Below are positions 1 to 64,000 of a stretch of DNA of 64,000 bases, in pieces. Each line of letters opens with the position of its first letter. Within the stretch, counting starts at the first letter, position 1. Source of the DNA: Lachnospiraceae bacterium. GTDB taxonomy: Bacteria > Bacillota > Clostridia > Lachnospirales > Lachnospiraceae. The translations under genes and the position numbers were made by a program. The stretch lies in contig JAILHF010000031.1 in NCBI GenBank assembly GCA_024696005.1, forward strand, positions 1 to 64,000, in the 5' to 3' direction. A model generated the notes under the pieces. The model saw nothing but the letters and a program-made list of their open reading frames with translations. It had not been told where the DNA came from and searched no databases.

Positions 1-126
1 CCAAATTCTGGTAAGGTAATGAAAAAATGTGGAATGAAGTATGAGGGTACTTTACGCTGTTCAGATTGGAATAATCAGGGAGTTTGTGATGCTTGCTATT
101 ATGGATTGCTAAAATCAGAACGTTAA
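1..126 (+). CDS. GNAT-family N-acetyltransferase, C-terminal fragment (cut by window edge)
   Basis: The first reading frame is open from base 1 to a TAA at 124-126 and gives 41 residues. The opening stretch NSGKVMKKCGMKYEGTLR matches the end of RimJ/RimL-type acetyltransferases, where an Asn-x-x-Ser-x-x-Val/Met-x-x-x-Gly-Met/Phe block forms the last helix and strand around acetyl-CoA. The N-terminal part lies outside the window, so the substrate cannot be judged. It points toward the mobile element that follows and may be either chromosomal flank or cargo. Confidence 0.7.
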   Translation, partial: PNSGKVMKKCGMKYEGTLRCSDWNNQGVCDACYYGLLKSER

Positions 127-210
127 CTTTCAGTTTGTCGAATCGTTCAAGACGTTATGATTATATCAAAAATAGAATTAAGAAGGGATATATTTCTTTG
201 GAGCAGAGTA

Positions 211-417
211 CAGAGGTGCAACCTCTGGCGGATTGTAAAGGCAGAGCCTTACGCAAGGTGCAGGAGAAAGACTCCGCTCGGGTTAAGGGCGAAGCGCCTT
301 AGCAGGTCAAGGGTGCAACCATTGCCCAGTTAGTGGCGTTTCGCCACTAAGTACTGGGTATTGCTTGTAGCAGAGCTTCACAAGTTTTGGCAACTTCGTT
401 GCAATTCCCTTCGGGAA
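211..417. other. Array of six triloop hairpins upstream of the relaxase (candidate oriT or single-strand origin)
   Basis: The 377-base gap between the acetyltransferase and the relaxase holds six short inverted repeats, each with a three-base loop. They are 211-227 (CAGAGGT, loop GCA), 235-252 (GTAaAGGC, loop AGA, one bulge), 284-301 (TAAGGGC, loop GAA, one bulge), 331-349 (TAGTGGCG, loop TTT), 387-404 (TTgGCAAC, loop TTC) and 405-417 (TTCCC, loop TTC). The fourth extends to 325-358 through CCCAGT/ACTGGG. The third contains GCGAAGC, known as an exceptionally stable DNA mini-hairpin. Position beside a relaxase suggests a transfer or single-strand replication origin; the function is inferred. 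Confidence 0.5.
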
Positions 418-503
418 AATAATTAAATATTGTTGCTATTAACAGACTGAGTAGAGAAATTTACTTGGTCTTTTTTTGTCAGAATATGAAAGGAAAGATG
501 GTT

Positions 504-1727
504 ATGAAAGCTACTAGACACAATGGAAGATCAGGTAAGCATGGGACTTATGATGCTAAGCATAATGACCGCAGATTTGATGTGGAGAATAGTGAGCATA
601 TTGACGCAGAGAGGACAAAATTCAATGTCTATTGGGACTGCTATCAGGGTTACAGTCTGCTGAATGATGAGAACGAAAGGGCAAGGTTCACTTTTTCGGA
701 AGTGGAGAAAGCCTACTATGTTGAGAATTATTCAGATCATGTAGACGGGCAGAACGAAAGAAATAGAAAGACAAGACATTATGACAGAGTGAAATCTATT
801 GACGGTATTCTTGAAAATAATAAAACGTGTCCGGAAGAAACTTTGCTACAGCTTGGCAACATTGACGGAACAGTTTCCGCTGATGTGCTTGCTCAGATTA
901 GTGCGGAATACTTTGAGGAATTTAATAAACGATATGGTTCTCATGTTCATATTTTGGACTGGGCTTTACATCTTGATGAAGCTACTCCGCATATCCATGA
1001 AAGGCACGTTTTTGACGCATTGAACCAGTATGGAGAATTGTGTCCCCAACAAGATAAGGCTTTGGAAGAATTGGGTTTTGAACTTCCGAATCCGAATGAG
1101 AAAAAGGGAAAGTACAACAATCGGAAGATGGTCTTTGATGATGAGTGCAGAAAGCTGTTTATTAGTATTTGCCAAAAGCATGGACTAAATATTGATGTTG
1201 AACCGGTCTATGGTGGTGCAAGTTATCTAGAGAAGCAGGATTTTATTATCATGAACCAACAGAAACGCATTGAGGAAAAGCAAGCCCTGTTAGACGGTCT
1301 TATGATGAAGATAGAGGACGTAAACGCAGTTGTGGAGGAAGCAGTTGACCTTGCCTATGAAAAGGCTTGTGAGGTGGTCACAGAGCGTGTGAAAGAGGAA
1401 ACTGTGAAGCATGATGTTGATGTGGTAAAAGATTACGGAGAATTGTTACAGAAACAGCCGAAGGAAAAACTCAGCGACAGTTCTAAGTCGGTAGCTTTCA
1501 AAGTCGTAAATGCGATTGTTTCCCGACTGGAGAAAGCGTCTCAGGTTCTTCTTGGCAATATTATCTTTGCCCTGAATGAGCCGAAGAATAAGACTAAGGC
1601 AAAGGAGCAGATCAAGGAGCACGCGAGGGTATCTATTCAGGAAAAACTGAAAGCCATGCAGAAGCAGGTCAGGGAAGAGGAGCAAAACCGAGACGTGCAT
1701 ATCAGAAAAAAGAATATGGAACTATAA
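504..1727 (+). CDS. MobV/Pre-type relaxase (plasmid recombination enzyme family)
   Basis: A 407-residue protein. Residues 156-165 read HLDEATPHIH, the metal-binding three-His signature of Mob_Pre relaxases, which nick one strand at oriT and start conjugative mobilisation. The N-terminal KATRHNGR...YDAKHNDR block is typical of the family. The C-terminal half is charged and helical, with probable coiled coil around residues 245-300 and 375-407. I chose ATG 504 because AGGAAAG at 491-497 is well spaced and homologues begin near MKATRHNG; a TTG at 465 and ATGs at 486 and 498 are in frame but less likely. The primase gene follows within about 60 bases. It probably acts on the hairpin-rich region just upstream. 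Confidence 0.85.
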   Translation: MKATRHNGRSGKHGTYDAKHNDRRFDVENSEHIDAERTKFNVYWDCYQGYSLLNDENERARFTFSEVEKAYYVENYSDHVDGQNERNRKTRHYDRVKSIDGILENNKTCPEETLLQLGNIDGTVSADVLAQISAEYFEEFNKRYGSHVHILDWALHLDEATPHIHERHVFDALNQYGELCPQQDKALEELGFELPNPNEKKGKYNNRKMVFDDECRKLFISICQKHGLNIDVEPVYGGASYLEKQDFIIMNQQKRIEEKQALLDGLMMKIEDVNAVVEEAVDLAYEKACEVVTERVKEETVKHDVDVVKDYGELLQKQPKEKLSDSSKSVAFKVVNAIVSRLEKASQVLLGNIIFALNEPKNKTKAKEQIKEHARVSIQEKLKAMQKQVREEEQNRDVHIRKKNMEL

Positions 1728-1788
1728 GGAGCATTTGTTATCCATGACTGGAAAGACAGATGCTTTTTTATTGTCCGGAAAGGATATT

Positions 1789-2421
1789 ATGGGAGTATTT
1801 GACGAAGTAAAGGAACGAGTGACCGCAAGGGCGGTTATGGAGCGGGCCGGTATTGTTTTCAATCGGAGTAATATGTGCAAGTGTCCGTTTCATCAGGATA
1901 AGACAGCGAGCATGAAAGTAAAGCCAGCGGATAAGAAATATTTTTGCTTTGGTTGCGGGGAAAAGGGAGATGCAATTGATTTTGTTGCTAAGTATTATAA
2001 TCTTTCTCCCAAAGATGCAGCTATGCAGATCGCTGATGAATTTGGAATAACTTATGACAGTTCGGTGCGGTCTCCACCAAAGCCGGTCAGGAGAGAAAAA
2101 TCTCCAATGCAGATACTGTCAGAAACTAAGACCTATCGGGTATTATCTGATTATCTCCACTTGTTGAAAGACTGGAAGCGGGATTTTGAACCGAAAAGCA
2201 TGGATGAAATTGATGCGAGGTATGAGGAAGCTGTGAATAATCTCCCCAAAGTGGAGTATCAGCTTGATATCATGTTATGGGGAACAGAGGAAGAGAAAGA
2301 AATGTTACTCAAAGATTTGGGAAAGGAGGTGGCAGAAATTGAGCGAAGAGTTAATGAGCATCGCAGAAATCAGGGAACGATTGATCACAACAGACAAAGG
2401 AGCTGTGAAGCAGTGCATTAG
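1789..2421 (+). CDS. CHC2 zinc-finger primase-like protein of a mobile element
   Basis: A 210-residue protein whose first 70 residues form a DnaG-type CHC2 zinc finger: C32 and H35 in CPFH, then C53 and C56 in CFGCG, followed by GDAIDF. The rest is charged and helical, without the TOPRIM and RNA-polymerase domain of full DnaG. It is therefore a stand-alone zinc-finger primase component, as found beside VirE-type proteins in mobilizable elements. ATG 1789 is preceded by AAAGGA with four bases of spacing; in-frame TTG 1735 and ATG 1744 would add up to 18 unconserved residues. The 3' end overlaps the next gene by 83 bases in another frame, which suggests translational coupling. Confidence 0.8.
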   Translation: MGVFDEVKERVTARAVMERAGIVFNRSNMCKCPFHQDKTASMKVKPADKKYFCFGCGEKGDAIDFVAKYYNLSPKDAAMQIADEFGITYDSSVRSPPKPVRREKSPMQILSETKTYRVLSDYLHLLKDWKRDFEPKSMDEIDARYEEAVNNLPKVEYQLDIMLWGTEEEKEMLLKDLGKEVAEIERRVNEHRRNQGTIDHNRQRSCEAVH

Positions 2422-3670
2422 GAATGTTGTTACAGTATTGCAGAATGATCCGAAGTTCAAGGGTGTTATTCGTTACAACATGATGACGGATCGGAACGAT
2501 ATTGTAAAAGATCTGGGGTGGTATCGGGAAAGCCCTGTGCTGACTGATTCTGACATAGACCATATCATGCTGTATCTTGAAGAGAATTACAGTCTGACCA
2601 CGGAGAAAAAGATAAAATCGGCAATCAATGTGGTCGCTATGGAAAACAAGTATCACCCGATTCAGGAAAAACTCAATTCCTTAGTGTGGGACAAAAAAGA
2701 GCGTATCAAAGATGTGCTGTATCACTTTCTTGGAGCGGATAGGAATGTCTATACCTATGAAGCAATGAAAGTTCTTCTGTTGGGGGCAATTTCAAGAGTG
2801 TTTCGCCCAGGGACGAAGTTTGAGTATATGCTGATACTGGTGGGTGGTCAGGGAGCCGGAAAGTCCACATTTTTTAGGTTCCTTGCCATGAATGATTCAT
2901 GGTTTACTGATGATCTGAAAAAACTTGATGATGAAAATGTGTTCCGAAAAATGCAGGGACATTTCATCATAGAGCTGTCGGAAATGATAGCGACTGCCAG
3001 TGCTAGGAGCATTGAGGATATTAAGTCTTTTATCAGTAGGCAGAGTGACATTTATAAAGTACCTTATGAGACACAGCCGAAGGACAGACCGAGACAGTGT
3101 GTGTTTGGTGGCACTTCCAACGCTATGGATACACTTCCACTTGATCGTACCGGTAACAGACGATTTATGCCGGTCATGGTTTATCCTGAGAGAGCAGAGT
3201 GTCACATTCTTGATAATGAAGCAAGTTCAAGGGAATATATCGAGCAAGTGTGGGCGGAAGCTATGGAGATATTCAGATCAGGAGATTTCAGGATGATGCT
3301 TAGCAAGGAATCAGCTGAATACCTGAAAGATTATCAGAAGCAGTTCATGCCGGAAGATGCTGATGCCGGAATGATTCTTGCATTTCTTGATGATTTCAAG
3401 GGAGACAGGGTTTGTTCCAAACTGTTGTGGAAAGAAGCACTTCACAGAGACTACGAACCTAAGAGGATTGAGCTAAAGCAGATTTGCGATATTATGAACA
3501 ATTCTGTGACCGACTGGGTTATGAGCGATGGGGCAATGCACTTTGGAGATTATGGCAAGCAACGAGGTTGGGTGCGTGTCGGTTCGTCTCAGGAGATCCC
3601 CGACAAAGCGGATAGCGATGGTTTTATGGAAATACCGAAACAGTTGGAATTGGAGATACCATTTAAGTAA
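2339..3670 (+). CDS. VirE-family (virulence-associated protein E) P-loop ATPase
   Basis: About 443 residues. The Walker A motif GGQGAGKST lies near residues 170-178, followed by FIIELSEM (Walker B region) and the family hallmark GTSN...DRTGNRRF. These proteins resemble SF3-type helicases and occur with CHC2 primases in phage, phage-like islands and mobilizable elements, where a replication role is assumed. The start is a TTG at 2339, eight bases after the strong site AAAGGAGG (2322-2329) and inside the primase gene. ATG 2354 is the alternative but sits too far from that site. The conserved C-terminal DYGKQRGW tail indicates a complete gene. A run of TTGTTAC motifs begins at its stop codon. 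Confidence 0.82.
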   Translation: MSEELMSIAEIRERLITTDKGAVKQCIRNVVTVLQNDPKFKGVIRYNMMTDRNDIVKDLGWYRESPVLTDSDIDHIMLYLEENYSLTTEKKIKSAINVVAMENKYHPIQEKLNSLVWDKKERIKDVLYHFLGADRNVYTYEAMKVLLLGAISRVFRPGTKFEYMLILVGGQGAGKSTFFRFLAMNDSWFTDDLKKLDDENVFRKMQGHFIIELSEMIATASARSIEDIKSFISRQSDIYKVPYETQPKDRPRQCVFGGTSNAMDTLPLDRTGNRRFMPVMVYPERAECHILDNEASSREYIEQVWAEAMEIFRSGDFRMMLSKESAEYLKDYQKQFMPEDADAGMILAFLDDFKGDRVCSKLLWKEALHRDYEPKRIELKQICDIMNNSVTDWVMSDGAMHFGDYGKQRGWVRVGSSQEIPDKADSDGFMEIPKQLELEIPFK

Positions 3671-3857
3671 CAAAATTGATGAAGTTACCTTGTTGTTACT
3701 TATGTTGTTACCCAGTGTAAGCATTGATTTTACTGGGTTTTCTATGAAAGGTAACAAAAGTAACAAAAAAATAGAAAAATAAATAAAATACGGGTAGCAA
3801 GCATAGGTAGCGGTGATTTGAGAAGTCTTTTCGGTCATGTTACCTTTTTTGTTACCC
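3667..3857. repeat. Cluster of TTGTTAC heptamers (iteron-like)
   Basis: Six exact TTGTTAC heptamers occur in about 190 bases. Three are on the plus strand (3693-3699, 3705-3711, 3849-3855) and three on the minus strand as GTAACAA (3667-3673, 3751-3757, 3760-3766). Two further GTTAC cores lie at 3684-3688 and 3839-3843. No convincing gene occupies the stretch. Placement beside primase and helicase-like genes suggests binding sites for a replication or regulatory protein of the element; this is inference. Confidence 0.5.
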
Positions 3858-3895
3858 TTTCCCTTGTGGGGGAATTTGGGAAAGGAGCGGAGCGA

Positions 3896-4075
3896 ATGCA
3901 AGGAGAGAAAACGGTGGAAAACAAAGCAAATTATATAGATGGCGGTAATTTCAAGACGAAGATCGGAAATACTACTTACCTTGTCGGGGTGTTCTTCAAC
4001 AATGCGAAAAAGGTAACAGTAGAGGACAGAATGAAGAATTTAATACGTCAGGAAGTGGTTGCTGGCAATTTCTAA
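3896..4075 (+). CDS. TnpW-like small transposon-encoded protein
   Basis: A 59-residue protein with the core GGNFKTKIGNTTYLVGVFF followed by a helix with KVTVEDRMKNLIRQEV. This matches the pattern of small TnpW proteins carried by Tn4451-type and related mobilizable elements of Clostridia; their function is unknown. ATG 3896 follows AAAGGAG with eight bases of spacing. A GTG at 3914, preceded by AAGGAGAG, is an almost equally good start and would give 53 residues. In intact elements a serine recombinase gene commonly follows, but here there is only a transposase remnant. Confidence 0.7.
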   Translation: MQGEKTVENKANYIDGGNFKTKIGNTTYLVGVFFNNAKKVTVEDRMKNLIRQEVVAGNF

Positions 4076-4112
4076 GTCAGTTAATCTTCAAAACAATGAT
4101 TTTTTTCAGTGA

Positions 4113-4352
4113 ATTATCATTCTCTGTATTGACAAAACGCTTCCTAAGGGAACGAGTTTTAATAAACTCATGACCGCGGATGTTCGTTTGATCACCTGTC
4201 ACATAAACAGTGTGCTTAGAGAAAATCTCGAAGGCAGAACGCCCTTCGATTTAATGGTCTCAAAGGATGAAAAAAAGCTATTATCCGCACTTAACCTGTC
4301 AACCATTCCACCTGATGAGGTTAATCTGAGTCCAAGACTGCTTAAGCACTAA
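4113..4352 (+). pseudogene. IS30-family transposase remnant (C-terminal end only)
   Basis: The frame is open from 4113, just after an in-frame TGA at 4110-4112, to the stop at 4350-4352. It reads LPKGTSFNKLM, then a block with HINSVLREN and GRTPFDL, ending PPDEVNLSPRLLKH. This is the conserved C-terminal end of IS30-type DDE transposases (the GTSF, HINS and L-x-P-x-LLK motifs). The helix-turn-helix and most of the catalytic core are missing, so the gene is dead. It sits where the recombinase of the mobile element would be expected. Confidence 0.75.
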
Positions 4353-4797
4353 CCATCAATCTACCGGATCAAACAAAGGCGCCATACACCTTAGTGAGCG
4401 GGGTCTCAGTTATTTTTGCAAACAAACTGATGCGTTGCTTTTTTGTCTTGTGCCCAAAAACGCAAAATAATAGCTTTTAATCCAGATAATCCATCATTTA
4501 GCTCGTATTTTGCCTTATTTTATGGTTTTCAATGTACCCTGTCAATACCGTCTAGCGTTTACTTTTTCATTCAAGCTACGAGCAGAAAAATACATATACC
4601 GTGTCTCATACCCCAAACCACGATTTTACCACAAAGGATGGGATGAAAAGCGTAATGCAACTTGGGGCAAAGGCTTGGGGGTATATACATTCTGATATAT
4701 ATACAATCGGGCATATTGACCAAGGATTAGAAACGACTGACACAAGCATACAGGTTATCACATACTATGAGATGTGAATATGTCCGGTGATGATGTA
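4353..4797. other. A+T-rich intergenic stretch with no recognised gene
   Basis: These 445 bases lie between the transposase remnant and the Bce-type operon. Short reading frames at 4443-4695 have no recognisable motif and poor ribosome sites. I could not identify a clear IS30 terminal inverted repeat. The last 100 bases probably carry the promoter of the following operon, since its operator begins at 4798. Confidence 0.4.
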
Positions 4798-4811
4798 TTA
4801 CAATTTTGTAA
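4798..4811. promoter_or_regulatory. BceR-type operator
   Basis: The bases read TTACA-ATTT-TGTAA, a perfect inverted repeat fitting the TNACA-N4-TGTAA consensus described for response regulators of Bce-like systems. It lies 120 bases upstream of the ABC ATPase start. The regulator encoded at 7737 in the same cluster is the natural candidate to bind it and induce the transporter. Confidence 0.65.
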
Positions 4812-4887
4812 GATTGGGGAATAAACTGTAAGAAATAACAATGGAAAGAAATGAGTGCCAGGGATATAGTGTATATGGTGAGAAAAA

Positions 4888-4909
4888 GATCCGCAGAAAA
4901 GTGCGGATC
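4888..4909 (+). promoter_or_regulatory. Leader hairpin upstream of the Bce-type ATPase gene
   Basis: GATCCGCA and TGCGGATC form a perfect eight-base stem around a six-base loop, 21 bases before the ATG at 4931. No U-tract follows, so it is not a standard terminator. It may stabilise the transcript or affect translation of the downstream gene. Confidence 0.4.
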
Positions 4910-4930
4910 GGAAATGAAAGGATAAATGAG

Positions 4931-5701
4931 ATGAGTGTGATACTTGAAGTTAAGAATGCGGAGAAATATTACGGGAATAAGGGAAACCTTACTGCGGCGC
5001 TTAATGATCTGTCGTTCTCGGTGGAGGAAGGTGAGTTTGTGGGGATCATGGGAGCCAGCGGAAGCGGAAAGACGACGCTGCTCAATTGTATCTCGACGAT
5101 AGACAGGCTGTCTGCGGGAAAGGCTCTGATAGGCGGAGAGGATATAAGCGAGCTTAAGGGGAAGAAACTGGATGAATTCAGGAGCAGGAAGCTGGGCTTT
5201 ATATTTCAGGATTTTAATCTGCTGGATACGATGACCGCGGAGGAGAATATCTCGCTTGCGCTTTCCATTAAGGGAGAGAAGCCGGCTGAGATTGAGAAGA
5301 AGGTTAATGATATTGCGGAAAAGCTGGGGATCAGCGAAGTGCTTAAGAAGTTTCCTTCGGAGATGTCGGGAGGACAGAAGCAGCGTGTGGCGGCGGCGCG
5401 TGCAGTAGTAACGGATCCGGAACTGGTACTTGCGGATGAGCCGACCGGAGCCCTTGATTCAAAAGCATCAAAGGCACTTATGGAGAGTCTCATGAAGCTC
5501 AACAGCGAGCTGGGTTCTACGATACTGATGGTAACGCATGATGCCTTCAGTGCGAGTTATGCGGGACGGATCATCTTTATCAAAGACGGAAAGATCTTTA
5601 CCGAGATAGTGCGTAATGAAGGTGAAGAGAGAAAGGACTTCTTTAAGAGGATCGTGGATGTTACTACTGTGCTGGGAGGCGAAATTGATGAACTCATTTA
5701 A
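4931..5701 (+). CDS. Bce-type ABC transporter ATPase (antimicrobial-peptide resistance)
   Basis: A 256-residue ATP-binding subunit. Walker [10 protein letters not shown] is at 41-49, the Q-loop in FIFQDFN near 90-96, the signature MSGGQKQR at 145-152, Walker B with [10 protein letters not shown] near 167-176, and the switch His in VTHD at 203. It should power the FtsX-like permease encoded next; such pairs remove cell-wall-active peptides such as bacitracin from their lipid targets and sense them. ATG 4931 is preferred because AAAGGA is well spaced and homologues begin near this MSVILEV stretch; a longer in-frame start at 4841 would run through the leader hairpin. The end overlaps the permease start by 14 bases. 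Confidence 0.88.
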
Positions 5702-7715
5702 ACTTGCTTTAAAAAATATCAGGAAGTCATGGAGTGATTATACGGTTTATTTTCTGACGCTGATCATAGGTGTCGCGATCTTCTATATGTTCAATTCCAT
5801 TGGTACCCAGGGGATCATGGAGGATGTATCGAAGTCCGGGAATGATAAGGTGAAGATGCTGATCACTGCCATTGAAGTGGTTTCGGTGGCTGTGGCGCTG
5901 GTACTCGGTCTGCTTATGATATATGCGAATAATTTTCTTATTAAAAGACGTAAGAAGGAATTCGGCATTTACCTGCTGCTTGGCATGAACAAAAAGAAGG
6001 TTTCGAAGATACTTGTGTGTGAGACTTGTATAGTCGGCATTGTATCCATGTTCATAGGACTGCTGCTCGGTATCTTCGGTTCACAGTTTTTGTCTATCAT
6101 AGTAGCAAAGATGTTTGCAGTGGATGTGACTTCTTATACCTTTGCGATATCTGAAAAAGCGGCGGTGATCACGGTGCTCAGCTTCCTTGTTATTTTCTTT
6201 GTTGTGCTGCTGTTCAATACGGGGACCATAAGCAGGTATAAGCTGATAGATCTGATAAATGCGGAAAAGAAGGGTGAGAAGCAGATCATCAGGAATACAA
6301 AAGTCAGCATAGCTCTCTTTATCATATCAACGATACTGCTGGTCATTGCTTATGCAGTGATAGGGATTTTCGGAAACAGGATGAGGGGAAGGGACTTTGC
6401 TTTCACGGCCGGACTGGTAGTGATCGGTACCTTCGTTCTGTTCTGGTCTTTTGTCGGCTTTTTCCAGACTGTGCTGAGTAAGAGTGCGGGATATAAAAAA
6501 GGCCTTACTTCTTTTGTGGTCAGACAGTTTTCGGGCAACATGAATACCTCCGCATTTTCCTTTGCACTGATATCCCTGCTCCTGCTGGCTGCGATCTGTG
6601 CTTTTTCCAGCGGATTTTCTTTCAGGACTTATCTGAATAAACGTCTCGGAAATGCCACTCCGGTGGATCTGACCATGAGGGTATGGAGTGTAAAACCTAC
6701 GGAGTATCTGGCATCAAAGGGGATCGCTGTTGAGGGCTGGGCAAAGGAGTATATGGAACTTCCGGTTTACGAGAGCAATGAGATAACCATAGGGGATATG
6801 GTGGCTCCCGTTATAGAGGAAGCTAAGAAGACTTTCATGTATGCCCGGTGGGACAGTGCCGAAAATGTGATGCGTCTTTCGGATTACAATAAGATCGAAA
6901 GAGCCTTCGGAAGAGAAGAACTGAAACTTAATGATGATCAGTATGCTGTTGTTTCCGATTTCGATTTGCTGAATACATTCCAGATAGCTGCAATAAAACA
7001 GGGAAATAAACTCACTGTAGGAGGAAAAGAATACGGCCCCGCATACAACAGTGTAAACTATGAATATATACTTATGAGCGGACTTACCGCAAGCATGGGG
7101 ACTATCGTACTTCCGGATGCGGCGGTAGATGAGGGTAGCGGCAGTTTCAGAGAGGATTCTTATCTGCTTATAGCGAACTACAAGGTTTCCGACAAGCAGG
7201 GACGTTATAAGACCGATGCACTTATAATGGATAAGGTCGGAGCTTCCGTCGAAGCGGGAAATAACGGAGAAGATGCACCCGACGGTATCAATATCCAGCT
7301 GTCCACAAAAAACCAGGTGGAGGATGCAAGCATAGGAATCTCTGTTATAGTGGTATTTCTCGTACTGTATATCGGTATCGTGTTTGTGGTAGCCTGCGCT
7401 GCGATCATAGCACTGAAGGTGCTTTCGGATTCCATAGATTCGGTGCAGAAGTTCAGGATACTGAGCAGAATAGGTGCGGGAGAAGATATGCGAAAGAAGG
7501 CATTGTTCATACAGGTACTGATGAATTTCCTGCTTCCCCTTGTTGTGGCCTTCTTCGGATCGGTATTTATGCTGGGCTTTATCAAAGGTATGCTTTCCTC
7601 GGTAGGAATGGTATCTCTGGGACCGGGTATGGTGATAAGTGCACTGATCATGCTGCTGATCTACGGCGGCTACTTCTTGACAACTTATGAGGGATGTAGG
7701 AAGATTGTAAAATAA
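5688..7715 (+). CDS. Bce-type ABC transporter permease (FtsX-like, ten membrane segments)
   Basis: A 675-residue membrane protein beginning [18 protein letters not shown], the usual BceB opening. Hydrophobic segments are spread through the first half, then a large soluble region follows (roughly residues 325-545), then three C-terminal segments. This is the BceB layout, with the extracellular sensor domain between segments seven and eight. The start at 5688 lies inside the ATPase gene behind GGGAGGC, so expression is translationally coupled. Together with the ATPase it forms the transporter and, in this family, also the sensor that activates the partner kinase. The inducing peptide cannot be told from sequence. 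Confidence 0.87.
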   Translation: MNSFKLALKNIRKSWSDYTVYFLTLIIGVAIFYMFNSIGTQGIMEDVSKSGNDKVKMLITAIEVVSVAVALVLGLLMIYANNFLIKRRKKEFGIYLLLGMNKKKVSKILVCETCIVGIVSMFIGLLLGIFGSQFLSIIVAKMFAVDVTSYTFAISEKAAVITVLSFLVIFFVVLLFNTGTISRYKLIDLINAEKKGEKQIIRNTKVSIALFIISTILLVIAYAVIGIFGNRMRGRDFAFTAGLVVIGTFVLFWSFVGFFQTVLSKSAGYKKGLTSFVVRQFSGNMNTSAFSFALISLLLLAAICAFSSGFSFRTYLNKRLGNATPVDLTMRVWSVKPTEYLASKGIAVEGWAKEYMELPVYESNEITIGDMVAPVIEEAKKTFMYARWDSAENVMRLSDYNKIERAFGREELKLNDDQYAVVSDFDLLNTFQIAAIKQGNKLTVGGKEYGPAYNSVNYEYILMSGLTASMGTIVLPDAAVDEGSGSFREDSYLLIANYKVSDKQGRYKTDALIMDKVGASVEAGNNGEDAPDGINIQLSTKNQVEDASIGISVIVVFLVLYIGIVFVVACAAIIALKVLSDSIDSVQKFRILSRIGAGEDMRKKALFIQVLMNFLLPLVVAFFGSVFMLGFIKGMLSSVGMVSLGPGMVISALIMLLIYGGYFLTTYEGCRKIVK

Positions 7716-7736
7716 CAATTCCGGGAGGAGAAAACA

Positions 7737-8444
7737 GTGTACCGTATTGGTATTCTTGAAGACGATCTTAAGATGGGATCGGAGCTTGGGATCTTTCTTA
7801 AAAACAACGGTTATGAAACAAGATTCATAAAACCGGTAGAGTATAAGGGAATGAATGAGGAAGGGTTGACAGCTTTTCTGTTAAAGGAAGGGCTGTCACT
7901 CCTCCTTTTGGATATAGGCCTTCCCGGTTTTGACGGGATACGTATCTGTAAAGCCTTTAGGGAAGAAAGCAATACGCCGGTCATAATGATAACAAGCGAC
8001 AACAGTGAACTGACGGAGCTCTTAAGCATACAGAGCGGTGCGGATGATTTCGTGCCCAAACCTTTTAATACCCGCATACTTCTTGCCAGGATGGAAGGCG
8101 TGATCCGCAGGGTATACGGAAGTGATGAAAGGTTTGATACGAAGAAGGTGGAACTGGAGAACGGGGCAGTATTTGCGATAGATACCGCTAAGGCAAGGAT
8201 CAGTTCGGGAGAAAAAGAAGTTGAACTTTCCAAAAACGAATATATGATACTTATGATACTGGTAAAGAATTTCGGCAGGATAGTATCAAGAGATGATATC
8301 ATTTCAGAACTCTGGGATGACGGCAATTTTGTGGATGACAATACCCTGAGTGTTAATATGACCAGGTTAAGACAGAGACTTTCCGAGATAGGCATCGAAG
8401 ATGCCATTTCTACCAAACGCGGGGCGGGGTATATACTCAATTGA
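7737..8444 (+). CDS. OmpR-family response regulator of the Bce-type module
   Basis: A 235-residue regulator. The receiver domain has acidic residues E8-D9-D10, the phosphoacceptor D59 in LLLDIGLPG and the conserved K108 in PKPF. The C-terminal winged helix carries ELSKNEYMIL and RGAGYIL. The start is a GTG at 7737 with GGGAGGAG well placed upstream. It follows the permease by 21 bases and overlaps the kinase gene, so the order is ATPase, permease, regulator, kinase. It probably binds the TTACA-N4-TGTAA site at 4798. Confidence 0.9.
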   Translation: MYRIGILEDDLKMGSELGIFLKNNGYETRFIKPVEYKGMNEEGLTAFLLKEGLSLLLLDIGLPGFDGIRICKAFREESNTPVIMITSDNSELTELLSIQSGADDFVPKPFNTRILLARMEGVIRRVYGSDERFDTKKVELENGAVFAIDTAKARISSGEKEVELSKNEYMILMILVKNFGRIVSRDDIISELWDDGNFVDDNTLSVNMTRLRQRLSEIGIEDAISTKRGAGYILN

Positions 8445-9439
8445 GATTTCTGCGATATATAAAAGAACATCTATGGCTCTTAGCGGCCTTTCTGTTTGTG
8501 GCGCTTACCGCAGACATTTTTTTGCTCACCTTTGAAGGTTCTTTATGGCTGATACTCTATATCAGTTCTGCTTCCTTTATTGCCTGTTTTATATGCTTTC
8601 TTGTCGGATACTTAAGAACAAAGAAAATGTTTGACGAGATCGAAGATAAGATCGAAGCCATGGAAAAAAAGTATCTTGTACCCGAAGTGCTGGACGAGAG
8701 AGAAACCCAGGAAGAGGAACTTATCTTCGAGATACTTAAGAAGGCAGAAGTATCCATGAGTGACAACGTGGCCGGTTACAGACATGAAACCGAGGAATAC
8801 AGGGATTATGTGGAAAGCTGGGTGCATGAGATCAAGATACCCATCTCGGCAGCACAGATGATATGCGAAAATCATAAAGATACTCCTTTGAGGGAAAGCG
8901 AAATATCCGAGGAACTGGACAGGATAGAGGGTAATGTGGAACAGGCCCTTTATTATGCGAGAAGTTCGTATGTTGAAAAGGATTATTTCATTAAGGAGGT
9001 AAATGCGTCTGAACTGGTGAAGCGTGCCGTGGCGAAAAGGCGCCGGAACCTGATAGCCATGCGGGCAAAAATAGAGAACGATATAGCGGAAGATGCTGTG
9101 ATATGCAGCGATGCAAAGTGGCTGGCATTCATACTGGGACAGCTGATAGATAACAGCATCAAATACTCGAAAGAGGATGAAGGCCTGATACTGACTTTTT
9201 CACTGGAAGAGGTCGACGGCAGAAAGGCTCTGCTTATAAAGGACAACGGAGTGGGGATAAAGAGTGCCGAGACGGGCCGTGTGTTTGATAAGGGCTTTAC
9301 CGGGAGCAACGGACGAGCCGGCAAAGCTTCGACAGGTATAGGTTTCTATCTGTGCAGAAAGCTCTGTCTGCGCCTCGGGCATGACCTGACACTGACTTCG
9401 GAGGAAGGAAAGGGGACCTGCGTTAAGATAATATTCTAA
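8441..9439 (+). CDS. Intramembrane-sensing (BceS-type) histidine kinase
   Basis: A 332-residue kinase with two closely spaced membrane helices (about 11-30 and 36-57) and almost no extracellular loop. This is the mark of kinases that sense through a partner ABC transporter. The phosphoacceptor is H129 in SWVHEIKIPISA. The ATPase part has LGQLIDNSIKYS (N box), IKDNGVGI (G1), FDKGFTG and TGIGFYL (G2). The TTG start at 8441 overlaps the stop of the regulator gene (TTGA), with only a weak G-rich site upstream, so it is likely translated by coupling. No terminator is evident in the first bases after its stop. Confidence 0.88.
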   Translation: MRFLRYIKEHLWLLAAFLFVALTADIFLLTFEGSLWLILYISSASFIACFICFLVGYLRTKKMFDEIEDKIEAMEKKYLVPEVLDERETQEEELIFEILKKAEVSMSDNVAGYRHETEEYRDYVESWVHEIKIPISAAQMICENHKDTPLRESEISEELDRIEGNVEQALYYARSSYVEKDYFIKEVNASELVKRAVAKRRRNLIAMRAKIENDIAEDAVICSDAKWLAFILGQLIDNSIKYSKEDEGLILTFSLEEVDGRKALLIKDNGVGIKSAETGRVFDKGFTGSNGRAGKASTGIGFYLCRKLCLRLGHDLTLTSEEGKGTCVKIIF

Positions 9440-9977
9440 AACAGCAGTTAAGGATTAAAGAAGATTCAGTTCAAGGGATGATGGGAAGGGTTGTTGCCGG
9501 TTTTCTGCTTAACCATGCGGGCTTGAGGCGTTTTGAGTGTGTATATTCAGAACCCGTATTACAAGCCCGGGTTCAAGAAATTTTGGGCCGATTTCGGAGA
9601 CATTTTTTCGTGTCAAGTGGTCGCGCTGATAATCTTGGCCTGCACGGTATGAATGCAATGATGCAGGGATTTGAAAAACATAGTATAATCATATCAGTGG
9701 ATCATGAGTAGCCGGATGAATTGTCAGATAAGACCAAAGTAATAAGGTGACAGGGAAGAAGGATGAGTTAGGAAATCATATGCAGAAATTTGTAAAGAAT
9801 ATTTTAATCAGGAACGGAAAAACGGGATAGAAGATTTTTATTCCGGCTGGGAGTTTGTGGCCATAGGGTCGGAATTCAGGATCCTTTTTGCCGTAATAGG
9901 AATGGCAGCCGTTGTGCCAGGCAGGAATACAGGGAGCGCTGGCTGAACAGAGAAAAAAACATGGTGGATAAAGGGGC
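9440..9977. other. 538-base gap with degraded coding sequence, no intact gene seen
   Basis: A frame at 9478-9711 has no recognisable family, no good ribosome site and unusual composition. A second frame, 9767-9946, lacks a start but reads protein-like, with ERKNGIEDFYSGWEFVAIG and then a hydrophobic stretch. It may be the amputated N-terminus of a membrane protein. A TATAAT-like hexamer lies near 9681. The stretch looks like the scar where the Bce-type island meets the older backbone. Confidence 0.4.
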
Positions 9978-10925
9978 ATGAAAAGAGGAAAGGTCTATTA
10001 TCTGGTCTCGACAATCGTTTTAATGCTTGCCGCTGTTTTTTTCTTTTGGTACGGCCGCAAAGAATTCGGCGTCTTTTGCGCCGTTGCGGCTGCATTAAAT
10101 CTTTTCTGGTTCATCCTTGCGGTCAGGAATGAGAAGAAGGAAGCCTCACATAGTCAGGCATATAAAGATCTGAAGCATATAGCGGGCTCCGGATATGAGA
10201 GGACATACCGCGGCTTTTATCCGGAGCTTTTGAACGGGATCTATGATTGGGAGAGGGACGAGACAGAAGATTATATCTGGCATTGCTTTCAGGATCTTGG
10301 TTATTACGACATGGCGCCGCTGTTACCGGCTCTGAAAAAGTATGACGGGGTCAAAGCACTTCGGGAGAAACTGTCTTCGAAGGAGCAGAACGGGTACGAC
10401 GAAAGGACGATCGCACATGCCTTATATGCAGCCACCGGAGAAGAGGAATACTTCTGGCAGTGGCAGAGTGAAGAGCCGGTCTGGAAAGAAGAGCTGCAGC
10501 GGATCATGGAAGAAAAGAAACGCTATGGGGAAAGTGTAAAGCTTGGTACGAAAGAGAACGATATCAGGGCATTGATCCAAAAAGCAAAAACGGAATTCGA
10601 TCTTTATCTGCCGGAAGAATACATCGCTTTTCTGAGGGTCGTAAACGGATTGGAGTTCAACGGGTTCATGATCTACGGCATCGACCGGGAACTGACGGAT
10701 TCGGATCAGAACTGTAACGGCCTGATCGATAACAACCGGGTTTTTCATGAGAACGAATGGCTGCGGAAATACCTGTTTCTGGGACAATCCGACATCAGCT
10801 GGTTTGTCTATGACAAGGAAAAGAAAAACTATCTGGAACTGGATGCCCCGTCGGGAAGAGAGATGACGGAATATGAAAGTGCAGCTGCCATGATAAAGAA
10901 GATCCTGGCTAAAGCGCTTATATGA
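9978..10925 (+). CDS. Membrane-anchored SMI1/KNR4 (SUKH) domain protein
   Basis: A 315-residue protein. Two short hydrophobic stretches at about 9-23 and 30-45 should anchor it in the membrane. A charged middle region follows. The C-terminal 120 residues carry a SUKH fold: LPEEYIAFLRVVNGLEFNGFMIYGI is the typical start of the domain, and a LFLGQSDISWFVYD strand comes later. SUKH proteins include many immunity proteins against contact-dependent and polymorphic toxins, but no toxin gene is nearby, so it may be an orphan immunity protein or have an unrelated role. The ribosome site AAGGGG is close to the ATG. A terminator at 10941-10982 follows. Confidence 0.65.
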   Translation: MKRGKVYYLVSTIVLMLAAVFFFWYGRKEFGVFCAVAAALNLFWFILAVRNEKKEASHSQAYKDLKHIAGSGYERTYRGFYPELLNGIYDWERDETEDYIWHCFQDLGYYDMAPLLPALKKYDGVKALREKLSSKEQNGYDERTIAHALYAATGEEEYFWQWQSEEPVWKEELQRIMEEKKRYGESVKLGTKENDIRALIQKAKTEFDLYLPEEYIAFLRVVNGLEFNGFMIYGIDRELTDSDQNCNGLIDNNRVFHENEWLRKYLFLGQSDISWFVYDKEKKNYLELDAPSGREMTEYESAAAMIKKILAKALI

Positions 10926-10935
10926 TTTATTTGCT

Positions 10936-10964
10936 TTGTGAAGCGGCCGCAAAAATGGTATAAT
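10936..10964 (+). promoter_or_regulatory. Promoter of the metallophosphatase gene, nested in a terminator
   Basis: TTGTGA at 10936-10941 and a perfect TATAAT at 10959-10964 are separated by 17 bases. Expected transcription start is about 10971. The -10 box lies in the loop of the terminator hairpin at 10941-10979, so transcripts starting here lack the 5' arm and cannot form it. Confidence 0.65.
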
Positions 10965-10982
10965 ATTATGCGGTCGCTTTTT
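10941..10982 (+). terminator. Intrinsic terminator of the SUKH-domain gene
   Basis: AAGCGGCCGC (10941-10950) pairs with GCGGTCGCTT (10970-10979) with a single mismatch, across a 19-base loop, followed by a run of T to 10982. It lies 15 bases after the SUKH gene stop. Confidence 0.6.
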
Positions 10983-11037
10983 CCGTGAGGACGCGGAGGA
11001 GCGGCGAAAGCGGATTGTTTGATCGGAGTTGAAAGGG

Positions 11038-11793
11038 ATGAGGATCCTCGTCATACCGGATATCCATCTGAAGGCATGGATATTCGACAGAGCAGAAACC
11101 ATACTGAAAGCAGGCAGGGCGGACAGGGCGGTATGCCTCATGGACATTCCGGATGACTGGAACATGGAGTTTCAGGTGGAACGGTACAGACAGACCTTTG
11201 ACCGGGCGATCGCATTTGCCGGGACATTTCCGGATACGCTGTGGTGCTACGGAAACCACGATCTGAGCTATCCCTGGGGCAGGCTGGAAACCGGCTATTC
11301 ACCCTATGCGGAGAATACGGTCATCTCCAAGCTGGAAGAGCTGAAGAACGGTCTGCCGGATCCTTCCCGGATCGACATCATCCACAGGATCGACAAGGTC
11401 CTCTTCTCTCACGGAGGCCTCAGCGTCGATTTTCTGGAGTGGATGAATCCGGGACTGCTTGAGGAAGATATCGACGAAGTGCTGGATGCGGTTAATTCCA
11501 CGTCCCAATACCGTCTCTGGAATGATGAATCGCCCTTGTGGCTGAGACCGCAGTACAGGCCCGTAAACGCATTCCGGAGTGATACCTACACCCAGGTGGT
11601 GGGACATACACCGGTCGATGCGATATTCAAAAAGGACGGGTTCATTTCAACGGATGTGTTCTCGACCTATCGTGACGGGAGGCAGATCGGGGAATCGGCC
11701 ATGATCGTGATCGATTCGCAGACCGGAGAATATGAGAAGTTGCAGGTTCCCGGAAGACCGGCAGGGGAGGTCTGTGATGCAGAGGAAGAATAG
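11038..11793 (+). CDS. Calcineurin-like metallophosphatase
   Basis: A 251-residue cytoplasmic protein with the two-metal phosphoesterase motifs: PDIHL near the N-terminus (D-x-H), GNHD (about residues 73-76), FSHGG (about 122) and VVGHTP (about 188). The usual GD motif between the first two blocks is replaced by LMDIPDDW, so one metal ligand position is uncertain. Substrates of this superfamily range from protein phosphates to dinucleotides and cannot be named here. ATG 11038 has GGAG nine bases upstream; TTG 11029 is a weaker option. It has its own promoter at 10936-10964. Confidence 0.75.
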   Translation: MRILVIPDIHLKAWIFDRAETILKAGRADRAVCLMDIPDDWNMEFQVERYRQTFDRAIAFAGTFPDTLWCYGNHDLSYPWGRLETGYSPYAENTVISKLEELKNGLPDPSRIDIIHRIDKVLFSHGGLSVDFLEWMNPGLLEEDIDEVLDAVNSTSQYRLWNDESPLWLRPQYRPVNAFRSDTYTQVVGHTPVDAIFKKDGFISTDVFSTYRDGRQIGESAMIVIDSQTGEYEKLQVPGRPAGEVCDAEEE

Positions 11794-11853
11794 ACAGATA
11801 AAACGGAAAGCCGGGAAAGAAAACGGAAATAGAAAAAGCGGAGGCATGCTAGA

Positions 11854-13185
11854 ATGATCGATCAGGCAGCGTTCAATCAGATCGCCGAAACACTTGCGGC
11901 GCATTATGACAGCGTTTTTTATGTGGATGCGGAAACGGGAAGCTACACGATGTTTGTTCCCACGCAGATGCTGGGGGAATTGCAGATCCCGGAAGAGGGA
12001 GAGGATTTCTTTCAGATGGCCCGCGGAAACGCGAATAAATACGTGCATCCCGATGATCTGGAGACTGCGCTGTTGATCCATGATAAGGAAACGATCATCG
12101 ATACCCTGAAGAAAAACGGCTCCTATTCCGTGAGCCTGCGCCTTGTGATGGACGGCAGCATCATACACGTCCGGCATGTGGACATGATGTGCGGGGATGG
12201 AAAGCATATCCTGTTCTGCATGGAAAACATCGATGATGAAGTAAAGGAAAAGCAGGCCCAACTGAAGGAGCTTCAATCCGCTGAGCGCAGGATCAGGCTG
12301 GACGAGCTGACCGGGATCAAGAATTACAACGCCTTCATGGAACTGGGACGCTCGATGGATACCAGCATCCGCATGGCAGAGCCCGGGCTGGCCTTCGGCA
12401 TCATCGTATGCGATGTCAATGATCTGAAACACTATAACGATACGAGAGGACACAGCTTTGGTGACGAGGTCCTGCGCAGGGCCTGCCGGATGATCTGCGA
12501 TAATTTTGTGCACAGCCCGGTATACCGCACCGGCGGAGATGAGTTTGTCGTATACCTGACCGGCGAAGAGTATGAGATCCGGGAAGAGCTGCTTGAAAAT
12601 CTGAGAAGGGAATCCTATGCCAACGGACGTTCCCGTTCGGGCCCGGTCATAGCCACGGGCTTGTCCGTGTACGAGCCGGCATCGGATGCGACATTCTCCG
12701 ATGTGGTAAAACGAGCCGACCTGGACATGTATGAAAACAAGAAACTGCTCAAATCGGGCGGGACGGATGGCAGGGTGGAAACCGCGACAAAGGTGGAGCT
12801 CCCCATCCCCGAAGGCCGGAAGCGGAAGCTGGATGCCATGTTCGGAGCGCTGCTCACAACGGCCGGAGGCGGCTATGTGTTCCTGAATGACCTGCGATAT
12901 GACTATTCCAGATGGTCAGCCGTGTTGGCGGACGATTACGGTTTTGAGTCGGAATACATGTATCACGCGGGGAAGATCTGGCAGGAGTACATTCATCCCG
13001 ATGATCTGGCGAAGTACAAAGAGATCGTGGATTCCATCATAAGCGGAAAGGGGGATCCCGAGGATCTGAAGTATCGCGCGCGCAGACCGGACGGAACATA
13101 CATGGTTTTGCAGCCGAGGGCATTTGTCCTCTGTGACGATGAGGGCAATCCCGAATATTACGGAGGGATGATCATCCGGCACTGA
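11854..13185 (+). CDS. PAS-GGDEF-PAS diguanylate cyclase-type protein
   Basis: A 443-residue cytoplasmic protein. Residues about 10-130 form a PAS-like sensor fold (KYVHPDDLETALLIHD). A GGDEF domain follows from DELTGIKNYNAF, with FGIIVCDVNDLKHYND and the intact active site TGGDEF near residues 228-233. The bases for cyclic di-GMP synthesis are present, but the RxxD inhibitory site is absent. A second PAS fold (YIHPDDLAKYKEI) fills the C-terminus and stops at GGMIIRH, where related multidomain proteins often continue into another GGDEF or EAL domain. GGAGG lies nine bases before the ATG. A 60-base gap separates it from the phosphatase gene, so the two may be co-transcribed. Confidence 0.82.
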   Translation: MIDQAAFNQIAETLAAHYDSVFYVDAETGSYTMFVPTQMLGELQIPEEGEDFFQMARGNANKYVHPDDLETALLIHDKETIIDTLKKNGSYSVSLRLVMDGSIIHVRHVDMMCGDGKHILFCMENIDDEVKEKQAQLKELQSAERRIRLDELTGIKNYNAFMELGRSMDTSIRMAEPGLAFGIIVCDVNDLKHYNDTRGHSFGDEVLRRACRMICDNFVHSPVYRTGGDEFVVYLTGEEYEIREELLENLRRESYANGRSRSGPVIATGLSVYEPASDATFSDVVKRADLDMYENKKLLKSGGTDGRVETATKVELPIPEGRKRKLDAMFGALLTTAGGGYVFLNDLRYDYSRWSAVLADDYGFESEYMYHAGKIWQEYIHPDDLAKYKEIVDSIISGKGDPEDLKYRARRPDGTYMVLQPRAFVLCDDEGNPEYYGGMIIRH

Positions 13186-13199
13186 TCCGCCGTCCGGGT

Positions 13200-13643
13200 T
13201 CAGTCATTTTTCCGGAAGACCAGAAAGAGTACGCCGCTTATGCAGGCGCAGGTGACCGCCGGGGCGATGGTGCAGATCTGGATGATCAGCTGCCCGTAGC
13301 CCAGCCCCATCTCGCTGCGGGGGATGAGCTCGTAGGGAACCTCGATGGCCGGAAGGACAAAGAGTAGCAGGGGTATCACCAGCAGGGAATAGAAAAAGAC
13401 GATGCCGCAGGTCTTCGGTCGGTCAAACCATCTGCAGAGCCGGTTGATCAGAAGGAAAAGGCCGGTCAGCAGAAAGATCGTGAGCAGACAGAGGATCAGT
13501 ACGGCCGCCACGGAACGGAACGATACGGACCGTCCGGTCGGAAGCGTGAGAAACAGCATGTATTCGCCAAAGTTGCAGGCGAAACAGATCAGGGACAGGA
13601 CGATGACGGCCAAAACGGCAGCGATCGGGTGTTCTTTGTTCAT
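13200..13643 (-). CDS. Small membrane protein of unknown function
   Basis: A 147-residue protein with about four hydrophobic helices (near 8-28, 45-67, 81-100 and 117-141) and short polar ends. I do not recognise a family. GGAGG lies about ten bases before the ATG on the minus strand. It ends 14 bases from the convergent GGDEF gene and lies downstream of the GH13 gene on the same strand, but a terminator between them makes it a separate unit. Confidence 0.55.
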   Translation of the reverse strand: MNKEHPIAAVLAVIVLSLICFACNFGEYMLFLTLPTGRSVSFRSVAAVLILCLLTIFLLTGLFLLINRLCRWFDRPKTCGIVFFYSLLVIPLLLFVLPAIEVPYELIPRSEMGLGYGQLIIQICTIAPAVTCACISGVLFLVFRKND

Positions 13644-13705
13644 AGATCACAGATCCTCCGGGACAATGTATGGATTTCTCCGCCGATGGGCGAGGCGGAA
13701 AATAA

Positions 13706-13742
13706 AAAAGCGGGTTTTCGAAGTGGTTCGAAGCCCGCTTTT
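13706..13742 (-). terminator. Intrinsic terminator of the GH13 gene (can act in both directions)
   Basis: AAAAGCGGG at 13706-13714 pairs with CCCGCTTTT at 13734-13742, and TTCGAA blocks pair inside. Runs of A and T at both ends allow termination on either strand. It lies 11 bases beyond the GH13 stop codon. Confidence 0.7.
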
Positions 13743-13752
13743 GAGTTTCCGG

Positions 13753-15870
13753 TCAGAACGTCAGTCCGCCGTCACCGCTGTGACGCAGGATCATGGCGGA
13801 GTGCTTCGGGAGCGTGATGGTGATGCGCCCGTTTTCGAGCCAGTATTCCTTGTGGCTGTCGTCAAAGCCGTCCTCGGTGGTCAGCATGATCTGCTTGAGG
13901 GTGGCGTTTTTCCGTATGCCCAGAGGCCAGAGCAGGTACTCCTGGGTCACCTCGTGGTCATTGTTGTTGACGATCACGGCACTCTGTCCTTCCCGGTCGA
14001 AGCGCCCGTAGGAGATGAGCCCGGGAGCACAGTTCAGGATCTTGATGGAGCCGTGCTTGAATTCGTGATACTGCTTGTGGATGCGGATCATCTTGCGGTG
14101 GAAGCTGATCATCTCCGCATCTTCCCTTCCCCAGGGATAGGCACGGCGGTTATCCGGATCCGTCCAGCCGCAGAGCCCCGCTTCGTCGCCGTAATAGATC
14201 GTGGGTGCGCCGATCCAGGTGAACTGCATCAGCACGGCTTCACGCATCACGGCCTTGTTGATGCCTTCCGATGCGGCTTCGGGACCTGCCGTCGCGGTAC
14301 GGCCCACACGGTGGTTGGTGCGCGTCAGGAAACGGGAATGGTCGTGGTTGGAAAGCTCGTTCATGCTGATCATCAGGGACTGCATGGTCATGTCCGAAAC
14401 ATGGTAGCACATGGCCGCCCAGAAGTTGTCGGTATTGTTGAGCTGGTCCTGGCGATAGTCATCGCTGTGCTTCTGCATGCCGGTAAGGAACCAGGTGATC
14501 GGCTCCATGAAGGCATCGTAGTTCATGACCGTATCCCATTCGTTGCCCTGCAGCCAGGCCGAAGGACTGCCGTAATGCTCGGCCAGTATGATCGCTTCGG
14601 GGTTGGCTTCCTTGACCGCTTTGCGGAAATCCTGCCAGAAGAGGTGGTTGTACTCCGTGGAGTGCCCCAGGTCCGCGGCCACGTCCAGACGCCAGCCGTC
14701 GGCGTTGTAGGGAGGACTCACCCACTTCTGCGCGATCCGCAGGATATAGTCGTGAAGCTCTTTTGAGCCTTCGTAATTGAGCTTTGGCAGGGTATCGTGT
14801 CCCCACCAGCCGTCATAGGTCGGATTATAAGGCCACTTGCCGCTATTCGGGTCGTGGAATCGGAAGAAGTCGTGATAGGGGCTGTCTTCCGCGACATAGG
14901 CGCCTTTTTCGTAGCCTTCGGCGTGCTCGTAGATGCGTTCACGGTCCAGCCATTTGTTGAAGGAACCGCAATGGTTGAACACGCCGTCCAGGATCACCTT
15001 TATGCCCCGGCGGTGCGCTTCGGCCACAACCTGTGCAAAGAGCTCGTTGCTGGCTTCGAGGTTGGCCGGGTTGGTCACGCGGTTGATATAGCGGGAGGCG
15101 TGGGTGTTGTCGTTGTCCCCCTCCGGAAGCAGGCTGCCCTGCTCATCCACGATGCGTCCGAAATGGGGATCGATGTAATCGTAATCCTGGATGTCGTATT
15201 TATGGTTGGAAGGCGAGACGAAGAGGGGATTGAAGTAGATCACCTCCACGCCCAGCGATTCGAGATAGTCCATTTTGTCCAGCACGCCCTGCAGGTCGCC
15301 GCCGTAGAACTCGCGCACGTCCATGGTTGCCGGGAATTTGTCCCAGTTGTCCACATGGACCGTATGATCCCCGATGTAGCTGTATTCGTCCGTAAGCACG
15401 TCGTTGGTGGGATCGCCGTTGCAGAAACGGTCCACAAAGATCTGGTACATGACGGCTCCCTTTGCCCAGGCAGGGGTACGGAAGCCGGGTATGATCTTGA
15501 ATTTGAAGTGTTCGTCGATGTTGCGCACTACGCCGCGCGTGTCAAAGAGTACCGACAGATTGCCGACGTGGACTTCAAAATAGTATGCGAGCGTTTCTTT
15601 GCCCAGCCGGATCGTGACCGAATAGTAATCGAAAAGCTCATCCCTGGAGCTCATCTCCATCGGATGCTTCTCCCCGCCCGAAACGAGCAGGACGCGGTCT
15701 ATGTTGTTGCTGGCACAGCGGAAACGGATGGTGATGTTCTCGAAAGGAGAGGGCTGTTCGGGAGTGACGTAGTTGGAAGAGGTATCGGAATAGAGCGCAT
15801 GTTTGCGCAGGATCGGCCGCATACCTGCGATATAATACTGGTTTAACCTGGTGAAACTCATGTCACTCAT
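13753..15870 (-). CDS. GH13 alpha-amylase family enzyme (neopullulanase/cyclomaltodextrinase-like), cytoplasmic
   Basis: A 705-residue enzyme without a signal peptide. Residues 1-140 form a beta-sandwich like the N domain (CBM34) of neopullulanase and maltogenic amylases. The catalytic barrel follows, with all four GH13 regions: DGVFNHCG, DGWRLDVAADLGH (Asp nucleophile), ILAEHYG (Glu acid) and LSNHDHSR. A C-terminal beta domain ends the protein. Cytoplasmic members of this type hydrolyse imported maltodextrins, cyclodextrins or pullulan fragments at alpha-1,4 bonds. It has its own promoter at 15928-15956 and terminator, divergent from exonuclease III. The precise substrate is inferred. Confidence 0.85.
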   Translation of the reverse strand: MSDMSFTRLNQYYIAGMRPILRKHALYSDTSSNYVTPEQPSPFENITIRFRCASNNIDRVLLVSGGEKHPMEMSSRDELFDYYSVTIRLGKETLAYYFEVHVGNLSVLFDTRGVVRNIDEHFKFKIIPGFRTPAWAKGAVMYQIFVDRFCNGDPTNDVLTDEYSYIGDHTVHVDNWDKFPATMDVREFYGGDLQGVLDKMDYLESLGVEVIYFNPLFVSPSNHKYDIQDYDYIDPHFGRIVDEQGSLLPEGDNDNTHASRYINRVTNPANLEASNELFAQVVAEAHRRGIKVILDGVFNHCGSFNKWLDRERIYEHAEGYEKGAYVAEDSPYHDFFRFHDPNSGKWPYNPTYDGWWGHDTLPKLNYEGSKELHDYILRIAQKWVSPPYNADGWRLDVAADLGHSTEYNHLFWQDFRKAVKEANPEAIILAEHYGSPSAWLQGNEWDTVMNYDAFMEPITWFLTGMQKHSDDYRQDQLNNTDNFWAAMCYHVSDMTMQSLMISMNELSNHDHSRFLTRTNHRVGRTATAGPEAASEGINKAVMREAVLMQFTWIGAPTIYYGDEAGLCGWTDPDNRRAYPWGREDAEMISFHRKMIRIHKQYHEFKHGSIKILNCAPGLISYGRFDREGQSAVIVNNNDHEVTQEYLLWPLGIRKNATLKQIMLTTEDGFDDSHKEYWLENGRITITLPKHSAMILRHSGDGGLTF

Positions 15871-15927
15871 ACGAAAGCACCACCCTGTATGATTTCGGGA
15901 CAGGCTTATCGCCCGCCACCGCTCTAT

Positions 15928-15956
15928 ATTTTACCAAATCAGCGGGGATACGGCAA
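15928..15956 (-). promoter_or_regulatory. Promoter of the GH13 gene
   Basis: Read on the minus strand, TTGCCG (15951-15956) and TAAAAT (15928-15933) are 17 bases apart, about 58 bases before the GH13 start codon. Confidence 0.55.
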
Positions 15957-16062
15957 GTGTAAGTTTACATAATTTAGCCTGTTCCTGCTGACAGGCACCC
16001 GGTCACGGTTCAGACCGAGCCATGCGCATGCTGCGTTGCTACGGGCCTGAACGTAACGGGGC

Positions 16063-16091
16063 TTTTCAATTCCGGCCGCTTGTGGTATAAT
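16063..16091 (+). promoter_or_regulatory. Promoter of exonuclease III, almost touching the start codon
   Basis: TTTTCA (16063-16068) and a perfect TATAAT (16086-16091) are 17 bases apart. The expected start of transcription, 16098-16099, is one or two bases before the ATG at 16100, so the message should be essentially leaderless. Confidence 0.6.
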
Positions 16092-16099
16092 TTTTGCCT

Positions 16100-16855
16100 A
16101 TGAAATATGTATCCTGGAACGTGAACGGTCTGCGGGCCGTCATGGGTAAAAACTTCATGGAAGCATTCAACGCGGCAGACGCGGACGCCTTCTGCCTGCA
16201 GGAGACAAAACTGCAGGAGGGACAGATAGAGCTGGACCTGCCGGGTTATCTTCAATATTGGAATTATGCCGAGAAAAAGGGCTATTCCGGCACCGCGGTC
16301 TTTACGAAACACGAGCCCCTGAGCGTCAGCTACGGCATCGGTGTGGAGGAACACGACCACGAGGGCCGGGTGATCACGCTGGAGTATCCCTCCCATTACC
16401 TGATCACGGTCTATGTGCCCAACAGCCAGGACGGGCTGAAGCGCCTGGATTACCGGATGGAATGGGAGGATGCTTTCCTTTCCTATATCCGGAAGCTGGA
16501 TAAAAAGAAACCCGTGATCTACTGCGGGGATCTGAACGTGGCACACGAGGAGATCGATCTGAAGAATCCGAAAACGAACCACCTGAATGCCGGATTTACG
16601 GATGAAGAGCGTGAGAAGTTCGGAGCCGTGCTGAACGCGGGCTTCATCGACAGCTTCCGCTATTTCTACCCCGAACAGGCGGACGTCTATTCCTGGTGGT
16701 CCTATCGAATGCGGGCGCGGGAGAGGAATACGGGCTGGCGCATCGACTATTTCGTGGTCTCCGAAAAGCTGAAGGATCACATGAAGGACGCAAGGATCCT
16801 GACGGAGATCATGGGGAGCGACCATTGCCCGGTAGAGCTTGACATTGATATCTGA
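16100..16855 (+). CDS. exoA: Exodeoxyribonuclease III (AP endonuclease)
   Basis: A 251-residue enzyme of the ExoIII/APE family for base-excision repair. It opens MKYVSWNVNGLRA, then CLQETKL (catalytic Glu), YCGDLNVAH (Asp/Asn) and the terminal GSDHCPV (Asp/His pair), all at the usual places and at the normal family length. ATG 16100 fits the family N-terminus; TTG 16094 is in frame but has no support. No ribosome site can be seen because a TATAAT lies only nine bases upstream. metG follows after 16 bases and is likely co-transcribed. Confidence 0.92.
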   Translation: MKYVSWNVNGLRAVMGKNFMEAFNAADADAFCLQETKLQEGQIELDLPGYLQYWNYAEKKGYSGTAVFTKHEPLSVSYGIGVEEHDHEGRVITLEYPSHYLITVYVPNSQDGLKRLDYRMEWEDAFLSYIRKLDKKKPVIYCGDLNVAHEEIDLKNPKTNHLNAGFTDEEREKFGAVLNAGFIDSFRYFYPEQADVYSWWSYRMRARERNTGWRIDYFVVSEKLKDHMKDARILTEIMGSDHCPVELDIDI

Positions 16856-16871
16856 AGAGGAGTGAGAAAAA

Positions 16872-19022
16872 ATGCAGAATAAAGGACCTTATTACATAAC
16901 AACGGCCATTGCTTATACTTCGGGCAAGCCGCATATCGGAAACTGTTACGAGATCATCCTGGCGGATGCCATCGCCCGCTACAAGAAGGCGGACGGCTTC
17001 GACGTGCACTTCCAGACCGGAAGCGACGAGCACGGCCAGAAGATTGAGACCCGCGCCATCGAGGAAGGCGTCAGCCCGAAGGAGTTCGTTGACAGGACTG
17101 CGGGAGAGATCAAGAGACTCTGGGACCTGATGGGGACGGATTACGACCGTTTCATCCGTACCACGGATGCGGACCATGAGGAACAGATCCGCAAGATCTT
17201 CAAAAAAATGTACGAGAAAGGCGACATCTATAAGGGTGCGTACGAAGGAAAGTACTGCACGGAATGCGAAGCCTTTTATACGGAGAGCCAGCTGGAAGAC
17301 GGGAAGTGCCCGGTCTGCGGCGGCGCTGTGCATGAGGAAAAGGAAGAGGCGTATTTCTTCAAAATGAGCAAATACGCGGACCGGCTGATCGAGCACATCA
17401 ACAGCCATCCCGAGTTCATCCAGCCCGTGTCCCGCAAGAACGAGATGATGAACAACTTCCTGCTGCCCGGTCTGCAGGATCTGTGCGTGAGCCGGACCTC
17501 GTTCAAATGGGGCATCCAGGTGGATTTTGACGAAAAGCATGTGGTCTACGTATGGCTGGATGCCCTCAGCAACTATATCACCGGCATCGGTTACGATGCG
17601 GACGGCAACAGCTCCGACACCTATAAGAAGTTCTGGCCTGCCGACCTGCATCTGATCGGAAAGGACATCATCCGTTTCCATACGATCTACTGGCCCATCT
17701 TCCTTATGTCCCTGGGCGAGCCGCTTCCGAAGCAGATCTTCGGACACCCCTGGCTTCTGCAGGGCGGTGAGAAGATGAGCAAGTCCAAGGGAAACGTGAT
17801 CTATGTGGACGACCTGATCGACATCTTCGGACTGGACGCCGTGCGCTACTTCGTGCTGCACGAGATGCCTTACGAGAACGACGGAACCATCACCTGGGAG
17901 CTGATGACCGAGCGCGTGAACTCCGATCTGGCCAACACCCTGGGCAACCTGGTGAACCGTACCGTTGCGATGAGCAACAAGTATTTCGGCGGAGTCGTGG
18001 AGGACAAGGGCGTTGCCGATCCTGCCATCGACGATGATCTGAAGGGCGTGCTGACCGGAACCTATGCCGCAGTGGAGAAAGACATGGAAACGCTGCATGT
18101 GGCCGATGCACTGACCGAGATCTTTAACGCTTTCAAGCGTTTGAACAAATACATCGACGAAACGGAGCCCTGGAAGCTTGCGAAGGAAGAAGACAAGCAG
18201 GACAGACTGGCTACCGTGCTCTATAACCTGGCGGAAGGCATCACGATCGGTGCTTCGCTCCTGGCGCCTTTCCTGCCGGATACCGCTTCGAAGATCGTCT
18301 CCCAGCTGGGAACGGAGCTTCGTGATTTCGACAGCCTGGACCGCTTCGGCCTGAACGGGGCCGGCCGCGTGACCGAAAGTCCCGAGATCCTCTTTGCGAG
18401 ACTGGACAAGGACGAGATCCTGAAGAAAGCGGCTGTGGTCGTGGAGAAGCAGCGCGCGGATTACGTGGAGCATCAGAAGAAAGCATGCGCGAATCTGCTG
18501 AAAGCAGGACGCATCTCACAGGAAGAAGCCGACAGGCAGCTGGCGGCGCTTGTTGGCGAGCCTGCGCGGGATCCGTCCCGACCCGCTAAAACGCTCTCGG
18601 CTCCGGATCCCGACTCCGGCTCGAGCGGAGTGGCCGGCTCTGACTCCGGATCCCGCGACGGCGCTGACCAGACGCCGATCCACGTAGAGAAAAAGGACGA
18701 GATCGAATACGATGATTTCGCAAAGTGCCAGTTTGTGGTGGGCGAGATCCTCGCGTGCGAGGAGGTGCCCAAGAGCAAGAAGCTGCTCTGCTCGCAGGTA
18801 AAGGTGGGCGACCGCACGGTGCAGATCCTCTCCGGGATCAAGGCGTATTACAAACCCGAAGAGATGGTCGGCAAGAAGGTGATGGTCCTTCTGAACCTGA
18901 AGCCCGTAAAGATGGCCGGTCTGGAGAGCCAGGGCATGCTGCTCTGCGCGGAAGACGAGAACGATCACGTGGTATTGATGACACCCGAAAAAGGACTGCC
19001 TTCGGGCAGCATGATCTGCTGA
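16872..19022 (+). CDS. metG: Methionyl-tRNA synthetase with C-terminal tRNA-binding domain
   Basis: A 716-residue class I synthetase that charges tRNA-Met. Signature PHIGN (HIGH motif) lies near residue 21 and KMSKSKGN near 300. A zinc knuckle has CTEC and CPVCGG. The anticodon-binding helical domain ends near residue 540. A low-complexity linker rich in Ser, Gly, Asp and Pro (about 570-605) leads to a Trbp111/EMAP-type OB fold (DFAKCQFVVGEIL to the end), which helps tRNA binding. The linker DNA holds direct and inverted repeats. GAGGAG lies about nine bases before the ATG. It sits between exoA and an acetyltransferase gene, all on the same strand. Confidence 0.95.
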   Translation: MQNKGPYYITTAIAYTSGKPHIGNCYEIILADAIARYKKADGFDVHFQTGSDEHGQKIETRAIEEGVSPKEFVDRTAGEIKRLWDLMGTDYDRFIRTTDADHEEQIRKIFKKMYEKGDIYKGAYEGKYCTECEAFYTESQLEDGKCPVCGGAVHEEKEEAYFFKMSKYADRLIEHINSHPEFIQPVSRKNEMMNNFLLPGLQDLCVSRTSFKWGIQVDFDEKHVVYVWLDALSNYITGIGYDADGNSSDTYKKFWPADLHLIGKDIIRFHTIYWPIFLMSLGEPLPKQIFGHPWLLQGGEKMSKSKGNVIYVDDLIDIFGLDAVRYFVLHEMPYENDGTITWELMTERVNSDLANTLGNLVNRTVAMSNKYFGGVVEDKGVADPAIDDDLKGVLTGTYAAVEKDMETLHVADALTEIFNAFKRLNKYIDETEPWKLAKEEDKQDRLATVLYNLAEGITIGASLLAPFLPDTASKIVSQLGTELRDFDSLDRFGLNGAGRVTESPEILFARLDKDEILKKAAVVVEKQRADYVEHQKKACANLLKAGRISQEEADRQLAALVGEPARDPSRPAKTLSAPDPDSGSSGVAGSDSGSRDGADQTPIHVEKKDEIEYDDFAKCQFVVGEILACEEVPKSKKLLCSQVKVGDRTVQILSGIKAYYKPEEMVGKKVMVLLNLKPVKMAGLESQGMLLCAEDENDHVVLMTPEKGLPSGSMIC

Positions 19023-19023
19023 G

Positions 19024-19575
19024 ATGTATCTGCGTGGAGGAAAAAGCGGGGAGATACGCATCCTGCACGGCATCGAGCAGGATTGGGAGTGCGCTATGGC
19101 TTTGGCCTGGCGCACTTTTCAGCGTTTTGAAGCACCTGTCTATCCGAAAGAGGGCTGCGAGAGTTTTCTGGAATTCATCTCCGGCGGGGACTTAAAGAGA
19201 ATGTTCCTTCTGGGCCGATACCGTTTGTATGTGGCGAAGGACGGGGACGACATGGTCGGGATGTTTTCGATCCGCGAGAACAACCATATCTCCCTGCTCT
19301 TTGTGGACGCGGCCTATCACGGCTGCGGGATCGGAAGGGCACTGATCTGCTGTGGGACGGATTTTCTCTGGGAAAAGAAGACCCTTCCGCTGGACAACGA
19401 GGAGGAAATGCGAAGTGATGTGCTGTATGAGCGGAACTATGAGCATTTTGTGACGGTGAACGCCGCGCCCGGAGCCGTGGGCTTTTACGAGCGCGTCGGT
19501 TTTGAGCGTTTGGGGGAGCAGGAGGAGGCCGGCGGCATCCTCTATGTTCCCATGTATATGGAGGAAAAAGCATGA
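19024..19575 (+). CDS. GNAT-family N-acetyltransferase
   Basis: A 183-residue protein. HISLLFVDAAYHGCGIGRALI holds the acetyl-CoA pyrophosphate-binding loop (normally Q/R-x-x-G-x-G/A, here HGCGIG), and VNAAPGAVGFYERVGFER is the typical C-terminal motif. The substrate is unknown. The ATG is one base after the metG stop and has no clear ribosome site of its own, suggesting coupling. Its stop overlaps the cellulase start in ATGA. This links an ordinary modification enzyme and a secreted cellulase to the metG operon. Confidence 0.8.
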   Translation: MYLRGGKSGEIRILHGIEQDWECAMALAWRTFQRFEAPVYPKEGCESFLEFISGGDLKRMFLLGRYRLYVAKDGDDMVGMFSIRENNHISLLFVDAAYHGCGIGRALICCGTDFLWEKKTLPLDNEEEMRSDVLYERNYEHFVTVNAAPGAVGFYERVGFERLGEQEEAGGILYVPMYMEEKA

Positions 19576-21242
19576 AGAGATATCCGTTCTGCCTTTGTCT
19601 GATCCTGCTGCTTCTGCTGGCAGGCTGCGGCAAAGACGCGGACAGCAAAGCGCCGGAAGCGGAGAGCGCGAAGGTATTGGAGCCGGAAGACGGGCAGGAA
19701 GAGGCCCGTGAGGTCCCGGACGGGAATGTGGCGGCGGAGAAAAAGACCGGGGAGAGCCGGGAACGCGAATCGGAGCACGAGTTCAAGCCCGCGCCGACCG
19801 ATGGCCCCACGCCCACCTCAAAGCCCACTCCCACGATGCACATCACGGCAGATGTGACCTTTGGTGACGGGAACGAAAGCCCGCAGAACGGCGGAAGCTC
19901 TTCGGGAAAGACGGCGGTAGCGGAGCACGGGCGCCTGTCCTATAAGGGAACGAAGATGGTGGACAGCCACGGGAACGCGTTCCAGCTTCGGGGCGTGTCC
20001 ACGCACGGCATCGGCTGGTTTCCGCAGTATGTGAACCGGGATACGTTCAAGACCCTGCGGGATGAGTGGGGTGTCAACTGCATCCGTCTGGCCATGTACA
20101 GCGATGAAGGTGCCGGCTATGCCTCGGGCGGAAACCAGGCGCAGCTCAAACAGCTGGTCAACGACGGCGTTTCCTACGCGACCGAGCTGGGAATGTATGT
20201 GATCATCGACTGGCATGTCCTGGGGGAAAAGGATCCCAACGTGCACAAGGATGAGGCGAAGAAATTCTTTGATGAGATGTCGAAGAAATACGCCTCTTAC
20301 GAAAATGTCCTCTACGAGATCTGCAACGAGCCGAACGGCAATACGAGCTGGAAGCAGGTGAAAAGCTATGCGGAAGAGCTGGTCGGCGTGATCCGCGCCA
20401 ACGACGGCAGGGGCATTATCATCGTGGGCACGCCCACCTGGTCGCAGGATGTGGATGTTGCGGCCTCGGATCCGCTGAAAGGCTATGACAACATCGCCTA
20501 TACGATCCATTTTTACGCCGGAACGCACAAGGACAAGCTGCGGCAGAAGATGCAGAGCGCGCTGAAAGCCGGTCTGCCCGTCCTCTGCACCGAGTTCGGC
20601 ACCTGCGCCGCCGACGGAAACGGGAAGAACGATTTTCCGGAGGCAGACAAGTGGATCGCGGCATTTGATGAAGAAGGGATAGGATTCTGCATCTGGAACC
20701 TCTCCAACAAGAACGAGAGCTCTTCGCTGATCTCGTCGGGCTGCAACAAGCTGGCGGGCTGGACCGAGAACGAGCTCAGCGATGAGGGCCGCTGGTACGT
20801 AAAGAAGCTGGGCGGGGGCACAAAGCCCCTGGGAAGCACGGCGCAGAGTGGTAACGGCGGCGGCAATGGGGGCAATAACGGCGGCGGCGGGAACAATCAG
20901 GCCAACGCGGTGCCTGCGGTGAACGCCACGGCAGCCAATACCAAGATCACACTGAGCAACGACAACAGCTGGAATGACGGAACAGCCGAGCATTACCAGT
21001 TCACCCTGAAGCTCACGAACAGCGGCAGCAGCCCGACGAGCGGCTGGAAGGTGCGCATCGACATGGGCAGTGCCGTCACGATCGAGCAGTCCTGGAACGG
21101 GACTTTCCATGCATCCGGCAGCAGCATCACGGTCACTCCGGTGGACTTTAACAAAGAGATCCCCGCGGGAGGCAGTGTGGAAGCCGGCTTTATCGTGACC
21201 GTAAGTGGAAAGATCGGCAATCCTTCCGTAAGCATGGAGTAG
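19572..21242 (+). CDS. GH5 endoglucanase lipoprotein with C-terminal CBM2
   Basis: A 556-residue secreted enzyme. The signal ends in the lipobox LLAGC, so Cys would be lipidated and the enzyme held on the cell surface. A disordered Glu/Pro/Thr-rich spacer (about 22-115) precedes the GH5 barrel. Catalytic residues are E253 in YEICNEPNG (acid/base) and E341 in LCTEFGT (nucleophile). A Gly/Asn linker near 425-445 leads to a CBM2-type cellulose-binding module with spaced Trp residues (SWNDG, SGWKV, SWNGT). It should cut beta-1,4-glucan chains. The start overlaps the acetyltransferase stop by four bases, and tatD follows after three bases. Confidence 0.88.
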   Translation: MKRYPFCLCLILLLLLAGCGKDADSKAPEAESAKVLEPEDGQEEAREVPDGNVAAEKKTGESRERESEHEFKPAPTDGPTPTSKPTPTMHITADVTFGDGNESPQNGGSSSGKTAVAEHGRLSYKGTKMVDSHGNAFQLRGVSTHGIGWFPQYVNRDTFKTLRDEWGVNCIRLAMYSDEGAGYASGGNQAQLKQLVNDGVSYATELGMYVIIDWHVLGEKDPNVHKDEAKKFFDEMSKKYASYENVLYEICNEPNGNTSWKQVKSYAEELVGVIRANDGRGIIIVGTPTWSQDVDVAASDPLKGYDNIAYTIHFYAGTHKDKLRQKMQSALKAGLPVLCTEFGTCAADGNGKNDFPEADKWIAAFDEEGIGFCIWNLSNKNESSSLISSGCNKLAGWTENELSDEGRWYVKKLGGGTKPLGSTAQSGNGGGNGGNNGGGGNNQANAVPAVNATAANTKITLSNDNSWNDGTAEHYQFTLKLTNSGSSPTSGWKVRIDMGSAVTIEQSWNGTFHASGSSITVTPVDFNKEIPAGGSVEAGFIVTVSGKIGNPSVSME

Positions 21243-21245
21243 GGC

Positions 21246-22013
21246 ATGAGAGCGATCTTTGATACACATGTGCATTATGACGACGAGGCTTTTGACGCAG
21301 ACAGGGACGAGCTGCTGGCAGCGCTTCCCTCGCAGGGCGTGGAAAAGATCGTGGATGTGGGCGCGAGCCTGGCTTCCTCAAAGAAGGCTTTGGAGCTTGC
21401 GAGGCGCTACCCGCATGTTTACTGCGCGCTCGGGATCCATCCCGAAGAGGCGCGGGACCTCGATGAGGACTGCATCGCCTGGCTGCGTTCTTCGCTGAAG
21501 GAAGAAAAGTGCGTGGCCCTTGGCGAGATCGGCCTGGACTATCACTGGCAGGACGTGCCGCCCGATGTCCAGAAGGAGGTCTTCATCTGCCAGCTCGCGC
21601 TGGCAAAGGAAGCGGAGAAGCCGATCATCGTCCATTCCCGCGAAGCGGCGGCGGACACGGCTTCCATACTGCGAGCCCATCACGACGGCAGGGGCGTGAT
21701 CCACTGTTTTTCCTATTCGAAGGAGATGGCCCTGGAATTTGCGGAAATGGGATATTACATCGGGATCGGCGGCGTGCTTACCTATAAGAATGCCAGAAAG
21801 CTTGTGGAAGCGGCAGAGGCCCTGCCGATGGAACGCATCGTGCTGGAGACGGACGGGCCCTATCTTTCGCCCGAGCCTCTGCGCGGGAAGCGCAACGTTT
21901 CGCCCAACATCGCTTACGTGATCAGCCGTCTGGCACAGATCAAGGGGCTCGCCGAGGAAGAGGTGCGCGAACAGGCCTGGCAGAACGCCCACCGGCTTTA
22001 TGAGCTCTCCTAA
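21246..22013 (+). CDS. tatD: TatD-family metal-dependent deoxyribonuclease
   Basis: A 255-residue TIM-barrel hydrolase. Motifs are FDTHVHYD (the metal-binding D-x-H-x-H block), ALGIHPEEA, GEIGLDYHW with the bridging Glu, IVHSREA, IHCFSYS and LETDGPYL. The family carries 3'-5' DNase activity and is linked to DNA repair. It lies close to metG in many Firmicutes, so the gene order here is conserved apart from the two inserted genes. Its stop codon overlaps that of the convergent helicase gene by three bases. Confidence 0.9.
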   Translation: MRAIFDTHVHYDDEAFDADRDELLAALPSQGVEKIVDVGASLASSKKALELARRYPHVYCALGIHPEEARDLDEDCIAWLRSSLKEEKCVALGEIGLDYHWQDVPPDVQKEVFICQLALAKEAEKPIIVHSREAAADTASILRAHHDGRGVIHCFSYSKEMALEFAEMGYYIGIGGVLTYKNARKLVEAAEALPMERIVLETDGPYLSPEPLRGKRNVSPNIAYVISRLAQIKGLAEEEVREQAWQNAHRLYELS

Positions 22014-24016
22014 TCCCCGTTCTTTGCGCTTTTCGGTTTGTTTTTCTTCGTGGAGATAAAGGACAGCTTCCGGATGATGGCTGCCGAGATCTTCTGCTTG
22101 GCAGCCATGATCTCATCCCCGTATTCTTCGTGGTTGAATTTCACGGCAAAATTGTAGAGCATGTCGCAGATATGATAAGCCCGCTCGAGGTAGTCGAGGC
22201 GGCGGTTGTCGGTCACGGCGCCGCTGTGGAGCACGTCTCCGATCAGGCTGTCGTTGTCGTATTCCGCCCAGACCATGTCCACCCAGAGCTCCAAAAGCTC
22301 CTTGTCCCGCTCGTCAAAGGGGATGGTGATGGCCTTGTAAAGGAAGTATTTGTCGCTTGCCAGATCCTTGAGCATCCCGCAGAGAGCGATCTCGCGCTCG
22401 ATATCCGCCTTGCGGTAGCCGCTGTTGACGGTCACGTCCTTCCAGCGCTGCAGGATGTCGATCATCGGCGCGTCGATGTCGATGATGGTCTCGGGGAACT
22501 GGATCGTTGCGTATTCCAGGTCCGGAAGCTTCGCGTCCAGGGCTTTTTTGATCAGTTCCTTCTCCTCGGCGGAAGTGACAAAGCCCTTGTCGAACATGCC
22601 GAAGCGGCCGGCGCGTCCGCCGATCTGCTTGATCTCGGGCGGGGTGAGCGTGCGCACGCTGTGTCCGTCGAATTTCTGCATGCGCAGAAAGACCACACGC
22701 TTTATCGGAAGGTTTAAGCCCAGGCCGATGGCATCCGTGGCTACCAGAACCTCGGTCTCACCGCGGGTGAACTTTTCGGCTTCCCGATGACGCACGTCGT
22801 AGGGCAGGTTTCCGTAGATGATGCTGCAGCTGTGGCCGCGTTCGGTAAGCTCGGCCGCCACCGCGTGCACGTCCCTGCGCGAAAAGACGATCAGGGCGTC
22901 GTGGGGCTCGATGGAATCGGGGAAAACGAATTCCCGCTCATCCACCAGCAGCGGGGTGTTGCGGCTGTGGCTGACCAGTTCGTAACGGTCGTTGCAGTCC
23001 TCGATCATGCGGCAGAGGATGGGCACGGCTTCGTCGGCGCAGCAGATGTGGATCTCCCTGGCTTTCACGCCCAGGATCACCCTGGTCCAGGAACCGCCGC
23101 GGAAGGGATCGGCCACCAGCTGTGCTTCGTCGATGACGACGATGTCATAATCCTCGCTCAGGTTGACCATCTCCACCGTGGAGGCCATGACCGTGGAAGC
23201 CGGCACGTCGATGAACTCCTCGCCGGTGCGCAGGCTGCAGTAGACGCCGGCTTTGTTCAGCCGGTCGTAGATCTCGTAAGCCAGAAGGCGGAGAGGGCCG
23301 GCGTAAATGCCGTTCTGCGCCTGCATCAGCCGGTTCACGGATTCATAGGTCTTGCCCGAATTGGTGGGGCCGTGATGGATGATGAACTGCCGTTTGATCC
23401 GGCGGGCATCGGGATAGAGATCCACGTACGAATCGGGGATGTGCTCGAGAAGGTGCTTGCGCAGCTTCACGCTGCCCTCCTCACGGCCCGAGATCACGGT
23501 GAAGAGATCGAGCCGGCGGTTGTATTTCAGGAGTTGGTAGATCAGTTCGGTATTGAAATAGCTTTCCAGGGCCTTCTTCAGGTCCTGCTCCAGACGGATG
23601 CGGTTGTGCTCGAGGAAATTCCGGGTGCGGCCCGCCAGTGTCTTGTAGCGGAGCTTTTTGACCGCAAGGCGCACCGCTGTGTCTTCCTCCCGGAAGAAAC
23701 GCAGGAAGTACTGCAGATAGCTGTTTTCCTCGCACCACGAGCAGACGCGCTTCTCGGTAAAGAAGCGCCGATCCGAAAGAAGCGCGACGAATTCGTCGAA
23801 GTTTTTGGCGCTCAGGGGCTGCTTCTTGCCGCTCCTCTTTCCGGCGTCCATGTTGATGGAGCCGTTGCTCAGCCGCTTTTCCGCGACGAGTATGATCTGC
23901 GCTTTCATTTTTTCATAGGCCCTGCGCGCGGCGTCGGCCGTCGCTTCGGTAAGGTATGCCGCGTCCAGTGCCTGCAGCGCGGCGTTCGGGTCCTGGGATC
24001 CGCCTGTTTTCTTCAT
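22010..24016 (-). CDS. SUV3-like superfamily 2 RNA helicase
   Basis: A 668-residue helicase. Motifs run GPTNSGKTY (I), ASTVEM (after Ia), VVIDEAQ (II), ATDAIGLGLNLP (V) and QIGGRAGRFG (VI). The IGGRAGRFG block and the GPTNSGKT loop are those of mitochondrial SUV3, an RNA helicase of the degradosome; bacterial members are found in some Clostridia and other groups. A 190-residue N-terminal helical region is specific to this type. I set the start at ATG 24016, 11 bases after the stop of the Lgt-like gene, with AAAGGA seven bases upstream. It is the last gene of a three-gene operon. A role in RNA turnover is inferred. Confidence 0.8.
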   Translation of the reverse strand: MKKTGGSQDPNAALQALDAAYLTEATADAARRAYEKMKAQIILVAEKRLSNGSINMDAGKRSGKKQPLSAKNFDEFVALLSDRRFFTEKRVCSWCEENSYLQYFLRFFREEDTAVRLAVKKLRYKTLAGRTRNFLEHNRIRLEQDLKKALESYFNTELIYQLLKYNRRLDLFTVISGREEGSVKLRKHLLEHIPDSYVDLYPDARRIKRQFIIHHGPTNSGKTYESVNRLMQAQNGIYAGPLRLLAYEIYDRLNKAGVYCSLRTGEEFIDVPASTVMASTVEMVNLSEDYDIVVIDEAQLVADPFRGGSWTRVILGVKAREIHICCADEAVPILCRMIEDCNDRYELVSHSRNTPLLVDEREFVFPDSIEPHDALIVFSRRDVHAVAAELTERGHSCSIIYGNLPYDVRHREAEKFTRGETEVLVATDAIGLGLNLPIKRVVFLRMQKFDGHSVRTLTPPEIKQIGGRAGRFGMFDKGFVTSAEEKELIKKALDAKLPDLEYATIQFPETIIDIDAPMIDILQRWKDVTVNSGYRKADIEREIALCGMLKDLASDKYFLYKAITIPFDERDKELLELWVDMVWAEYDNDSLIGDVLHSGAVTDNRRLDYLERAYHICDMLYNFAVKFNHEEYGDEIMAAKQKISAAIIRKLSFISTKKNKPKSAKNGD

Positions 24017-24026
24017 TTCCTGTCCT

Positions 24027-25286
24027 TTATTCCTGTCTTGATGCAAAAAGCGCGCTCAGTCCCACAGCGGCCATGACGGCGCTGAGGAAGGCAAAGATCG
24101 CGGGACGCTCGTCCCGTCTTTTCCCGGGCTGCTTTCTTTTGGAACGTTTCTCATCCGTGCCGGTCCTGCTTCCGGTTTTTTCACTCCCTGCTTCCGCGTT
24201 TTCGGAAAGGGCTGCCATGTTCGGAAGCTCGGCGGTCTTTTCAAAGTCCCTGATCACCAGGTCGGCCGTTTCCGCCTCCGTAGTGCTCAGCGCCTCCGCA
24301 GCCGTCTCGGCCGCAGCCGCAGGAGCCTTCTTCCGCCCGAGGGCGTAAAGGATGTAGCAGAAGAGGATCATGCCCAGGCAGCTCAGGCCCATGAAGGCGT
24401 AGACCGTATCGTGCATGTCCGCGTAGCGCTGGACCAGATATTCCATGATGCCGGCGGCCGTCATGCAGCCCGCCAGCAGAAGCCAGAGGGGAACGAAGTA
24501 CCAGTGCCAGCCCCGGCGCTTTACCGCACGGATGCCCAGGCCGATGCCCATCCCCAAAAAGCTCAGGCCGGTAAAGATCTGCAGGATGCTGACAAAACCG
24601 TTGAATGCGAAGTATTCCGCGTCATAGCGGGTGCTGTCGAGGATGAACTGTCCCGCGCCGAAGAGCATGAGGAAGAAGCAGGAGGTCGCGCCTTTTTCTT
24701 CTTTGCGTGCGTGGTAGAACATCGTGCACAGGTGCGCAGTGAACAGAAGAAAGAGGAAGCTGACAAAGAAAGTGGCGAAGCGGTATTCCGTTCCTTCCGC
24801 GCCTGCGACCGGCGATGCGAAAGGCAGGCATTGGAACTGCGGGAACGTGACCTCGAATTTTCCGCGGCAGCTCTGGTTGAAGAGGCAGCAGAGATAAAGC
24901 AGACCCATGCCCATGGCCGATGCGGGCGCAAGAGCGTCCAGGAAGGCGGGCAGGTCTTTGTGTGCCCGGACAAGACGCAGCAGGGCCGCGGCCAGTACGA
25001 TGCCGGGCAGGATCCCCAGCATCGAGAAGTGGTCGGTCTGCAGGTCGGTGAGCAGGAGCTTCAGGCTGCTGAACTGCTCGATATGCGAATACCAGTAGAT
25101 CAGGTGGGAGCTGATGCTTCCGAAAAGCAGGGCCAGCGGCAAAAAGAGCCAGCCGGCCAGCCGTCTGCCGCCGTTTGCGCAATAGAGCGCGTGAAAGCGG
25201 AACCACCAGGCCGCGATGGCGAGGATCGCCAGGATGCTGTCCCAGCGGATCTCGGTATTGTCGATGATCACTGCTACAGGGTTCAT
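24027..25286 (-). CDS. Divergent Lgt-like integral membrane protein
   Basis: A 419-residue membrane protein with seven or more helices in the first 330 residues and a basic, low-complexity tail. The helix pattern and the FILDSTRYD segment near residue 220 recall prolipoprotein diacylglyceryl transferase (Lgt). The Lgt signature block G-R-x-G-N-F-x-N-G-E is replaced by CCLFNQSCRG, and the H-G-G motif is replaced by SMLGI, so normal Lgt activity is doubtful. The ATG overlaps the stop of the preceding gene (ATGA). A second Lgt should exist elsewhere, since this window alone encodes several lipoproteins. It may modify a different lipid or cell-wall polymer. Confidence 0.6.
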   Translation of the reverse strand: MNPVAVIIDNTEIRWDSILAILAIAAWWFRFHALYCANGGRRLAGWLFLPLALLFGSISSHLIYWYSHIEQFSSLKLLLTDLQTDHFSMLGILPGIVLAAALLRLVRAHKDLPAFLDALAPASAMGMGLLYLCCLFNQSCRGKFEVTFPQFQCLPFASPVAGAEGTEYRFATFFVSFLFLLFTAHLCTMFYHARKEEKGATSCFFLMLFGAGQFILDSTRYDAEYFAFNGFVSILQIFTGLSFLGMGIGLGIRAVKRRGWHWYFVPLWLLLAGCMTAAGIMEYLVQRYADMHDTVYAFMGLSCLGMILFCYILYALGRKKAPAAAAETAAEALSTTEAETADLVIRDFEKTAELPNMAALSENAEAGSEKTGSRTGTDEKRSKRKQPGKRRDERPAIFAFLSAVMAAVGLSALFASRQE

Positions 25287-26998
25287 TGGTTCTCGTCCTC
25301 CGGAAGCGCCGTTGCGAAATAGATGATGTCGCTTACAAAACGCTCGTTTCCGTAATCCACATGGTTGTACATCTTGTTCTGCAGCACGATCTCGGCCGTC
25401 TGCCCGCCGTCCAGGGCGTAGGCCTTTTCGCAGCCGTAGTCGTGCATGATGTTCTTGGAGTCTTCGATGGTGGCATTCGCGTGCAGGGCCATCAGCAGGT
25501 AGTGCCCGCTGCCCCGCTGTCCGATGGCCGCCCGGGAATAGGGATCCTTGACTTCCCCGAGCTGGTAGCCCCCGCCGGGGTTGTAGATTTCGCAGTTGTC
25601 CACCAGCACCGGACCGAAGGCCAGGGTGAAGAGCACGTCATTGTCCTTCATGAACTGCTCCGCATCTTCCTTTGAGGTCAGCTGCCCGCTGTAGGTAAAG
25701 AGCAGGTCGCCGGAACCGGTAATGTGGCAGAGATCCAGATGACCGGGATTGAAGCGGTAGAGCGTGCGCCGGTACGAGGTCATGCCGATGGTGCGGAACT
25801 TGTAGAAGTCCCCGTTCGAGGCAACAACGGCATTGCACTCTTTGGAAAGGGTGGAAGCGGTCTTCTGCACCGCGGAGCCGTAGGTGTCTTCGGTCAGCTT
25901 GCGGCGGAACTGCGAGGGATCCGCGATGTATACCTCCGAGAAGGTGCACTGATGGCCGCGGCAGGTCTCGTGCCAGGCGATGACCACGATGGTCTCGTCG
26001 GCGTAATAGTCGAATTTGCCCTTGCGCCGCACGATGTCCTCGTTCCAGAAGGAGGGCGAGCTTCCCGTGAGACGGGGGTAGGAATCCAGGATGGCGCGGA
26101 TCTCGGCCGGGTCCTCGGTGCTCCCGTATTTGGAAGGGTTGGGAGCCGGCACCAGCTGCGCGTCTTCGGCGATGGCATAGTGCTTGGGGATGTAGGTCAG
26201 CTCACCCAGCACCTCGCTCTTGGCGTTGTTGGCGTAGTTCTCCCCCGAGGAGGAGCCGCCTGCAAGGGCCAGGAAAAGGGGATCCGCCGGTTCGATGAAC
26301 CATTCCCCGTCGCTGTAATCCAGTGCCACCGTAAGGTCGGTGGTGGTATAATAATCTTCCGCGTGGGAGAGCACTTCGCGCACGCTGTCTGCGTACACCT
26401 CTTCGAGGATCTCCGGGCGGTAATTCTCGTCCTCGTCATAGACTTCCGCTTTTTTGCGCTCTTCCACAAGCCCGGCCAGTTCGTTCATCACCTGTTCGGA
26501 AATGGGATCGGGAAGCTGCTTTAAGTCCAGATAGGTAAAGGAGACGGTCTGTTCGGCGTGCGTCTTGTCCCTGACTGCTTCGCCCTTCAGCCGGTAGGAA
26601 AAACTCTTCTTCAGGTATTCATAGTAGAGGCGGTCGGTCGCGTCGGCGTCTTCCGGCTCGGAAAAGAACTGCCTTGGCCGGCTCAAGTCCGCGGCGGCCG
26701 CTTCATACGAGCCCGTGACCAGGTTGTGGAAGAAGTGCTCGGCCTTGTGTTCCGGCGTGTCGGAGGGAAGGAAGACCAGCGTGCCTTCGGCGTCGGCCAC
26801 GATGCAGAAGAAGAGCAGCAGGCAGACGCAGAGGGAAGCGGCACTCGACCAGAGCAGCTCGCTCCGGTGCCGGATCTCGCTCCGTATGCTCCGGACCACG
26901 AGGAACAGAAAAAGCGTCACAATAAACAGTACTGCCAGGAAATGGTTGTGATCCATTGTCCGCAGGCAGTCCGCAATGTTGTGAAAACTGTATTCCAT
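25283..26998 (-). CDS. Membrane-anchored phosphodiester glycosidase (NAGPA/DUF2233-like)
   Basis: About 571 residues from ATG 26998. A short hydrophobic N-terminus and a second helix near 45-60 anchor it. The middle part (about 70-270) has no motif I recognise. The C-terminal 270 residues resemble NAGPA domains: NAVVASNGDFY, LLFTYSG, LAFGPVLVDN, GYQLG, AAIGQRGSGHYLLMAL and AYALDGGQTAEIV. The NAGPA family removes GlcNAc from phosphodiesters; bacterial members act on surface polysaccharides or teichoic-acid-like substrates. The start is uncertain: ATG 26956 is possible and neither has a strong ribosome site. It heads the operon with the Lgt-like and helicase genes and is divergent from the xylan esterase gene. 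Confidence 0.7.
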   Translation of the reverse strand: MEYSFHNIADCLRTMDHNHFLAVLFIVTLFLFLVVRSIRSEIRHRSELLWSSAASLCVCLLLFFCIVADAEGTLVFLPSDTPEHKAEHFFHNLVTGSYEAAAADLSRPRQFFSEPEDADATDRLYYEYLKKSFSYRLKGEAVRDKTHAEQTVSFTYLDLKQLPDPISEQVMNELAGLVEERKKAEVYDEDENYRPEILEEVYADSVREVLSHAEDYYTTTDLTVALDYSDGEWFIEPADPLFLALAGGSSSGENYANNAKSEVLGELTYIPKHYAIAEDAQLVPAPNPSKYGSTEDPAEIRAILDSYPRLTGSSPSFWNEDIVRRKGKFDYYADETIVVIAWHETCRGHQCTFSEVYIADPSQFRRKLTEDTYGSAVQKTASTLSKECNAVVASNGDFYKFRTIGMTSYRRTLYRFNPGHLDLCHITGSGDLLFTYSGQLTSKEDAEQFMKDNDVLFTLAFGPVLVDNCEIYNPGGGYQLGEVKDPYSRAAIGQRGSGHYLLMALHANATIEDSKNIMHDYGCEKAYALDGGQTAEIVLQNKMYNHVDYGNERFVSDIIYFATALPEDENQ

Positions 26999-27033
26999 TA
27001 TGCGAAAAAAATCTGTCAACACGAAGGCTATTC

Positions 27034-27058
27034 TACCATAAAAGCTTTGTATATGGTA
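27034..27058. promoter_or_regulatory. Inverted repeat TACCATA-N11-TATGGTA, candidate AraC-regulator site
   Basis: The arms are at 27034-27040 and 27052-27058, in the divergent region before the esterase gene. The same TATGGTA heptamer recurs at 31463-31469 before the xylanase gene, next to the AraC regulator gene. This supports a shared operator. Confidence 0.4.
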
Positions 27059-27196
27059 CCGAAAAAATCCATAAAAAATAGGGGGGATTGTAACAACAGA
27101 TGATAAAAAAGCCACAAGAAACGGTGAGAAAATGCCCTTTTTGTTGGTTAAAATCGCGAATATAGGGTATATTTCAAAAAGGAGTCTGTTTATATT

Positions 27197-28927
27197 ATGG
27201 AAGAAAGAAGAGGGCCGGTCGCGCCCAAAGATCCCACTGCGAAAAGAGCAGGATACTTCATAATGAAAGACAAGGACGTTTGCGGTTCGCCCATGAGCGA
27301 CGGCCGTGGCGTCCAGCACATCTATGAAAGCGACGGCCGTCTGAAGGCCAGCGCGAAACTGGTGGGCAATCTGGAAAACGAGGACATGATAAAGGAACTG
27401 GAAACCGTGGAGGGGCTGCGCAGGCAGGTCCACAGCATCGGCGTGATCGTCCGCCGGCCGGGGGATCCGGTCACGGTGCGCTTCGCGTTCCAGATGTACG
27501 GAAAGACCGACCCGTATGTCACCGGGACCACGCTCACGATGGACCTGGAATCGGACGGCATGGAGATGGTGATGGACCTCTCCCGTTTCGAATGGTCCGA
27601 CGACGACAATGTGCCCGGCCAGATCCGTTTCGAATTCCCCGAGGCAGGCATGAGCGCAAAGGTTTCCGTCTGCTTCTATCTGAACGACGGTTATGAGGCG
27701 CCCGAGCAGGTACCGGACCGCGAGGTGGATCTGCAGAGCGATGCTTACAAGGCCATGATCGCGCGTTCCCCGCTGCAGAGGGGCAATCTCAGCCGCTTAA
27801 AGGCTTCCATCGCAAAGGCGCGCAGGGGCGAAGAGGTGACCGTGGGTTATATCGGCGGCTCCATCACCCAGGGTGCCGGCGCCATCCCGATCAACGAAAA
27901 CTGCTATGCCTACCAGTCCTTCAAGGGTTTCTGCGACCTGGCGGGACGGGGCTATGAGGATAATGTCCGATACATCAAGGCCGGTGTGGGAGGAACGCCT
28001 TCCGAGCTGGGGATGCTGCGTTACGAGAAGGACGTGACCGAGTACGGGAAATACAGCCCGGATGTGATGATCGTCGAATTTGCCGTGAACGACGAGGGCG
28101 ACGAGACAAAGGGCGAATGCTACGATTCCCTGGTCCGCAAGATCTACAACAGCCCGCAGAAACCTGCGGTGATCCTGCTCTTCTCGGTCTTTGTGGACGG
28201 CTACAACCTGGAGGAGCGCCTCACACCGGTGGGTGTGGCCTATCATCTGCCCATGGTCAGCGCGAAGAAAGCCGTTTACGACCAGTTCTTCCTGAGCGAG
28301 GAAGAAGGCGGTGTGGTCACCAAGAACCAGTACTTCTACGACATGTACCATCCGACCAACATCGGTCACCGCGTCATGGCCGACGGCCTGATCGAGATGT
28401 TCGAGGCGGCCGACAGGGCGGAGGATGAGGAAGATTTCGACATCACGACCGTGACGCCCCCGAAGGGCATCGAATTCGAAAAGGTCTATCTGATCGACCG
28501 CGCCGACATCGACGGACACCCCGCGGTGCCGGAGTACAACGCGGGAGGCTTTACGGCAAGCGGCAACGAGCTGCAGTTCGTCGAGCGTGACCTAAACCTG
28601 AAGGGCACACCCGAGTTTGCGGACAACTGGATGTACGACGGAAAGAGCGCGGAGCCGGGAGAGCCCATCTTCCGTCTGAAGATGCGCTTCAGCGCGCTGC
28701 TTATCGTCTACATGGATTCGGCATCGATCGAGGTGGGTACCGCAGAGGTGTATGTGGACGGCGAAAAGAAGCTCACGATCGATCCCCATCTGATCGGCTG
28801 GTCGCACGCAAATGCGCTGATCGCGTTCCGCGGAGGTCCCTCGCAGGAGAGAGAGGTCGAGATCCGCATTCCGGAAAAGGATCGGGACAAGCGATTCACG
28901 ATACTCGGATTCGGCGTGGTAGATTAA
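27197..28927 (+). CDS. Cytoplasmic SGNH-type carbohydrate esterase (probable acetylxylan esterase)
   Basis: A 576-residue protein without a signal peptide. The N-terminal 190 residues look like a beta-sandwich. An SGNH hydrolase domain follows, with the nucleophile S222 in YIGGSITQG, Gly and Asn blocks (GVGGTPSELG, FAVNDEG) and the DMYHPTNIGH block bearing the Asp/His pair near 381-384. A C-terminal beta-sandwich (about 420-576) ends the protein. Related proteins remove acetyl groups from xylo-oligosaccharides. Placement directly before GH43, with nine bases between, supports deacetylation of imported xylan fragments. AAGGAG lies 12 bases before the ATG, slightly far. Confidence 0.75.
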   Translation: MEERRGPVAPKDPTAKRAGYFIMKDKDVCGSPMSDGRGVQHIYESDGRLKASAKLVGNLENEDMIKELETVEGLRRQVHSIGVIVRRPGDPVTVRFAFQMYGKTDPYVTGTTLTMDLESDGMEMVMDLSRFEWSDDDNVPGQIRFEFPEAGMSAKVSVCFYLNDGYEAPEQVPDREVDLQSDAYKAMIARSPLQRGNLSRLKASIAKARRGEEVTVGYIGGSITQGAGAIPINENCYAYQSFKGFCDLAGRGYEDNVRYIKAGVGGTPSELGMLRYEKDVTEYGKYSPDVMIVEFAVNDEGDETKGECYDSLVRKIYNSPQKPAVILLFSVFVDGYNLEERLTPVGVAYHLPMVSAKKAVYDQFFLSEEEGGVVTKNQYFYDMYHPTNIGHRVMADGLIEMFEAADRAEDEEDFDITTVTPPKGIEFEKVYLIDRADIDGHPAVPEYNAGGFTASGNELQFVERDLNLKGTPEFADNWMYDGKSAEPGEPIFRLKMRFSALLIVYMDSASIEVGTAEVYVDGEKKLTIDPHLIGWSHANALIAFRGGPSQEREVEIRIPEKDRDKRFTILGFGVVD

Positions 28928-28936
28928 GGAGAAACT

Positions 28937-30472
28937 ATGAAAAAACCGATCAACCCCATCCTGAAGATGGACTATCCGGATCCCGATGTGATCCGCGTGG
29001 ACGATACCTATTACATGGTCAGCACGACAATGTACTACATGCCGGGCTGTGTGATCCTGCGCTCTTATAACCTGGCGGACTGGGAGATCCTGGGCTATGT
29101 GTATGACAAGCTCGACGACACCCCCGAGGAGCGCATGGAGCTGGAAAAGACGGAATATGCCGGCGGCATGTGGGCGCCGTCTTTCCGTTATCACAACGGT
29201 GAGTTCTTCATCTTCCTGCTGAGCCACAGCGGCAATGTGAATTATCTCTTCCGCTCGAAGTCGCCGGAAGGTCCCTGGAAAAAGACCGTTGTGGGTGGCG
29301 GGCGTTTTCACGATGCGTCCTTCTTCATCGATGAGGACGGCAGGGCCTATCTGATCCACGGGAATACCGAGATCAGCATTACCGAGCTGAATGCGGAGTA
29401 TTCGGCGCCGAAGAAAGGCGGCCTGGACCGCGTGATCGTCCGTGACGGGCGTGACATCTGGCTGGGCTATGAGGGCTCGCATTTTTACAGGATCGGAAAA
29501 TACTATTACCTCTTCCTGATCGACTGGCCGAAGAACGGGATACGGACGCAGAGCTGTTTCCGCGCGGAAAGTCTGGATGGAGAGTTTACCGGAGGCGAGG
29601 TGCTTTCGGACACCCGCGGGATCGAAGGCCGGGGCGTGGCCCAGGGCGGCATCGTGGACACGCCGGACGGGAAGTGGTTTTCCGTGCTCTTTCAGGACAT
29701 GGGCGCCGTGGGACGCATTCCCGTGCTGCTGCCCGTGAGCTGGAGGGACGATTTCCCGGTCTTCGGCATCGACGGAAAGATCCCGGAGCAGATGGAACTG
29801 AAGAGTACGCGGCCCGGACATAAATACGCGCCGCTTTATGTGTCGGACAGCTTCCTGCCGAAGCCGGAGCTGCCCAAGGATAAGCAGCTGGCCCTGCCCT
29901 GGCAGTGGAACCACCAGCCGGATGACAGGCTGTGGGAGCTTCTTCCCGGAGGCGGGCTTGCGATCACGACCGACAAGATCTGCATCAACCTGACGCATGC
30001 AAGGAATACGCTGACCCAGCGCATGCTCTGGCCGCATTGCGCTGCCGAGGTCACGATCTGCGCGGACGGCCTGCATGACGGAGACATTGCGGGGCTTTGC
30101 GCACTGCAGTACTGCTACGGCATGATCGGGATCGCGCGTGAGGGCGTGCAGTATTATCTGGTACAGATCGTCCGCGGCAACGGGGAAAGGGATCACATGG
30201 CCGCATCCGACCTAATGCCCGGTGACGTGATCGAGCACATCCCGCTGGAAGGTCCCGTGGTCCGCGTCTGTCTTAAAGCGTGCTTCGAGGACGGAAAGGA
30301 TCTGCTGGAATTCAGTTATAAAAAGGGAAATCATGTGGTGAAGCTGGAAACTTCACATAAGATGGAATTCAGACTTGCCCACTTTACGGGCAACCGTTTC
30401 GGTCTGTGCTGCTATTCGACGCGCATGCCGGGCGGAAGGGTGGTGTTCCGCGACTTCGTCTATCACGACTGA
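28937..30472 (+). CDS. GH43 beta-xylosidase / alpha-L-arabinofuranosidase, cytoplasmic
   Basis: A 511-residue enzyme without a signal peptide. The five-bladed propeller carries the three GH43 acids: Asp in YPDPDV (near residue 16), Asp in RFHDASFF (near 127) and Glu in YEGSHFY (near 179). Residues about 310-511 form the beta-sandwich C-terminal domain common in beta-xylosidases of this family. It should trim xylose or arabinose from xylo-oligosaccharides inside the cell. AAGGAG is ideally placed before the ATG. Its end overlaps the convergent AraC gene by ten bases. Specificity between xylose and arabinose cannot be read from sequence. Confidence 0.88.
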   Translation: MKKPINPILKMDYPDPDVIRVDDTYYMVSTTMYYMPGCVILRSYNLADWEILGYVYDKLDDTPEERMELEKTEYAGGMWAPSFRYHNGEFFIFLLSHSGNVNYLFRSKSPEGPWKKTVVGGGRFHDASFFIDEDGRAYLIHGNTEISITELNAEYSAPKKGGLDRVIVRDGRDIWLGYEGSHFYRIGKYYYLFLIDWPKNGIRTQSCFRAESLDGEFTGGEVLSDTRGIEGRGVAQGGIVDTPDGKWFSVLFQDMGAVGRIPVLLPVSWRDDFPVFGIDGKIPEQMELKSTRPGHKYAPLYVSDSFLPKPELPKDKQLALPWQWNHQPDDRLWELLPGGGLAITTDKICINLTHARNTLTQRMLWPHCAAEVTICADGLHDGDIAGLCALQYCYGMIGIAREGVQYYLVQIVRGNGERDHMAASDLMPGDVIEHIPLEGPVVRVCLKACFEDGKDLLEFSYKKGNHVVKLETSHKMEFRLAHFTGNRFGLCCYSTRMPGGRVVFRDFVYHD

Positions 30473-31410
30473 GGAGAGGCGTCCCGCTTTCTCGTGCAGT
30501 TGCGCCGGTATTCGCTCGGAGAGCAGCCCTTCTTCTGCTTGAACAGACGGTTGAAGGTCGAGATGCTTAAGAATCCCGAAGAGATGGCCACGTCGGTGAT
30601 GGAGATGTCGGGGCGCATCAGCAGGGTCTCCGCTTCCCGGATCCGGCGGAAACAGAGATAATCGCTGAAGTTGTAATTCGTATACTGCTTGAAAAGCCTG
30701 GAAAAATGGAATTTTGAGAAGCCGGTCTTGGCGGCGATGTCGGCAAGGCTCAGGTCCTCGGTAAAGTGGTTGTCGATATAGCGGAGCGTTCCGTTGAAGA
30801 TCTCCACATATTCCCGGCGCTTTGCGGGAGTTGCTTCCGAAAAGACGTTTTCCTGGCGGTTGTAGTTCTCCCCCAGGCAGACAAAGAGGCGCAGCAGCAG
30901 GGACTGGATGCTGAGCTCGGAAAACTCGCTTCCGCCGAAATAGTCGTTTCGCATCTGCAGGAGCAGGTTGTAGATGTTTTCGTAAACGCCGGTATCCTTT
31001 TCCTGCGAAAGAAGGATGGGCTGGGAAAGGATGGCCGCGATCCGCGAAAAGCTGCGCATCTTGCTGATGGAGTTGATGTTCATGATAAAGACGAAGCGGC
31101 GCCCGCCGGAAGGGGCTTCGATCTCGTGGACCACCCCGGAGGGAATGATGAAGATCTGCTCCGGCTGTATGACAAAGGTCGTTTCGCCGCAATGCACGGT
31201 GTAGCTGTTCTCGATGGGAACTATGATCTCCATAGCCGAATGCCAGTGCGCGGCAAAGCCCACGTTCTGGTCGTTCATCCAGATCCGGTGCAGGCCGTTG
31301 CTCTGATAGGCGACCATCTCGTGCTCGTTGTTGACGACGCGGGGCGCGGTGAAATCGCTGTTGGCAGCATAATACTGCTCGTAAGATATGGTTTCGTTAT
31401 CTTTCAGCAT
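30463..31410 (-). CDS. AraC-family transcriptional regulator of the xylan locus
   Basis: A 315-residue regulator. The N-terminal half is a cupin sensor (AAHWHSAMEIIVP, then FIIPSGVVHEIEA). The last 100 residues hold two helix-turn-helix motifs: LADIAAKTGFSKFHFSRLFKQY and ITDVAISSGFLSISTFNRLFKQ (overlapping the family signature), ending in GCSPSEYRR. I chose ATG 31410 because AGGAG is five bases upstream; an in-frame start at 31443 has none. It lies between GH43 and the GH10 xylanase and is divergent from the latter. It likely senses a xylan-derived sugar and controls both flanking units through TATGGTA-type sites. Confidence 0.85.
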   Translation of the reverse strand: MLKDNETISYEQYYAANSDFTAPRVVNNEHEMVAYQSNGLHRIWMNDQNVGFAAHWHSAMEIIVPIENSYTVHCGETTFVIQPEQIFIIPSGVVHEIEAPSGGRRFVFIMNINSISKMRSFSRIAAILSQPILLSQEKDTGVYENIYNLLLQMRNDYFGGSEFSELSIQSLLLRLFVCLGENYNRQENVFSEATPAKRREYVEIFNGTLRYIDNHFTEDLSLADIAAKTGFSKFHFSRLFKQYTNYNFSDYLCFRRIREAETLLMRPDISITDVAISSGFLSISTFNRLFKQKKGCSPSEYRRNCTRKRDASPQS

Positions 31411-31462
31411 CGTTACTCCTGTTTGAAAGGGGCGGTTGCTCAAAAATTGCTAACTGTTGTGC

Positions 31463-31512
31463 TATGGTATCATATTTTGCGGAAAAATGGTATTGCTTTT
31501 TTGCAAAATGGT
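31463..31512. promoter_or_regulatory. Repeated ATGGT motifs in the araC-xylanase divergent region
   Basis: ATGGT occurs at 31464-31468, 31487-31491 and 31508-31512, spaced 23 and 21 bases, about two helical turns. The last two are part of a longer direct repeat, TTTTGC followed by AAAATGGT. The first is TATGGTA, shared with the esterase promoter region. AraC regulators typically bind direct repeats of about 21 bases. Confidence 0.45.
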
Positions 31513-31550
31513 GAAAAATGCACAAAAAATACAAAAAAAGGAGCGTTCAA

Positions 31551-33047
31551 GTGCAAATAATAAACAAAGCAAAAAATGAGAAGACCGAGGCACGTTTTGG
31601 TGAGAAGGATATGGGGATGCCGTATATAATGGCTAAAGTGAGTCCGCGCATGGGCGTTCTTATGTTGTCCTGTGTATTGGGGCTGGCCGGCTGCGAAGGA
31701 AGCGGTTCGGGAGTGCCTCAGACGACTCCGGCACCCGTAAATGCAGAGGTGACAAGCCCTGCAGAGGATGGAAGCGCTGCAGTTCCGACGGAAAGCGATC
31801 CGGGAACACAAGAGGGAAGCGAAGCCCCGGAGAATGCGGAGGTCCCGATCCTCAGAGATGCCGTAAGGGCAAAGCTCGGCGGTTTCGTGGGCTGCGCAGT
31901 CACCGGCGCCGAGGTGGACGACCCGAAGGTATGGGACATCGTCACCACGCACTTTGAAGCGGTAACATTGGGAAATGAACTGAAGCCCGACGCACTGGTG
32001 GGCTACAGTGTGAGTACCTGCCCCGGAACGGAGACGGCAGAGCTGAACGGCGAGACCCTGATCGTGCCGAAGCTGGATCACTCCCGGGCGGACAAGATCC
32101 TTGATAAGATACTGAAGTGGAACGAAGAAAATCCGGACAGGAAACTGAAGGTCCGGGGGCATGTGCTGGTATGGCACTCCCAGACGCCGGAATGGTTCTT
32201 CCACGTGGACTATGACAAGAATAAAGCTTATGTAAGCGCCGGCGAGATGGACAAAAGGCTGGAATGGTACATCCGCGAAGTGCTTACCTATTACACAGGC
32301 GAGAACAGCAGATACAAAGATCTGTTCTACGGCTGGGATGTAGTGAACGAAGCGATCAGCGACGGGACGGGGACCTACCGCGGCGATGCCGAGAACCCGA
32401 ACGAATCCCTCAGCGAAGACAGACATGGCAGCAATTCCAGCTGGTGGCATGTTTACCAGAGCAACCGCTACATCATAAATGCTTTCAAGTATGCGAATAA
32501 ATATGCTCCGGCGGAATTGGAGCTCTATTATAACGATTACAACGAGTGTGACAGCAGGAAACAGGACGGGATCGTGGAGCTTCTGGAAGCGGTGAAGGCC
32601 GAAGAGGGGCCTCCCGGTGAAGGAACCAGGATCAGCGCCATGGGAATGCAGGGGCACTACGGGATGGAAAGCCCGGACTATAATTCGGTCGCCTCGGCGA
32701 TCAAGCTCTACGCCAGACGGGTGGGAAAGGTACAGCTTACCGAGATCGACGTGAGCGCGAGTGCCGATTATGATCCCGGATCCGCGGATTCGGTGGCGGA
32801 AGAGAACGAAAAGCTGAAGAAACGCTATAATATGCTGTATTATGCGGTCAACAGCGCAAACAATGAAGAGTATGTGACAGTGGAAGGGATTACCTTCTGG
32901 GGGACAGTGGATCATTATTCCTGGCTGCAGTCCCGGTCAAATGTAGGTGGTGGCAACACCACGGGCTTGCCGCAGATGCCCCTGCTTTTCGGGGCGGATT
33001 ACCAGCCCAAGCCCTGCTTTTATGTATTTGCGGACCCGAAACAGTAA
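31551..33047 (+). CDS. GH10 endo-beta-1,4-xylanase lipoprotein
   Basis: About 498 residues. The signal ends in the lipobox GLAGC, followed by a Pro/Thr/Glu-rich spacer, so the enzyme should sit on the outer face of the membrane. The GH10 barrel has GHVLVWHSQTP, the acid/base Glu in DVVNEAI (near residue 267) and the nucleophile in LTEIDV (near 398), then FWGTVDHYSWL. I prefer the GTG at 31551, seven bases after AAAGGAG, although it makes a long N-region before the hydrophobic stretch; ATG 31614 or 31632 are alternatives. It makes the first, extracellular cut of the xylan backbone. The importer genes follow directly. Confidence 0.88.
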   Translation: MQIINKAKNEKTEARFGEKDMGMPYIMAKVSPRMGVLMLSCVLGLAGCEGSGSGVPQTTPAPVNAEVTSPAEDGSAAVPTESDPGTQEGSEAPENAEVPILRDAVRAKLGGFVGCAVTGAEVDDPKVWDIVTTHFEAVTLGNELKPDALVGYSVSTCPGTETAELNGETLIVPKLDHSRADKILDKILKWNEENPDRKLKVRGHVLVWHSQTPEWFFHVDYDKNKAYVSAGEMDKRLEWYIREVLTYYTGENSRYKDLFYGWDVVNEAISDGTGTYRGDAENPNESLSEDRHGSNSSWWHVYQSNRYIINAFKYANKYAPAELELYYNDYNECDSRKQDGIVELLEAVKAEEGPPGEGTRISAMGMQGHYGMESPDYNSVASAIKLYARRVGKVQLTEIDVSASADYDPGSADSVAEENEKLKKRYNMLYYAVNSANNEEYVTVEGITFWGTVDHYSWLQSRSNVGGGNTTGLPQMPLLFGADYQPKPCFYVFADPKQ

Positions 33048-33065
33048 ACAAGGAGCCTCTTGATA

Positions 33066-36002
33066 ATGAAGAACAAGACAAAAACAATCGTAATCGCAGT
33101 TATCGTAGTTGCAGTTCTGCTGGTGATCCTCTGGCCTCGCAAGAAGGTCTACGATTTCCACGAAAAGTATGAAGGCGTCGACCTGACTGCCGAAGTGGAA
33201 GGTGCCGAAAGAAAAGGCACCTATGACAAGTATCTTGCCGGCCATGCGGGGGCCGCGACGCCGTCTTCGGATACCGAAGTGGATATCTTCAGCTATACGG
33301 CCGGCGGTGAGGGTGAAGTCCGTGTGGAAGAGAACTACAACGGATCGAAAGCCCTCTTTACCGATACCAATTCCACGGTCACCTGGAATGTCGACGTTCC
33401 CGAATCCGGCTTCTACAATCTTTACATCGAATATCTTGCGGCGGAGTCGAGAGGCGTGGCCGTCGAGCGTTCCGTTTATATCAATGACGAGATCCCCTTT
33501 GAAGATGCGAAGAGCGTCGAGTTCACCCGTATCTGGACCAACGGCGGCCCGGTAAAGGTGGACAACCAGGGCAACGAGATCCGTCCTACCCAGGTCGAGA
33601 TCTATGACTGGCAGGATACCTGCTTCGAGGATGATATGGGTTATGTTGCGGAGCCTTACCGTTTCTATTTCGAAAAAGGCGCCAACACCATCACGCTGAA
33701 AGCGGAGAATGAGCCGATGGCGATCCGGAAGTTCGTGGTGCAGGGTATCCGTGAGCTTCCTTCCTATGATGAATATGTTTCCGCCCAGCCTTCCGCAGGC
33801 GGGCAGGCTGATTTTGACAAGATCGTGGAAGGCGAGGCCTCCACGAGACGTTCCGAATCTTCTCTCTATGCAAAATACGACCGTTCTTCACCTACGACAC
33901 AGCCCGGCAGCGTGACCATGACCCTGCTTAACTATGTGGGTGGCGATGCATGGCGCAGCAACGGCATGTGGGTGGAATGGGAAGTGGAGATCCCTGAGGA
34001 CGGTTTCTACAATCTGATGTTCAAGGCGCGTCAGAACTATGCCCGCGGCAGCATGAGCAACCGCAAGATCCTGATCGACGGTGAGGTTCCTTTCGAAGAG
34101 CTGAACGAAGTGGGCTTCGCTTTCCTGAATGACTGGGAATGCAAGGAGCTGGCCGATGAGAACGGCACTCCCTTCAATATCTATCTGACCAAGGGTGTCC
34201 ATACCGTTCGCATGGAAGCTACCCTCGGACATCTCGGTGAGCTTCTTTCCGATCTGGAGAGCAGCACTTACCGTCTGAACCAGATCTACCGCCGCATCCT
34301 GGTGTACACCGGTGCGAACCCCGACCAGTATCGTGACTACAAGATCGATACCACCTATCCCGAGATCATCGAGGCCATGGATCTGGAATCCAAGCGTCTT
34401 TTCAAGCTTGTGGATGATCTGACGGCCTACAGCGGACAGAAGGCTGACAACATCGCCACCGCGCAGACCATCGCGCAGCAGCTGGAGCGTTTCGTTGCGA
34501 AGCCCCAGAAGATCACCCTTGAATTCATCGCCTTCAAGGATAACATCACGGCTCTCGGTACCGCTGCATTGAACATGAGCGAGACCAAGCTGGATGTGGA
34601 CTATCTGGAGATCACCGGGACGGGAGTATCCCCTGCCATCGTAAAGAGTAATTTCTTCAAGGCAGCATGGCACGAGATCCGTTCCTTCGTTGCATCCTTC
34701 TTTGTGGATTACAACGCAGTCGGTGATGTGTATACCGGAAGCGACGCGAAGGAAGCCGTTACGGTATGGGTGCTGACCGGACGTGACCAGGGTACCATCC
34801 TGAAGTCCATGATCGATGACGGCTTTACCCCGAATACCGGCGTAAAGGTCAATGTGAAGATCGTCGGCGCGGATGCCCTGCTGAACGCCGTCCTTGCAGG
34901 ACGCGGGCCGGATGTGGTGCTCTCCGTCGGTGCAGACCAGCCTGTCAACTATGCGCTTCGAGGAGCAGCGGAGGATATCACCCAGTTCCCGGATTATAAG
35001 GAAGTACTGAGCCACTATTCGCCCAGCTCTTATGAGCAGTACGGCCTGGACGGCCATATCTACGGCGTGCCCGAGCAGCAGACCTTCAACGTCATGTTCT
35101 ACCGCAAGGACGTGTTGGAAGAGCTTGAGCTGGAAGTGCCCGATACCTGGAAGGAGCTGATCGAGATGCTTCCTACCATTCAGGGCAACAACCTGACCAT
35201 CGGTCTGCCCAGCGCGGCAGGTTCCTCCTCCAGCGCAGGTGCCACCACAGCCGTGGCTTCCAACCAGCCCGACCTGTCCCTGTACTTCACCCTGCTGTAC
35301 CAGTACGGCGGTGATATGTACAATAAAGAAGGCACCAAGACCGCGGTGGATACCGAAGCCGGCATCGCAGCCTTCGATGACACCGTGCGGTTCTTCAACG
35401 ATTACGGCATACCCGTCTACTTCGACTTCGTAAGCCGTTTCCGTTCCGGCGAGATGCCCATCGGTATCATGCCGTATTCGACCTACAACACCCTGATGGT
35501 CTCCGCACCCGAGATCCGAGGTCTTTGGGACTTCACGCTGATCCCCGGTACCGAGAAGCCCGACGGGACCATCGACCGCAGCGCCTTCATCACCGGCAAT
35601 GCCACTATGATGATCGCTACCGACGATGAGCAGAAGAAGCAGAATTCCTGGGAATTTATGAAGTGGTGGGCAAATGCGGATACGCAGGTACGCTTCGGCC
35701 GCGAGATCGAAGCTCTCCTCGGTGCTTCCGCAAGATACAACACCGCAAACAGGGATGCATTCTCCAGACTGTCCTGGAGTGTGGAAGACATAGCGGTACT
35801 CGGAGCACAGTGGGACCAGACCGTTGGTATCCGCGAAGTACCCGGCGGATACTTTACCGGCCGTCACATTGCAAACGCGGTACGTAAGTGCATCAACGAC
35901 AAGGACGATTCGCGTGAGACCATCATCGACTATTCGATCAAGATCGATGAAGAGATCACCAAGAAGCGCCGTGAGTTCGGTATGCCGATCTACGGAGAAT
36001 AA
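33066..36002 (+). CDS. Membrane-anchored large sugar-binding protein (two beta-sandwich domains fused to an SBP domain)
   Basis: A 978-residue protein, about twice the normal length of a sugar-binding protein. An uncleaved-looking hydrophobic helix at 7-25 followed by PRKK, without a lipobox, anchors it. Residues about 35-230 and 255-420 look like two carbohydrate-binding beta-sandwiches with the same layout (VPESGFYNLYIEY and IPEDGFYNLMFKA). A helical part follows. Residues about 570-900 form an extracellular solute-binding domain (VTVWVLTGRDQG, GRGPDVVLSVG, YGVPEQQTFNVMFYRKDVLEEL, SWEFMKWWA). AAGGAG lies ten bases before ATG 33066. The two permeases follow at once, so this is the receptor of that importer, probably for long xylo-oligosaccharides. 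Confidence 0.8.
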   Translation: MKNKTKTIVIAVIVVAVLLVILWPRKKVYDFHEKYEGVDLTAEVEGAERKGTYDKYLAGHAGAATPSSDTEVDIFSYTAGGEGEVRVEENYNGSKALFTDTNSTVTWNVDVPESGFYNLYIEYLAAESRGVAVERSVYINDEIPFEDAKSVEFTRIWTNGGPVKVDNQGNEIRPTQVEIYDWQDTCFEDDMGYVAEPYRFYFEKGANTITLKAENEPMAIRKFVVQGIRELPSYDEYVSAQPSAGGQADFDKIVEGEASTRRSESSLYAKYDRSSPTTQPGSVTMTLLNYVGGDAWRSNGMWVEWEVEIPEDGFYNLMFKARQNYARGSMSNRKILIDGEVPFEELNEVGFAFLNDWECKELADENGTPFNIYLTKGVHTVRMEATLGHLGELLSDLESSTYRLNQIYRRILVYTGANPDQYRDYKIDTTYPEIIEAMDLESKRLFKLVDDLTAYSGQKADNIATAQTIAQQLERFVAKPQKITLEFIAFKDNITALGTAALNMSETKLDVDYLEITGTGVSPAIVKSNFFKAAWHEIRSFVASFFVDYNAVGDVYTGSDAKEAVTVWVLTGRDQGTILKSMIDDGFTPNTGVKVNVKIVGADALLNAVLAGRGPDVVLSVGADQPVNYALRGAAEDITQFPDYKEVLSHYSPSSYEQYGLDGHIYGVPEQQTFNVMFYRKDVLEELELEVPDTWKELIEMLPTIQGNNLTIGLPSAAGSSSSAGATTAVASNQPDLSLYFTLLYQYGGDMYNKEGTKTAVDTEAGIAAFDDTVRFFNDYGIPVYFDFVSRFRSGEMPIGIMPYSTYNTLMVSAPEIRGLWDFTLIPGTEKPDGTIDRSAFITGNATMMIATDDEQKKQNSWEFMKWWANADTQVRFGREIEALLGASARYNTANRDAFSRLSWSVEDIAVLGAQWDQTVGIREVPGGYFTGRHIANAVRKCINDKDDSRETIIDYSIKIDEEITKKRREFGMPIYGE

Positions 36003-36015
36003 GGGGTAAAAGATT

Positions 36016-37005
36016 ATGGCAAAGGAAAACAGCACAACAATTCCGCAGATTCCCGCTACGACAGGGAATGAGACTTACCTGCAGAAATACTTTATGCTTC
36101 GCAAGCATAAGGCCAAGGTTGCATGGAGAAAGGCCAAGATGAACAAGAACTGTTATCTGTTCCTTGCTCCCTATGCGATCCTGTTTGCGATGTTCTATCT
36201 GTTCCCGGTGGCTGCTTCGATCTTTTTCAGCTTTACCTATTATAACGTGCTGCAGCCGCCGCACTTCATCGGGCTCAACAACTACATGAGCCTTCTGCTG
36301 GAAGACGATATCTTCCTGATCGGCGTGAAGAACACGCTGATCATCGCACTGATCACCGGTCCTCTGGGCTATATCATGTCCTTCATCTTTGCCTGGATGA
36401 TCAACGAGCTTCCCCGAATGATCCGAAGCATCGCGGTCGTCATTTTCTACGCGCCGTCGATCGCAGGTAACTGCTTCGTCATCTTCTCCGTATTTTTCCG
36501 CGGTGATGCTTACGGATACGCAAATGCGTTCCTGATGAACCTCGGTATCACGGACAACCCGATCTACTGGTTTACCGATCCCAGATACATGCTTCCGATC
36601 TGCATGGTCGTCATCCTGTGGATGAGTCTGGGTACCGGCTTCCTTTCCTTCGTTGCAGGTCTGCAGGGCGTGGATACCTCCCTCTTCGAAGCCGGCGCCA
36701 TCGACGGTGTGCGCAACCGCTGGCAGGAGCTGTGGTACATCACCCTTCCCAGCATGAAGCCCATGCTGATGTTCGGTGCGGTCATGACCATCACCACTTC
36801 CTTCGGTGTGGCGGACGTGACGATGCAGCTCTGCGGTTTCCCCAGTACGGACTACGCGGCACGTACCATCGTGGCGCACCTGATCGACTACGGTCAGCAG
36901 AGATTCGAGATGGGTTATGCCTGCGCCATCGCGGCCATACTCTTCCTGATGATGATCCTCTGCAACAAGGCGATACAGGCACTGCTCAGACGTGTAGGTA
37001 CCTGA
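36016..37005 (+). CDS. Sugar ABC importer permease 1a (MalF/LplB type)
   Basis: A 329-residue membrane protein with six helices from residue 45 on and a basic cytoplasmic N-terminus. The EAA loop reads EAGAIDGVRNRWQELWYITLP, the docking site for the ATPase. It forms the channel with the next gene. It starts 13 bases after the large binding protein. No ATPase gene occurs in the cluster, so a shared MsmX-like ATPase encoded elsewhere must power it. Confidence 0.87.
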   Translation: MAKENSTTIPQIPATTGNETYLQKYFMLRKHKAKVAWRKAKMNKNCYLFLAPYAILFAMFYLFPVAASIFFSFTYYNVLQPPHFIGLNNYMSLLLEDDIFLIGVKNTLIIALITGPLGYIMSFIFAWMINELPRMIRSIAVVIFYAPSIAGNCFVIFSVFFRGDAYGYANAFLMNLGITDNPIYWFTDPRYMLPICMVVILWMSLGTGFLSFVAGLQGVDTSLFEAGAIDGVRNRWQELWYITLPSMKPMLMFGAVMTITTSFGVADVTMQLCGFPSTDYAARTIVAHLIDYGQQRFEMGYACAIAAILFLMMILCNKAIQALLRRVGT

Positions 37006-37061
37006 TAACAGAAACGTATCAGTGAACGGTTCCGAATAATCTTTAGGAGTAAGGATTGACT

Positions 37062-37967
37062 ATGAGTAAAAAGAAGAAAAACAAAGTGATTGAGGAAAAG
37101 CCTTACAAGAAGCCGCTGATCCGGCGTAGGAAGGCAAACAGATCCATCGGTGGAGATGTGGCTCTGTATATCTTCCTGATCTTGGTGGCGCTGATCATGG
37201 TGTTCCCTCTCGTGTATGCGGTGGAGGCGGCGCTGAAGCCCCTGGATGAGCTGTTTATGTTCCCGCCCAAGGTATTTGCAAGGCGTCCGACCATGAACAA
37301 CTTCGCGGACCTCTTCGTCACGATGGGCAAGGGCTGGGTCACCTTCTCCAGATACCTGTTCAATACCGTGTTCATTACCTTCGTCGGTACCGCGGGTCAC
37401 CTGTTTATCGCATCCATGGCGGCATTCGTGCTTGCAAAGTACGATTTCCCCGGTGCGCAGGGCTTCTTCAGGATCGTTACCACGGCCATGATGTTTAACG
37501 GCTGGGTCACGATGATCCCGAACTATATCCTGATCAGTAAGCTGGGCTGGGTCGACACCTACTGGGCGGTCATCATCCCGGCACTGGCGGCACCCATCGG
37601 ACTGTTCCTGATGAAACAGTTCATGGAAGGTCTGCCGACGGCACTGATCGAAGCGGCCAAGATCGACGGTGCCAATGAATGGACGGTATTCTCCAATATC
37701 GTCATGCCGAACGTAAAACCCGCATGGATGACGCTGATCATCTTCCAGGTGCAGGCACTCTGGAACAACAGAGCATCCATGTACATCTACTCGGAAGAAA
37801 AGAAGCCCATGGTATTCGCGCTTCAGCAGATCCAGGCCGGCGGTATCGCCCGTACCGGTCAGGGCGCGGCGGTGCTGGTGGTGGTCATGATCGTTCCGAT
37901 CCTGATCTTCGTATTTTCCGAGAGCCAGATTCTCGAGACCATGGCGAGCTCGGGTATCAAGGAATAA
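37062..37967 (+). CDS. Sugar ABC importer permease 1b (MalG/YtcP type)
   Basis: A 301-residue membrane protein with six helices. The EAA loop is EAAKIDGANEWTVFSNIVMP and the protein ends ETMASSGIKE, the typical MalG-type tail. ATG 37062 follows AAGGA with six bases of spacing; a TTG at 37056 is in frame but less likely. It pairs with the permease encoded just upstream. Forty-eight bases separate it from the NHL-repeat gene, on the same strand. Confidence 0.87.
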   Translation: MSKKKKNKVIEEKPYKKPLIRRRKANRSIGGDVALYIFLILVALIMVFPLVYAVEAALKPLDELFMFPPKVFARRPTMNNFADLFVTMGKGWVTFSRYLFNTVFITFVGTAGHLFIASMAAFVLAKYDFPGAQGFFRIVTTAMMFNGWVTMIPNYILISKLGWVDTYWAVIIPALAAPIGLFLMKQFMEGLPTALIEAAKIDGANEWTVFSNIVMPNVKPAWMTLIIFQVQALWNNRASMYIYSEEKKPMVFALQQIQAGGIARTGQGAAVLVVVMIVPILIFVFSESQILETMASSGIKE

Positions 37968-38017
37968 GCAGCGTATATTATGTCATTCCGACTTTTTAGG
38001 ATGACCGGAGGGATAGA

Positions 38018-39547
38018 ATGAAAAACAAGATCGTACGGTTAGTGACAACTGCAGCGGTGATGCTGGGAGTGGGGCTTTCGAGCTTTACTTCCGTCAAAGC
38101 GGGGGAAGACAATTATACCTACGTATACGATTACTGGGAAGACGTTCAGGACAGCCCGGATGCTTATACGGTGGCCAGAGTTTTTGATTTTGGAGCTTTG
38201 GGCCTGGACCGCAATCTGATGGCGCCCGAATCCCTCTATGTCAACGGTTCGAAGGTTTATCTCTGCGATACCGGGAATAACCGTATCCTTCTTTTTGACA
38301 GGCCCTCATCGGATGAGCTGATCCTGGAAAAGGAGATCAAGGGCATCAAAGGGGCGGAACCGGAGACCTTTAATGCTCCTTCCGATGTCTCTGTGGATGA
38401 GGAGGGTTATATCTATATTGCCGATCGTGAGAATCACCGCATACTGAAGGCGGATCAGGATCTGAACTATGTTATGGAGTTCACGAGGCCTTCGGATCAG
38501 GCCATCGATGCCGGTATGGATTTCAAACCCGACAAGATCGTTGCCGATACCGCAGGGCGTATTTACTGCGAAGCGTCTGGTATCAACAAGGGACTGCTGA
38601 AATTCGAAAATGACGGCGTTTTTTCCGGTTTTGTGGGAGCTACGCGCGTTTCCTATAATTTTACCGATTACCTCTGGAAGCGGTTCGCTTCCCAGGAGCA
38701 GAGAGCGCAGATGACCTCCTTTGTTCCTACCGAGTACGACAATCTGTATCTTGACCGCGAAGGTTTCATCTATGCCGTTTCCGGCGGCCTGAAGGAAGAG
38801 GATCTGAAAAACGAGACCGTGGACGCCGTACGTAAGCTGAATATGATGGGGTCCGACATCCTGGTCCGCAACGGCGATTATCCCGTCTTCGGTGATCTGT
38901 ACTGGGGCGGCGGCGGCGGTATCACCGGTCCTTCCTACTTCAAGGATGTGACGGTCCTGGACAACGATATCTACATCTGCCTGGACCAGAACCGCGGACG
39001 TCTCTTCGGATATGACGATCAGGGCCGCATGGTGTACGCCTTTGGCGGAAACGGAAACCAGGCGGGCTACTTCCGTAAGCCTGTTTCCATCGAACACATG
39101 GACAACGATCTGCTGGTACTGGATCAGCAGGATTGCACGGTAACGCTCTTTATACCGACTCATTACGGGCAGCTGATCTACGATGCCATGGCACATTTCG
39201 ATGTGGGTGAGTATGACGAAGCTCAGGCCTGCTGGGAAGAAGTAAAGATGCTCAACGGTAACTACTCCCTGGCCTATATCGGTATCGGCCGTTCCCTTCT
39301 GCGTAAGGGGCAGTACAGGGAATCCATGGACTATTTCGAGGTCAAGTACGACGACGAGAATTATTCCAGAGCATATGCACAGTATCGTAAGCAATGGATC
39401 CGGGAACACATCATCACCATCATCCTGATCCTCGTCGTGCTTGCGGTCATACCTCTGACGATCGGCAAGATATTTGCTCTGAAGGAAGAGATTGACAACG
39501 CGGATATCTTCAAGCTGAGAAGAAGACAGGAAAATCAGACAGAGTAA
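38018..39547 (+). CDS. Exported NHL-repeat/TPR protein with C-terminal membrane anchor
   Basis: A 509-residue protein. A signal peptide at 1-29 ends SVKA. NHL-type propeller blades follow (VYLCDTGNNRILLFD, YIYIADRENHRILKAD, IYICLDQNRGRLFGYDDQGRMVYAFGGNG), then a TPR-like pair near 385-450 (YDEAQACWEEVKMLNGNYSL, YRESMDYFEVKY) and one C-terminal helix (IITIILILVVLAVIPL). The body would face outward. NHL propellers bind carbohydrates, peptides or partners. In this operon it may scaffold the importer or bind oligosaccharide; the function is unknown. GGAGG lies eight bases before the ATG. Confidence 0.75.
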   Translation: MKNKIVRLVTTAAVMLGVGLSSFTSVKAGEDNYTYVYDYWEDVQDSPDAYTVARVFDFGALGLDRNLMAPESLYVNGSKVYLCDTGNNRILLFDRPSSDELILEKEIKGIKGAEPETFNAPSDVSVDEEGYIYIADRENHRILKADQDLNYVMEFTRPSDQAIDAGMDFKPDKIVADTAGRIYCEASGINKGLLKFENDGVFSGFVGATRVSYNFTDYLWKRFASQEQRAQMTSFVPTEYDNLYLDREGFIYAVSGGLKEEDLKNETVDAVRKLNMMGSDILVRNGDYPVFGDLYWGGGGGITGPSYFKDVTVLDNDIYICLDQNRGRLFGYDDQGRMVYAFGGNGNQAGYFRKPVSIEHMDNDLLVLDQQDCTVTLFIPTHYGQLIYDAMAHFDVGEYDEAQACWEEVKMLNGNYSLAYIGIGRSLLRKGQYRESMDYFEVKYDDENYSRAYAQYRKQWIREHIITIILILVVLAVIPLTIGKIFALKEEIDNADIFKLRRRQENQTE

Positions 39548-39575
39548 CGATCAAGAACGAAAAGGGTGGACAAGA

Positions 39576-40271
39576 ATGGCTAAAACCAGAACCTATCAGA
39601 AAGAAGAGAGTAAAGAGGAAAAGAGAGCCCGCCGGAGGGAGTGGTTCGCACACTGGGGGAAGACGATGAAATTCGGCTTTTATTGCCTTACCCACCCCCT
39701 GGACGGCTTCTGGAAGCTCACACATGAGCACAGGGGAAGCTATGCTGCGGCGAATACGATCCTGTTCCTTGCGATCTTTACCCGTATCATCAAGCTGAAG
39801 TATACCAGTTTCCTGTTTTTGAACGTATACTGGGAGGATGTCAATATCTTCCTTTACATAGCCAGTATCCTTTTCCCGCTGTCCCTGTGGGTGGTCGGAA
39901 ACTGGGCGCTGACTACGCTGTTTGACGGAAAAGGACGCCTGGGAGACGTTTACATGGGAACCTGCTATGGCATGCTGCCGTATCCGGTGATCCAGCTACC
40001 GCTGATGATCGTAAGTAACTTCGTGACCATCGAGGAAGGACAGTTTTATTCGGTGCTGAGTGTTCTGTCACTGGTATGGTGCCTGATCCTGATCATATGC
40101 GGCATGGGTCAGATACACGCCTACTCGGCAGGAAAAACGATCCTGTTTACGATCGCGTCCATAGCGGCCGTACTGGTAATGATCTTCCTTCTGATGATCT
40201 TCTTCAGTATGGTCACACAGGGTATCGGTTATTTCATCTCCCTGGGCCGTGAGCTGATGTATCGAATGTGA
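39576..40271 (+). CDS. YIP1-family membrane protein
   Basis: A 231-residue protein with a charged N-terminus (to about residue 50) and five hydrophobic helices, including a PYPVIQLPLMIVSNF segment typical of YIP1 domains. YIP1 proteins are known from membrane traffic in eukaryotes; bacterial members have no defined role. It sits between the NHL and DUF5696-like genes with spacings of 28 and 43 bases, so it belongs to the same operon. It may help assemble the neighbouring membrane proteins. Confidence 0.7.
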   Translation: MAKTRTYQKEESKEEKRARRREWFAHWGKTMKFGFYCLTHPLDGFWKLTHEHRGSYAAANTILFLAIFTRIIKLKYTSFLFLNVYWEDVNIFLYIASILFPLSLWVVGNWALTTLFDGKGRLGDVYMGTCYGMLPYPVIQLPLMIVSNFVTIEEGQFYSVLSVLSLVWCLILIICGMGQIHAYSAGKTILFTIASIAAVLVMIFLLMIFFSMVTQGIGYFISLGRELMYRM

Positions 40272-40314
40272 TCCGGCATAGAGACAGGAAAAAGGGCAGA
40301 GGATAGGAGTAGTT

Positions 40315-42954
40315 ATGAGCGAAGAGAACGTAAAGAAGGTAAAAAAGGAAAAGCCGGTGAGAAAAAAAGCACGCGGCGAGGCCAATACGGAGCGTCAGAA
40401 GGCCATCAGGGATTTCCTGAAGAGTCTGATCTTTCCGCTGTGTTTCCTTGCAGTGATCGGGATCGCCGTCTTTGCCATTATCAATCTGGTTAATCCCGAG
40501 GTTGAGAAAAATCCGGTGGTGCCTTACGGTTATGACGGCGAGGTAGAGCCCGTTGTTCTGGAAAACGACCAACTGATCTTCAGCATGGATCCGACCACGA
40601 CTCTTTTTACGGTCACCAAGAAGTCTACCGGCAAGGTATGGTCCTCCTATATCGAGGAAGCGGAAAGTGACAGCAAGGCCCTGTCGGAAGAAAAGGGCCG
40701 CATGCAGTCCAATCTGCTGCTTACCTACAGTATCAAGAGCGGTCTGGAGACCATCTATGATACCAAGCGTTTCAGCGTGGATAACTCCATATACGAGATC
40801 AGCAAAGACGGGGATACCCTGAAGGTGAAGTATACGCTGGGCAAGGTTTCCCGTGAATACATCATGCCTACCGTCATCCGTGTGGCAGAGCTGGATGCAT
40901 ATCGTGATAAGATGGAGAAGAGTGACTCCTCCATGGTCAAGGATATGTATAAGAAATACGATATCAAAAAGCTCAAGAAGGGTGACAACAAGGAAGAACT
41001 CCTGGAAAAGTATCCGGTGCTTGCCACCGATCCCATCTATGTGCTGAAGGCCGATGCGAGAGAAGACCGTAAGAACCGTATCGAGAAGGCTCTGGAGGGA
41101 GCAGGCTATACCTATGATCAGTATCTTGCGGATAAGGAGCTGGACCAGTCCGAATCCGAAGAAGATAACCAGCTCTTTAACGTGGAGATGGATTTCCGCC
41201 TGGACGGAGATGATATGATCGTTGAAGTTCCCCTTGACTCTCTGGAGTACAATGCGGATGCGCCGATCACCCTGCTTTCGCCTCTTCCGTATTTCGGAGC
41301 GGGAAGCAAGGATCAGGAAGGATTCATGCTGGTGCCCGAAGGCGGCGGCGGGATCATCGAATACAATAACGGAAAGATTGCGCAGAACAGCTACTATGCA
41401 AATATGTACGGCTGGGATATGTGCCTGCGCCGCAGATATGTGATCCATAACACCCGGGCTTATTTCAATGCCTACGGACAGTCCACGGAGGACGGATCCT
41501 TCCTCTGCATCATGGAGGATGGTTCTTCCTACGCCTCTGTCAAGGCATCGGTAAGCGGCAAGGTGAATGATTACAACTTTGTTTATGCGGATTACCAGAT
41601 CATCCCGAAGGAGCAGTTCGAGATCTCGGATATGTCCAGTTCGGCTGTGTATTCCTTCCTGCCTTCCCTCCCGGAGGGAGAGAAGCTGGTCCAGAGATAC
41701 CGTTTCATCGATTCTTCCGATTATGTGGACATGGCTTATGCCTACAGGGATTATCTGGAAACGACCTACGGTGAATACATGAGCCTCAATTCCGACGAAA
41801 AGGCTCCCGTGTCCGTAGAGATCCTTGGAGCGGTCGATAAGGTACAGCAGATCCTGGGTGTGCCGGTATCCCTTCCCCTTAAGCTGACTACCTACAAAGA
41901 AGCCGGTGAGATGATCGAAGATATGCAGGGTTCCGACATCGGAAAGATTTCCGTGAAATATACCGGATGGTGCAACGGTGGTGTAAACCAGAAGATCCTG
42001 ACCAGTGTAAATACGATCCCGGCCCTGGGCTCCAAGAAGGACCTTTCGGATCTCGGAACTTCCGCTTCCGGTCTGGGAGTGGATCTGTATCTGGACGGTA
42101 TCACCCAGTACGAGCACCGGAGCAATCTGTTCAACGGCTTTATCTCCTACCGGGATGCGGCCAGACAGCTGACCAAGGAAAGAGCCGAGCTCTTTAATTA
42201 CAGTCATGTGACCTATGCGGCCAGAGAGGGCTTCAAGAGCTATTATCTCCTTCATACCTCTCTTGCCATGACGATGGCGGACAATCTGGTGGCCGCTGCC
42301 AAAACCTACGGTACGGGTGTTTCTTTCCAGGACATCGGTATGGATCTTTCCTCCGATTTCTATCGTAAGGAGACCCACAGCCGTGAGGATACCAAGGCGA
42401 AGAACAAAGAGCTTCTGAAGTCTCTGGATGATAAGAAGATCATGATCAACATGGGAAATGACTATGCGGTTCCCTATGTGGATATGGTGACCAATATGGA
42501 TCTGAAGGGCAGTGAATATACCATCATTGATGAGAATGTTCCGTTCTACCAGATTGCGATCCACGGCTATATCGATTATACCGGCGATCCCATCAATATC
42601 TCCGGCGATGATCAGGAAGAGCTGCTGCGTTGCGTAGAGTACGGAGCCGGCCTGAACTTCACCCTGATGAAGGAAAGCTCCTTCGCCCTGCAAAAGACTC
42701 TTTATACCGAGTATTACGGCTGTGAATATGCAGCCTGGAGAGACCGCATGTTCGAGATGTGCAAGCGTTATAACCGGGAACTGGGCCATTGCTTCAAGCA
42801 GGAAATGAAAGATCACGAGATCCTTTCCCCTTACGTACGTGCCACGACTTATGCGGACGGAACAAAGGTTTATGTGAATTACAGCTTTTCCGAGGATTAT
42901 GTGGCTGAGGATGGTACGAAGGTTCCGGCCCGTGATTATACAGTCGTGCGCTGA
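40315..42954 (+). CDS. DUF5696-like membrane-anchored extracellular protein
   Basis: An 879-residue protein with a lysine-rich cytoplasmic N-terminus, one membrane helix (about 40-62) and a large extracellular part. Residues about 75-480 are beta-rich (FMLVPEGGGGIIEYNNGK). Residues about 510-800 look like a glycosidase-type TIM barrel: LPLKLTTYKEAGEMI, ISVKYTGWCNGGVNQ, VDLYLDGITQYE, FQDIGMDLSSDF. I recognise it as the DUF5696 type found beside sugar importers. No function is established; I infer a sugar-binding or hydrolytic role at the cell surface. No catalytic pair can be named. Permease 2a follows after 33 bases. Confidence 0.68.
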   Translation: MSEENVKKVKKEKPVRKKARGEANTERQKAIRDFLKSLIFPLCFLAVIGIAVFAIINLVNPEVEKNPVVPYGYDGEVEPVVLENDQLIFSMDPTTTLFTVTKKSTGKVWSSYIEEAESDSKALSEEKGRMQSNLLLTYSIKSGLETIYDTKRFSVDNSIYEISKDGDTLKVKYTLGKVSREYIMPTVIRVAELDAYRDKMEKSDSSMVKDMYKKYDIKKLKKGDNKEELLEKYPVLATDPIYVLKADAREDRKNRIEKALEGAGYTYDQYLADKELDQSESEEDNQLFNVEMDFRLDGDDMIVEVPLDSLEYNADAPITLLSPLPYFGAGSKDQEGFMLVPEGGGGIIEYNNGKIAQNSYYANMYGWDMCLRRRYVIHNTRAYFNAYGQSTEDGSFLCIMEDGSSYASVKASVSGKVNDYNFVYADYQIIPKEQFEISDMSSSAVYSFLPSLPEGEKLVQRYRFIDSSDYVDMAYAYRDYLETTYGEYMSLNSDEKAPVSVEILGAVDKVQQILGVPVSLPLKLTTYKEAGEMIEDMQGSDIGKISVKYTGWCNGGVNQKILTSVNTIPALGSKKDLSDLGTSASGLGVDLYLDGITQYEHRSNLFNGFISYRDAARQLTKERAELFNYSHVTYAAREGFKSYYLLHTSLAMTMADNLVAAAKTYGTGVSFQDIGMDLSSDFYRKETHSREDTKAKNKELLKSLDDKKIMINMGNDYAVPYVDMVTNMDLKGSEYTIIDENVPFYQIAIHGYIDYTGDPINISGDDQEELLRCVEYGAGLNFTLMKESSFALQKTLYTEYYGCEYAAWRDRMFEMCKRYNRELGHCFKQEMKDHEILSPYVRATTYADGTKVYVNYSFSEDYVAEDGTKVPARDYTVVR

Positions 42955-42987
42955 CGAAATCAGATAGGATAAAGAGAGGCTTAAACG

Positions 42988-43905
42988 ATGGAAAAATCAA
43001 AGACAAAGAAAAAGCGTTTGGTAGGATTGGAGAAAAGAAAGGCAAGAGCAGGATATCTGTTTATCATGCCCTTCATATTCGGATTCGTGGTCTTTATGGT
43101 GAGGCCTTTCGTGCAGTCTTTGTATATGAGCTTTACCAGTGTGGAGCTGGGTGCGGGCATTTTCAACATGAGCTGGACCGGACTAGCCAATTACTACTAC
43201 TCCTTCCGTACGGATCCCGACTATGTCAGGCTTCTGACGGAGGAACTGCTCCGAATGGTGATCTATTCCTTCGCCATCATCGTGTTCAGCTTCTTTGTAT
43301 CCCTGATCCTGAACCAGAAATTCCAGGGACGTGCCCTGGTGCGTGCGGTCTTCTTTCTGCCGGTCATCCTTTCCTCCGGTGTCATGCTCGGACTGGAGTC
43401 CAATAACCAGCTGATCGAAAACCTGCAGAAGACAGTGGAAACAACGACTTCCGGCATCAGCATCACAGCCGGCCTGCAGACGATCCTGCGAACCACCGGT
43501 GTGGGTACCAGAGCGTTTGAGAAGGTGTTTGAAGTCATCAACAATATCTACGATGTGGCCATGGCCAGCGGTATCCAGATCATCATCTTCCTTTCCGGCC
43601 TGCAGACCATACCCACCAGTATGTATGAGGCGGCACAGATCGAAGGATGTACCGCGTGGGAGAGCCTCTGGAAGGTTACCTTCCCCATGATCAGTTCCCT
43701 GTTCCTGGTAAACTGGGTGTATACGGTAGTAGACTTCTGTATGCGTTCCGATAACCAGGTCATTGATAAGATCCAGGATATGATGGTCGTGAAACAGAAT
43801 TACGGGACAGCATCAGCCATGACCTGGGTGTATTTCGTTGTGGTCATCGCGTTTGTCGGTATCACTTCCTTAGCGATCTCGAAGGGGGTTTATTACAATG
43901 ATTAA
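42988..43905 (+). CDS. Sugar ABC importer permease 2a (MalF/LplB type)
   Basis: A 305-residue protein with six helices and the EAA loop EAAQIEGCTAWESLWKVTFP. The loop before it (about 130-185) is longer than usual, as in several Gram-positive oligosaccharide permeases. It overlaps the next permease by eight bases. It is the second MalF-type subunit in the same operon and is clearly diverged from permease 1a, so a second importer of different specificity is likely. Confidence 0.87.
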   Translation: MEKSKTKKKRLVGLEKRKARAGYLFIMPFIFGFVVFMVRPFVQSLYMSFTSVELGAGIFNMSWTGLANYYYSFRTDPDYVRLLTEELLRMVIYSFAIIVFSFFVSLILNQKFQGRALVRAVFFLPVILSSGVMLGLESNNQLIENLQKTVETTTSGISITAGLQTILRTTGVGTRAFEKVFEVINNIYDVAMASGIQIIIFLSGLQTIPTSMYEAAQIEGCTAWESLWKVTFPMISSLFLVNWVYTVVDFCMRSDNQVIDKIQDMMVVKQNYGTASAMTWVYFVVVIAFVGITSLAISKGVYYND

Positions 43906-44896
43906 TGTGGATATCAAAGAAGATACCTTTTGGGAAAGGAACCGGAAGACCGGCGGTTATCTGCTCCGGAAAAGGGCGACCCAGATCGCGGTAAGCATCT
44001 GCAGGTTCATCCTGCTCTTCGGTATGTGCTTCCTGATCCTGCAGCCGATCCTGAACAAGATCTCCGTCAGCCTGATGACGGAGGAGGATCTGTTCGATCC
44101 CGTCGTGGTTTCCATCCCGCTGCATTTTACGCTGGATAACTACAAGATCGCGGCGGACGTCATGAACTACAAAGTGGGCTTTGTGAATTCCCTTATCATC
44201 TCCCTGACCACATCCCTGATCCAGATCGCGATGTGCACGCTGGTAGGTTACGGATTCGCGCGATTCAAGTTCCCGCTGAAGAAGATGTGGTTTGCCTTTG
44301 TCATGCTGATCATCGTGATCCCGCCTCAGGTCATCTCCACTTCGCTTTTCCTGCGATTCCGTTTCTTTGATATCCTGGGGATCATCAAGATGATCAGGGG
44401 CGAAGCGCTGAACCTCCGCGGTTCCATCATCCCGTATTATCTGATGTGCTTCGGCTGCATGGGATTGAAGGATGGGCTGTATATCTACATGATCCGGCAG
44501 TTCTTCCGTAATATCCCGAATGATATGGAAGAGGCTGCTTATGTGGACGGCTGCGGTATGTTCAAGACCTTTGTAACGATCATGCTTCCGGAAGCAACGC
44601 CCATCATCACCTCCTGCTTCCTGTTCTCCTTTGTATGGCAGTGGACGGACGGCTTCTATGCAGGCATGTTCCTGGGCGGCAGAAGACTGGTAAGTACCAG
44701 CATCTCCTCCATTGTGGACTCTCTGGGTGTTTACATCCAGCGTCTGACGGGTGAGAAGGTTGCGGTTTCCATCGCTTATTCCAACTGCATTTTGTCTACG
44801 GCTACCCTGATGGTGGTGGGCCCGCTGATCATCCTCTATCTCTTCGCCCAGAGAAAGTTTGTGGAGAGTATTGCATCCAGCGGTATCAAGATGTAA
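43898..44896 (+). CDS. Sugar ABC importer permease 2b (MalG/YtcP type)
   Basis: A 332-residue protein with six helices, the EAA loop EAAYVDGCGMFKTFVTIMLP and the MalG-type tail ESIASSGIKM. The start overlaps permease 2a, so the two are made together. The binding-protein gene follows after 144 bases and has its own promoter, which would allow the receptor to be made in excess, as is common. Confidence 0.87.
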   Translation: MINVDIKEDTFWERNRKTGGYLLRKRATQIAVSICRFILLFGMCFLILQPILNKISVSLMTEEDLFDPVVVSIPLHFTLDNYKIAADVMNYKVGFVNSLIISLTTSLIQIAMCTLVGYGFARFKFPLKKMWFAFVMLIIVIPPQVISTSLFLRFRFFDILGIIKMIRGEALNLRGSIIPYYLMCFGCMGLKDGLYIYMIRQFFRNIPNDMEEAAYVDGCGMFKTFVTIMLPEATPIITSCFLFSFVWQWTDGFYAGMFLGGRRLVSTSISSIVDSLGVYIQRLTGEKVAVSIAYSNCILSTATLMVVGPLIILYLFAQRKFVESIASSGIKM

Positions 44897-44900
44897 AAAA

Positions 44901-44933
44901 TGAACAAACTTTGAACAAACTTTGAATAAGTTA
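44901..44933. repeat. Three tandem 11-base repeats ahead of the binding-protein promoter
   Basis: TGAACAAACTT occurs at 44901-44911 and 44912-44922, followed by the weaker copy TGAATAAGTTA at 44923-44933. The third copy abuts the -35 box at 44934. The 11-base period places all copies on one face of the helix, as for an activator or repressor operator. Confidence 0.6.
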
Positions 44934-44962
44934 TTGATTTTTTCGAGAGTCTGCGATACTAT
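44934..44962 (+). promoter_or_regulatory. Internal promoter of the second binding-protein gene
   Basis: TTGATT (44934-44939) and TACTAT (44957-44962) are 17 bases apart, with 78 bases of leader before the ATG at 45041. The tandem 11-base repeats lie immediately upstream. Confidence 0.55.
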
Positions 44963-45040
44963 AAAAACACGGTTACTGCCGGGAGGGCAAAGGGCCCGAA
45001 CGGTTAATGTAAACAACAACAAAATGGAGGGTAGAAAAGT

Positions 45041-46600
45041 ATGAAAAGGAAATTTGTACCGGTTGCTCTCGCTGCTGTGATGGCATTCAACATGGCAGCC
45101 TGCACCAACGGCGGAGATGCTCCTGCAGATCCTACGCCGGCAGATCCCGGAACGGAAACGACTCCGGCTGACCCCGGAACGACCGATCCCGGAACGACCG
45201 ATCCCGGAGCGGAAGAGGACGTTGAGCCCTATACCGTCCGCACCAAGGCAGACGGCAGCCCTATCGATCTGGGCGGCATGGAGATCATCATCCGTGACTG
45301 GTTCTCCAATGCAGAGACCGATATCATGCATGCAGATCCCGACAGCCTGAGCAGCTATGAGGCTGAGATCCGCGAGTATCGTGAGTGGGCACAGGAAAAG
45401 TATAACTTCAAACTGAAGCAGGTTGGTGGTGCTGACTGGGGTCAGTGCATCACTGATTTCGTTAACTACGTTACTTCCGGCGGCGGCCCTCTGGATTATG
45501 AGTATGAGACCGGCGTACCCGAGAAGTGCGAGAACGTGATCTTCACGATCCGTGACGATGCTGCTACCACTGCAGCTATGAGAAACAACGAGATGTATGA
45601 TCTGTCCACTCTGGATTGCCTGGATTTCAGCGATCACAAGTATACCCAGAACAAGCTGCACGAGCAGTACAGCTACAAGGGCGGCATCTACGCTATGTAC
45701 GGCAGCATCTCCGAGCCTCGTGACGGTGTATACTTCAACTATCAGCTGCTGAAGGACGGCGGTCATGAGCCCGATGAGATCTATGATATGCAGAAGAACG
45801 GCACCTGGACCTGGGATGCGTTCGAGCAGATCTGTAAGGATGTTCAGAAGGATACCGATAACGATGGTATCGCTGACGTTGCAGGTTGGACCGCAAACAC
45901 CGGTGGTGCTGTAAATGCATTCATCTACTCCAATGACGGCCAGCTGGTCGGCAGAGATTCCAGTGGTGCTTATGAGCTTCAGGTTACCGATCAGAAGACC
46001 ATTGACGCTCTTGAGTTCGCTAACAGAATGATCAAGGAATATCGTCATAAGGATCCTCAGGTTCAGGGTGAGGACGGAACCATGACCGACGCTCCTTGGG
46101 ATTACTACAAGGATTCCTGGAAGAACGGTGACGCTTGCTTCCTGCTTGAGCAGGAGTATGCAGGTACTCCCGGTAACTTCCTTGCTGACATCACCTTCGA
46201 TGCAGGCTTCGTAATGATGCCTAAGGGACCCGCTGCTAAGGATCTGGTTAACTGCTGGAGCAACAACCCTGCTGTTATCCCTGCATGCTACACTCCTGAG
46301 CAGGCTTGGAACATCGCATTCGCATATGATGTATGGTTCGAGGTTCCGCCCGAGATCGAGGAAGAGAACAGCATCGTATCCCGTGCCCGTTCCGGTATCT
46401 TCGATGACAGAGCGCTGGATGAGACCCTTCCTATGATGAGCGAAGAGAAGCACGGTATGATCACCTACGGCGGAATGATCCCCGAGCTGGAGACCGGCCC
46501 CGACCTGATCTGGAGTATCAACGGCGATGCAAAGGTTTCCGAGCTGGTTGATGCGATCAAGGATAAGTGGAAAGAGAAGGTTGACGCTGCGAACAACTAA
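45041..46600 (+). CDS. Sugar-binding lipoprotein of importer 2
   Basis: A 519-residue lipoprotein with lipobox MAAC near residue 21 and a Pro/Asp/Gly/Thr repeat spacer (PADPGT, TDPGTTDPG) to about residue 60. The rest is an extracellular solute-binding fold (MEIIIRDWFSN, LKQVGGADWG, GTWTWDAFEQICKDV, PWDYYKDSWKNGDACFLLEQEY). GGAGG lies about ten bases before the ATG. Codon use leans to strongly expressed genes, and it has its own promoter. A terminator follows, closing the importer cluster. It is the receptor for permeases 2a and 2b. Confidence 0.85.
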   Translation: MKRKFVPVALAAVMAFNMAACTNGGDAPADPTPADPGTETTPADPGTTDPGTTDPGAEEDVEPYTVRTKADGSPIDLGGMEIIIRDWFSNAETDIMHADPDSLSSYEAEIREYREWAQEKYNFKLKQVGGADWGQCITDFVNYVTSGGGPLDYEYETGVPEKCENVIFTIRDDAATTAAMRNNEMYDLSTLDCLDFSDHKYTQNKLHEQYSYKGGIYAMYGSISEPRDGVYFNYQLLKDGGHEPDEIYDMQKNGTWTWDAFEQICKDVQKDTDNDGIADVAGWTANTGGAVNAFIYSNDGQLVGRDSSGAYELQVTDQKTIDALEFANRMIKEYRHKDPQVQGEDGTMTDAPWDYYKDSWKNGDACFLLEQEYAGTPGNFLADITFDAGFVMMPKGPAAKDLVNCWSNNPAVIPACYTPEQAWNIAFAYDVWFEVPPEIEEENSIVSRARSGIFDDRALDETLPMMSEEKHGMITYGGMIPELETGPDLIWSINGDAKVSELVDAIKDKWKEKVDAANN

Positions 46601-46630
46601 GCAGCTCAGGACTTCGCCAAATAAGCATTA

Positions 46631-46676
46631 AAAGTATCCCCTCGTGCGACAAGGGTCCGCGGGGGGGTATTTTTTG
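46631..46676 (+). terminator. Terminator after the binding-protein gene
   Basis: AAAGTA-T-CCCC pairs with GGGG-TATTTTT, with one bulged T, around a GC-rich interior, and is followed by further T. It lies 30 bases after the stop and separates the importer cluster from the export genes. Confidence 0.5.
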
Positions 46677-46858
46677 CCTTCCGAAAAAGGCGTAAGGAGA
46701 CTCCCGATACCGCAGACGGAAAGCGGGACGATCCGGCAGGAAAAAGCCGCAATATTTGGGCAGAAAAAGAGAAAAGAAATATGGGAAGCATAGAATTTGA
46801 TCCGGCCTTGAAATAGAATTGGCAGGGTGGGGGATTACAAGAGGAGCATGATGAACGA

Positions 46859-47968
46859 ATGCCGATCACGAATCTGAAAAAGCGATCTCTTCCCGGCCTG
46901 GTATTGACCCTGGCCCTTATTCCTGCGGTCTGGGGCTGCGGGAAGAAAGAGGAGGAAGCACCTCCGCTGGTTCTGGAAAGCGGTGACGAAGCAGCTGAAT
47001 ACAGTCTTACAGAATGTATGAGAGGCGATCTCGAAGAGACCGTCTCTTTAACGTGTTATTATCGCAAGAACGCCGAGCAGGAAGTGTATTTTCCGGTCAG
47101 CGGAAAGCAGATCCGGAAGATCTATGTGCAGGAAGGCGATATCGTAAAGAAGGGGGATCTTCTGGCGGAACTGGCCGTCGGCAATATCGAGGACCAGATC
47201 GATGAGCTGCAGTACCGTATCAGGCGCAACGAGCTTCTCCTGGCTTATGTGGATGAGGACGAAGCACTGGAGATCGAGGGCCGCTACAACAATCTGGCCT
47301 ATATGAGCGGCCATACGGACGAGGATAAAGAGGCTTACGATGCGGAGCTGGTGAAGCTGAAGGCCCGCAATGAACAGAGGCGGAATTCCTACCGGGATTC
47401 CATCGAATTCGATAAAAAGAAACTGGCTTCCCTGCAGGGCCAGCTGTCCCAGAGCCGCGTCTATGCGCAGTTTGACGGAAAGGTCAGCAAGGTGGAAAAG
47501 GGGCTGATCGGAACCACCAGCAATGTGGAAAAATGCGTGATGACGGTGGTGGACGATCAGGAAGGCTATTTTGTCAGCGAGAAAGAGGAACTGCTTCCCT
47601 ACCTGACGGAGGAAAGCTATTCCATGAATGTGATGTTCGGAAACGGCAGGGGGGACTATGAGCTGGTGCCCCGCGACCGTGAGTCCTGGGGAGAGAAGCA
47701 GTATTTCTCCATCAAAAAAGGCGACAATATCGAGGGCCTGGAAGTGGATGACAAGGGCGACATCCGTGTGATCACCGCCCGCAAGGAAGACACGCTCTAT
47801 CTGCCTAGCGAATGTATCCGTAACGCCGGAGACAGGAATTATGTTTATGTCGTGACCGAGGAAGGCCTTCGGGATGTGATCTGGGTGGAGGTCGGCCTGC
47901 ACGGCGAAGGCGTGACCGAGATCCTCAGCGGGCTGAAGGAAGGGGATAAGGTGATCAGACGGGGATGA
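46859..47968 (+). CDS. HlyD-type membrane-fusion lipoprotein 1
   Basis: A 369-residue protein with lipobox-like WGC near residue 27. The layout is that of export adaptors: a lipoyl half-motif (VYFPVSGKQIRKIYVQEGDIVKKGDLLAEL), a coiled-coil hairpin (about 110-200), the second lipoyl half (VYAQFDGKVSKVEKG) and a C-terminal barrel (VITARKEDTLYLPSECI, EILSGLKEGDKVI). Such adaptors work with FtsX/MacB-type transporters. The stop overlaps the next start in ATGA. GGAG lies 13 bases upstream of the ATG, rather far. Confidence 0.78.
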   Translation: MPITNLKKRSLPGLVLTLALIPAVWGCGKKEEEAPPLVLESGDEAAEYSLTECMRGDLEETVSLTCYYRKNAEQEVYFPVSGKQIRKIYVQEGDIVKKGDLLAELAVGNIEDQIDELQYRIRRNELLLAYVDEDEALEIEGRYNNLAYMSGHTDEDKEAYDAELVKLKARNEQRRNSYRDSIEFDKKKLASLQGQLSQSRVYAQFDGKVSKVEKGLIGTTSNVEKCVMTVVDDQEGYFVSEKEELLPYLTEESYSMNVMFGNGRGDYELVPRDRESWGEKQYFSIKKGDNIEGLEVDDKGDIRVITARKEDTLYLPSECIRNAGDRNYVYVVTEEGLRDVIWVEVGLHGEGVTEILSGLKEGDKVIRRG

Positions 47969-50121
47969 GCAGAAAAAAGAGTCTGAAAAAGAAGTTCCTT
48001 TACACCGGATTGCTCCTGCTTACGGGAAGCAGCTGCCTCTTTGCGGCCTGCGGAAAGGAAAGCGCTCGTGACGCGGAAGAGGAGATCGTTCTTCTGGACC
48101 CCGTAAGCGTGGCGGTCAGCTGTGTGGCTGCGGAATACAGGGATATTTATGATTATATGGTCATCGGAGCCGTGTGCACGCCGGCCCTTTCGGAATGCGT
48201 GATGGATACCAGCATGACCTTCTCGGCTTACGAGAAGACACCCGGTGAGGAAGTAAAGCGGGGGGATGTCCTGATCAGCGGGGATACCGCGGATCTGGAT
48301 AAGCAGATCGAGAACCAGAGAAAGTCCATCCTGGAAATGGAGAGCAACCATACGGATGAGCTGGAACAGAGAGCGGATAATCTGAAAAATGTTGAGAATA
48401 ACTACTGGGAAGCCTTAAGACAGTATGAGGATACGGATAAAAACGCGCCGGATGAGGATTCCAAGGACTATGAAGCCTGGATGAGAAAGCATCTGCCGGC
48501 TTATTCGACCTACAGCGCAGCCGAACTGAACCTGCGTCGTACCAAACAGCAGAACAAGGAGAGCGAAGAGCTCTATGCCCTGGATCTGGAAAGACAGCAG
48601 CAGATCCTGACGGAACTGGAGAGACAGAAGAACAACAAGATGCTTCTGGCAAACCGTGACGGTACCGTGGTAGCTCTGGGCTATATGAACCGGGGAAACT
48701 ACGGCGATTTCTATCACAGCGGGGACTGGATCGGAGAGAACACTATCGCCATGGCCCTGGGAGACTGCTCCGTGAAGCAGCTGAGAAGCGGTTATCTTTC
48801 CGGTTCCGATATCAACAAGGCGGAGGATATGTACGCTCTTGTGAACGGGGAGCGTTTCGAGATCCGCTATGAAGGGATCAGCGCCGAGGAATACGAGCGC
48901 ATTGAGGAAAAGAACGGTGTGGTATACAGCACCTTTTCCGTGGAGGACCCGAACGATATCATCGGCTTCGGCACCTTTGCCACCATCGTTCTGGAAAAGG
49001 AGCATCGCGAGGGTGTGCTGGCGCTGCCCACAGACTGCATCCTTCGGGACGGCGAGGATAATTACGTCTATCTTTTCAACGGGGAATCCTACGAAGAGCA
49101 GCCCGTGGTCTGCGGCGTTTCGGACGGAAAGTATACCGAGATCCTTTCCGGACTGAATGCGGGCGATATGGTCAAAGCCGAGTTCAAGCCCCTCGGAGGC
49201 GCGAAAGAGACCGTGCTTACGATGGGGTCGGTTCATTCGGATTTTAACGCGAGCGGTTTTCTCTACTATCCTTCCGCAAAGAGCATCGTCAATACCGTAC
49301 AGTACGGTACCACCTATCTGGATGAGGTATGTGTCAGCCGTTACGAGCAGGTGACACAGGGGCAGGTCATCGCAAGGATCCATGTGGTTTCGGATCCGGT
49401 GGAGATTGAGCGGACGGAGCGCGAGATCACCCGGCTGAACGAGCAGATCGACTATTACAAAAAAGAGAGCGAAAAAGACAACAAATATACGATCAAGAGC
49501 CTTCAGAAGCAGCTGGAGGATAAGCAGGACTATCTGTCGAAGCTGAAGGCGGATGCCGTAAAAACATCGATCACGGCGGCGTATGACGGCGTGATCACGG
49601 AGATCACGGACCGGAAAGCCGGAGAACTGCTGGATTACAACAGCTCCATCGGCAGGCTGGCGGATGAGGAATCCTGCTTTGTCATGGTGGAGGATACGGA
49701 CGGAAAGCTTTCCTACGGAACGAAGGTGGAGGTAGCCTATCAGTCCGGCGACGGTTCCCAGAAAAAGGAAGAGTGTACGGTAGCGACCGTAAATCCCCTG
49801 CTGCTGGACAAGAGCCTGCAGTCCGGCTATGCCATCTTAAAGCTTCCTCTGGAGGTTGCAGCCGAGATCGCAGGCAGCAGCCGCGACGACGGCTGGTGGA
49901 GCCTGACACGTGTGTCAGTGACGGCGCAGCTGCGTTCGGTGGAGAACGTGCTTCTGGTACCGCGGAGCGCGGTGACGGAGGTGAGCCGTACGACTTATGT
50001 TACGGTGGTGGAAGATAACGGGACGAGACGCCAGCAGGCCTTTGTGCCGGGCGGGGCGGATTCGGAAAATTACTGGGTCATTACCGGCCTTACGGAAGGA
50101 ATGCGGATATGCTGGGAATAA
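47965..50121 (+). CDS. Double-length membrane-fusion lipoprotein 2
   Basis: A 718-residue lipoprotein (lipobox LFAAC near residue 29). The first 410 residues form a complete adaptor, with a coiled coil at about 110-220, a lipoyl half (NRDGTVVALGYM) and a barrel ending EILSGLNAGDMV. Residues about 420-718 form a second adaptor with its own coiled coil (about 475-530), a lipoyl half (ITAAYDGVITEITDRKAGE) and a barrel (LLVPRSAVTEV, ending VITGLTEGMRICWE). It looks like an internal duplication or fusion. Its end overlaps the permease gene by 13 bases. It probably builds the extracellular part of the exporter with adaptor 1. Confidence 0.75.
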   Translation: MSRKKSLKKKFLYTGLLLLTGSSCLFAACGKESARDAEEEIVLLDPVSVAVSCVAAEYRDIYDYMVIGAVCTPALSECVMDTSMTFSAYEKTPGEEVKRGDVLISGDTADLDKQIENQRKSILEMESNHTDELEQRADNLKNVENNYWEALRQYEDTDKNAPDEDSKDYEAWMRKHLPAYSTYSAAELNLRRTKQQNKESEELYALDLERQQQILTELERQKNNKMLLANRDGTVVALGYMNRGNYGDFYHSGDWIGENTIAMALGDCSVKQLRSGYLSGSDINKAEDMYALVNGERFEIRYEGISAEEYERIEEKNGVVYSTFSVEDPNDIIGFGTFATIVLEKEHREGVLALPTDCILRDGEDNYVYLFNGESYEEQPVVCGVSDGKYTEILSGLNAGDMVKAEFKPLGGAKETVLTMGSVHSDFNASGFLYYPSAKSIVNTVQYGTTYLDEVCVSRYEQVTQGQVIARIHVVSDPVEIERTEREITRLNEQIDYYKKESEKDNKYTIKSLQKQLEDKQDYLSKLKADAVKTSITAAYDGVITEITDRKAGELLDYNSSIGRLADEESCFVMVEDTDGKLSYGTKVEVAYQSGDGSQKKEECTVATVNPLLLDKSLQSGYAILKLPLEVAAEIAGSSRDDGWWSLTRVSVTAQLRSVENVLLVPRSAVTEVSRTTYVTVVEDNGTRRQQAFVPGGADSENYWVITGLTEGMRICWE

Positions 50122-52910
50122 TGCTGCAGAAAATGTGGCATAAGAAATGGATGAACCTGAGCCTCCTGCTCGGCTTTATCCTGCTGGTGGCAACGGCTGC
50201 AAGCTTTCCCCTGTATCAGACAGGGGCTTACAACCGTATGCTCACGGATGAGTTCGATCATTATCTTTCCTCGCAGGGAGTATGGCCCGCCCAGCTTTCC
50301 CTTCAGGTTTCCACCAAAAAGGAAAAAGACGGAAAGACCATTAAGACCATGGAAGCGTTCATTCCCTCGATCTACCGGGATCTGGATGTGAAGGAAAGGG
50401 ATACCATCACCCTTTATACCATGACCAGCGGTGAGGTGAGCTCCGAATACGAGCGTAACGATGCCAGTGATCTGTCGGCAAGACTCGGCTTCAAGAGTCA
50501 TCTGGAAGACCATATCAATATCGTGAACGGCCGGATGTACAGCGACTCGGGCCTGTCCGAGGACGGCGCGATCGAGGTCATCATCAGCCAGAAGTGCATG
50601 ACCAAGCAGGGCTATCTGGTAGACGAGCCCATGGTCTATGACGCCATCAGAAACTTTGAGGGCAAGCCCCTCCGCTATAAGATCGTGGGTGTCTTTGAGC
50701 CGATATCCGCAGGAGACCTGTACTGGAACGACAAAGAGACGGAGTTTGACGATCTGTGTCTGATGAACGAAGCTCTTTTCCGTGACAGTTTCCTGGGCGA
50801 AAAGGCCGTCAAGTATTCCTTTGTCTGTCGCTATACCGCATTGTTTGAGTACGATGATATCAAAGCGGATGATGTGGAACGTCTTAAGAAGCAGATCGAT
50901 CATTACGCCCATGTCGGCTCCTACCGTAATGTTATCGATGAACCTCCGATCCTGGCGGTCCTGGACGGATACAGCAACAAGCATTCCCGCATCAGTGCCA
51001 CACTTACCATTCTGCAGATCCCGGTACTGATCATGCTGGCGGCTTTCCTTCTGATGATCTCGGGCCAGATGTACGAGATGGAACGCAACGAGATATCGGT
51101 CATCAAGAGCCGCGGCAGCTCCCGGCTGCAGATCTTTCTGCTGTATCTTTACCAGGCGCTTTCCCTCACGGGACTGGGGATCCTGGGCGGCGTGCCCCTG
51201 GGTATGCTGCTGGCAAGGCTTCTGGGTTCGACGAGAAACTTCCTGATCTTTGATCTTTCGGAACAGCTGACAGTGCGCTTTGATAAACATGCGGCACTCT
51301 ATGTGCTTGCAGCGGCGGGGATCGGGCTGCTCTGTCTTACCCTGCCCGCCATCCGGCACAGCAAGGTCTCCATCGTAAACTTAAAGCAGCAGAAAGCACT
51401 GAACAAAAAGCGTCTCTGGGAGATCCTCTTCCTGGATGTGATCTGCATCGGGATCGGTGGCTACGGTTATTACAATTTCACACGCAGTTCCGCAGATGTA
51501 GCGGAGAACGTGCTGAACAACAAAGCAATGGATCCGCTGCTCTATCTTTCCTCTTCCCTGATGATCGTGGGACTGGGACTTCTGTTCCTGCGTCTGCAGC
51601 CTCTGCTCCTGCGGCTGGTCTACACCGTCGGAAAGCGTTTCTGGCGGCCCGCACCGTTTATCGCCTTTATGGAGAATGTGAAAAACGGCCGGAAACAGCA
51701 GCTGATCATGCTTTTTCTGATCATGACCGTATCCCTGGGCATGTTTCATTCCGCTGTTGCCCGTACCATCGTGGAGAATGCGGTGCGCAACACGGATTAC
51801 AAGGACGGCTGTGACCTGCAGATGAAGGAAGTGTGGACCGAGGTGGTGGACCGTAACGGAGCCCGCACCGGTGTGTACATCGAGCCCGATCCGGCGAAGT
51901 ACCTTACCGCAAGCTTCATCGACAGTTATACCAAGGTGTATCGTCTGAAGGACATCGAGGCGGACGGCGGCAAAAACGGAAAGCTGTCCATCAACCTGAT
52001 GGGGATCAACACAAAAGAGTACGGCAGCATCACCTGGGTGGACAAGAAACTGAACGGGAAGGCCTACTACGAGCTCCTGAACGAGCTTGCGGTCGTGGAA
52101 AACGGTCTGCTGGTCTCCGCCAATTTCCGTGATAAGCTGGGGTATAAGATCGGAGACAGCATCACCTATAAGAAGGAAAACAGCGGCAACGCCACCGGCG
52201 TGATCGTGGATTTCTTTGATTACTGGCCGGGATACGCAGCGGAGGAAAGCGTGCAGCAGCCGGACGGCAAGGTTTCCACGGAGAGTAACTATCTGGTGGT
52301 CGCTCATTTCGAATATCTGAAGAGCAAGCTCGGAGAGCTTCCTTATGAGGTCATGGCCAAAATGAAGGAAGGGGCTACGGCAGAGCAGATCTATGAGTGG
52401 ACGGAAGCAAACAATATGCGCCTGACCACTTACGTGAACCGTAATGACGATCTGGAGGAGGCCCAGACCGATCCCCTGCTGCAGGGTACCAACGGCGTGC
52501 TGACCCTGGGCTTTGTGGTGACCCTGATCCTCTGCGGCGTGGGTTACCTGATCTACTGGATCATGGCCCTGAAGGAGAGGGAGCTGGTATTCGGTGTGCT
52601 GCGTGCCTCCGGTTTCCACAAGGGCGAGGTCTTCCACATGCTCTTCCTGGAGCAGATCTTCTGCGGCGGGCTTTCCATTGCAGCCGGTTTCGGCATCGGC
52701 AAGCTCACCTCGACACTCTTCGTGCCCATCCTGCAGAAGGTATACGCTTCGTCGAGCCAGATCCTGCCGCTGGAACTGATCAGCGACAGCTCGGATCTGA
52801 TCCGGCTCATCTGTGTGATTGCTGCGATGATGGTCATCTGCTTCCTGGTATTGACGCTCATGACCTTCCGCATGAATGTTGCCAAGGCCCTTAAGCTTGG
52901 AGAAGAATAA
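50109..52910 (+). CDS. Large FtsX-type ABC export permease
   Basis: A 933-residue membrane protein. An N-terminal helix (about 17-35) is followed by a large extracellular region (about 45-295). Then come helix clusters near 305-440 and 455-560, a second extracellular region (about 565-790) and three final helices (about 795-925). These form two FtsX-type domains in one chain. ISVIKSRGSSRLQIFLLYLYQ and LVFGVLRASGFHKGEVFHML are the typical cytoplasmic coupling segments. It would act as a monomeric exporter or mechanotransmission permease with the two adaptors and ATPases. The substrate is unknown. Confidence 0.8.
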   Translation: MLGIMLQKMWHKKWMNLSLLLGFILLVATAASFPLYQTGAYNRMLTDEFDHYLSSQGVWPAQLSLQVSTKKEKDGKTIKTMEAFIPSIYRDLDVKERDTITLYTMTSGEVSSEYERNDASDLSARLGFKSHLEDHINIVNGRMYSDSGLSEDGAIEVIISQKCMTKQGYLVDEPMVYDAIRNFEGKPLRYKIVGVFEPISAGDLYWNDKETEFDDLCLMNEALFRDSFLGEKAVKYSFVCRYTALFEYDDIKADDVERLKKQIDHYAHVGSYRNVIDEPPILAVLDGYSNKHSRISATLTILQIPVLIMLAAFLLMISGQMYEMERNEISVIKSRGSSRLQIFLLYLYQALSLTGLGILGGVPLGMLLARLLGSTRNFLIFDLSEQLTVRFDKHAALYVLAAAGIGLLCLTLPAIRHSKVSIVNLKQQKALNKKRLWEILFLDVICIGIGGYGYYNFTRSSADVAENVLNNKAMDPLLYLSSSLMIVGLGLLFLRLQPLLLRLVYTVGKRFWRPAPFIAFMENVKNGRKQQLIMLFLIMTVSLGMFHSAVARTIVENAVRNTDYKDGCDLQMKEVWTEVVDRNGARTGVYIEPDPAKYLTASFIDSYTKVYRLKDIEADGGKNGKLSINLMGINTKEYGSITWVDKKLNGKAYYELLNELAVVENGLLVSANFRDKLGYKIGDSITYKKENSGNATGVIVDFFDYWPGYAAEESVQQPDGKVSTESNYLVVAHFEYLKSKLGELPYEVMAKMKEGATAEQIYEWTEANNMRLTTYVNRNDDLEEAQTDPLLQGTNGVLTLGFVVTLILCGVGYLIYWIMALKERELVFGVLRASGFHKGEVFHMLFLEQIFCGGLSIAAGFGIGKLTSTLFVPILQKVYASSSQILPLELISDSSDLIRLICVIAAMMVICFLVLTLMTFRMNVAKALKLGEE

Positions 52911-52912
52911 GT

Positions 52913-53602
52913 ATGGGAAATATTATCGAAGTACAGGATGTATCAAGGACATTTCCGGTGCCGGGCGGCGAGTTCCAGGCACTGAAGCATATCAATGCCG
53001 CGATCCCCGAGTCCTCCTTTGTGATCCTGAAGGGACGCTCGGGTTCGGGCAAGACGACACTCCTAAATATCATCTGCACGCTGGACAAGCCCACGGGCGG
53101 GACTGTACGGATCGACGGGGAAGATGTGTCCAAATTAACGGACTATAAGAAAGAGGAGCTGCGGCGGAAAAAGATGGGTTTTGTTTTCCAGTCCGTATCC
53201 CTGATCCCGTCGCTGAACGCTTTCCAGAACGTGGAGTTTTCCATGCGCATGGCCGGGATCAAACCGGGAAAGGAAAGGGATAAGCGTGTGGAGGAGTGCC
53301 TGCGGCTCGTGGGCCTCGGAAACCGCATGACCCATATGCCGGCCGAGATGAGCGGCGGAGAGCAGCAGAGAGTCGCGATCGCAAGGGCGCTGGCGCATAA
53401 GCCGAAGATGATCCTTGCGGATGAGCCCACAGCGGAGCTGGACAGCGCCATGGCGGCAAAGGTAGCGACCCTTTTTGCGGAGATGAGCAAGAAGGAAGGA
53501 ATATCCATCCTGATGACGACACACGATGTGGGGCTGATGGGTGCGGCGGATTATCTGATCGAGCTGAATAACGGAGAGAGGATCGATGGCGGAGAAAACT
53601 GA
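52913..53602 (+). CDS. MacB/LolD-type ABC ATPase 1
   Basis: A 229-residue ATPase. Walker A is GRSGSGKTT (about 41-49), the Q-loop VFQSVS, the signature [15 protein letters not shown], Walker B ILADEPTAELD and the switch His in TTHD. The type matches exporters with FtsX-like permeases, not MalK-type sugar ATPases, so it cannot supply the missing importer ATPase. It starts two bases after the permease stop and overlaps ATPase 2 by 17 bases. Confidence 0.85.
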   Translation: MGNIIEVQDVSRTFPVPGGEFQALKHINAAIPESSFVILKGRSGSGKTTLLNIICTLDKPTGGTVRIDGEDVSKLTDYKKEELRRKKMGFVFQSVSLIPSLNAFQNVEFSMRMAGIKPGKERDKRVEECLRLVGLGNRMTHMPAEMSGGEQQRVAIARALAHKPKMILADEPTAELDSAMAAKVATLFAEMSKKEGISILMTTHDVGLMGAADYLIELNNGERIDGGEN

Positions 53603-54548
53603 GGAAAAAGAACAGAGCGGTAAGCCTGACGCCGGTGTCCTGATCCGGGCGGATAACCTTGTTAAGATCTACAAGACAAAGGAGACAGAGGTGCTGGCCC
53701 TGCAGGGGCTTGACCTTTCCGTCGAGCAGGGCGAACTTACGGCGATCATCGGCAATTCCGGCAGCGGCAAGTCGACTTTCCTGAACATGATCGGCGGCCT
53801 GGACCGGCCCAGTGCGGGCTCTCTTTTTGTGGACGGAGGCAATCTCTTTACCATGAGCGAGCACGAGCTGGTGCGCTACAAGAGGAGCACCGTGGGTTTT
53901 GTTTGGCAGAATAACGGCCGCAACATGCTCCCCTTCCTCTCCGCGCTGGAAAATGTTATGATGCCTATGTTCCTTTCAAACAGCAGGAAGAAGAAGGAAA
54001 AGGCAACGGAGCTGCTGGAGATGGTGGGGATGGGTCATAAGAAGGCCAGCCGCATGAACATGCTCTCCGGCGGCGAACAGCAGCGTGTGGCCATTGCCAT
54101 TGCGCTGGCAAATTCACCCAAGCTTCTTCTGGCGGACGAGCCTACCGGCAGCGTGGATACCGCTACCGCGAACTATATCTTTGATGTGTTCAGCGAGCTG
54201 AACCGTAACGGACAGACCATCCTGATCGTCACGCACGACATCGCTCTTTCCAAGAAGGTTAAGCGCGTGGTGGCCATAAGGGACGGCAAGATCAGTTCCG
54301 AGCGCGTGCTCAAGGAGGCTTATCAGGACCGTCTGGCGGAGACAGGCATCGACTGGCGCAGTGAGGATACGCAGGACGAGTATGCCGTGCTGGACCGTGT
54401 TGGACGTCTGCAGCTGCCTCAGGAAATGATACAGGGGCTGAAGCTTGGGGACAACAAGGTACGTGTGGCGTTTCAGGACGGAAAGATCGTGATCTCCGGA
54501 CCGGAAGAGGCTTCCGCTTCGGAGGAAAAGAACGGAGAAACGGATTAA
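53586..54548 (+). CDS. MacB/LolD-type ABC ATPase 2 with C-terminal extension
   Basis: A 320-residue ATPase. Walker A is GNSGSGKST, the Q-loop WQNNGRN, the signature [15 protein letters not shown], Walker [12 protein letters not shown] and VTHD. About 80 residues after the ATPase core (from residue 240) form an extension with [16 protein letters not shown], perhaps a small regulatory domain. With ATPase 1 it may form a heterodimer under the asymmetric single-chain permease. It ends the export operon, with 98 bases before the U32-like pair. Confidence 0.82.
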
Positions 54549-54646
54549 GATACAGGATGCCGCGATCCTGAAGGCGCTCCGCTTCGCGGTTTCGGGTCGC
54601 CAAAGCGCATCGCTGCACAGGGATCATTCAGAGGAGGGGGTACGTC

Positions 54647-55606
54647 ATGTCAGAGGTTAAAGCCAGGTTTCATCTGCCGGGTCTGCGGTTTAATTACCCG
54701 TTAAACATGTTTTGGATCACCATGCTGGAGCAATATCCGGAATGGTTCCGCGAAGGGGTGGAGATCGGTTCCTGTTTTGGGGAATTCCCCCTGTCTCTCT
54801 GGGCGGGAGGCCGCTTTGCCGGTTTTGACCAGTGTGATGCCGGCTACATCAAGGCCGTGATCAAAAGCCTGAACGATAAAGGCATTCCCATCCGCTATAC
54901 CTGGACCAATCCCGAGATCACAAAGGAGGATCTGGACGACCCCTATTGCAATTTCTGCATGGATTGCGCCAACAACGGAATGAACGAGGTGATGATCTTT
55001 TCACCGCTTTTGGAGAAATACCTCCGGAACCGCTATCCCCGCTTTGCTTACAACAGCTCCACCTGCAAGGAGATCAAGGACATCGATGCCCTGAACGAGG
55101 AGATTTCCAGGAATTATAAATACGTGGTGCTGGATTTCAATCTGAACAACCGCTGGGATCTTCTGGAGAAGGTGGAACATCCGGAGAAGCTGGAGGTGCT
55201 GGTGAATACGCTCTGTGTTCCCGGCTGTCCCAGAAGGGGGGCCCATTATGTCCAGGAAGCCAGGAACGAGCGCATCGCCATCAATAACCGCAAGCTTCCC
55301 AGGGACAAGCAGAAACCGCTGATCCCCTGGCACTGTGAGTACGGGGAAGAGAACAATCTGTACACGATACAGGATTACCCCACCTTTATCAAGGTGGATG
55401 ACATCTGGGAAAAATATATCCCTGCAGGCATCACGAACTTCAAGATCGAGGGCCGCACGGCAAGCATGTTTTCCCTGATCGATACCTACAGCTATTTCAT
55501 GCTCAAGCCCGAGCACGCAGGCTTTGCGAGACAGAGACTGATCGGCAACCTGGTACACGCCGGCGTCATCCACGTAAACCGGCCCAAGCCGGGCACCTGG
55601 CCCTGA
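54647..55606 (+). CDS. U32-peptidase-like protein A of a tandem pair
   Basis: A 319-residue cytoplasmic protein that I place near the U32/UbiU-UbiV group. It has RYTWTNPEIT, PYCNFCMDCANNG, the block EVLVNTLCVPGCPRRGAHY and NFKIEGRTASMFSLIDTYSYFML, close to the FKIEGR and D-x-Y motifs of U32 proteins. The two Cys groups could hold a metal or Fe-S centre. No substrate is known. GGAGGGGG stands before the ATG. The paralogue follows after 11 bases. Confidence 0.55.
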   Translation: MSEVKARFHLPGLRFNYPLNMFWITMLEQYPEWFREGVEIGSCFGEFPLSLWAGGRFAGFDQCDAGYIKAVIKSLNDKGIPIRYTWTNPEITKEDLDDPYCNFCMDCANNGMNEVMIFSPLLEKYLRNRYPRFAYNSSTCKEIKDIDALNEEISRNYKYVVLDFNLNNRWDLLEKVEHPEKLEVLVNTLCVPGCPRRGAHYVQEARNERIAINNRKLPRDKQKPLIPWHCEYGEENNLYTIQDYPTFIKVDDIWEKYIPAGITNFKIEGRTASMFSLIDTYSYFMLKPEHAGFARQRLIGNLVHAGVIHVNRPKPGTWP

Positions 55607-55617
55607 GGGAGGGAACT

Positions 55618-56532
55618 ATGGACAGGAAGATCTACTGGCATCTCCCCGGCCTCTGCTATCTGAAGGACTTAAACCTGACGATCCTCAAGCTGATGCGGGA
55701 ATACCGGAACTGCTTTCACGAAGGCTACTGCGCCGGAAGTGTGTACGGCACCTTCCCCGGCGCCATCTGGAATGGCGGACGGACGGTCCTGGGCTTTTGC
55801 TCCAAGAACGACATCCTGCGGACCCTGAAGGAATACGAGCCCTATAAGGTGCCGCTGCGCTTCACCTGGACCAATCCGCTGATCACGGAGCAGGAGGTGA
55901 CGGATACCTACTGCAACCTGATCATGCGCCTTGCCGATAACGGAGAGAACCAGGTCCTGGTGAATTCCCCCGTTCTGGAGGAATTCCTGCGGTACAATTA
56001 TCCGGACTACCGTTTCATCTCCTCCACCACCAAGCGGATCACGGATCCCGCCGCCCTGGAAGCCGAGATGGAAAAGGATTATTTCATGGTGGTGCTGGAT
56101 TACGACTTAAACCATGACGAGGAAGTGCTGAAAAAGCTTGAGCCGCAGGCCGAGCGCGTGGAGATACTGGTGGACGAGATCTGCTTCCCCCACTGTCCCA
56201 AGCGCGCCGAACATTACAGGGACGAGGCCGTAAAGCAGCTGGAATTCGAGATCGCGCCGCCCTTCGACTGCCCCAACCGCAGGTCGAAAAAGAGCTTTGA
56301 AGACTGCAAGACGCGTCCGGCCTTCATCTCCGAGGAGCAGATCGGGGACTACATCTCCAGGGGCTTTTGCAACTTCAAGCTGGTGGGCAGGGGACTTCCG
56401 CCCGAACTGGTGCTGGATTCCTATCTGTATTTCCTGGTAAAAGAAGACAGCCGCGAATTCATCCGCGGCCGTGTGGATCTGGGTTTGAAAGAGATCGCCT
56501 CTAAGAGGGCTGCTGCCCGGGCTCGTCGTTAG
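55618..56532 (+). CDS. U32-peptidase-like protein B of a tandem pair
   Basis: A 304-residue paralogue of the gene before it. Shared marks are YWHLPGLCYL (FHLPGLRF in A), RFTWTNPLIT, TYCNL, VEILVDEICFPHCPKRAEHY and NFKLVGRGLPPELVLDSYLYFL. It lacks two of the three clustered Cys of protein A, so the two have diverged and may form a heterodimer, as UbiU and UbiV do. GAGGGAGG lies close to the ATG. Its 3' end overlaps the convergent YesL-like gene by 32 bases. Confidence 0.55.
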   Translation: MDRKIYWHLPGLCYLKDLNLTILKLMREYRNCFHEGYCAGSVYGTFPGAIWNGGRTVLGFCSKNDILRTLKEYEPYKVPLRFTWTNPLITEQEVTDTYCNLIMRLADNGENQVLVNSPVLEEFLRYNYPDYRFISSTTKRITDPAALEAEMEKDYFMVVLDYDLNHDEEVLKKLEPQAERVEILVDEICFPHCPKRAEHYRDEAVKQLEFEIAPPFDCPNRRSKKSFEDCKTRPAFISEEQIGDYISRGFCNFKLVGRGLPPELVLDSYLYFLVKEDSREFIRGRVDLGLKEIASKRAAARARR

Positions 56533-57202
56533 AGCTGTCGTCATCCTTTTTATCGTCGTCAGCCGCAGCGGTCTTTGCGAGGATCGCATCCTCCGCCTCC
56601 TGGAAGGGCTTATCGTAGATCTTTGCCGCCAGGTAAGCCGGAGCCGAAAAGCAGAAGACGATGATGATCGGGAAGAGCATCAGCCCGATGTTGCCGATGA
56701 AGAACAGGGCAAAGGGGAGCAGGTTCACGACCGTGATCAGCAGGGTGGAAAAGAAATGCCGGAAGGAATAGACCAGAGCGGCCTTGAGGGTTCCGGGCAC
56801 GGTATTGACAAACTTGGCAAGGATGGGGAAGACCATCGAGCCGATAAAGAACAGCCAGATGACGGTGACGATGATGCCTCCCAGCACAAAGGAGCTGATC
56901 TTTGTAGGGTTCTGGGGCATGAGGAACAGATCCGCCACGATGAGGGCGACCATGGCCAGCGTGATCATCCAGATGACGGTAGCCTGCCGGAAATTCTCCT
57001 TAAAGGAGTGGAAGTATTGCTTGAACAGGGCGCCTTCCTGGTCGCGGGCCAGCTTCAGGGTGCAGTAGTGCAGGGCCGTGAAGGCCGCCCCGCCCGTGAC
57101 CACCGGGATGCACAGGAGCAGGGTCAGCAGATTAAGAAAGATCAGGTTTGTCATTTTGTCGAGAAAGCGCATTAAGGGGCTGTCGAGTCCGAAGATTTTC
57201 AC
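56501..57202 (-). CDS. YesL-like (DUF624) membrane protein
   Basis: A 233-residue protein with four or more helices and the DUF624 opening FGLDSPLMRFLDKMTNLIFLNLL, then LCIPVVTGGAAFTALHYCTLKLARDQEG. The tail is acidic and low in complexity. Such proteins accompany sugar importers and glycosidases in Firmicutes, but their role is not established. The start is a GTG at 57202, with AAGGA 11 bases upstream. It is divergent from GH115. Confidence 0.8.
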   Translation of the reverse strand: MKIFGLDSPLMRFLDKMTNLIFLNLLTLLLCIPVVTGGAAFTALHYCTLKLARDQEGALFKQYFHSFKENFRQATVIWMITLAMVALIVADLFLMPQNPTKISSFVLGGIIVTVIWLFFIGSMVFPILAKFVNTVPGTLKAALVYSFRHFFSTLLITVVNLLPFALFFIGNIGLMLFPIIIVFCFSAPAYLAAKIYDKPFQEAEDAILAKTAAADDDKKDDDSSNDEPGQQPS

Positions 57203-57246
57203 GATGGATACCGTCCTTTTTTAGTAGTTTTGTTCAATTTCAAGTG

Positions 57247-57256
57247 CATTATAATG
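57247..57256. promoter_or_regulatory. Palindromic -10 region shared by the divergent yesL-like and GH115 genes
   Basis: CATTATAATG is a perfect palindrome, so both strands carry a TATAAT box. On the plus strand a weak TTTTGT lies 16 bases upstream, and on the minus strand TATACA lies 17 bases upstream. Both genes could start from overlapping promoters that compete. Confidence 0.45.
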
Positions 57257-57299
57257 GATTTTATCCTGTATGTATAGGGGTTAAATGAAAGGAGGATGA

Positions 57300-60128
57300 A
57301 TGGAAGCAGTGCTTTTGTCGAAAGACAGCGTGCCGGCGTTTGTTTATGAAAATAATGTGAAGCCGGGGATCGCTCGTGTGGCGGACCGGGTGCGGGAAGA
57401 TGTGAAGAAGGTGCTGGGGGTTCTGCCTGCGAAGGAAGAGAGCGCGGGGCAGGGAGCTTCGGCGCTGGTCTTCGGCATCGCCGGTCAGAGCGGTGCCCTG
57501 GAGGAACTGAACACGCAGGGAAAGATCGATCTGTCCGCCGTTGCGGGAAAGAGAGAGGTTTACGGCTTCTTTGTGCTCCCGTCGGAGCAGCGGATCGTGA
57601 TCGCCGGCAGCGACAAGCGCGGTACGATCTACGGCCTGTTTCATCTTTCGGAGCTTCTGGGGGTTTCGCCCCTGTCGGACTGGTCGGCGGTGCCGCCCGC
57701 AAAACGGGAGGAGCTTACGCTGACGGAGGCCGATTCCTTTGTCTCGAAGGAGCCGTCGGTGGAATACCGCGGCTTCTTTATCAACGATGAGTGGCCCTGC
57801 TTCGGGAACTGGTGCTCGAAGCGCTTCGGCGGCTTTACGGCGCAGATGTACGAAGAGGTCTTCTTCCTGCTGCTGCGCATGAAGGGAAATTACCTTTGGC
57901 CGGCCATGTGGTCCTCCTGCTTTGCCGAGGACGGTCCGGGCCTTGCCAGCGCGGAGCTGGCGGACGAGCTGGGTGTGGTGATGGGCCTTTCGCATCACGA
58001 GCCCTGCCTGCGCCACGGCGAGGAATACAGCCACGTGCGCGGCGCGGATTCGATCTACGGCGATGCCTGGAACTTCCGCAGCAACAAAGAAGGCATCACC
58101 CGCTTCTGGCGGGACGGCTTAAAGCGCAACGGCCATCTGGAGAATGTGATCACCGTGGGCATGCGCGGCGAGCGCGATTCCACGATCCTGGGAAAGAACG
58201 CCACCCTGAAGGACAACATCGACCTGCTCCGTGACGTGCTGCGCACGCAGGAGCAGCTGATCCGGGAGGAAGTGAACGAGGACCTGAGCAAGGTTCCCCG
58301 CATGCTTGCCCTCTATAAGGAAGTGGAAGCCTATTATTACGGCGATGCGGATACGCCCGGCCTGCGGGAAGGCTGCAGGGAGCTGGAAGACGTGATCCTG
58401 ATGCTCTGCGACGATAACCACGGCTATGTGCGCAGCCTGCCGGATGAGAAGATGCTCAGCCATCCCGGCGGTTTCGGCATGTATTATCATTTTGACTATC
58501 ACGGCGGCCCCGTATCCTACGAGTGGACCGATTCGACCCATCTCCCCGAAGTCTGGGAGCAGATGACGACGGCCTATGAGCACGGCATCCGCCGGCTCTG
58601 GATCGTGAACGTAGGCGACCTGGGCCTGCAGGAGATGCCCCTGTCCTATTTCCTGGATCTGGCTTACGATTACGATCGCTGGGGCATCGAGGCACCCAAT
58701 TCCACGAAGGATTATCTGGCGCAGTGGATGGAAAGGCAGTTCGGCCCCGCTTTCGAAGCGGCAGACCTGGACAGCCTCACGGATCTGTTCTACCGTTACG
58801 GCAGGCTGATGCACAACCGCAGGCCCGAGCATCTCAACGACACGGTCTACAGCCTGCATGCGGACTACGAAGCGGAGCGGGTGCTGGCCGAGGCCGATGC
58901 CCTGGAGGAGATGTGCCTGGGGCTTCGGGAGAAATGCCCCGCGGAATACCGTGACGCCTTCTGTGAGCTCATCGCCTACAACGTGCTCTCCGGTACCAAT
59001 CTGATCCGGCTCTGGATCACCCGGGCCCGCAATCACTATTTCGCGTCCCTTGGCCTGATCGAGGCAAACCGTTACGCAAAGCGCATCCCCGAGCTCCTGG
59101 AGCGCGACCGGAAACTCTCGGAAGAGCTGCATACGGCGGCCGGCGGCAAGTGGTACGGTTTCGGTATGGCGGAGCACATCGGATTCCGGAACTGGAACAG
59201 CGAGGAACGTGTCAATCCCGTGGCCGAGACGGTCTTTCCGATCGAGAGGGCCGAGGCCGTGGTGGGTCTTTTCGGGCAGCGCGAGGAATGCTGCGGCGGC
59301 GAATGGGGCAAGCATGACCTTACGATCCGCGTCTACCGCAGGCTGGAAGAGGCCGAGGCCGAGGCAGGCTTCTTTATCGGCTTAAAGGGCGGGACAGAGC
59401 TTTCCTACCGCATCAGCACCGCTTCGGATTGGATCCGGACCGACCGGACGGAAGGCGTGCTCACGCCGGAGGATGCCCTGCACGAGATCCGTCTGGTGGC
59501 GGACAAAAAGGCGGCAAGGGCTGCCGGCGAGACGGAAGGCAGGCTGGAGGTGAGCTACGGTTCCAACCGTGTGTTCATCACCGTAAAGGACCTGGAAGAG
59601 GGCGATAACGGCCGTCTGGTCATCGATGCGGCCCGCTATACCACCATGAATACCACCGACGGAGGGTATTTCGCGGTGATCAGGGATCTGGGCCGCCGGG
59701 AGGACGGATTGAAACGTTTTCCGCCGGTGGGTGATCTTTCCGTAGACGAGGCGCCTTCTGTGGATTATAATATCCGTTTGGAGGCGGATGGCGATTATCT
59801 GCTCCGCTTCCAGCTGATGCCCTGCAACCCTTACCGTCGGGGCAAGCGGATCTGCCTGCATTTTGACTGGAACAGGGAAGGCGTGAAGGCTCTCCCGGTG
59901 ATCAGCGAAAGCTTTGATGCGGGATCCGGCATGGAATGGGGAAAGGGTGTATTGGATCATGTACGTTACGCAGAGGTCGAAGTAAAGGGAGTCGCGGGTG
60001 AAAACAGCCTGCGCTGGTACGGGACCGAAGCGGAAAACATACCCGAGCGGATCTGGCTGGTCCGCAAGGGAAGCGGTCTGCAGCAGTCCTATCTTGGACC
60101 TGACGAGAGCGTTACGGTTCATTCCTGA
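57300..60128 (+). CDS. GH115 xylan alpha-1,2-glucuronidase, cytoplasmic
   Basis: A 942-residue enzyme without a signal peptide. Typical GH115 blocks are YRGFFINDEWPCFGNW, LLLRMKGNYLWPAMW, GLSHHEPCLRHGEEY, NVITVGMRGERDS and WIVNVGDLGLQEMPLSYF. The C-terminal part is beta-sandwich. GH115 enzymes remove (4-O-methyl-)glucuronic acid from xylan or xylo-oligosaccharides. A cytoplasmic location means it works on imported aldouronic acids. GAAAGGAGG is well placed before ATG 57300. UxuA and UxuB follow and handle the released uronate. Confidence 0.92.
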   Translation: MEAVLLSKDSVPAFVYENNVKPGIARVADRVREDVKKVLGVLPAKEESAGQGASALVFGIAGQSGALEELNTQGKIDLSAVAGKREVYGFFVLPSEQRIVIAGSDKRGTIYGLFHLSELLGVSPLSDWSAVPPAKREELTLTEADSFVSKEPSVEYRGFFINDEWPCFGNWCSKRFGGFTAQMYEEVFFLLLRMKGNYLWPAMWSSCFAEDGPGLASAELADELGVVMGLSHHEPCLRHGEEYSHVRGADSIYGDAWNFRSNKEGITRFWRDGLKRNGHLENVITVGMRGERDSTILGKNATLKDNIDLLRDVLRTQEQLIREEVNEDLSKVPRMLALYKEVEAYYYGDADTPGLREGCRELEDVILMLCDDNHGYVRSLPDEKMLSHPGGFGMYYHFDYHGGPVSYEWTDSTHLPEVWEQMTTAYEHGIRRLWIVNVGDLGLQEMPLSYFLDLAYDYDRWGIEAPNSTKDYLAQWMERQFGPAFEAADLDSLTDLFYRYGRLMHNRRPEHLNDTVYSLHADYEAERVLAEADALEEMCLGLREKCPAEYRDAFCELIAYNVLSGTNLIRLWITRARNHYFASLGLIEANRYAKRIPELLERDRKLSEELHTAAGGKWYGFGMAEHIGFRNWNSEERVNPVAETVFPIERAEAVVGLFGQREECCGGEWGKHDLTIRVYRRLEEAEAEAGFFIGLKGGTELSYRISTASDWIRTDRTEGVLTPEDALHEIRLVADKKAARAAGETEGRLEVSYGSNRVFITVKDLEEGDNGRLVIDAARYTTMNTTDGGYFAVIRDLGRREDGLKRFPPVGDLSVDEAPSVDYNIRLEADGDYLLRFQLMPCNPYRRGKRICLHFDWNREGVKALPVISESFDAGSGMEWGKGVLDHVRYAEVEVKGVAGENSLRWYGTEAENIPERIWLVRKGSGLQQSYLGPDESVTVHS

Positions 60129-60173
60129 GCCACGCACGCTGCTGCAAAACAGAGCATTCCGGAGGTTAGAATC

Positions 60174-61235
60174 ATGAAAATGTCATTTCGGTGGTACGGG
60201 AAAGGGAACGACACGATCAGCCTTGCGCAGATCAGACAGATCCCCGGCGTAGAGGAGATCGTATGGGCCCTTCACGAAAAGATGCCCGGCGAGGTATGGG
60301 AAGAGAGCGAGATACGGGCGGTGCAGGAGGAATTCGCACCCTACGGTTTCGGTATGAGCGTTGTGGAATCGGTGAACGTTCACGACGACATCAAGACCGC
60401 TGGTCCCGACCGCGATCTTTATATCGGGAACTATATCCAAACGATACGCAATCTCAGCAAGTTCGGGGTAAAGGTGATCTGCTACAATTTCATGCCGGTC
60501 TTTGACTGGACGCGGACCGACCTTTTCCATCCCCTGCCCGACGGATCCACGGCCCTCTTTTATGAGAAGTCCAAGATCCGTGAGGATGCAAAGGAGATGG
60601 CCGACTACATCCTGAAGGAGTGTAAGGGCTTCACCATGCCCGGCTGGGAGCCGGAGCGCCTTGCGGGCCTGGAGGAGCTGTTTGAAAAGTACAAAAAGGT
60701 GGACAAGGAAACGCTCTGGGCCAATCTGAAGTATTTCCTCGAAAAGCTGATGCCCGTCTGCCACGAGTGCGGCATCAAAATGGCGATCCATCCGGACGAT
60801 CCCCCCTGGGACATCTTCGGGCTGCCCCGCCTTCTGATCAATGAGGAATCCGTGGGCCGTTTCCTGAAGATGGTGGATGATCCTTATAACTGTCTGACCC
60901 TTTGCTCCGGTTCCCTGGGTTCGAATCCGAAGAATGATGTACCGGCCATCGTACGAAAATATGCGGACCGCATTGCCTTCGCCCATATCCGCAACGTGAA
61001 GATCTACGAGAACGGCGATTTCAGCGAGGTTTCGCACCGCGACTGCGACGGAGATGTGGGGATCCTGGAGATCATCAAGGCCTATCACGACGCGGGCTTT
61101 GACGGATACATCCGTCCCGACCACGGCCGCCACATCTGGGGCGAGAAATGCCGCCCCGGCTACGGGCTGTATGACAGGGCGCTGGGCATCATGTACATCC
61201 TGGGTGCCTGGGACATGTTGGAGAAGCAAAAGTAA
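60174..61235 (+). CDS. uxuA: Mannonate dehydratase
   Basis: A 353-residue TIM-barrel enzyme that turns D-mannonate into 2-keto-3-deoxygluconate. Conserved blocks are FRWYGKGNDTISLAQIRQIPGV, VVESVNVHDDIK, ICYNFMPVFDWTRTDL, CGIKMAIHPDDPPWDIFGLPR and IRPDHGRHIWGEK. The length is normal for UxuA. GGAGG lies eight bases before the ATG. It follows GH115 after 45 bases and precedes uxuB by 19 bases, so uronate release and breakdown are in one operon. Confidence 0.93.
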   Translation: MKMSFRWYGKGNDTISLAQIRQIPGVEEIVWALHEKMPGEVWEESEIRAVQEEFAPYGFGMSVVESVNVHDDIKTAGPDRDLYIGNYIQTIRNLSKFGVKVICYNFMPVFDWTRTDLFHPLPDGSTALFYEKSKIREDAKEMADYILKECKGFTMPGWEPERLAGLEELFEKYKKVDKETLWANLKYFLEKLMPVCHECGIKMAIHPDDPPWDIFGLPRLLINEESVGRFLKMVDDPYNCLTLCSGSLGSNPKNDVPAIVRKYADRIAFAHIRNVKIYENGDFSEVSHRDCDGDVGILEIIKAYHDAGFDGYIRPDHGRHIWGEKCRPGYGLYDRALGIMYILGAWDMLEKQK

Positions 61236-61254
61236 GAAGGAAGGAGAACGGATC

Positions 61255-62856
61255 ATGGAGCTTAATCTGAAAAGCCTGAAAGAGGACAGAGCGGAATGGG
61301 AGGCGGCCGGTTTCAGCCTGCCCTCCTACGATATCGATGCGCTGCGTGCACAGACAAAGAAAGCACCGGAGTGGCTGCATTTCGGCCCCGGAAACATCTT
61401 CCGCGGGTTCATCGGATCCATCGCGGAGAAACTGATCGAAAGCGGCGAGCTGAAGAGCGGCATCGTTGCGGTTGCCGATTACGACATGGAGATCATCGAC
61501 AAGATCTATGATCCCTTCGACATGCTCACCCTGTCCGTGGGCCTGGCCAGGGACGGGAAGAAGAGCCTGGCAGTGACGGCATCCATCGCGGACAGCATTA
61601 AAGCGGCGGTGGAGCAGGAAAGAATGCGCGAGATCGCGGCGTCGGATTCCCTGAAAATGGTTTCCTACACCGTTACCGAAAAAGGATATGTGGTAAGGGA
61701 TGCAAACGGGGATCCCATTCCGCCCGTGCGGGACGAGATCGCCGCAGGACCGGAAGCGCCGAAGACCGTAATGGGAAATACCACCGCACTTCTGTACTAC
61801 CGTTACAAGGCAGGCGGGGCTCCCATCGCCATCGTCAGCATGGATAACTGCAGTGCCAACGGTGACCGTCTGAAGGCCTCGGTTCTCTATATCGCAGAGC
61901 AGTGGAAAAAGAACGGCAAGGTTGACGAAGGCTTCCTTGCGTACATTCAGGATGAGAGCCGCGTGAGCTTCCCCTGCAGCATGATCGACAAGATCACGCC
62001 CAGACCCGACACGGAGGTTGCGAAAGAGCTGGAAGCCATGGGGATCAAAGACATGAGCCCTGTGGTGACGCAGAAGGGAACTTACATTGCGCCCTTTGTG
62101 AATGCCGAGAACCCCCAGTATCTGGTGGTGGAAGACCGTTTCCCGAACGGCCGCCCGCCTCTGGAGAAGGCCGGCGTTTACATGGCAGACCGGAAGACCG
62201 TGGATCTGAGCGAAAAGATGAAGGTCATGAGCTGCTTAAATCCCCTGCATACGGCACTTGCCGTCTGCGGCTGCCTCCTTGGCTATAAAAAGATCAGCGA
62301 CGAGATGGAGGATGCGGATCTGAACGCCCTGGTCCATGCGCTTGGCGAAGAGGGAATGCAGGTGGTGGCGGATCCCGGCATCATCCATCCCCGCGATTTC
62401 CTGAACGAAGTGCTGACGGAGCGTCTGCCCAATCCGGGCCTGCCGGATACCCCGCAGCGCATCGCGACGGATACCAGCCAGAAGATGCCCATCCGTTTCG
62501 GCGGCACCATCCGCTCCTACGATGAGCTCGGAAAGGCTTCCGAACTGAAGGTTGTTCCTTTTGTGATCGCCGCATGGCTGCGTTATCTGGCCGGGAAGGA
62601 TGATGAAGGAAAAGAGATGGAGCTCAGCTCCGACCCGCTGCTTGCCGAACTGAAGGAGCAGCTGGCAGCCTGCCGTTTTGCGGAGGAGATCACGGATACG
62701 GCAGCGGTAGAGAAGCTGCTGTCCCGCGAGGATATCTTTGCAAGCGATCTTACGAAATGCGGGGATCTTGCGGAGCGCATCATCGCCTCTTATAAGAAGC
62801 TGATGTCCGGGGCCGGAGCCGTCCGCAGGGAACTTCACGCGCTTGTTTCGGCGTAA
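61255..62856 (+). CDS. uxuB: D-fructuronate reductase (mannitol dehydrogenase family)
   Basis: A 533-residue long-chain dehydrogenase of the mannitol dehydrogenase family. The NAD-binding loop reads HFGPGNIFRGF near residue 40, then VVSMDNCSANGDRLK and FPCSMIDKITPRP at the usual places, and a C-terminal helical domain with LNPLHTALAV. Next to uxuA it most likely reduces D-fructuronate to D-mannonate. Without this context mannitol or tagaturonate would be options. ATG 61255 follows GGAAGGAG; earlier in-frame codons overlap uxuA and lack support. Confidence 0.83.
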   Translation: MELNLKSLKEDRAEWEAAGFSLPSYDIDALRAQTKKAPEWLHFGPGNIFRGFIGSIAEKLIESGELKSGIVAVADYDMEIIDKIYDPFDMLTLSVGLARDGKKSLAVTASIADSIKAAVEQERMREIAASDSLKMVSYTVTEKGYVVRDANGDPIPPVRDEIAAGPEAPKTVMGNTTALLYYRYKAGGAPIAIVSMDNCSANGDRLKASVLYIAEQWKKNGKVDEGFLAYIQDESRVSFPCSMIDKITPRPDTEVAKELEAMGIKDMSPVVTQKGTYIAPFVNAENPQYLVVEDRFPNGRPPLEKAGVYMADRKTVDLSEKMKVMSCLNPLHTALAVCGCLLGYKKISDEMEDADLNALVHALGEEGMQVVADPGIIHPRDFLNEVLTERLPNPGLPDTPQRIATDTSQKMPIRFGGTIRSYDELGKASELKVVPFVIAAWLRYLAGKDDEGKEMELSSDPLLAELKEQLAACRFAEEITDTAAVEKLLSREDIFASDLTKCGDLAERIIASYKKLMSGAGAVRRELHALVSA

Positions 62857-62863
62857 GTTTCCG

Positions 62864-62892
62864 TTGCCCCGGGAGCTTGTTTCTGTTATAAT
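62864..62892 (+). promoter_or_regulatory. Promoter of the phosphoglucomutase gene
   Basis: TTGCCC (62864-62869) and a perfect TATAAT (62887-62892) are 17 bases apart. The expected start, about 62899, falls inside the 5' arm of the terminator at 62894-62928. Confidence 0.7.
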
Positions 62893-62893
62893 A

Positions 62894-62928
62894 CTGTTGT
62901 CCGTATATCTTCGGGCAACAGTTTTTTT
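62894..62928 (+). terminator. Intrinsic terminator of the GH115-uxuAB unit
   Basis: CTGTTGTCC (62894-62902) pairs with GGGCAACAG (62913-62921) with one G-T pair, loop of ten bases, followed by seven T (62922-62928). It stops read-through from uxuB but overlaps the start site of the next transcript. Confidence 0.75.
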
Positions 62929-62949
62929 ATGCGAAGGGAGAAGAAGGCC

Positions 62950-64000
62950 ATGGACTATCGCGAAGCATATGAATTTTGGAAAACGAATGATTATTTCGAT
63001 CAGAAGACCCGGGACGAGCTGGCAGCCATTGAAGGCAACGACAAAGAGATCGAAGACCGTTTTTACAAGGATCTGGAATTCGGTACCGGCGGTCTGCGCG
63101 GCGTGATCGGCGCGGGAACGAACCGCATGAACATCTACACGGTACGCAAGGCTTCGCAGGGTCTGGCGAACTATATCAACAAGGCAGGCACCGGCGCAAA
63201 GGGTGTGGCCATCGCTTACGATTCCCGCCGCATGAGTCCGGAATTCGCCGATGAAGCGGCGCTGTGCCTGGCTGCAAACGGCATCAAGGCATACGTTTTC
63301 GACAGCCTGCGCCCCACGCCGGAGCTTTCTTTTGCTCTGCGTGAACTGGGGTGTACCGCAGGCATCGTGGTGACAGCCAGCCACAATCCGCCCGAGTACA
63401 ACGGCTACAAGGTTTACTGGGAGGACGGCGCGCAGGTGACGCCCCCTCATGATACGGGCATCATCGGCGAGGTGAACGCCATCAGTGACTGGGCTGTGGT
63501 AAAGACCATGGACAAGGCCGAGGCGCAGAGCAGGGGCCTGTATCAGGTCATCGGCAAAGAGATCGATGACAAGTACATGGCGGAACTGAAGAAGCAGATC
63601 ATCCATCCCGAGATCATTTCGGCGGTGGCGAACGATATCCGCATTGTTTACACGCCCTTCCACGGCACCGGCAATGTGCCCGTGCGCCGCATCCTGGATG
63701 AGCTGGGCTTCAAGAACGTCTTTGTGGTTCCCGAGCAGGAAGAGCCCGATCCCGATTTCACGACCCTGGATTATCCGAATCCCGAGGATCCCAAGGCCTT
63801 CAAGCTGGCACTGGAGCTGGCAAAGGAAAAGGATGCCGATATCGTGATGGCAACGGATCCCGATGCCGACCGTCTGGGCATTTACGCAAAGGACAGCAAG
63901 AGCGGCGAGTACATTCCCTTTACCGGCAACATGAGCGGCATGCTGATCGCCGAATACATCCTCAGGGAGCGTCTCGCGACTGATACGATGCCGAAGGATC
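62950..64000 (+). CDS. pgcA: Alpha-phosphoglucomutase, N-terminal 350 residues (cut by window edge)
   Basis: The frame is open to the right edge. The start MDYREAYEFWKTNDYFD, then FYKDLEFGTGGLRGVIGAGTNRMN in two blocks, match PgcA-type phospho-sugar mutases. The phosphoserine loop TASHNPPEYNG and the metal loop ATDPDADRLG are intact. The enzyme interconverts glucose-1- and glucose-6-phosphate (or the mannose forms). GGGAG lies nine bases before ATG 62950. It has its own promoter and is probably a housekeeping gene next to the xylan locus, not part of it. Confidence 0.9.
   Translation, partial: MDYREAYEFWKTNDYFDQKTRDELAAIEGNDKEIEDRFYKDLEFGTGGLRGVIGAGTNRMNIYTVRKASQGLANYINKAGTGAKGVAIAYDSRRMSPEFADEAALCLAANGIKAYVFDSLRPTPELSFALRELGCTAGIVVTASHNPPEYNGYKVYWEDGAQVTPPHDTGIIGEVNAISDWAVVKTMDKAEAQSRGLYQVIGKEIDDKYMAELKKQIIHPEIISAVANDIRIVYTPFHGTGNVPVRRILDELGFKNVFVVPEQEEPDPDFTTLDYPNPEDPKAFKLALELAKEKDADIVMATDPDADRLGIYAKDSKSGEYIPFTGNMSGMLIAEYILRERLATDTMPKD

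Follow-up and report, generated by a model that had tools for sequence, protein, structure and literature searches.

Fibre-degrading bacteria carry a recurrent cassette of nine genes that probably encodes a surface complex, so far undescribed, which takes up plant polysaccharide fragments. The nine-gene unit is real and widespread, and is undescribed as far as the open literature searched extends. At least 569 relatives of its DUF5696 protein were found, and in the best 80 of these, as in 56 others, the cassette makes up the neighbourhood wherever the contig allows. Gene content, gene order, co-inheritance, gene fusions, predicted folds and residue variation form the observed basis of this account. 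If the three accessory proteins and the two importers make up a single complex, the view of how monoderm fibre degraders take up long oligosaccharides would change, and both DUF5696 and a group of bacterial YIP1 proteins would gain a function.

A co-directional cluster encodes two importers and three accessory proteins

The window, by which we mean the whole stretch of 64,000 nt that was analysed, carries nine genes at 33066-46600, all on the plus strand, in the order SBP1, A1, B1, NHL/TPR, YIP1, DUF5696, A2, B2 and SBP2 (Table 1), where SBP denotes a solute-binding protein and A and B are permeases. The first-pass annotation had claimed a co-directional dual-importer cluster with NHL, YIP1 and DUF5696 proteins, and gene order and Pfam confirm it. 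The first eight genes are separated by gaps of 13-56 nt or, at A2/B2, overlap by 8 nt, and SBP2 begins 144 nt past B2. GH43 and GH10 genes lie before the cassette and GH115 and UxuA genes after it (Pfam). The GH10 stop (33047) is 18 nt from the SBP1 ATG, which is the first ATG of that gene (33066; a TTG lies at 33060), and the translated frame of permease B1 opens with a TTG at 37056, its first ATG lying at 37062.

Pfam matches in the window include SBP_bac_8 (E = 1.4e-25), NHL (3.2e-10), Yip1 (1e-11) and DUF5696 (3.8e-185), and the four permeases all score above the cut-off for BPD_transp_1 (5.7e-11, 3.4e-15, 9.8e-07 and 5.9e-10). The TPR of the NHL/TPR protein scores under the Pfam cut-off, an NCBIfam scan of the window proteins gave nothing over its cut-offs, and no ATPase gene is present within the nine-gene cluster. 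A scan of 30400-47100 returned 18 promoter-like sites, compared with 14.4 in shuffles (sd 3.6), and 22 terminator-like sites, compared with 13.4 (sd 3.7); such sites are of no use for setting operon limits.

Table 1. Genes of the cassette and the two glycosidase genes before it.
Feature	Position	Strand	Basis and remarks
GH43 beta-xylosidase-type enzyme	28937..30472	+	Pfam; local substrate clue
GH10 xylanase	31518..33047	+	Pfam; local substrate clue, outside the conserved cassette
SBP1	33066..36002	+	Pfam, hydropathy, AF2 model; 978 aa counted from ATG
Permease A1 (BPD_transp_1)	36016..37005	+	Pfam; own clade in permease tree
Permease B1 (BPD_transp_1)	37056..37967	+	Pfam; own clade in permease tree
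NHL/TPR protein	38018..39547	+	Pfam, hydropathy
YIP1-domain multi-pass membrane protein	39576..40271	+	Pfam, fusion count
DUF5696 protein	40315..42954	+	Pfam, hydropathy, AF2, Foldseek, residue counts
Permease A2 (BPD_transp_1)	42988..43905	+	Pfam; own clade in permease tree
Permease B2 (BPD_transp_1)	43898..44896	+	Pfam; own clade in permease tree
SBP2, lipoprotein-like, without Pfam family	45041..46600	+	N-terminus, 6rjy match

The cassette is inherited as a unit

Genome-wide co-occurrence was surveyed with DUF5696, NHL/TPR and SBP1. The DUF5696 profile (PF18952) was searched against 398 genomes drawn from the same phylum; matches at E<=0.001 occur in 46 and pass the cut-off in 39, of which 37 are strong (E<=1e-140) and the other two barely pass. 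Strong matches to the window NHL/TPR protein (E<=1e-35) occur in exactly the same 37 genomes, and the matches in 44 further genomes are weak and generic only (E from 3e-18). NHL and Yip1 are large families in general. At E<=1e-100, SBP1 is found in all 37 DUF5696 genomes and in three in which the contig ends inside the cassette (L187-L189); five additional genomes match the SBP domain alone. No more than two or three candidates were scored in any genome, so the copy numbers are minimum values.

In public contigs sampled at one genome per species, at least 569 of 593 pattern matches encode a DUF5696 relative. Surroundings were fetched for the best 80 of these, and the 71 kept as distinct comprise 38 loci from Paenibacillaceae, 16 from Lachnospiraceae, 6 from Bacillaceae, one each from Caldicoprobacteraceae, Clostridiaceae and Spirochaetaceae, and 8 unplaced. 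Together with 55 others and the window, the best 80 gave 136 DUF5696 loci, of which 127 are distinct by their C-terminal 350 residues; neighbours were marked by profiles built from the window proteins. NHL/TPR is present in 125 of the 127 and YIP1 in 126. Two permeases lie directly downstream of DUF5696 in 123, and the other four loci stop at a contig edge; in these orthologues the accessory genes thus do not occur mostly without importers. A contig end cuts every one of the six loci without NHL/TPR, YIP1 or one of the downstream permeases (L036, L038, L049, L055, L107 and L156). SBP1 is found anywhere in the stretch in 104 loci, the upstream permease pair in 98 and SBP2 in 101, and the full order SBP1-A1-B1-NHL/TPR-YIP1-DUF5696-A2-B2 in 94. 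Since this order is kept in 94 of 127 loci, with the accessory core complete wherever the contig allows, the cluster is not a product of chance. Paenibacillaceae, Bacillaceae, Lachnospiraceae and Caldicoprobacter share this order, and one Spirochaetaceae MAG has the core; SBP2 is mostly upstream in Paenibacillaceae and downstream in Lachnospiraceae. A plasmid search for DUF5696 returned two records. The annotated Butyrivibrio fibrisolvens pNP243 has the same gene order, as does an annotated Paenibacillus cellulosilyticus plasmid, on which NHL/TPR and YIP1 are one protein. The grouping of five protein types proposed earlier is borne out by this survey of co-occurrence, in 127 loci and in 37 of 398 genomes: they are one inherited unit, and a broader one than was claimed.

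The surroundings of 16 further NHL/TPR places (L171-L186) were also fetched. Thirteen have DUF5696 in the same cluster, directly adjoining NHL/TPR in 12; L172 has the order DUF5696-A-B-NHL/TPR=YIP1, where the equals sign marks a fusion. At L184 and L186 the contig edge falls inside the cassette. L185 (genome G243) counts against the pattern: a weak, partial NHL/TPR gene stands alone there, and the 7.7 kb 3' of it contain no YIP1 or DUF5696.

The upstream permease pair is missing from 29 loci. In seven of these (L046, L050-L052, L068, L070 and L077) SBP1 with permeases lies downstream, and eight are cut by contig ends. In the remaining 14, from 7 genomes and two families, the upstream side is readable and SBP1-A1-B1 is not beside the core; the 7 genomes carry SBP1 elsewhere. 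These 14 loci, and the resemblance of the SBPs and permeases to normal CUT1 parts, would suit two ordinary CUT1 importers that handle different products of one polysaccharide, beside three co-transcribed accessories that act separately and form no complex. Synteny of the cassette can stem from co-regulation alone. Arguing against separate importers are the order shared across the four groups named above, with the core in the Spirochaetaceae MAG, the fusions of NHL/TPR with YIP1, and the restriction of SBP1 without DUF5696, in the SBP1 search, to the three contig-cut genomes. We regard separate importers as unlikely, if still a serious contender.

The twin importer is old

A FastTree phylogeny was built from 474 permeases (98 A1, 98 B1, 123 A2, 123 B2 and 32 others from the stretches). 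The best clade for each position has a Jaccard index of.92 for A1,.93 for B1,.98 for A2 and.98 for B2, with one A1 and one B2 sequence outside their clades. Fifteen of the 32 other permeases fall within the four clades, as is expected where SBP1-A1-B1 sits downstream. The four positions thus form nearly exclusive clades. This tree rejects independent recruitment of the two importers, and we conclude that their pairing is old. All four classes keep, at more than 95% (26, 26, 32 and 32 sequences sampled), the Glu and Gly of the EAA loop.

Sequence identity was compared for a subset of 46 out of the 96 loci that carry all eight core genes. Averaged over sequence pairs, it is.60 for A1,.59 for B1,.47 for B2,.46 for A2,.45 for SBP1,.42 for YIP1,.40 for NHL/TPR and.34 for DUF5696, so that A1/B1 are conserved best and DUF5696 varies most. 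The second half of the cassette may be adapted to its substrate.

Predicted architecture of the binding proteins and of NHL/TPR and YIP1

SBP1 has an N-terminal membrane anchor, two beta-sandwich domains, a helical domain and a C-terminal SBP_bac_8 domain, the last found in 33 of 33 homologues. Its AF2 model (pLDDT 87.6) contains a TM helix and mainly-beta domains at about 72-228 and 253-387, and its SBP domain matches oligosaccharide-binding SBPs such as the beta-1,2-glucan one 5ysb. Matches of the N-terminal part to CBM_35 (9/33) and Golvesin_C (22/33) are weak, and the window protein falls below the Pfam cut-offs, so we call the beta domains carbohydrate-module-like only. Pfam assigns no family to the window SBP2; the last gene is taken to encode a second SBP because of its lipoprotein-like N-terminus and its match to the arabino-oligosaccharide-binding protein 6rjy (E = 2.6e-06).

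By hydropathy, the NHL/TPR protein consists of a hydrophobic N-terminus, the NHL propeller, the TPR, one C-terminal TM segment (459-490) and a short tail; NHL repeats are present in 35 of 35 members (Pfam). The window YIP1 protein scores 45.4 bits against Yip1 (PF04893; cut-off 28.6) and has several TM segments by hydropathy. NHL/TPR and YIP1 are fused in one ORF at 54 of 127 loci, and on a FastTree phylogeny of DUF5696 at least 6 changes between the fused and split states are needed. These fusions fit an assembly and are the best hint of contact between the parts.

DUF5696 has a predicted GH129 fold and mostly lacks the putative catalytic pair

DUF5696 has an N-terminal TM segment (30-64; hydropathy) followed by a large domain that is predicted to adopt a GH129 fold. 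The best Foldseek matches of its AF2 model (pLDDT 86.2) are GH129 glycosidases, namely ZgGH129 (5opq; E = 1.6e-33, TM by target 0.67) and NagBb (5wzn; 0.70-0.72), followed by GH101, GH36 and others. The DUF5696 profile also has weak, colinear sequence matches, at E = 9e-10 to ZgGH129 and at E = 2e-05 to NagBb, and PF11308 (Glyco_hydro_129) is missing from the families listed at E<=1 for 34 DUF5696 members. Unlike GH129 enzymes, DUF5696 is membrane-anchored, as judged by hydropathy, is encoded among transporter genes and in most copies does not keep the putative catalytic pair.

Catalytic positions were mapped by hhalign to two GH129-type proteins from Paenibacillaceae genomes (probability 66%, E = 5.7e-05), in both of which the motifs FxDxD and GSExGND are invariant. 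From their pattern, this invariance and earlier work on GH129, we take these motifs to hold the nucleophile and the acid/base. Window D673 lies opposite the second Asp of FxDxD, the first Asp lies opposite a gap, and the Glu of GSExGND is aligned with N712. For ZgGH129, D486 is the residue named in PDB titles. The Asp of NagBb 5wzn that is gone in the mutant 5wzq corresponds to T550 in the window.

The occupancy of these positions bears on whether DUF5696 could trim chains ahead of import as an active glycoside hydrolase bound to the membrane, using GH129-type residues in some members and different residues in the others. The predicted fold would allow this, and D673 is present in 72 of 127 members including the window, 8 of which also have E712 and 20 either D or E at 712; the well-kept acids D681 (116/127), D739 (114/127) and E775 (123/126) could possibly serve another catalytic mechanism. 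Against it, only 18 of 127 have E at position 712, where the window has N; acids are absent from 669-676 in 43 and from 709-714 in 77, and D occupies 550/551, the position of the 5wzn Asp, in 1 of 127. Only 22 of 127 members have acids in both stretches, and the window protein is not one of these; the trimming proposed earlier is unsupported. With catalytic positions so variable, an active GH129-type enzyme is judged unlikely, and active trimming in any of these forms distinctly so; as mapped from a two-sequence profile, DUF5696 is mostly without the putative catalytic pair.

Two GH129-type relatives were found among 28 genomes belonging to 30 DUF5696 loci. One weak match occurred in plasmids, none in viral contigs, and none in 199 genomes of the phylum in a search without a positive-control match. 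Passages on GH129 are found in PMC8106489 and PMC6923384.

A proposed uptake station

We consider it fairly likely that the cassette encodes a twin CUT1 importer for long oligosaccharides, together with a membrane scaffold and a protein of glycosidase fold that is mostly non-catalytic. Its products would form an uptake station at the membrane, where oligosaccharides freed from plant cell-wall polysaccharides are taken in. The two CUT1-type importers, SBP1-A1B1 and SBP2-A2B2, would both use an MsmX/UgpC-type ATPase encoded elsewhere. A UgpC-like ATPase (44% match) lies elsewhere in the source genome, away from the cluster, as a putative partner; in Paenibacillus cellulosilyticus a UgpC-like ATPase directly adjoins the cassette. 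SBP1 could hold the chain near the membrane, because an N-terminal TM tether and two carbohydrate-module-like domains precede its binding domain. NHL/TPR, with its propeller outside and one TM segment, and the multi-pass YIP1 would form a scaffold that keeps the importers together, and DUF5696, tethered outside, would most likely bind or orient the chain rather than cut it. The complex, the scaffold and binding roles, the ATPase use and the substrate are what we infer from the genes, and the topology is read from hydropathy only.

That NHL/TPR, YIP1 and DUF5696 instead sense glycans as a unit, and so gate or regulate the importers, seems very unlikely: propeller, TM segment and tail do form a receptor-like layout by hydropathy, but Pfam finds no kinase or other output domain among the cassette proteins, and LacI-type sensor domains in 33 of 82 upstream flank proteins scanned suggest that regulation is often supplied separately.

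The twin importer with its scaffold also has a bolder form, which we advance tentatively and with some doubt. A propeller-TPR-YIP1 scaffold and a pseudo-glycosidase would hold two different ABC importers together permanently, making a single membrane machine that takes up long polysaccharide fragments. It would be the monoderm counterpart of Sus-type uptake; its engine half (SBP1-A1-B1) would be conserved and its other half (DUF5696-A2-B2-SBP2) adapted to the substrate.

Relation to known uptake systems

In the Sus-type uptake of Bacteroidota, surface capture is followed by uptake, with non-catalytic glycan-binding partners. The cassette would resemble it in the idea of surface capture and then uptake, whereas its import would be ABC-driven; SusC/SusD-type parts are absent among the cassette proteins (Pfam). 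Gram-positive polysaccharide utilisation loci place an ABC importer beside glycosidases and LacI/AraC-type regulators, as the flank scan finds for the cassette. It differs from them in a twin importer with three accessories, undescribed in the open literature searched.

Among known importers, parts of PMC5730181 describe several CUT1 importers of B. subtilis that are powered by MsmX (AraNPQ, CycB-GanPQ and YtcQP-YteP). Like the cassette, these combine an SBP with two membrane subunits, act on plant cell-wall oligosaccharides and share an ATPase encoded elsewhere, as we propose here. As far as those parts of PMC5730181 go, each has one permease pair, apparently without NHL/TPR, YIP1 or DUF5696, whereas the cassette has two co-inherited permease pairs, three accessories and a tethered SBP of 978 aa. 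The open literature searched, with subscription papers mostly outside its scope, held no paper describing the cassette, none with the word DUF5696 and no assigned role for the NHL/TPR, YIP1 or DUF5696 accessories; a term search of PMC12838199 (A. bescii importers) gave no match.

The substrate would differ between copies

GH43 and GH10 genes precede the window cassette and GH115 and UxuA genes follow it, and the local substrate is therefore probably glucuronoxylan, taken up as fragments. Flanks were scanned at the best 80 of the at least 569 relatives, taking up to two of the nearest ORFs of at least 230 aa per side (216 ORFs out of 367 in the flanks; 76 of the 80 loci have any), and families were counted as the 25 commonest per set. 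Window-type GH43, GH115 and UxuA are near none of these 80 loci, GH10 near 3 and GDSL near 1. The commonest glycosidases listed among the 216 proteins are GH26 (15), GH43 (at least 10) and GH53 (8), with GH10, GH9 and GH2 at 3 each within one set; these counts are not independent, because several Paenibacillus loci are orthologous. With GH26, GH43 and GH53 beside other copies, the cassette appears to serve several plant polysaccharides, its substrate differing between copies, and glucuronoxylan specificity of the whole system is rejected. Glucuronoxylan, named in the first-pass annotation, stands as the probable local substrate in the window and falls as a general one, the window-type enzymes being near 0-3 of 80 loci. 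The functional story told there holds in outline, apart from this substrate and the trimming step. Counting against the pattern, the P. cellulosilyticus copy sits amid flavin oxidoreductases, not glycosidases.

Apparent amplification of the core and a divergent copy of the cassette

First-look DUF5696 candidates number 9-22 per genome in G062, G082, G040, G135 and G165, all small genomes of 2-3 Mb in which only three candidates per genome were scored, and the NHL/TPR-YIP1-DUF5696 core therefore seems to be amplified in them. Six cores were read in G062 (L035, L040, L072, L172, L181 and L190), against four matches to the solute-binding protein SBP1. Oxidoreductases of two kinds, four LLM-class flavin-dependent ones and aldo/keto reductases, surround the divergent plasmid copy of the cassette together with two further solute-binding proteins and a UgpC ATPase; this context hints at a substrate other than plain polysaccharide.

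Flanking genes and isolated relatives

The genes that follow the cassette in the window constitute an exporter-like set separate from it; the two proteins encoded beyond them match no Pfam family above cut-off. Neither YIP1 nor DUF5696 is found in the 7.7 kb 3' of the lone NHL/TPR-like gene.

Features outside the window cassette
Location	Feature	Source
window 46859-54545	biotin-lipoyl-like (adaptor-type) protein, 718-aa protein, FtsX-type permease, ABC ATPase	after cassette
window 54647-56529	two proteins, 319 and 304 aa	
L167:6624-31890	divergent cassette copy	Paenibacillus cellulosilyticus plasmid
L168:1363-3672	lipoprotein-like GH129 relative	Paenibacillaceae genome
L169:289-2616	lipoprotein-like GH129 relative	second Paenibacillaceae genome
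L185:7685-8536	NHL/TPR-like gene, partial, cut by contig end	

Of the two lipoprotein-like relatives of GH129, the glycosidase family whose fold the predicted DUF5696 model resembles, the one tested (L168) bears only a weak likeness to solved GH129 structures. At loci L069 and L073, about four SBP2-type genes lie in tandem downstream of permease B2, after one cassette.
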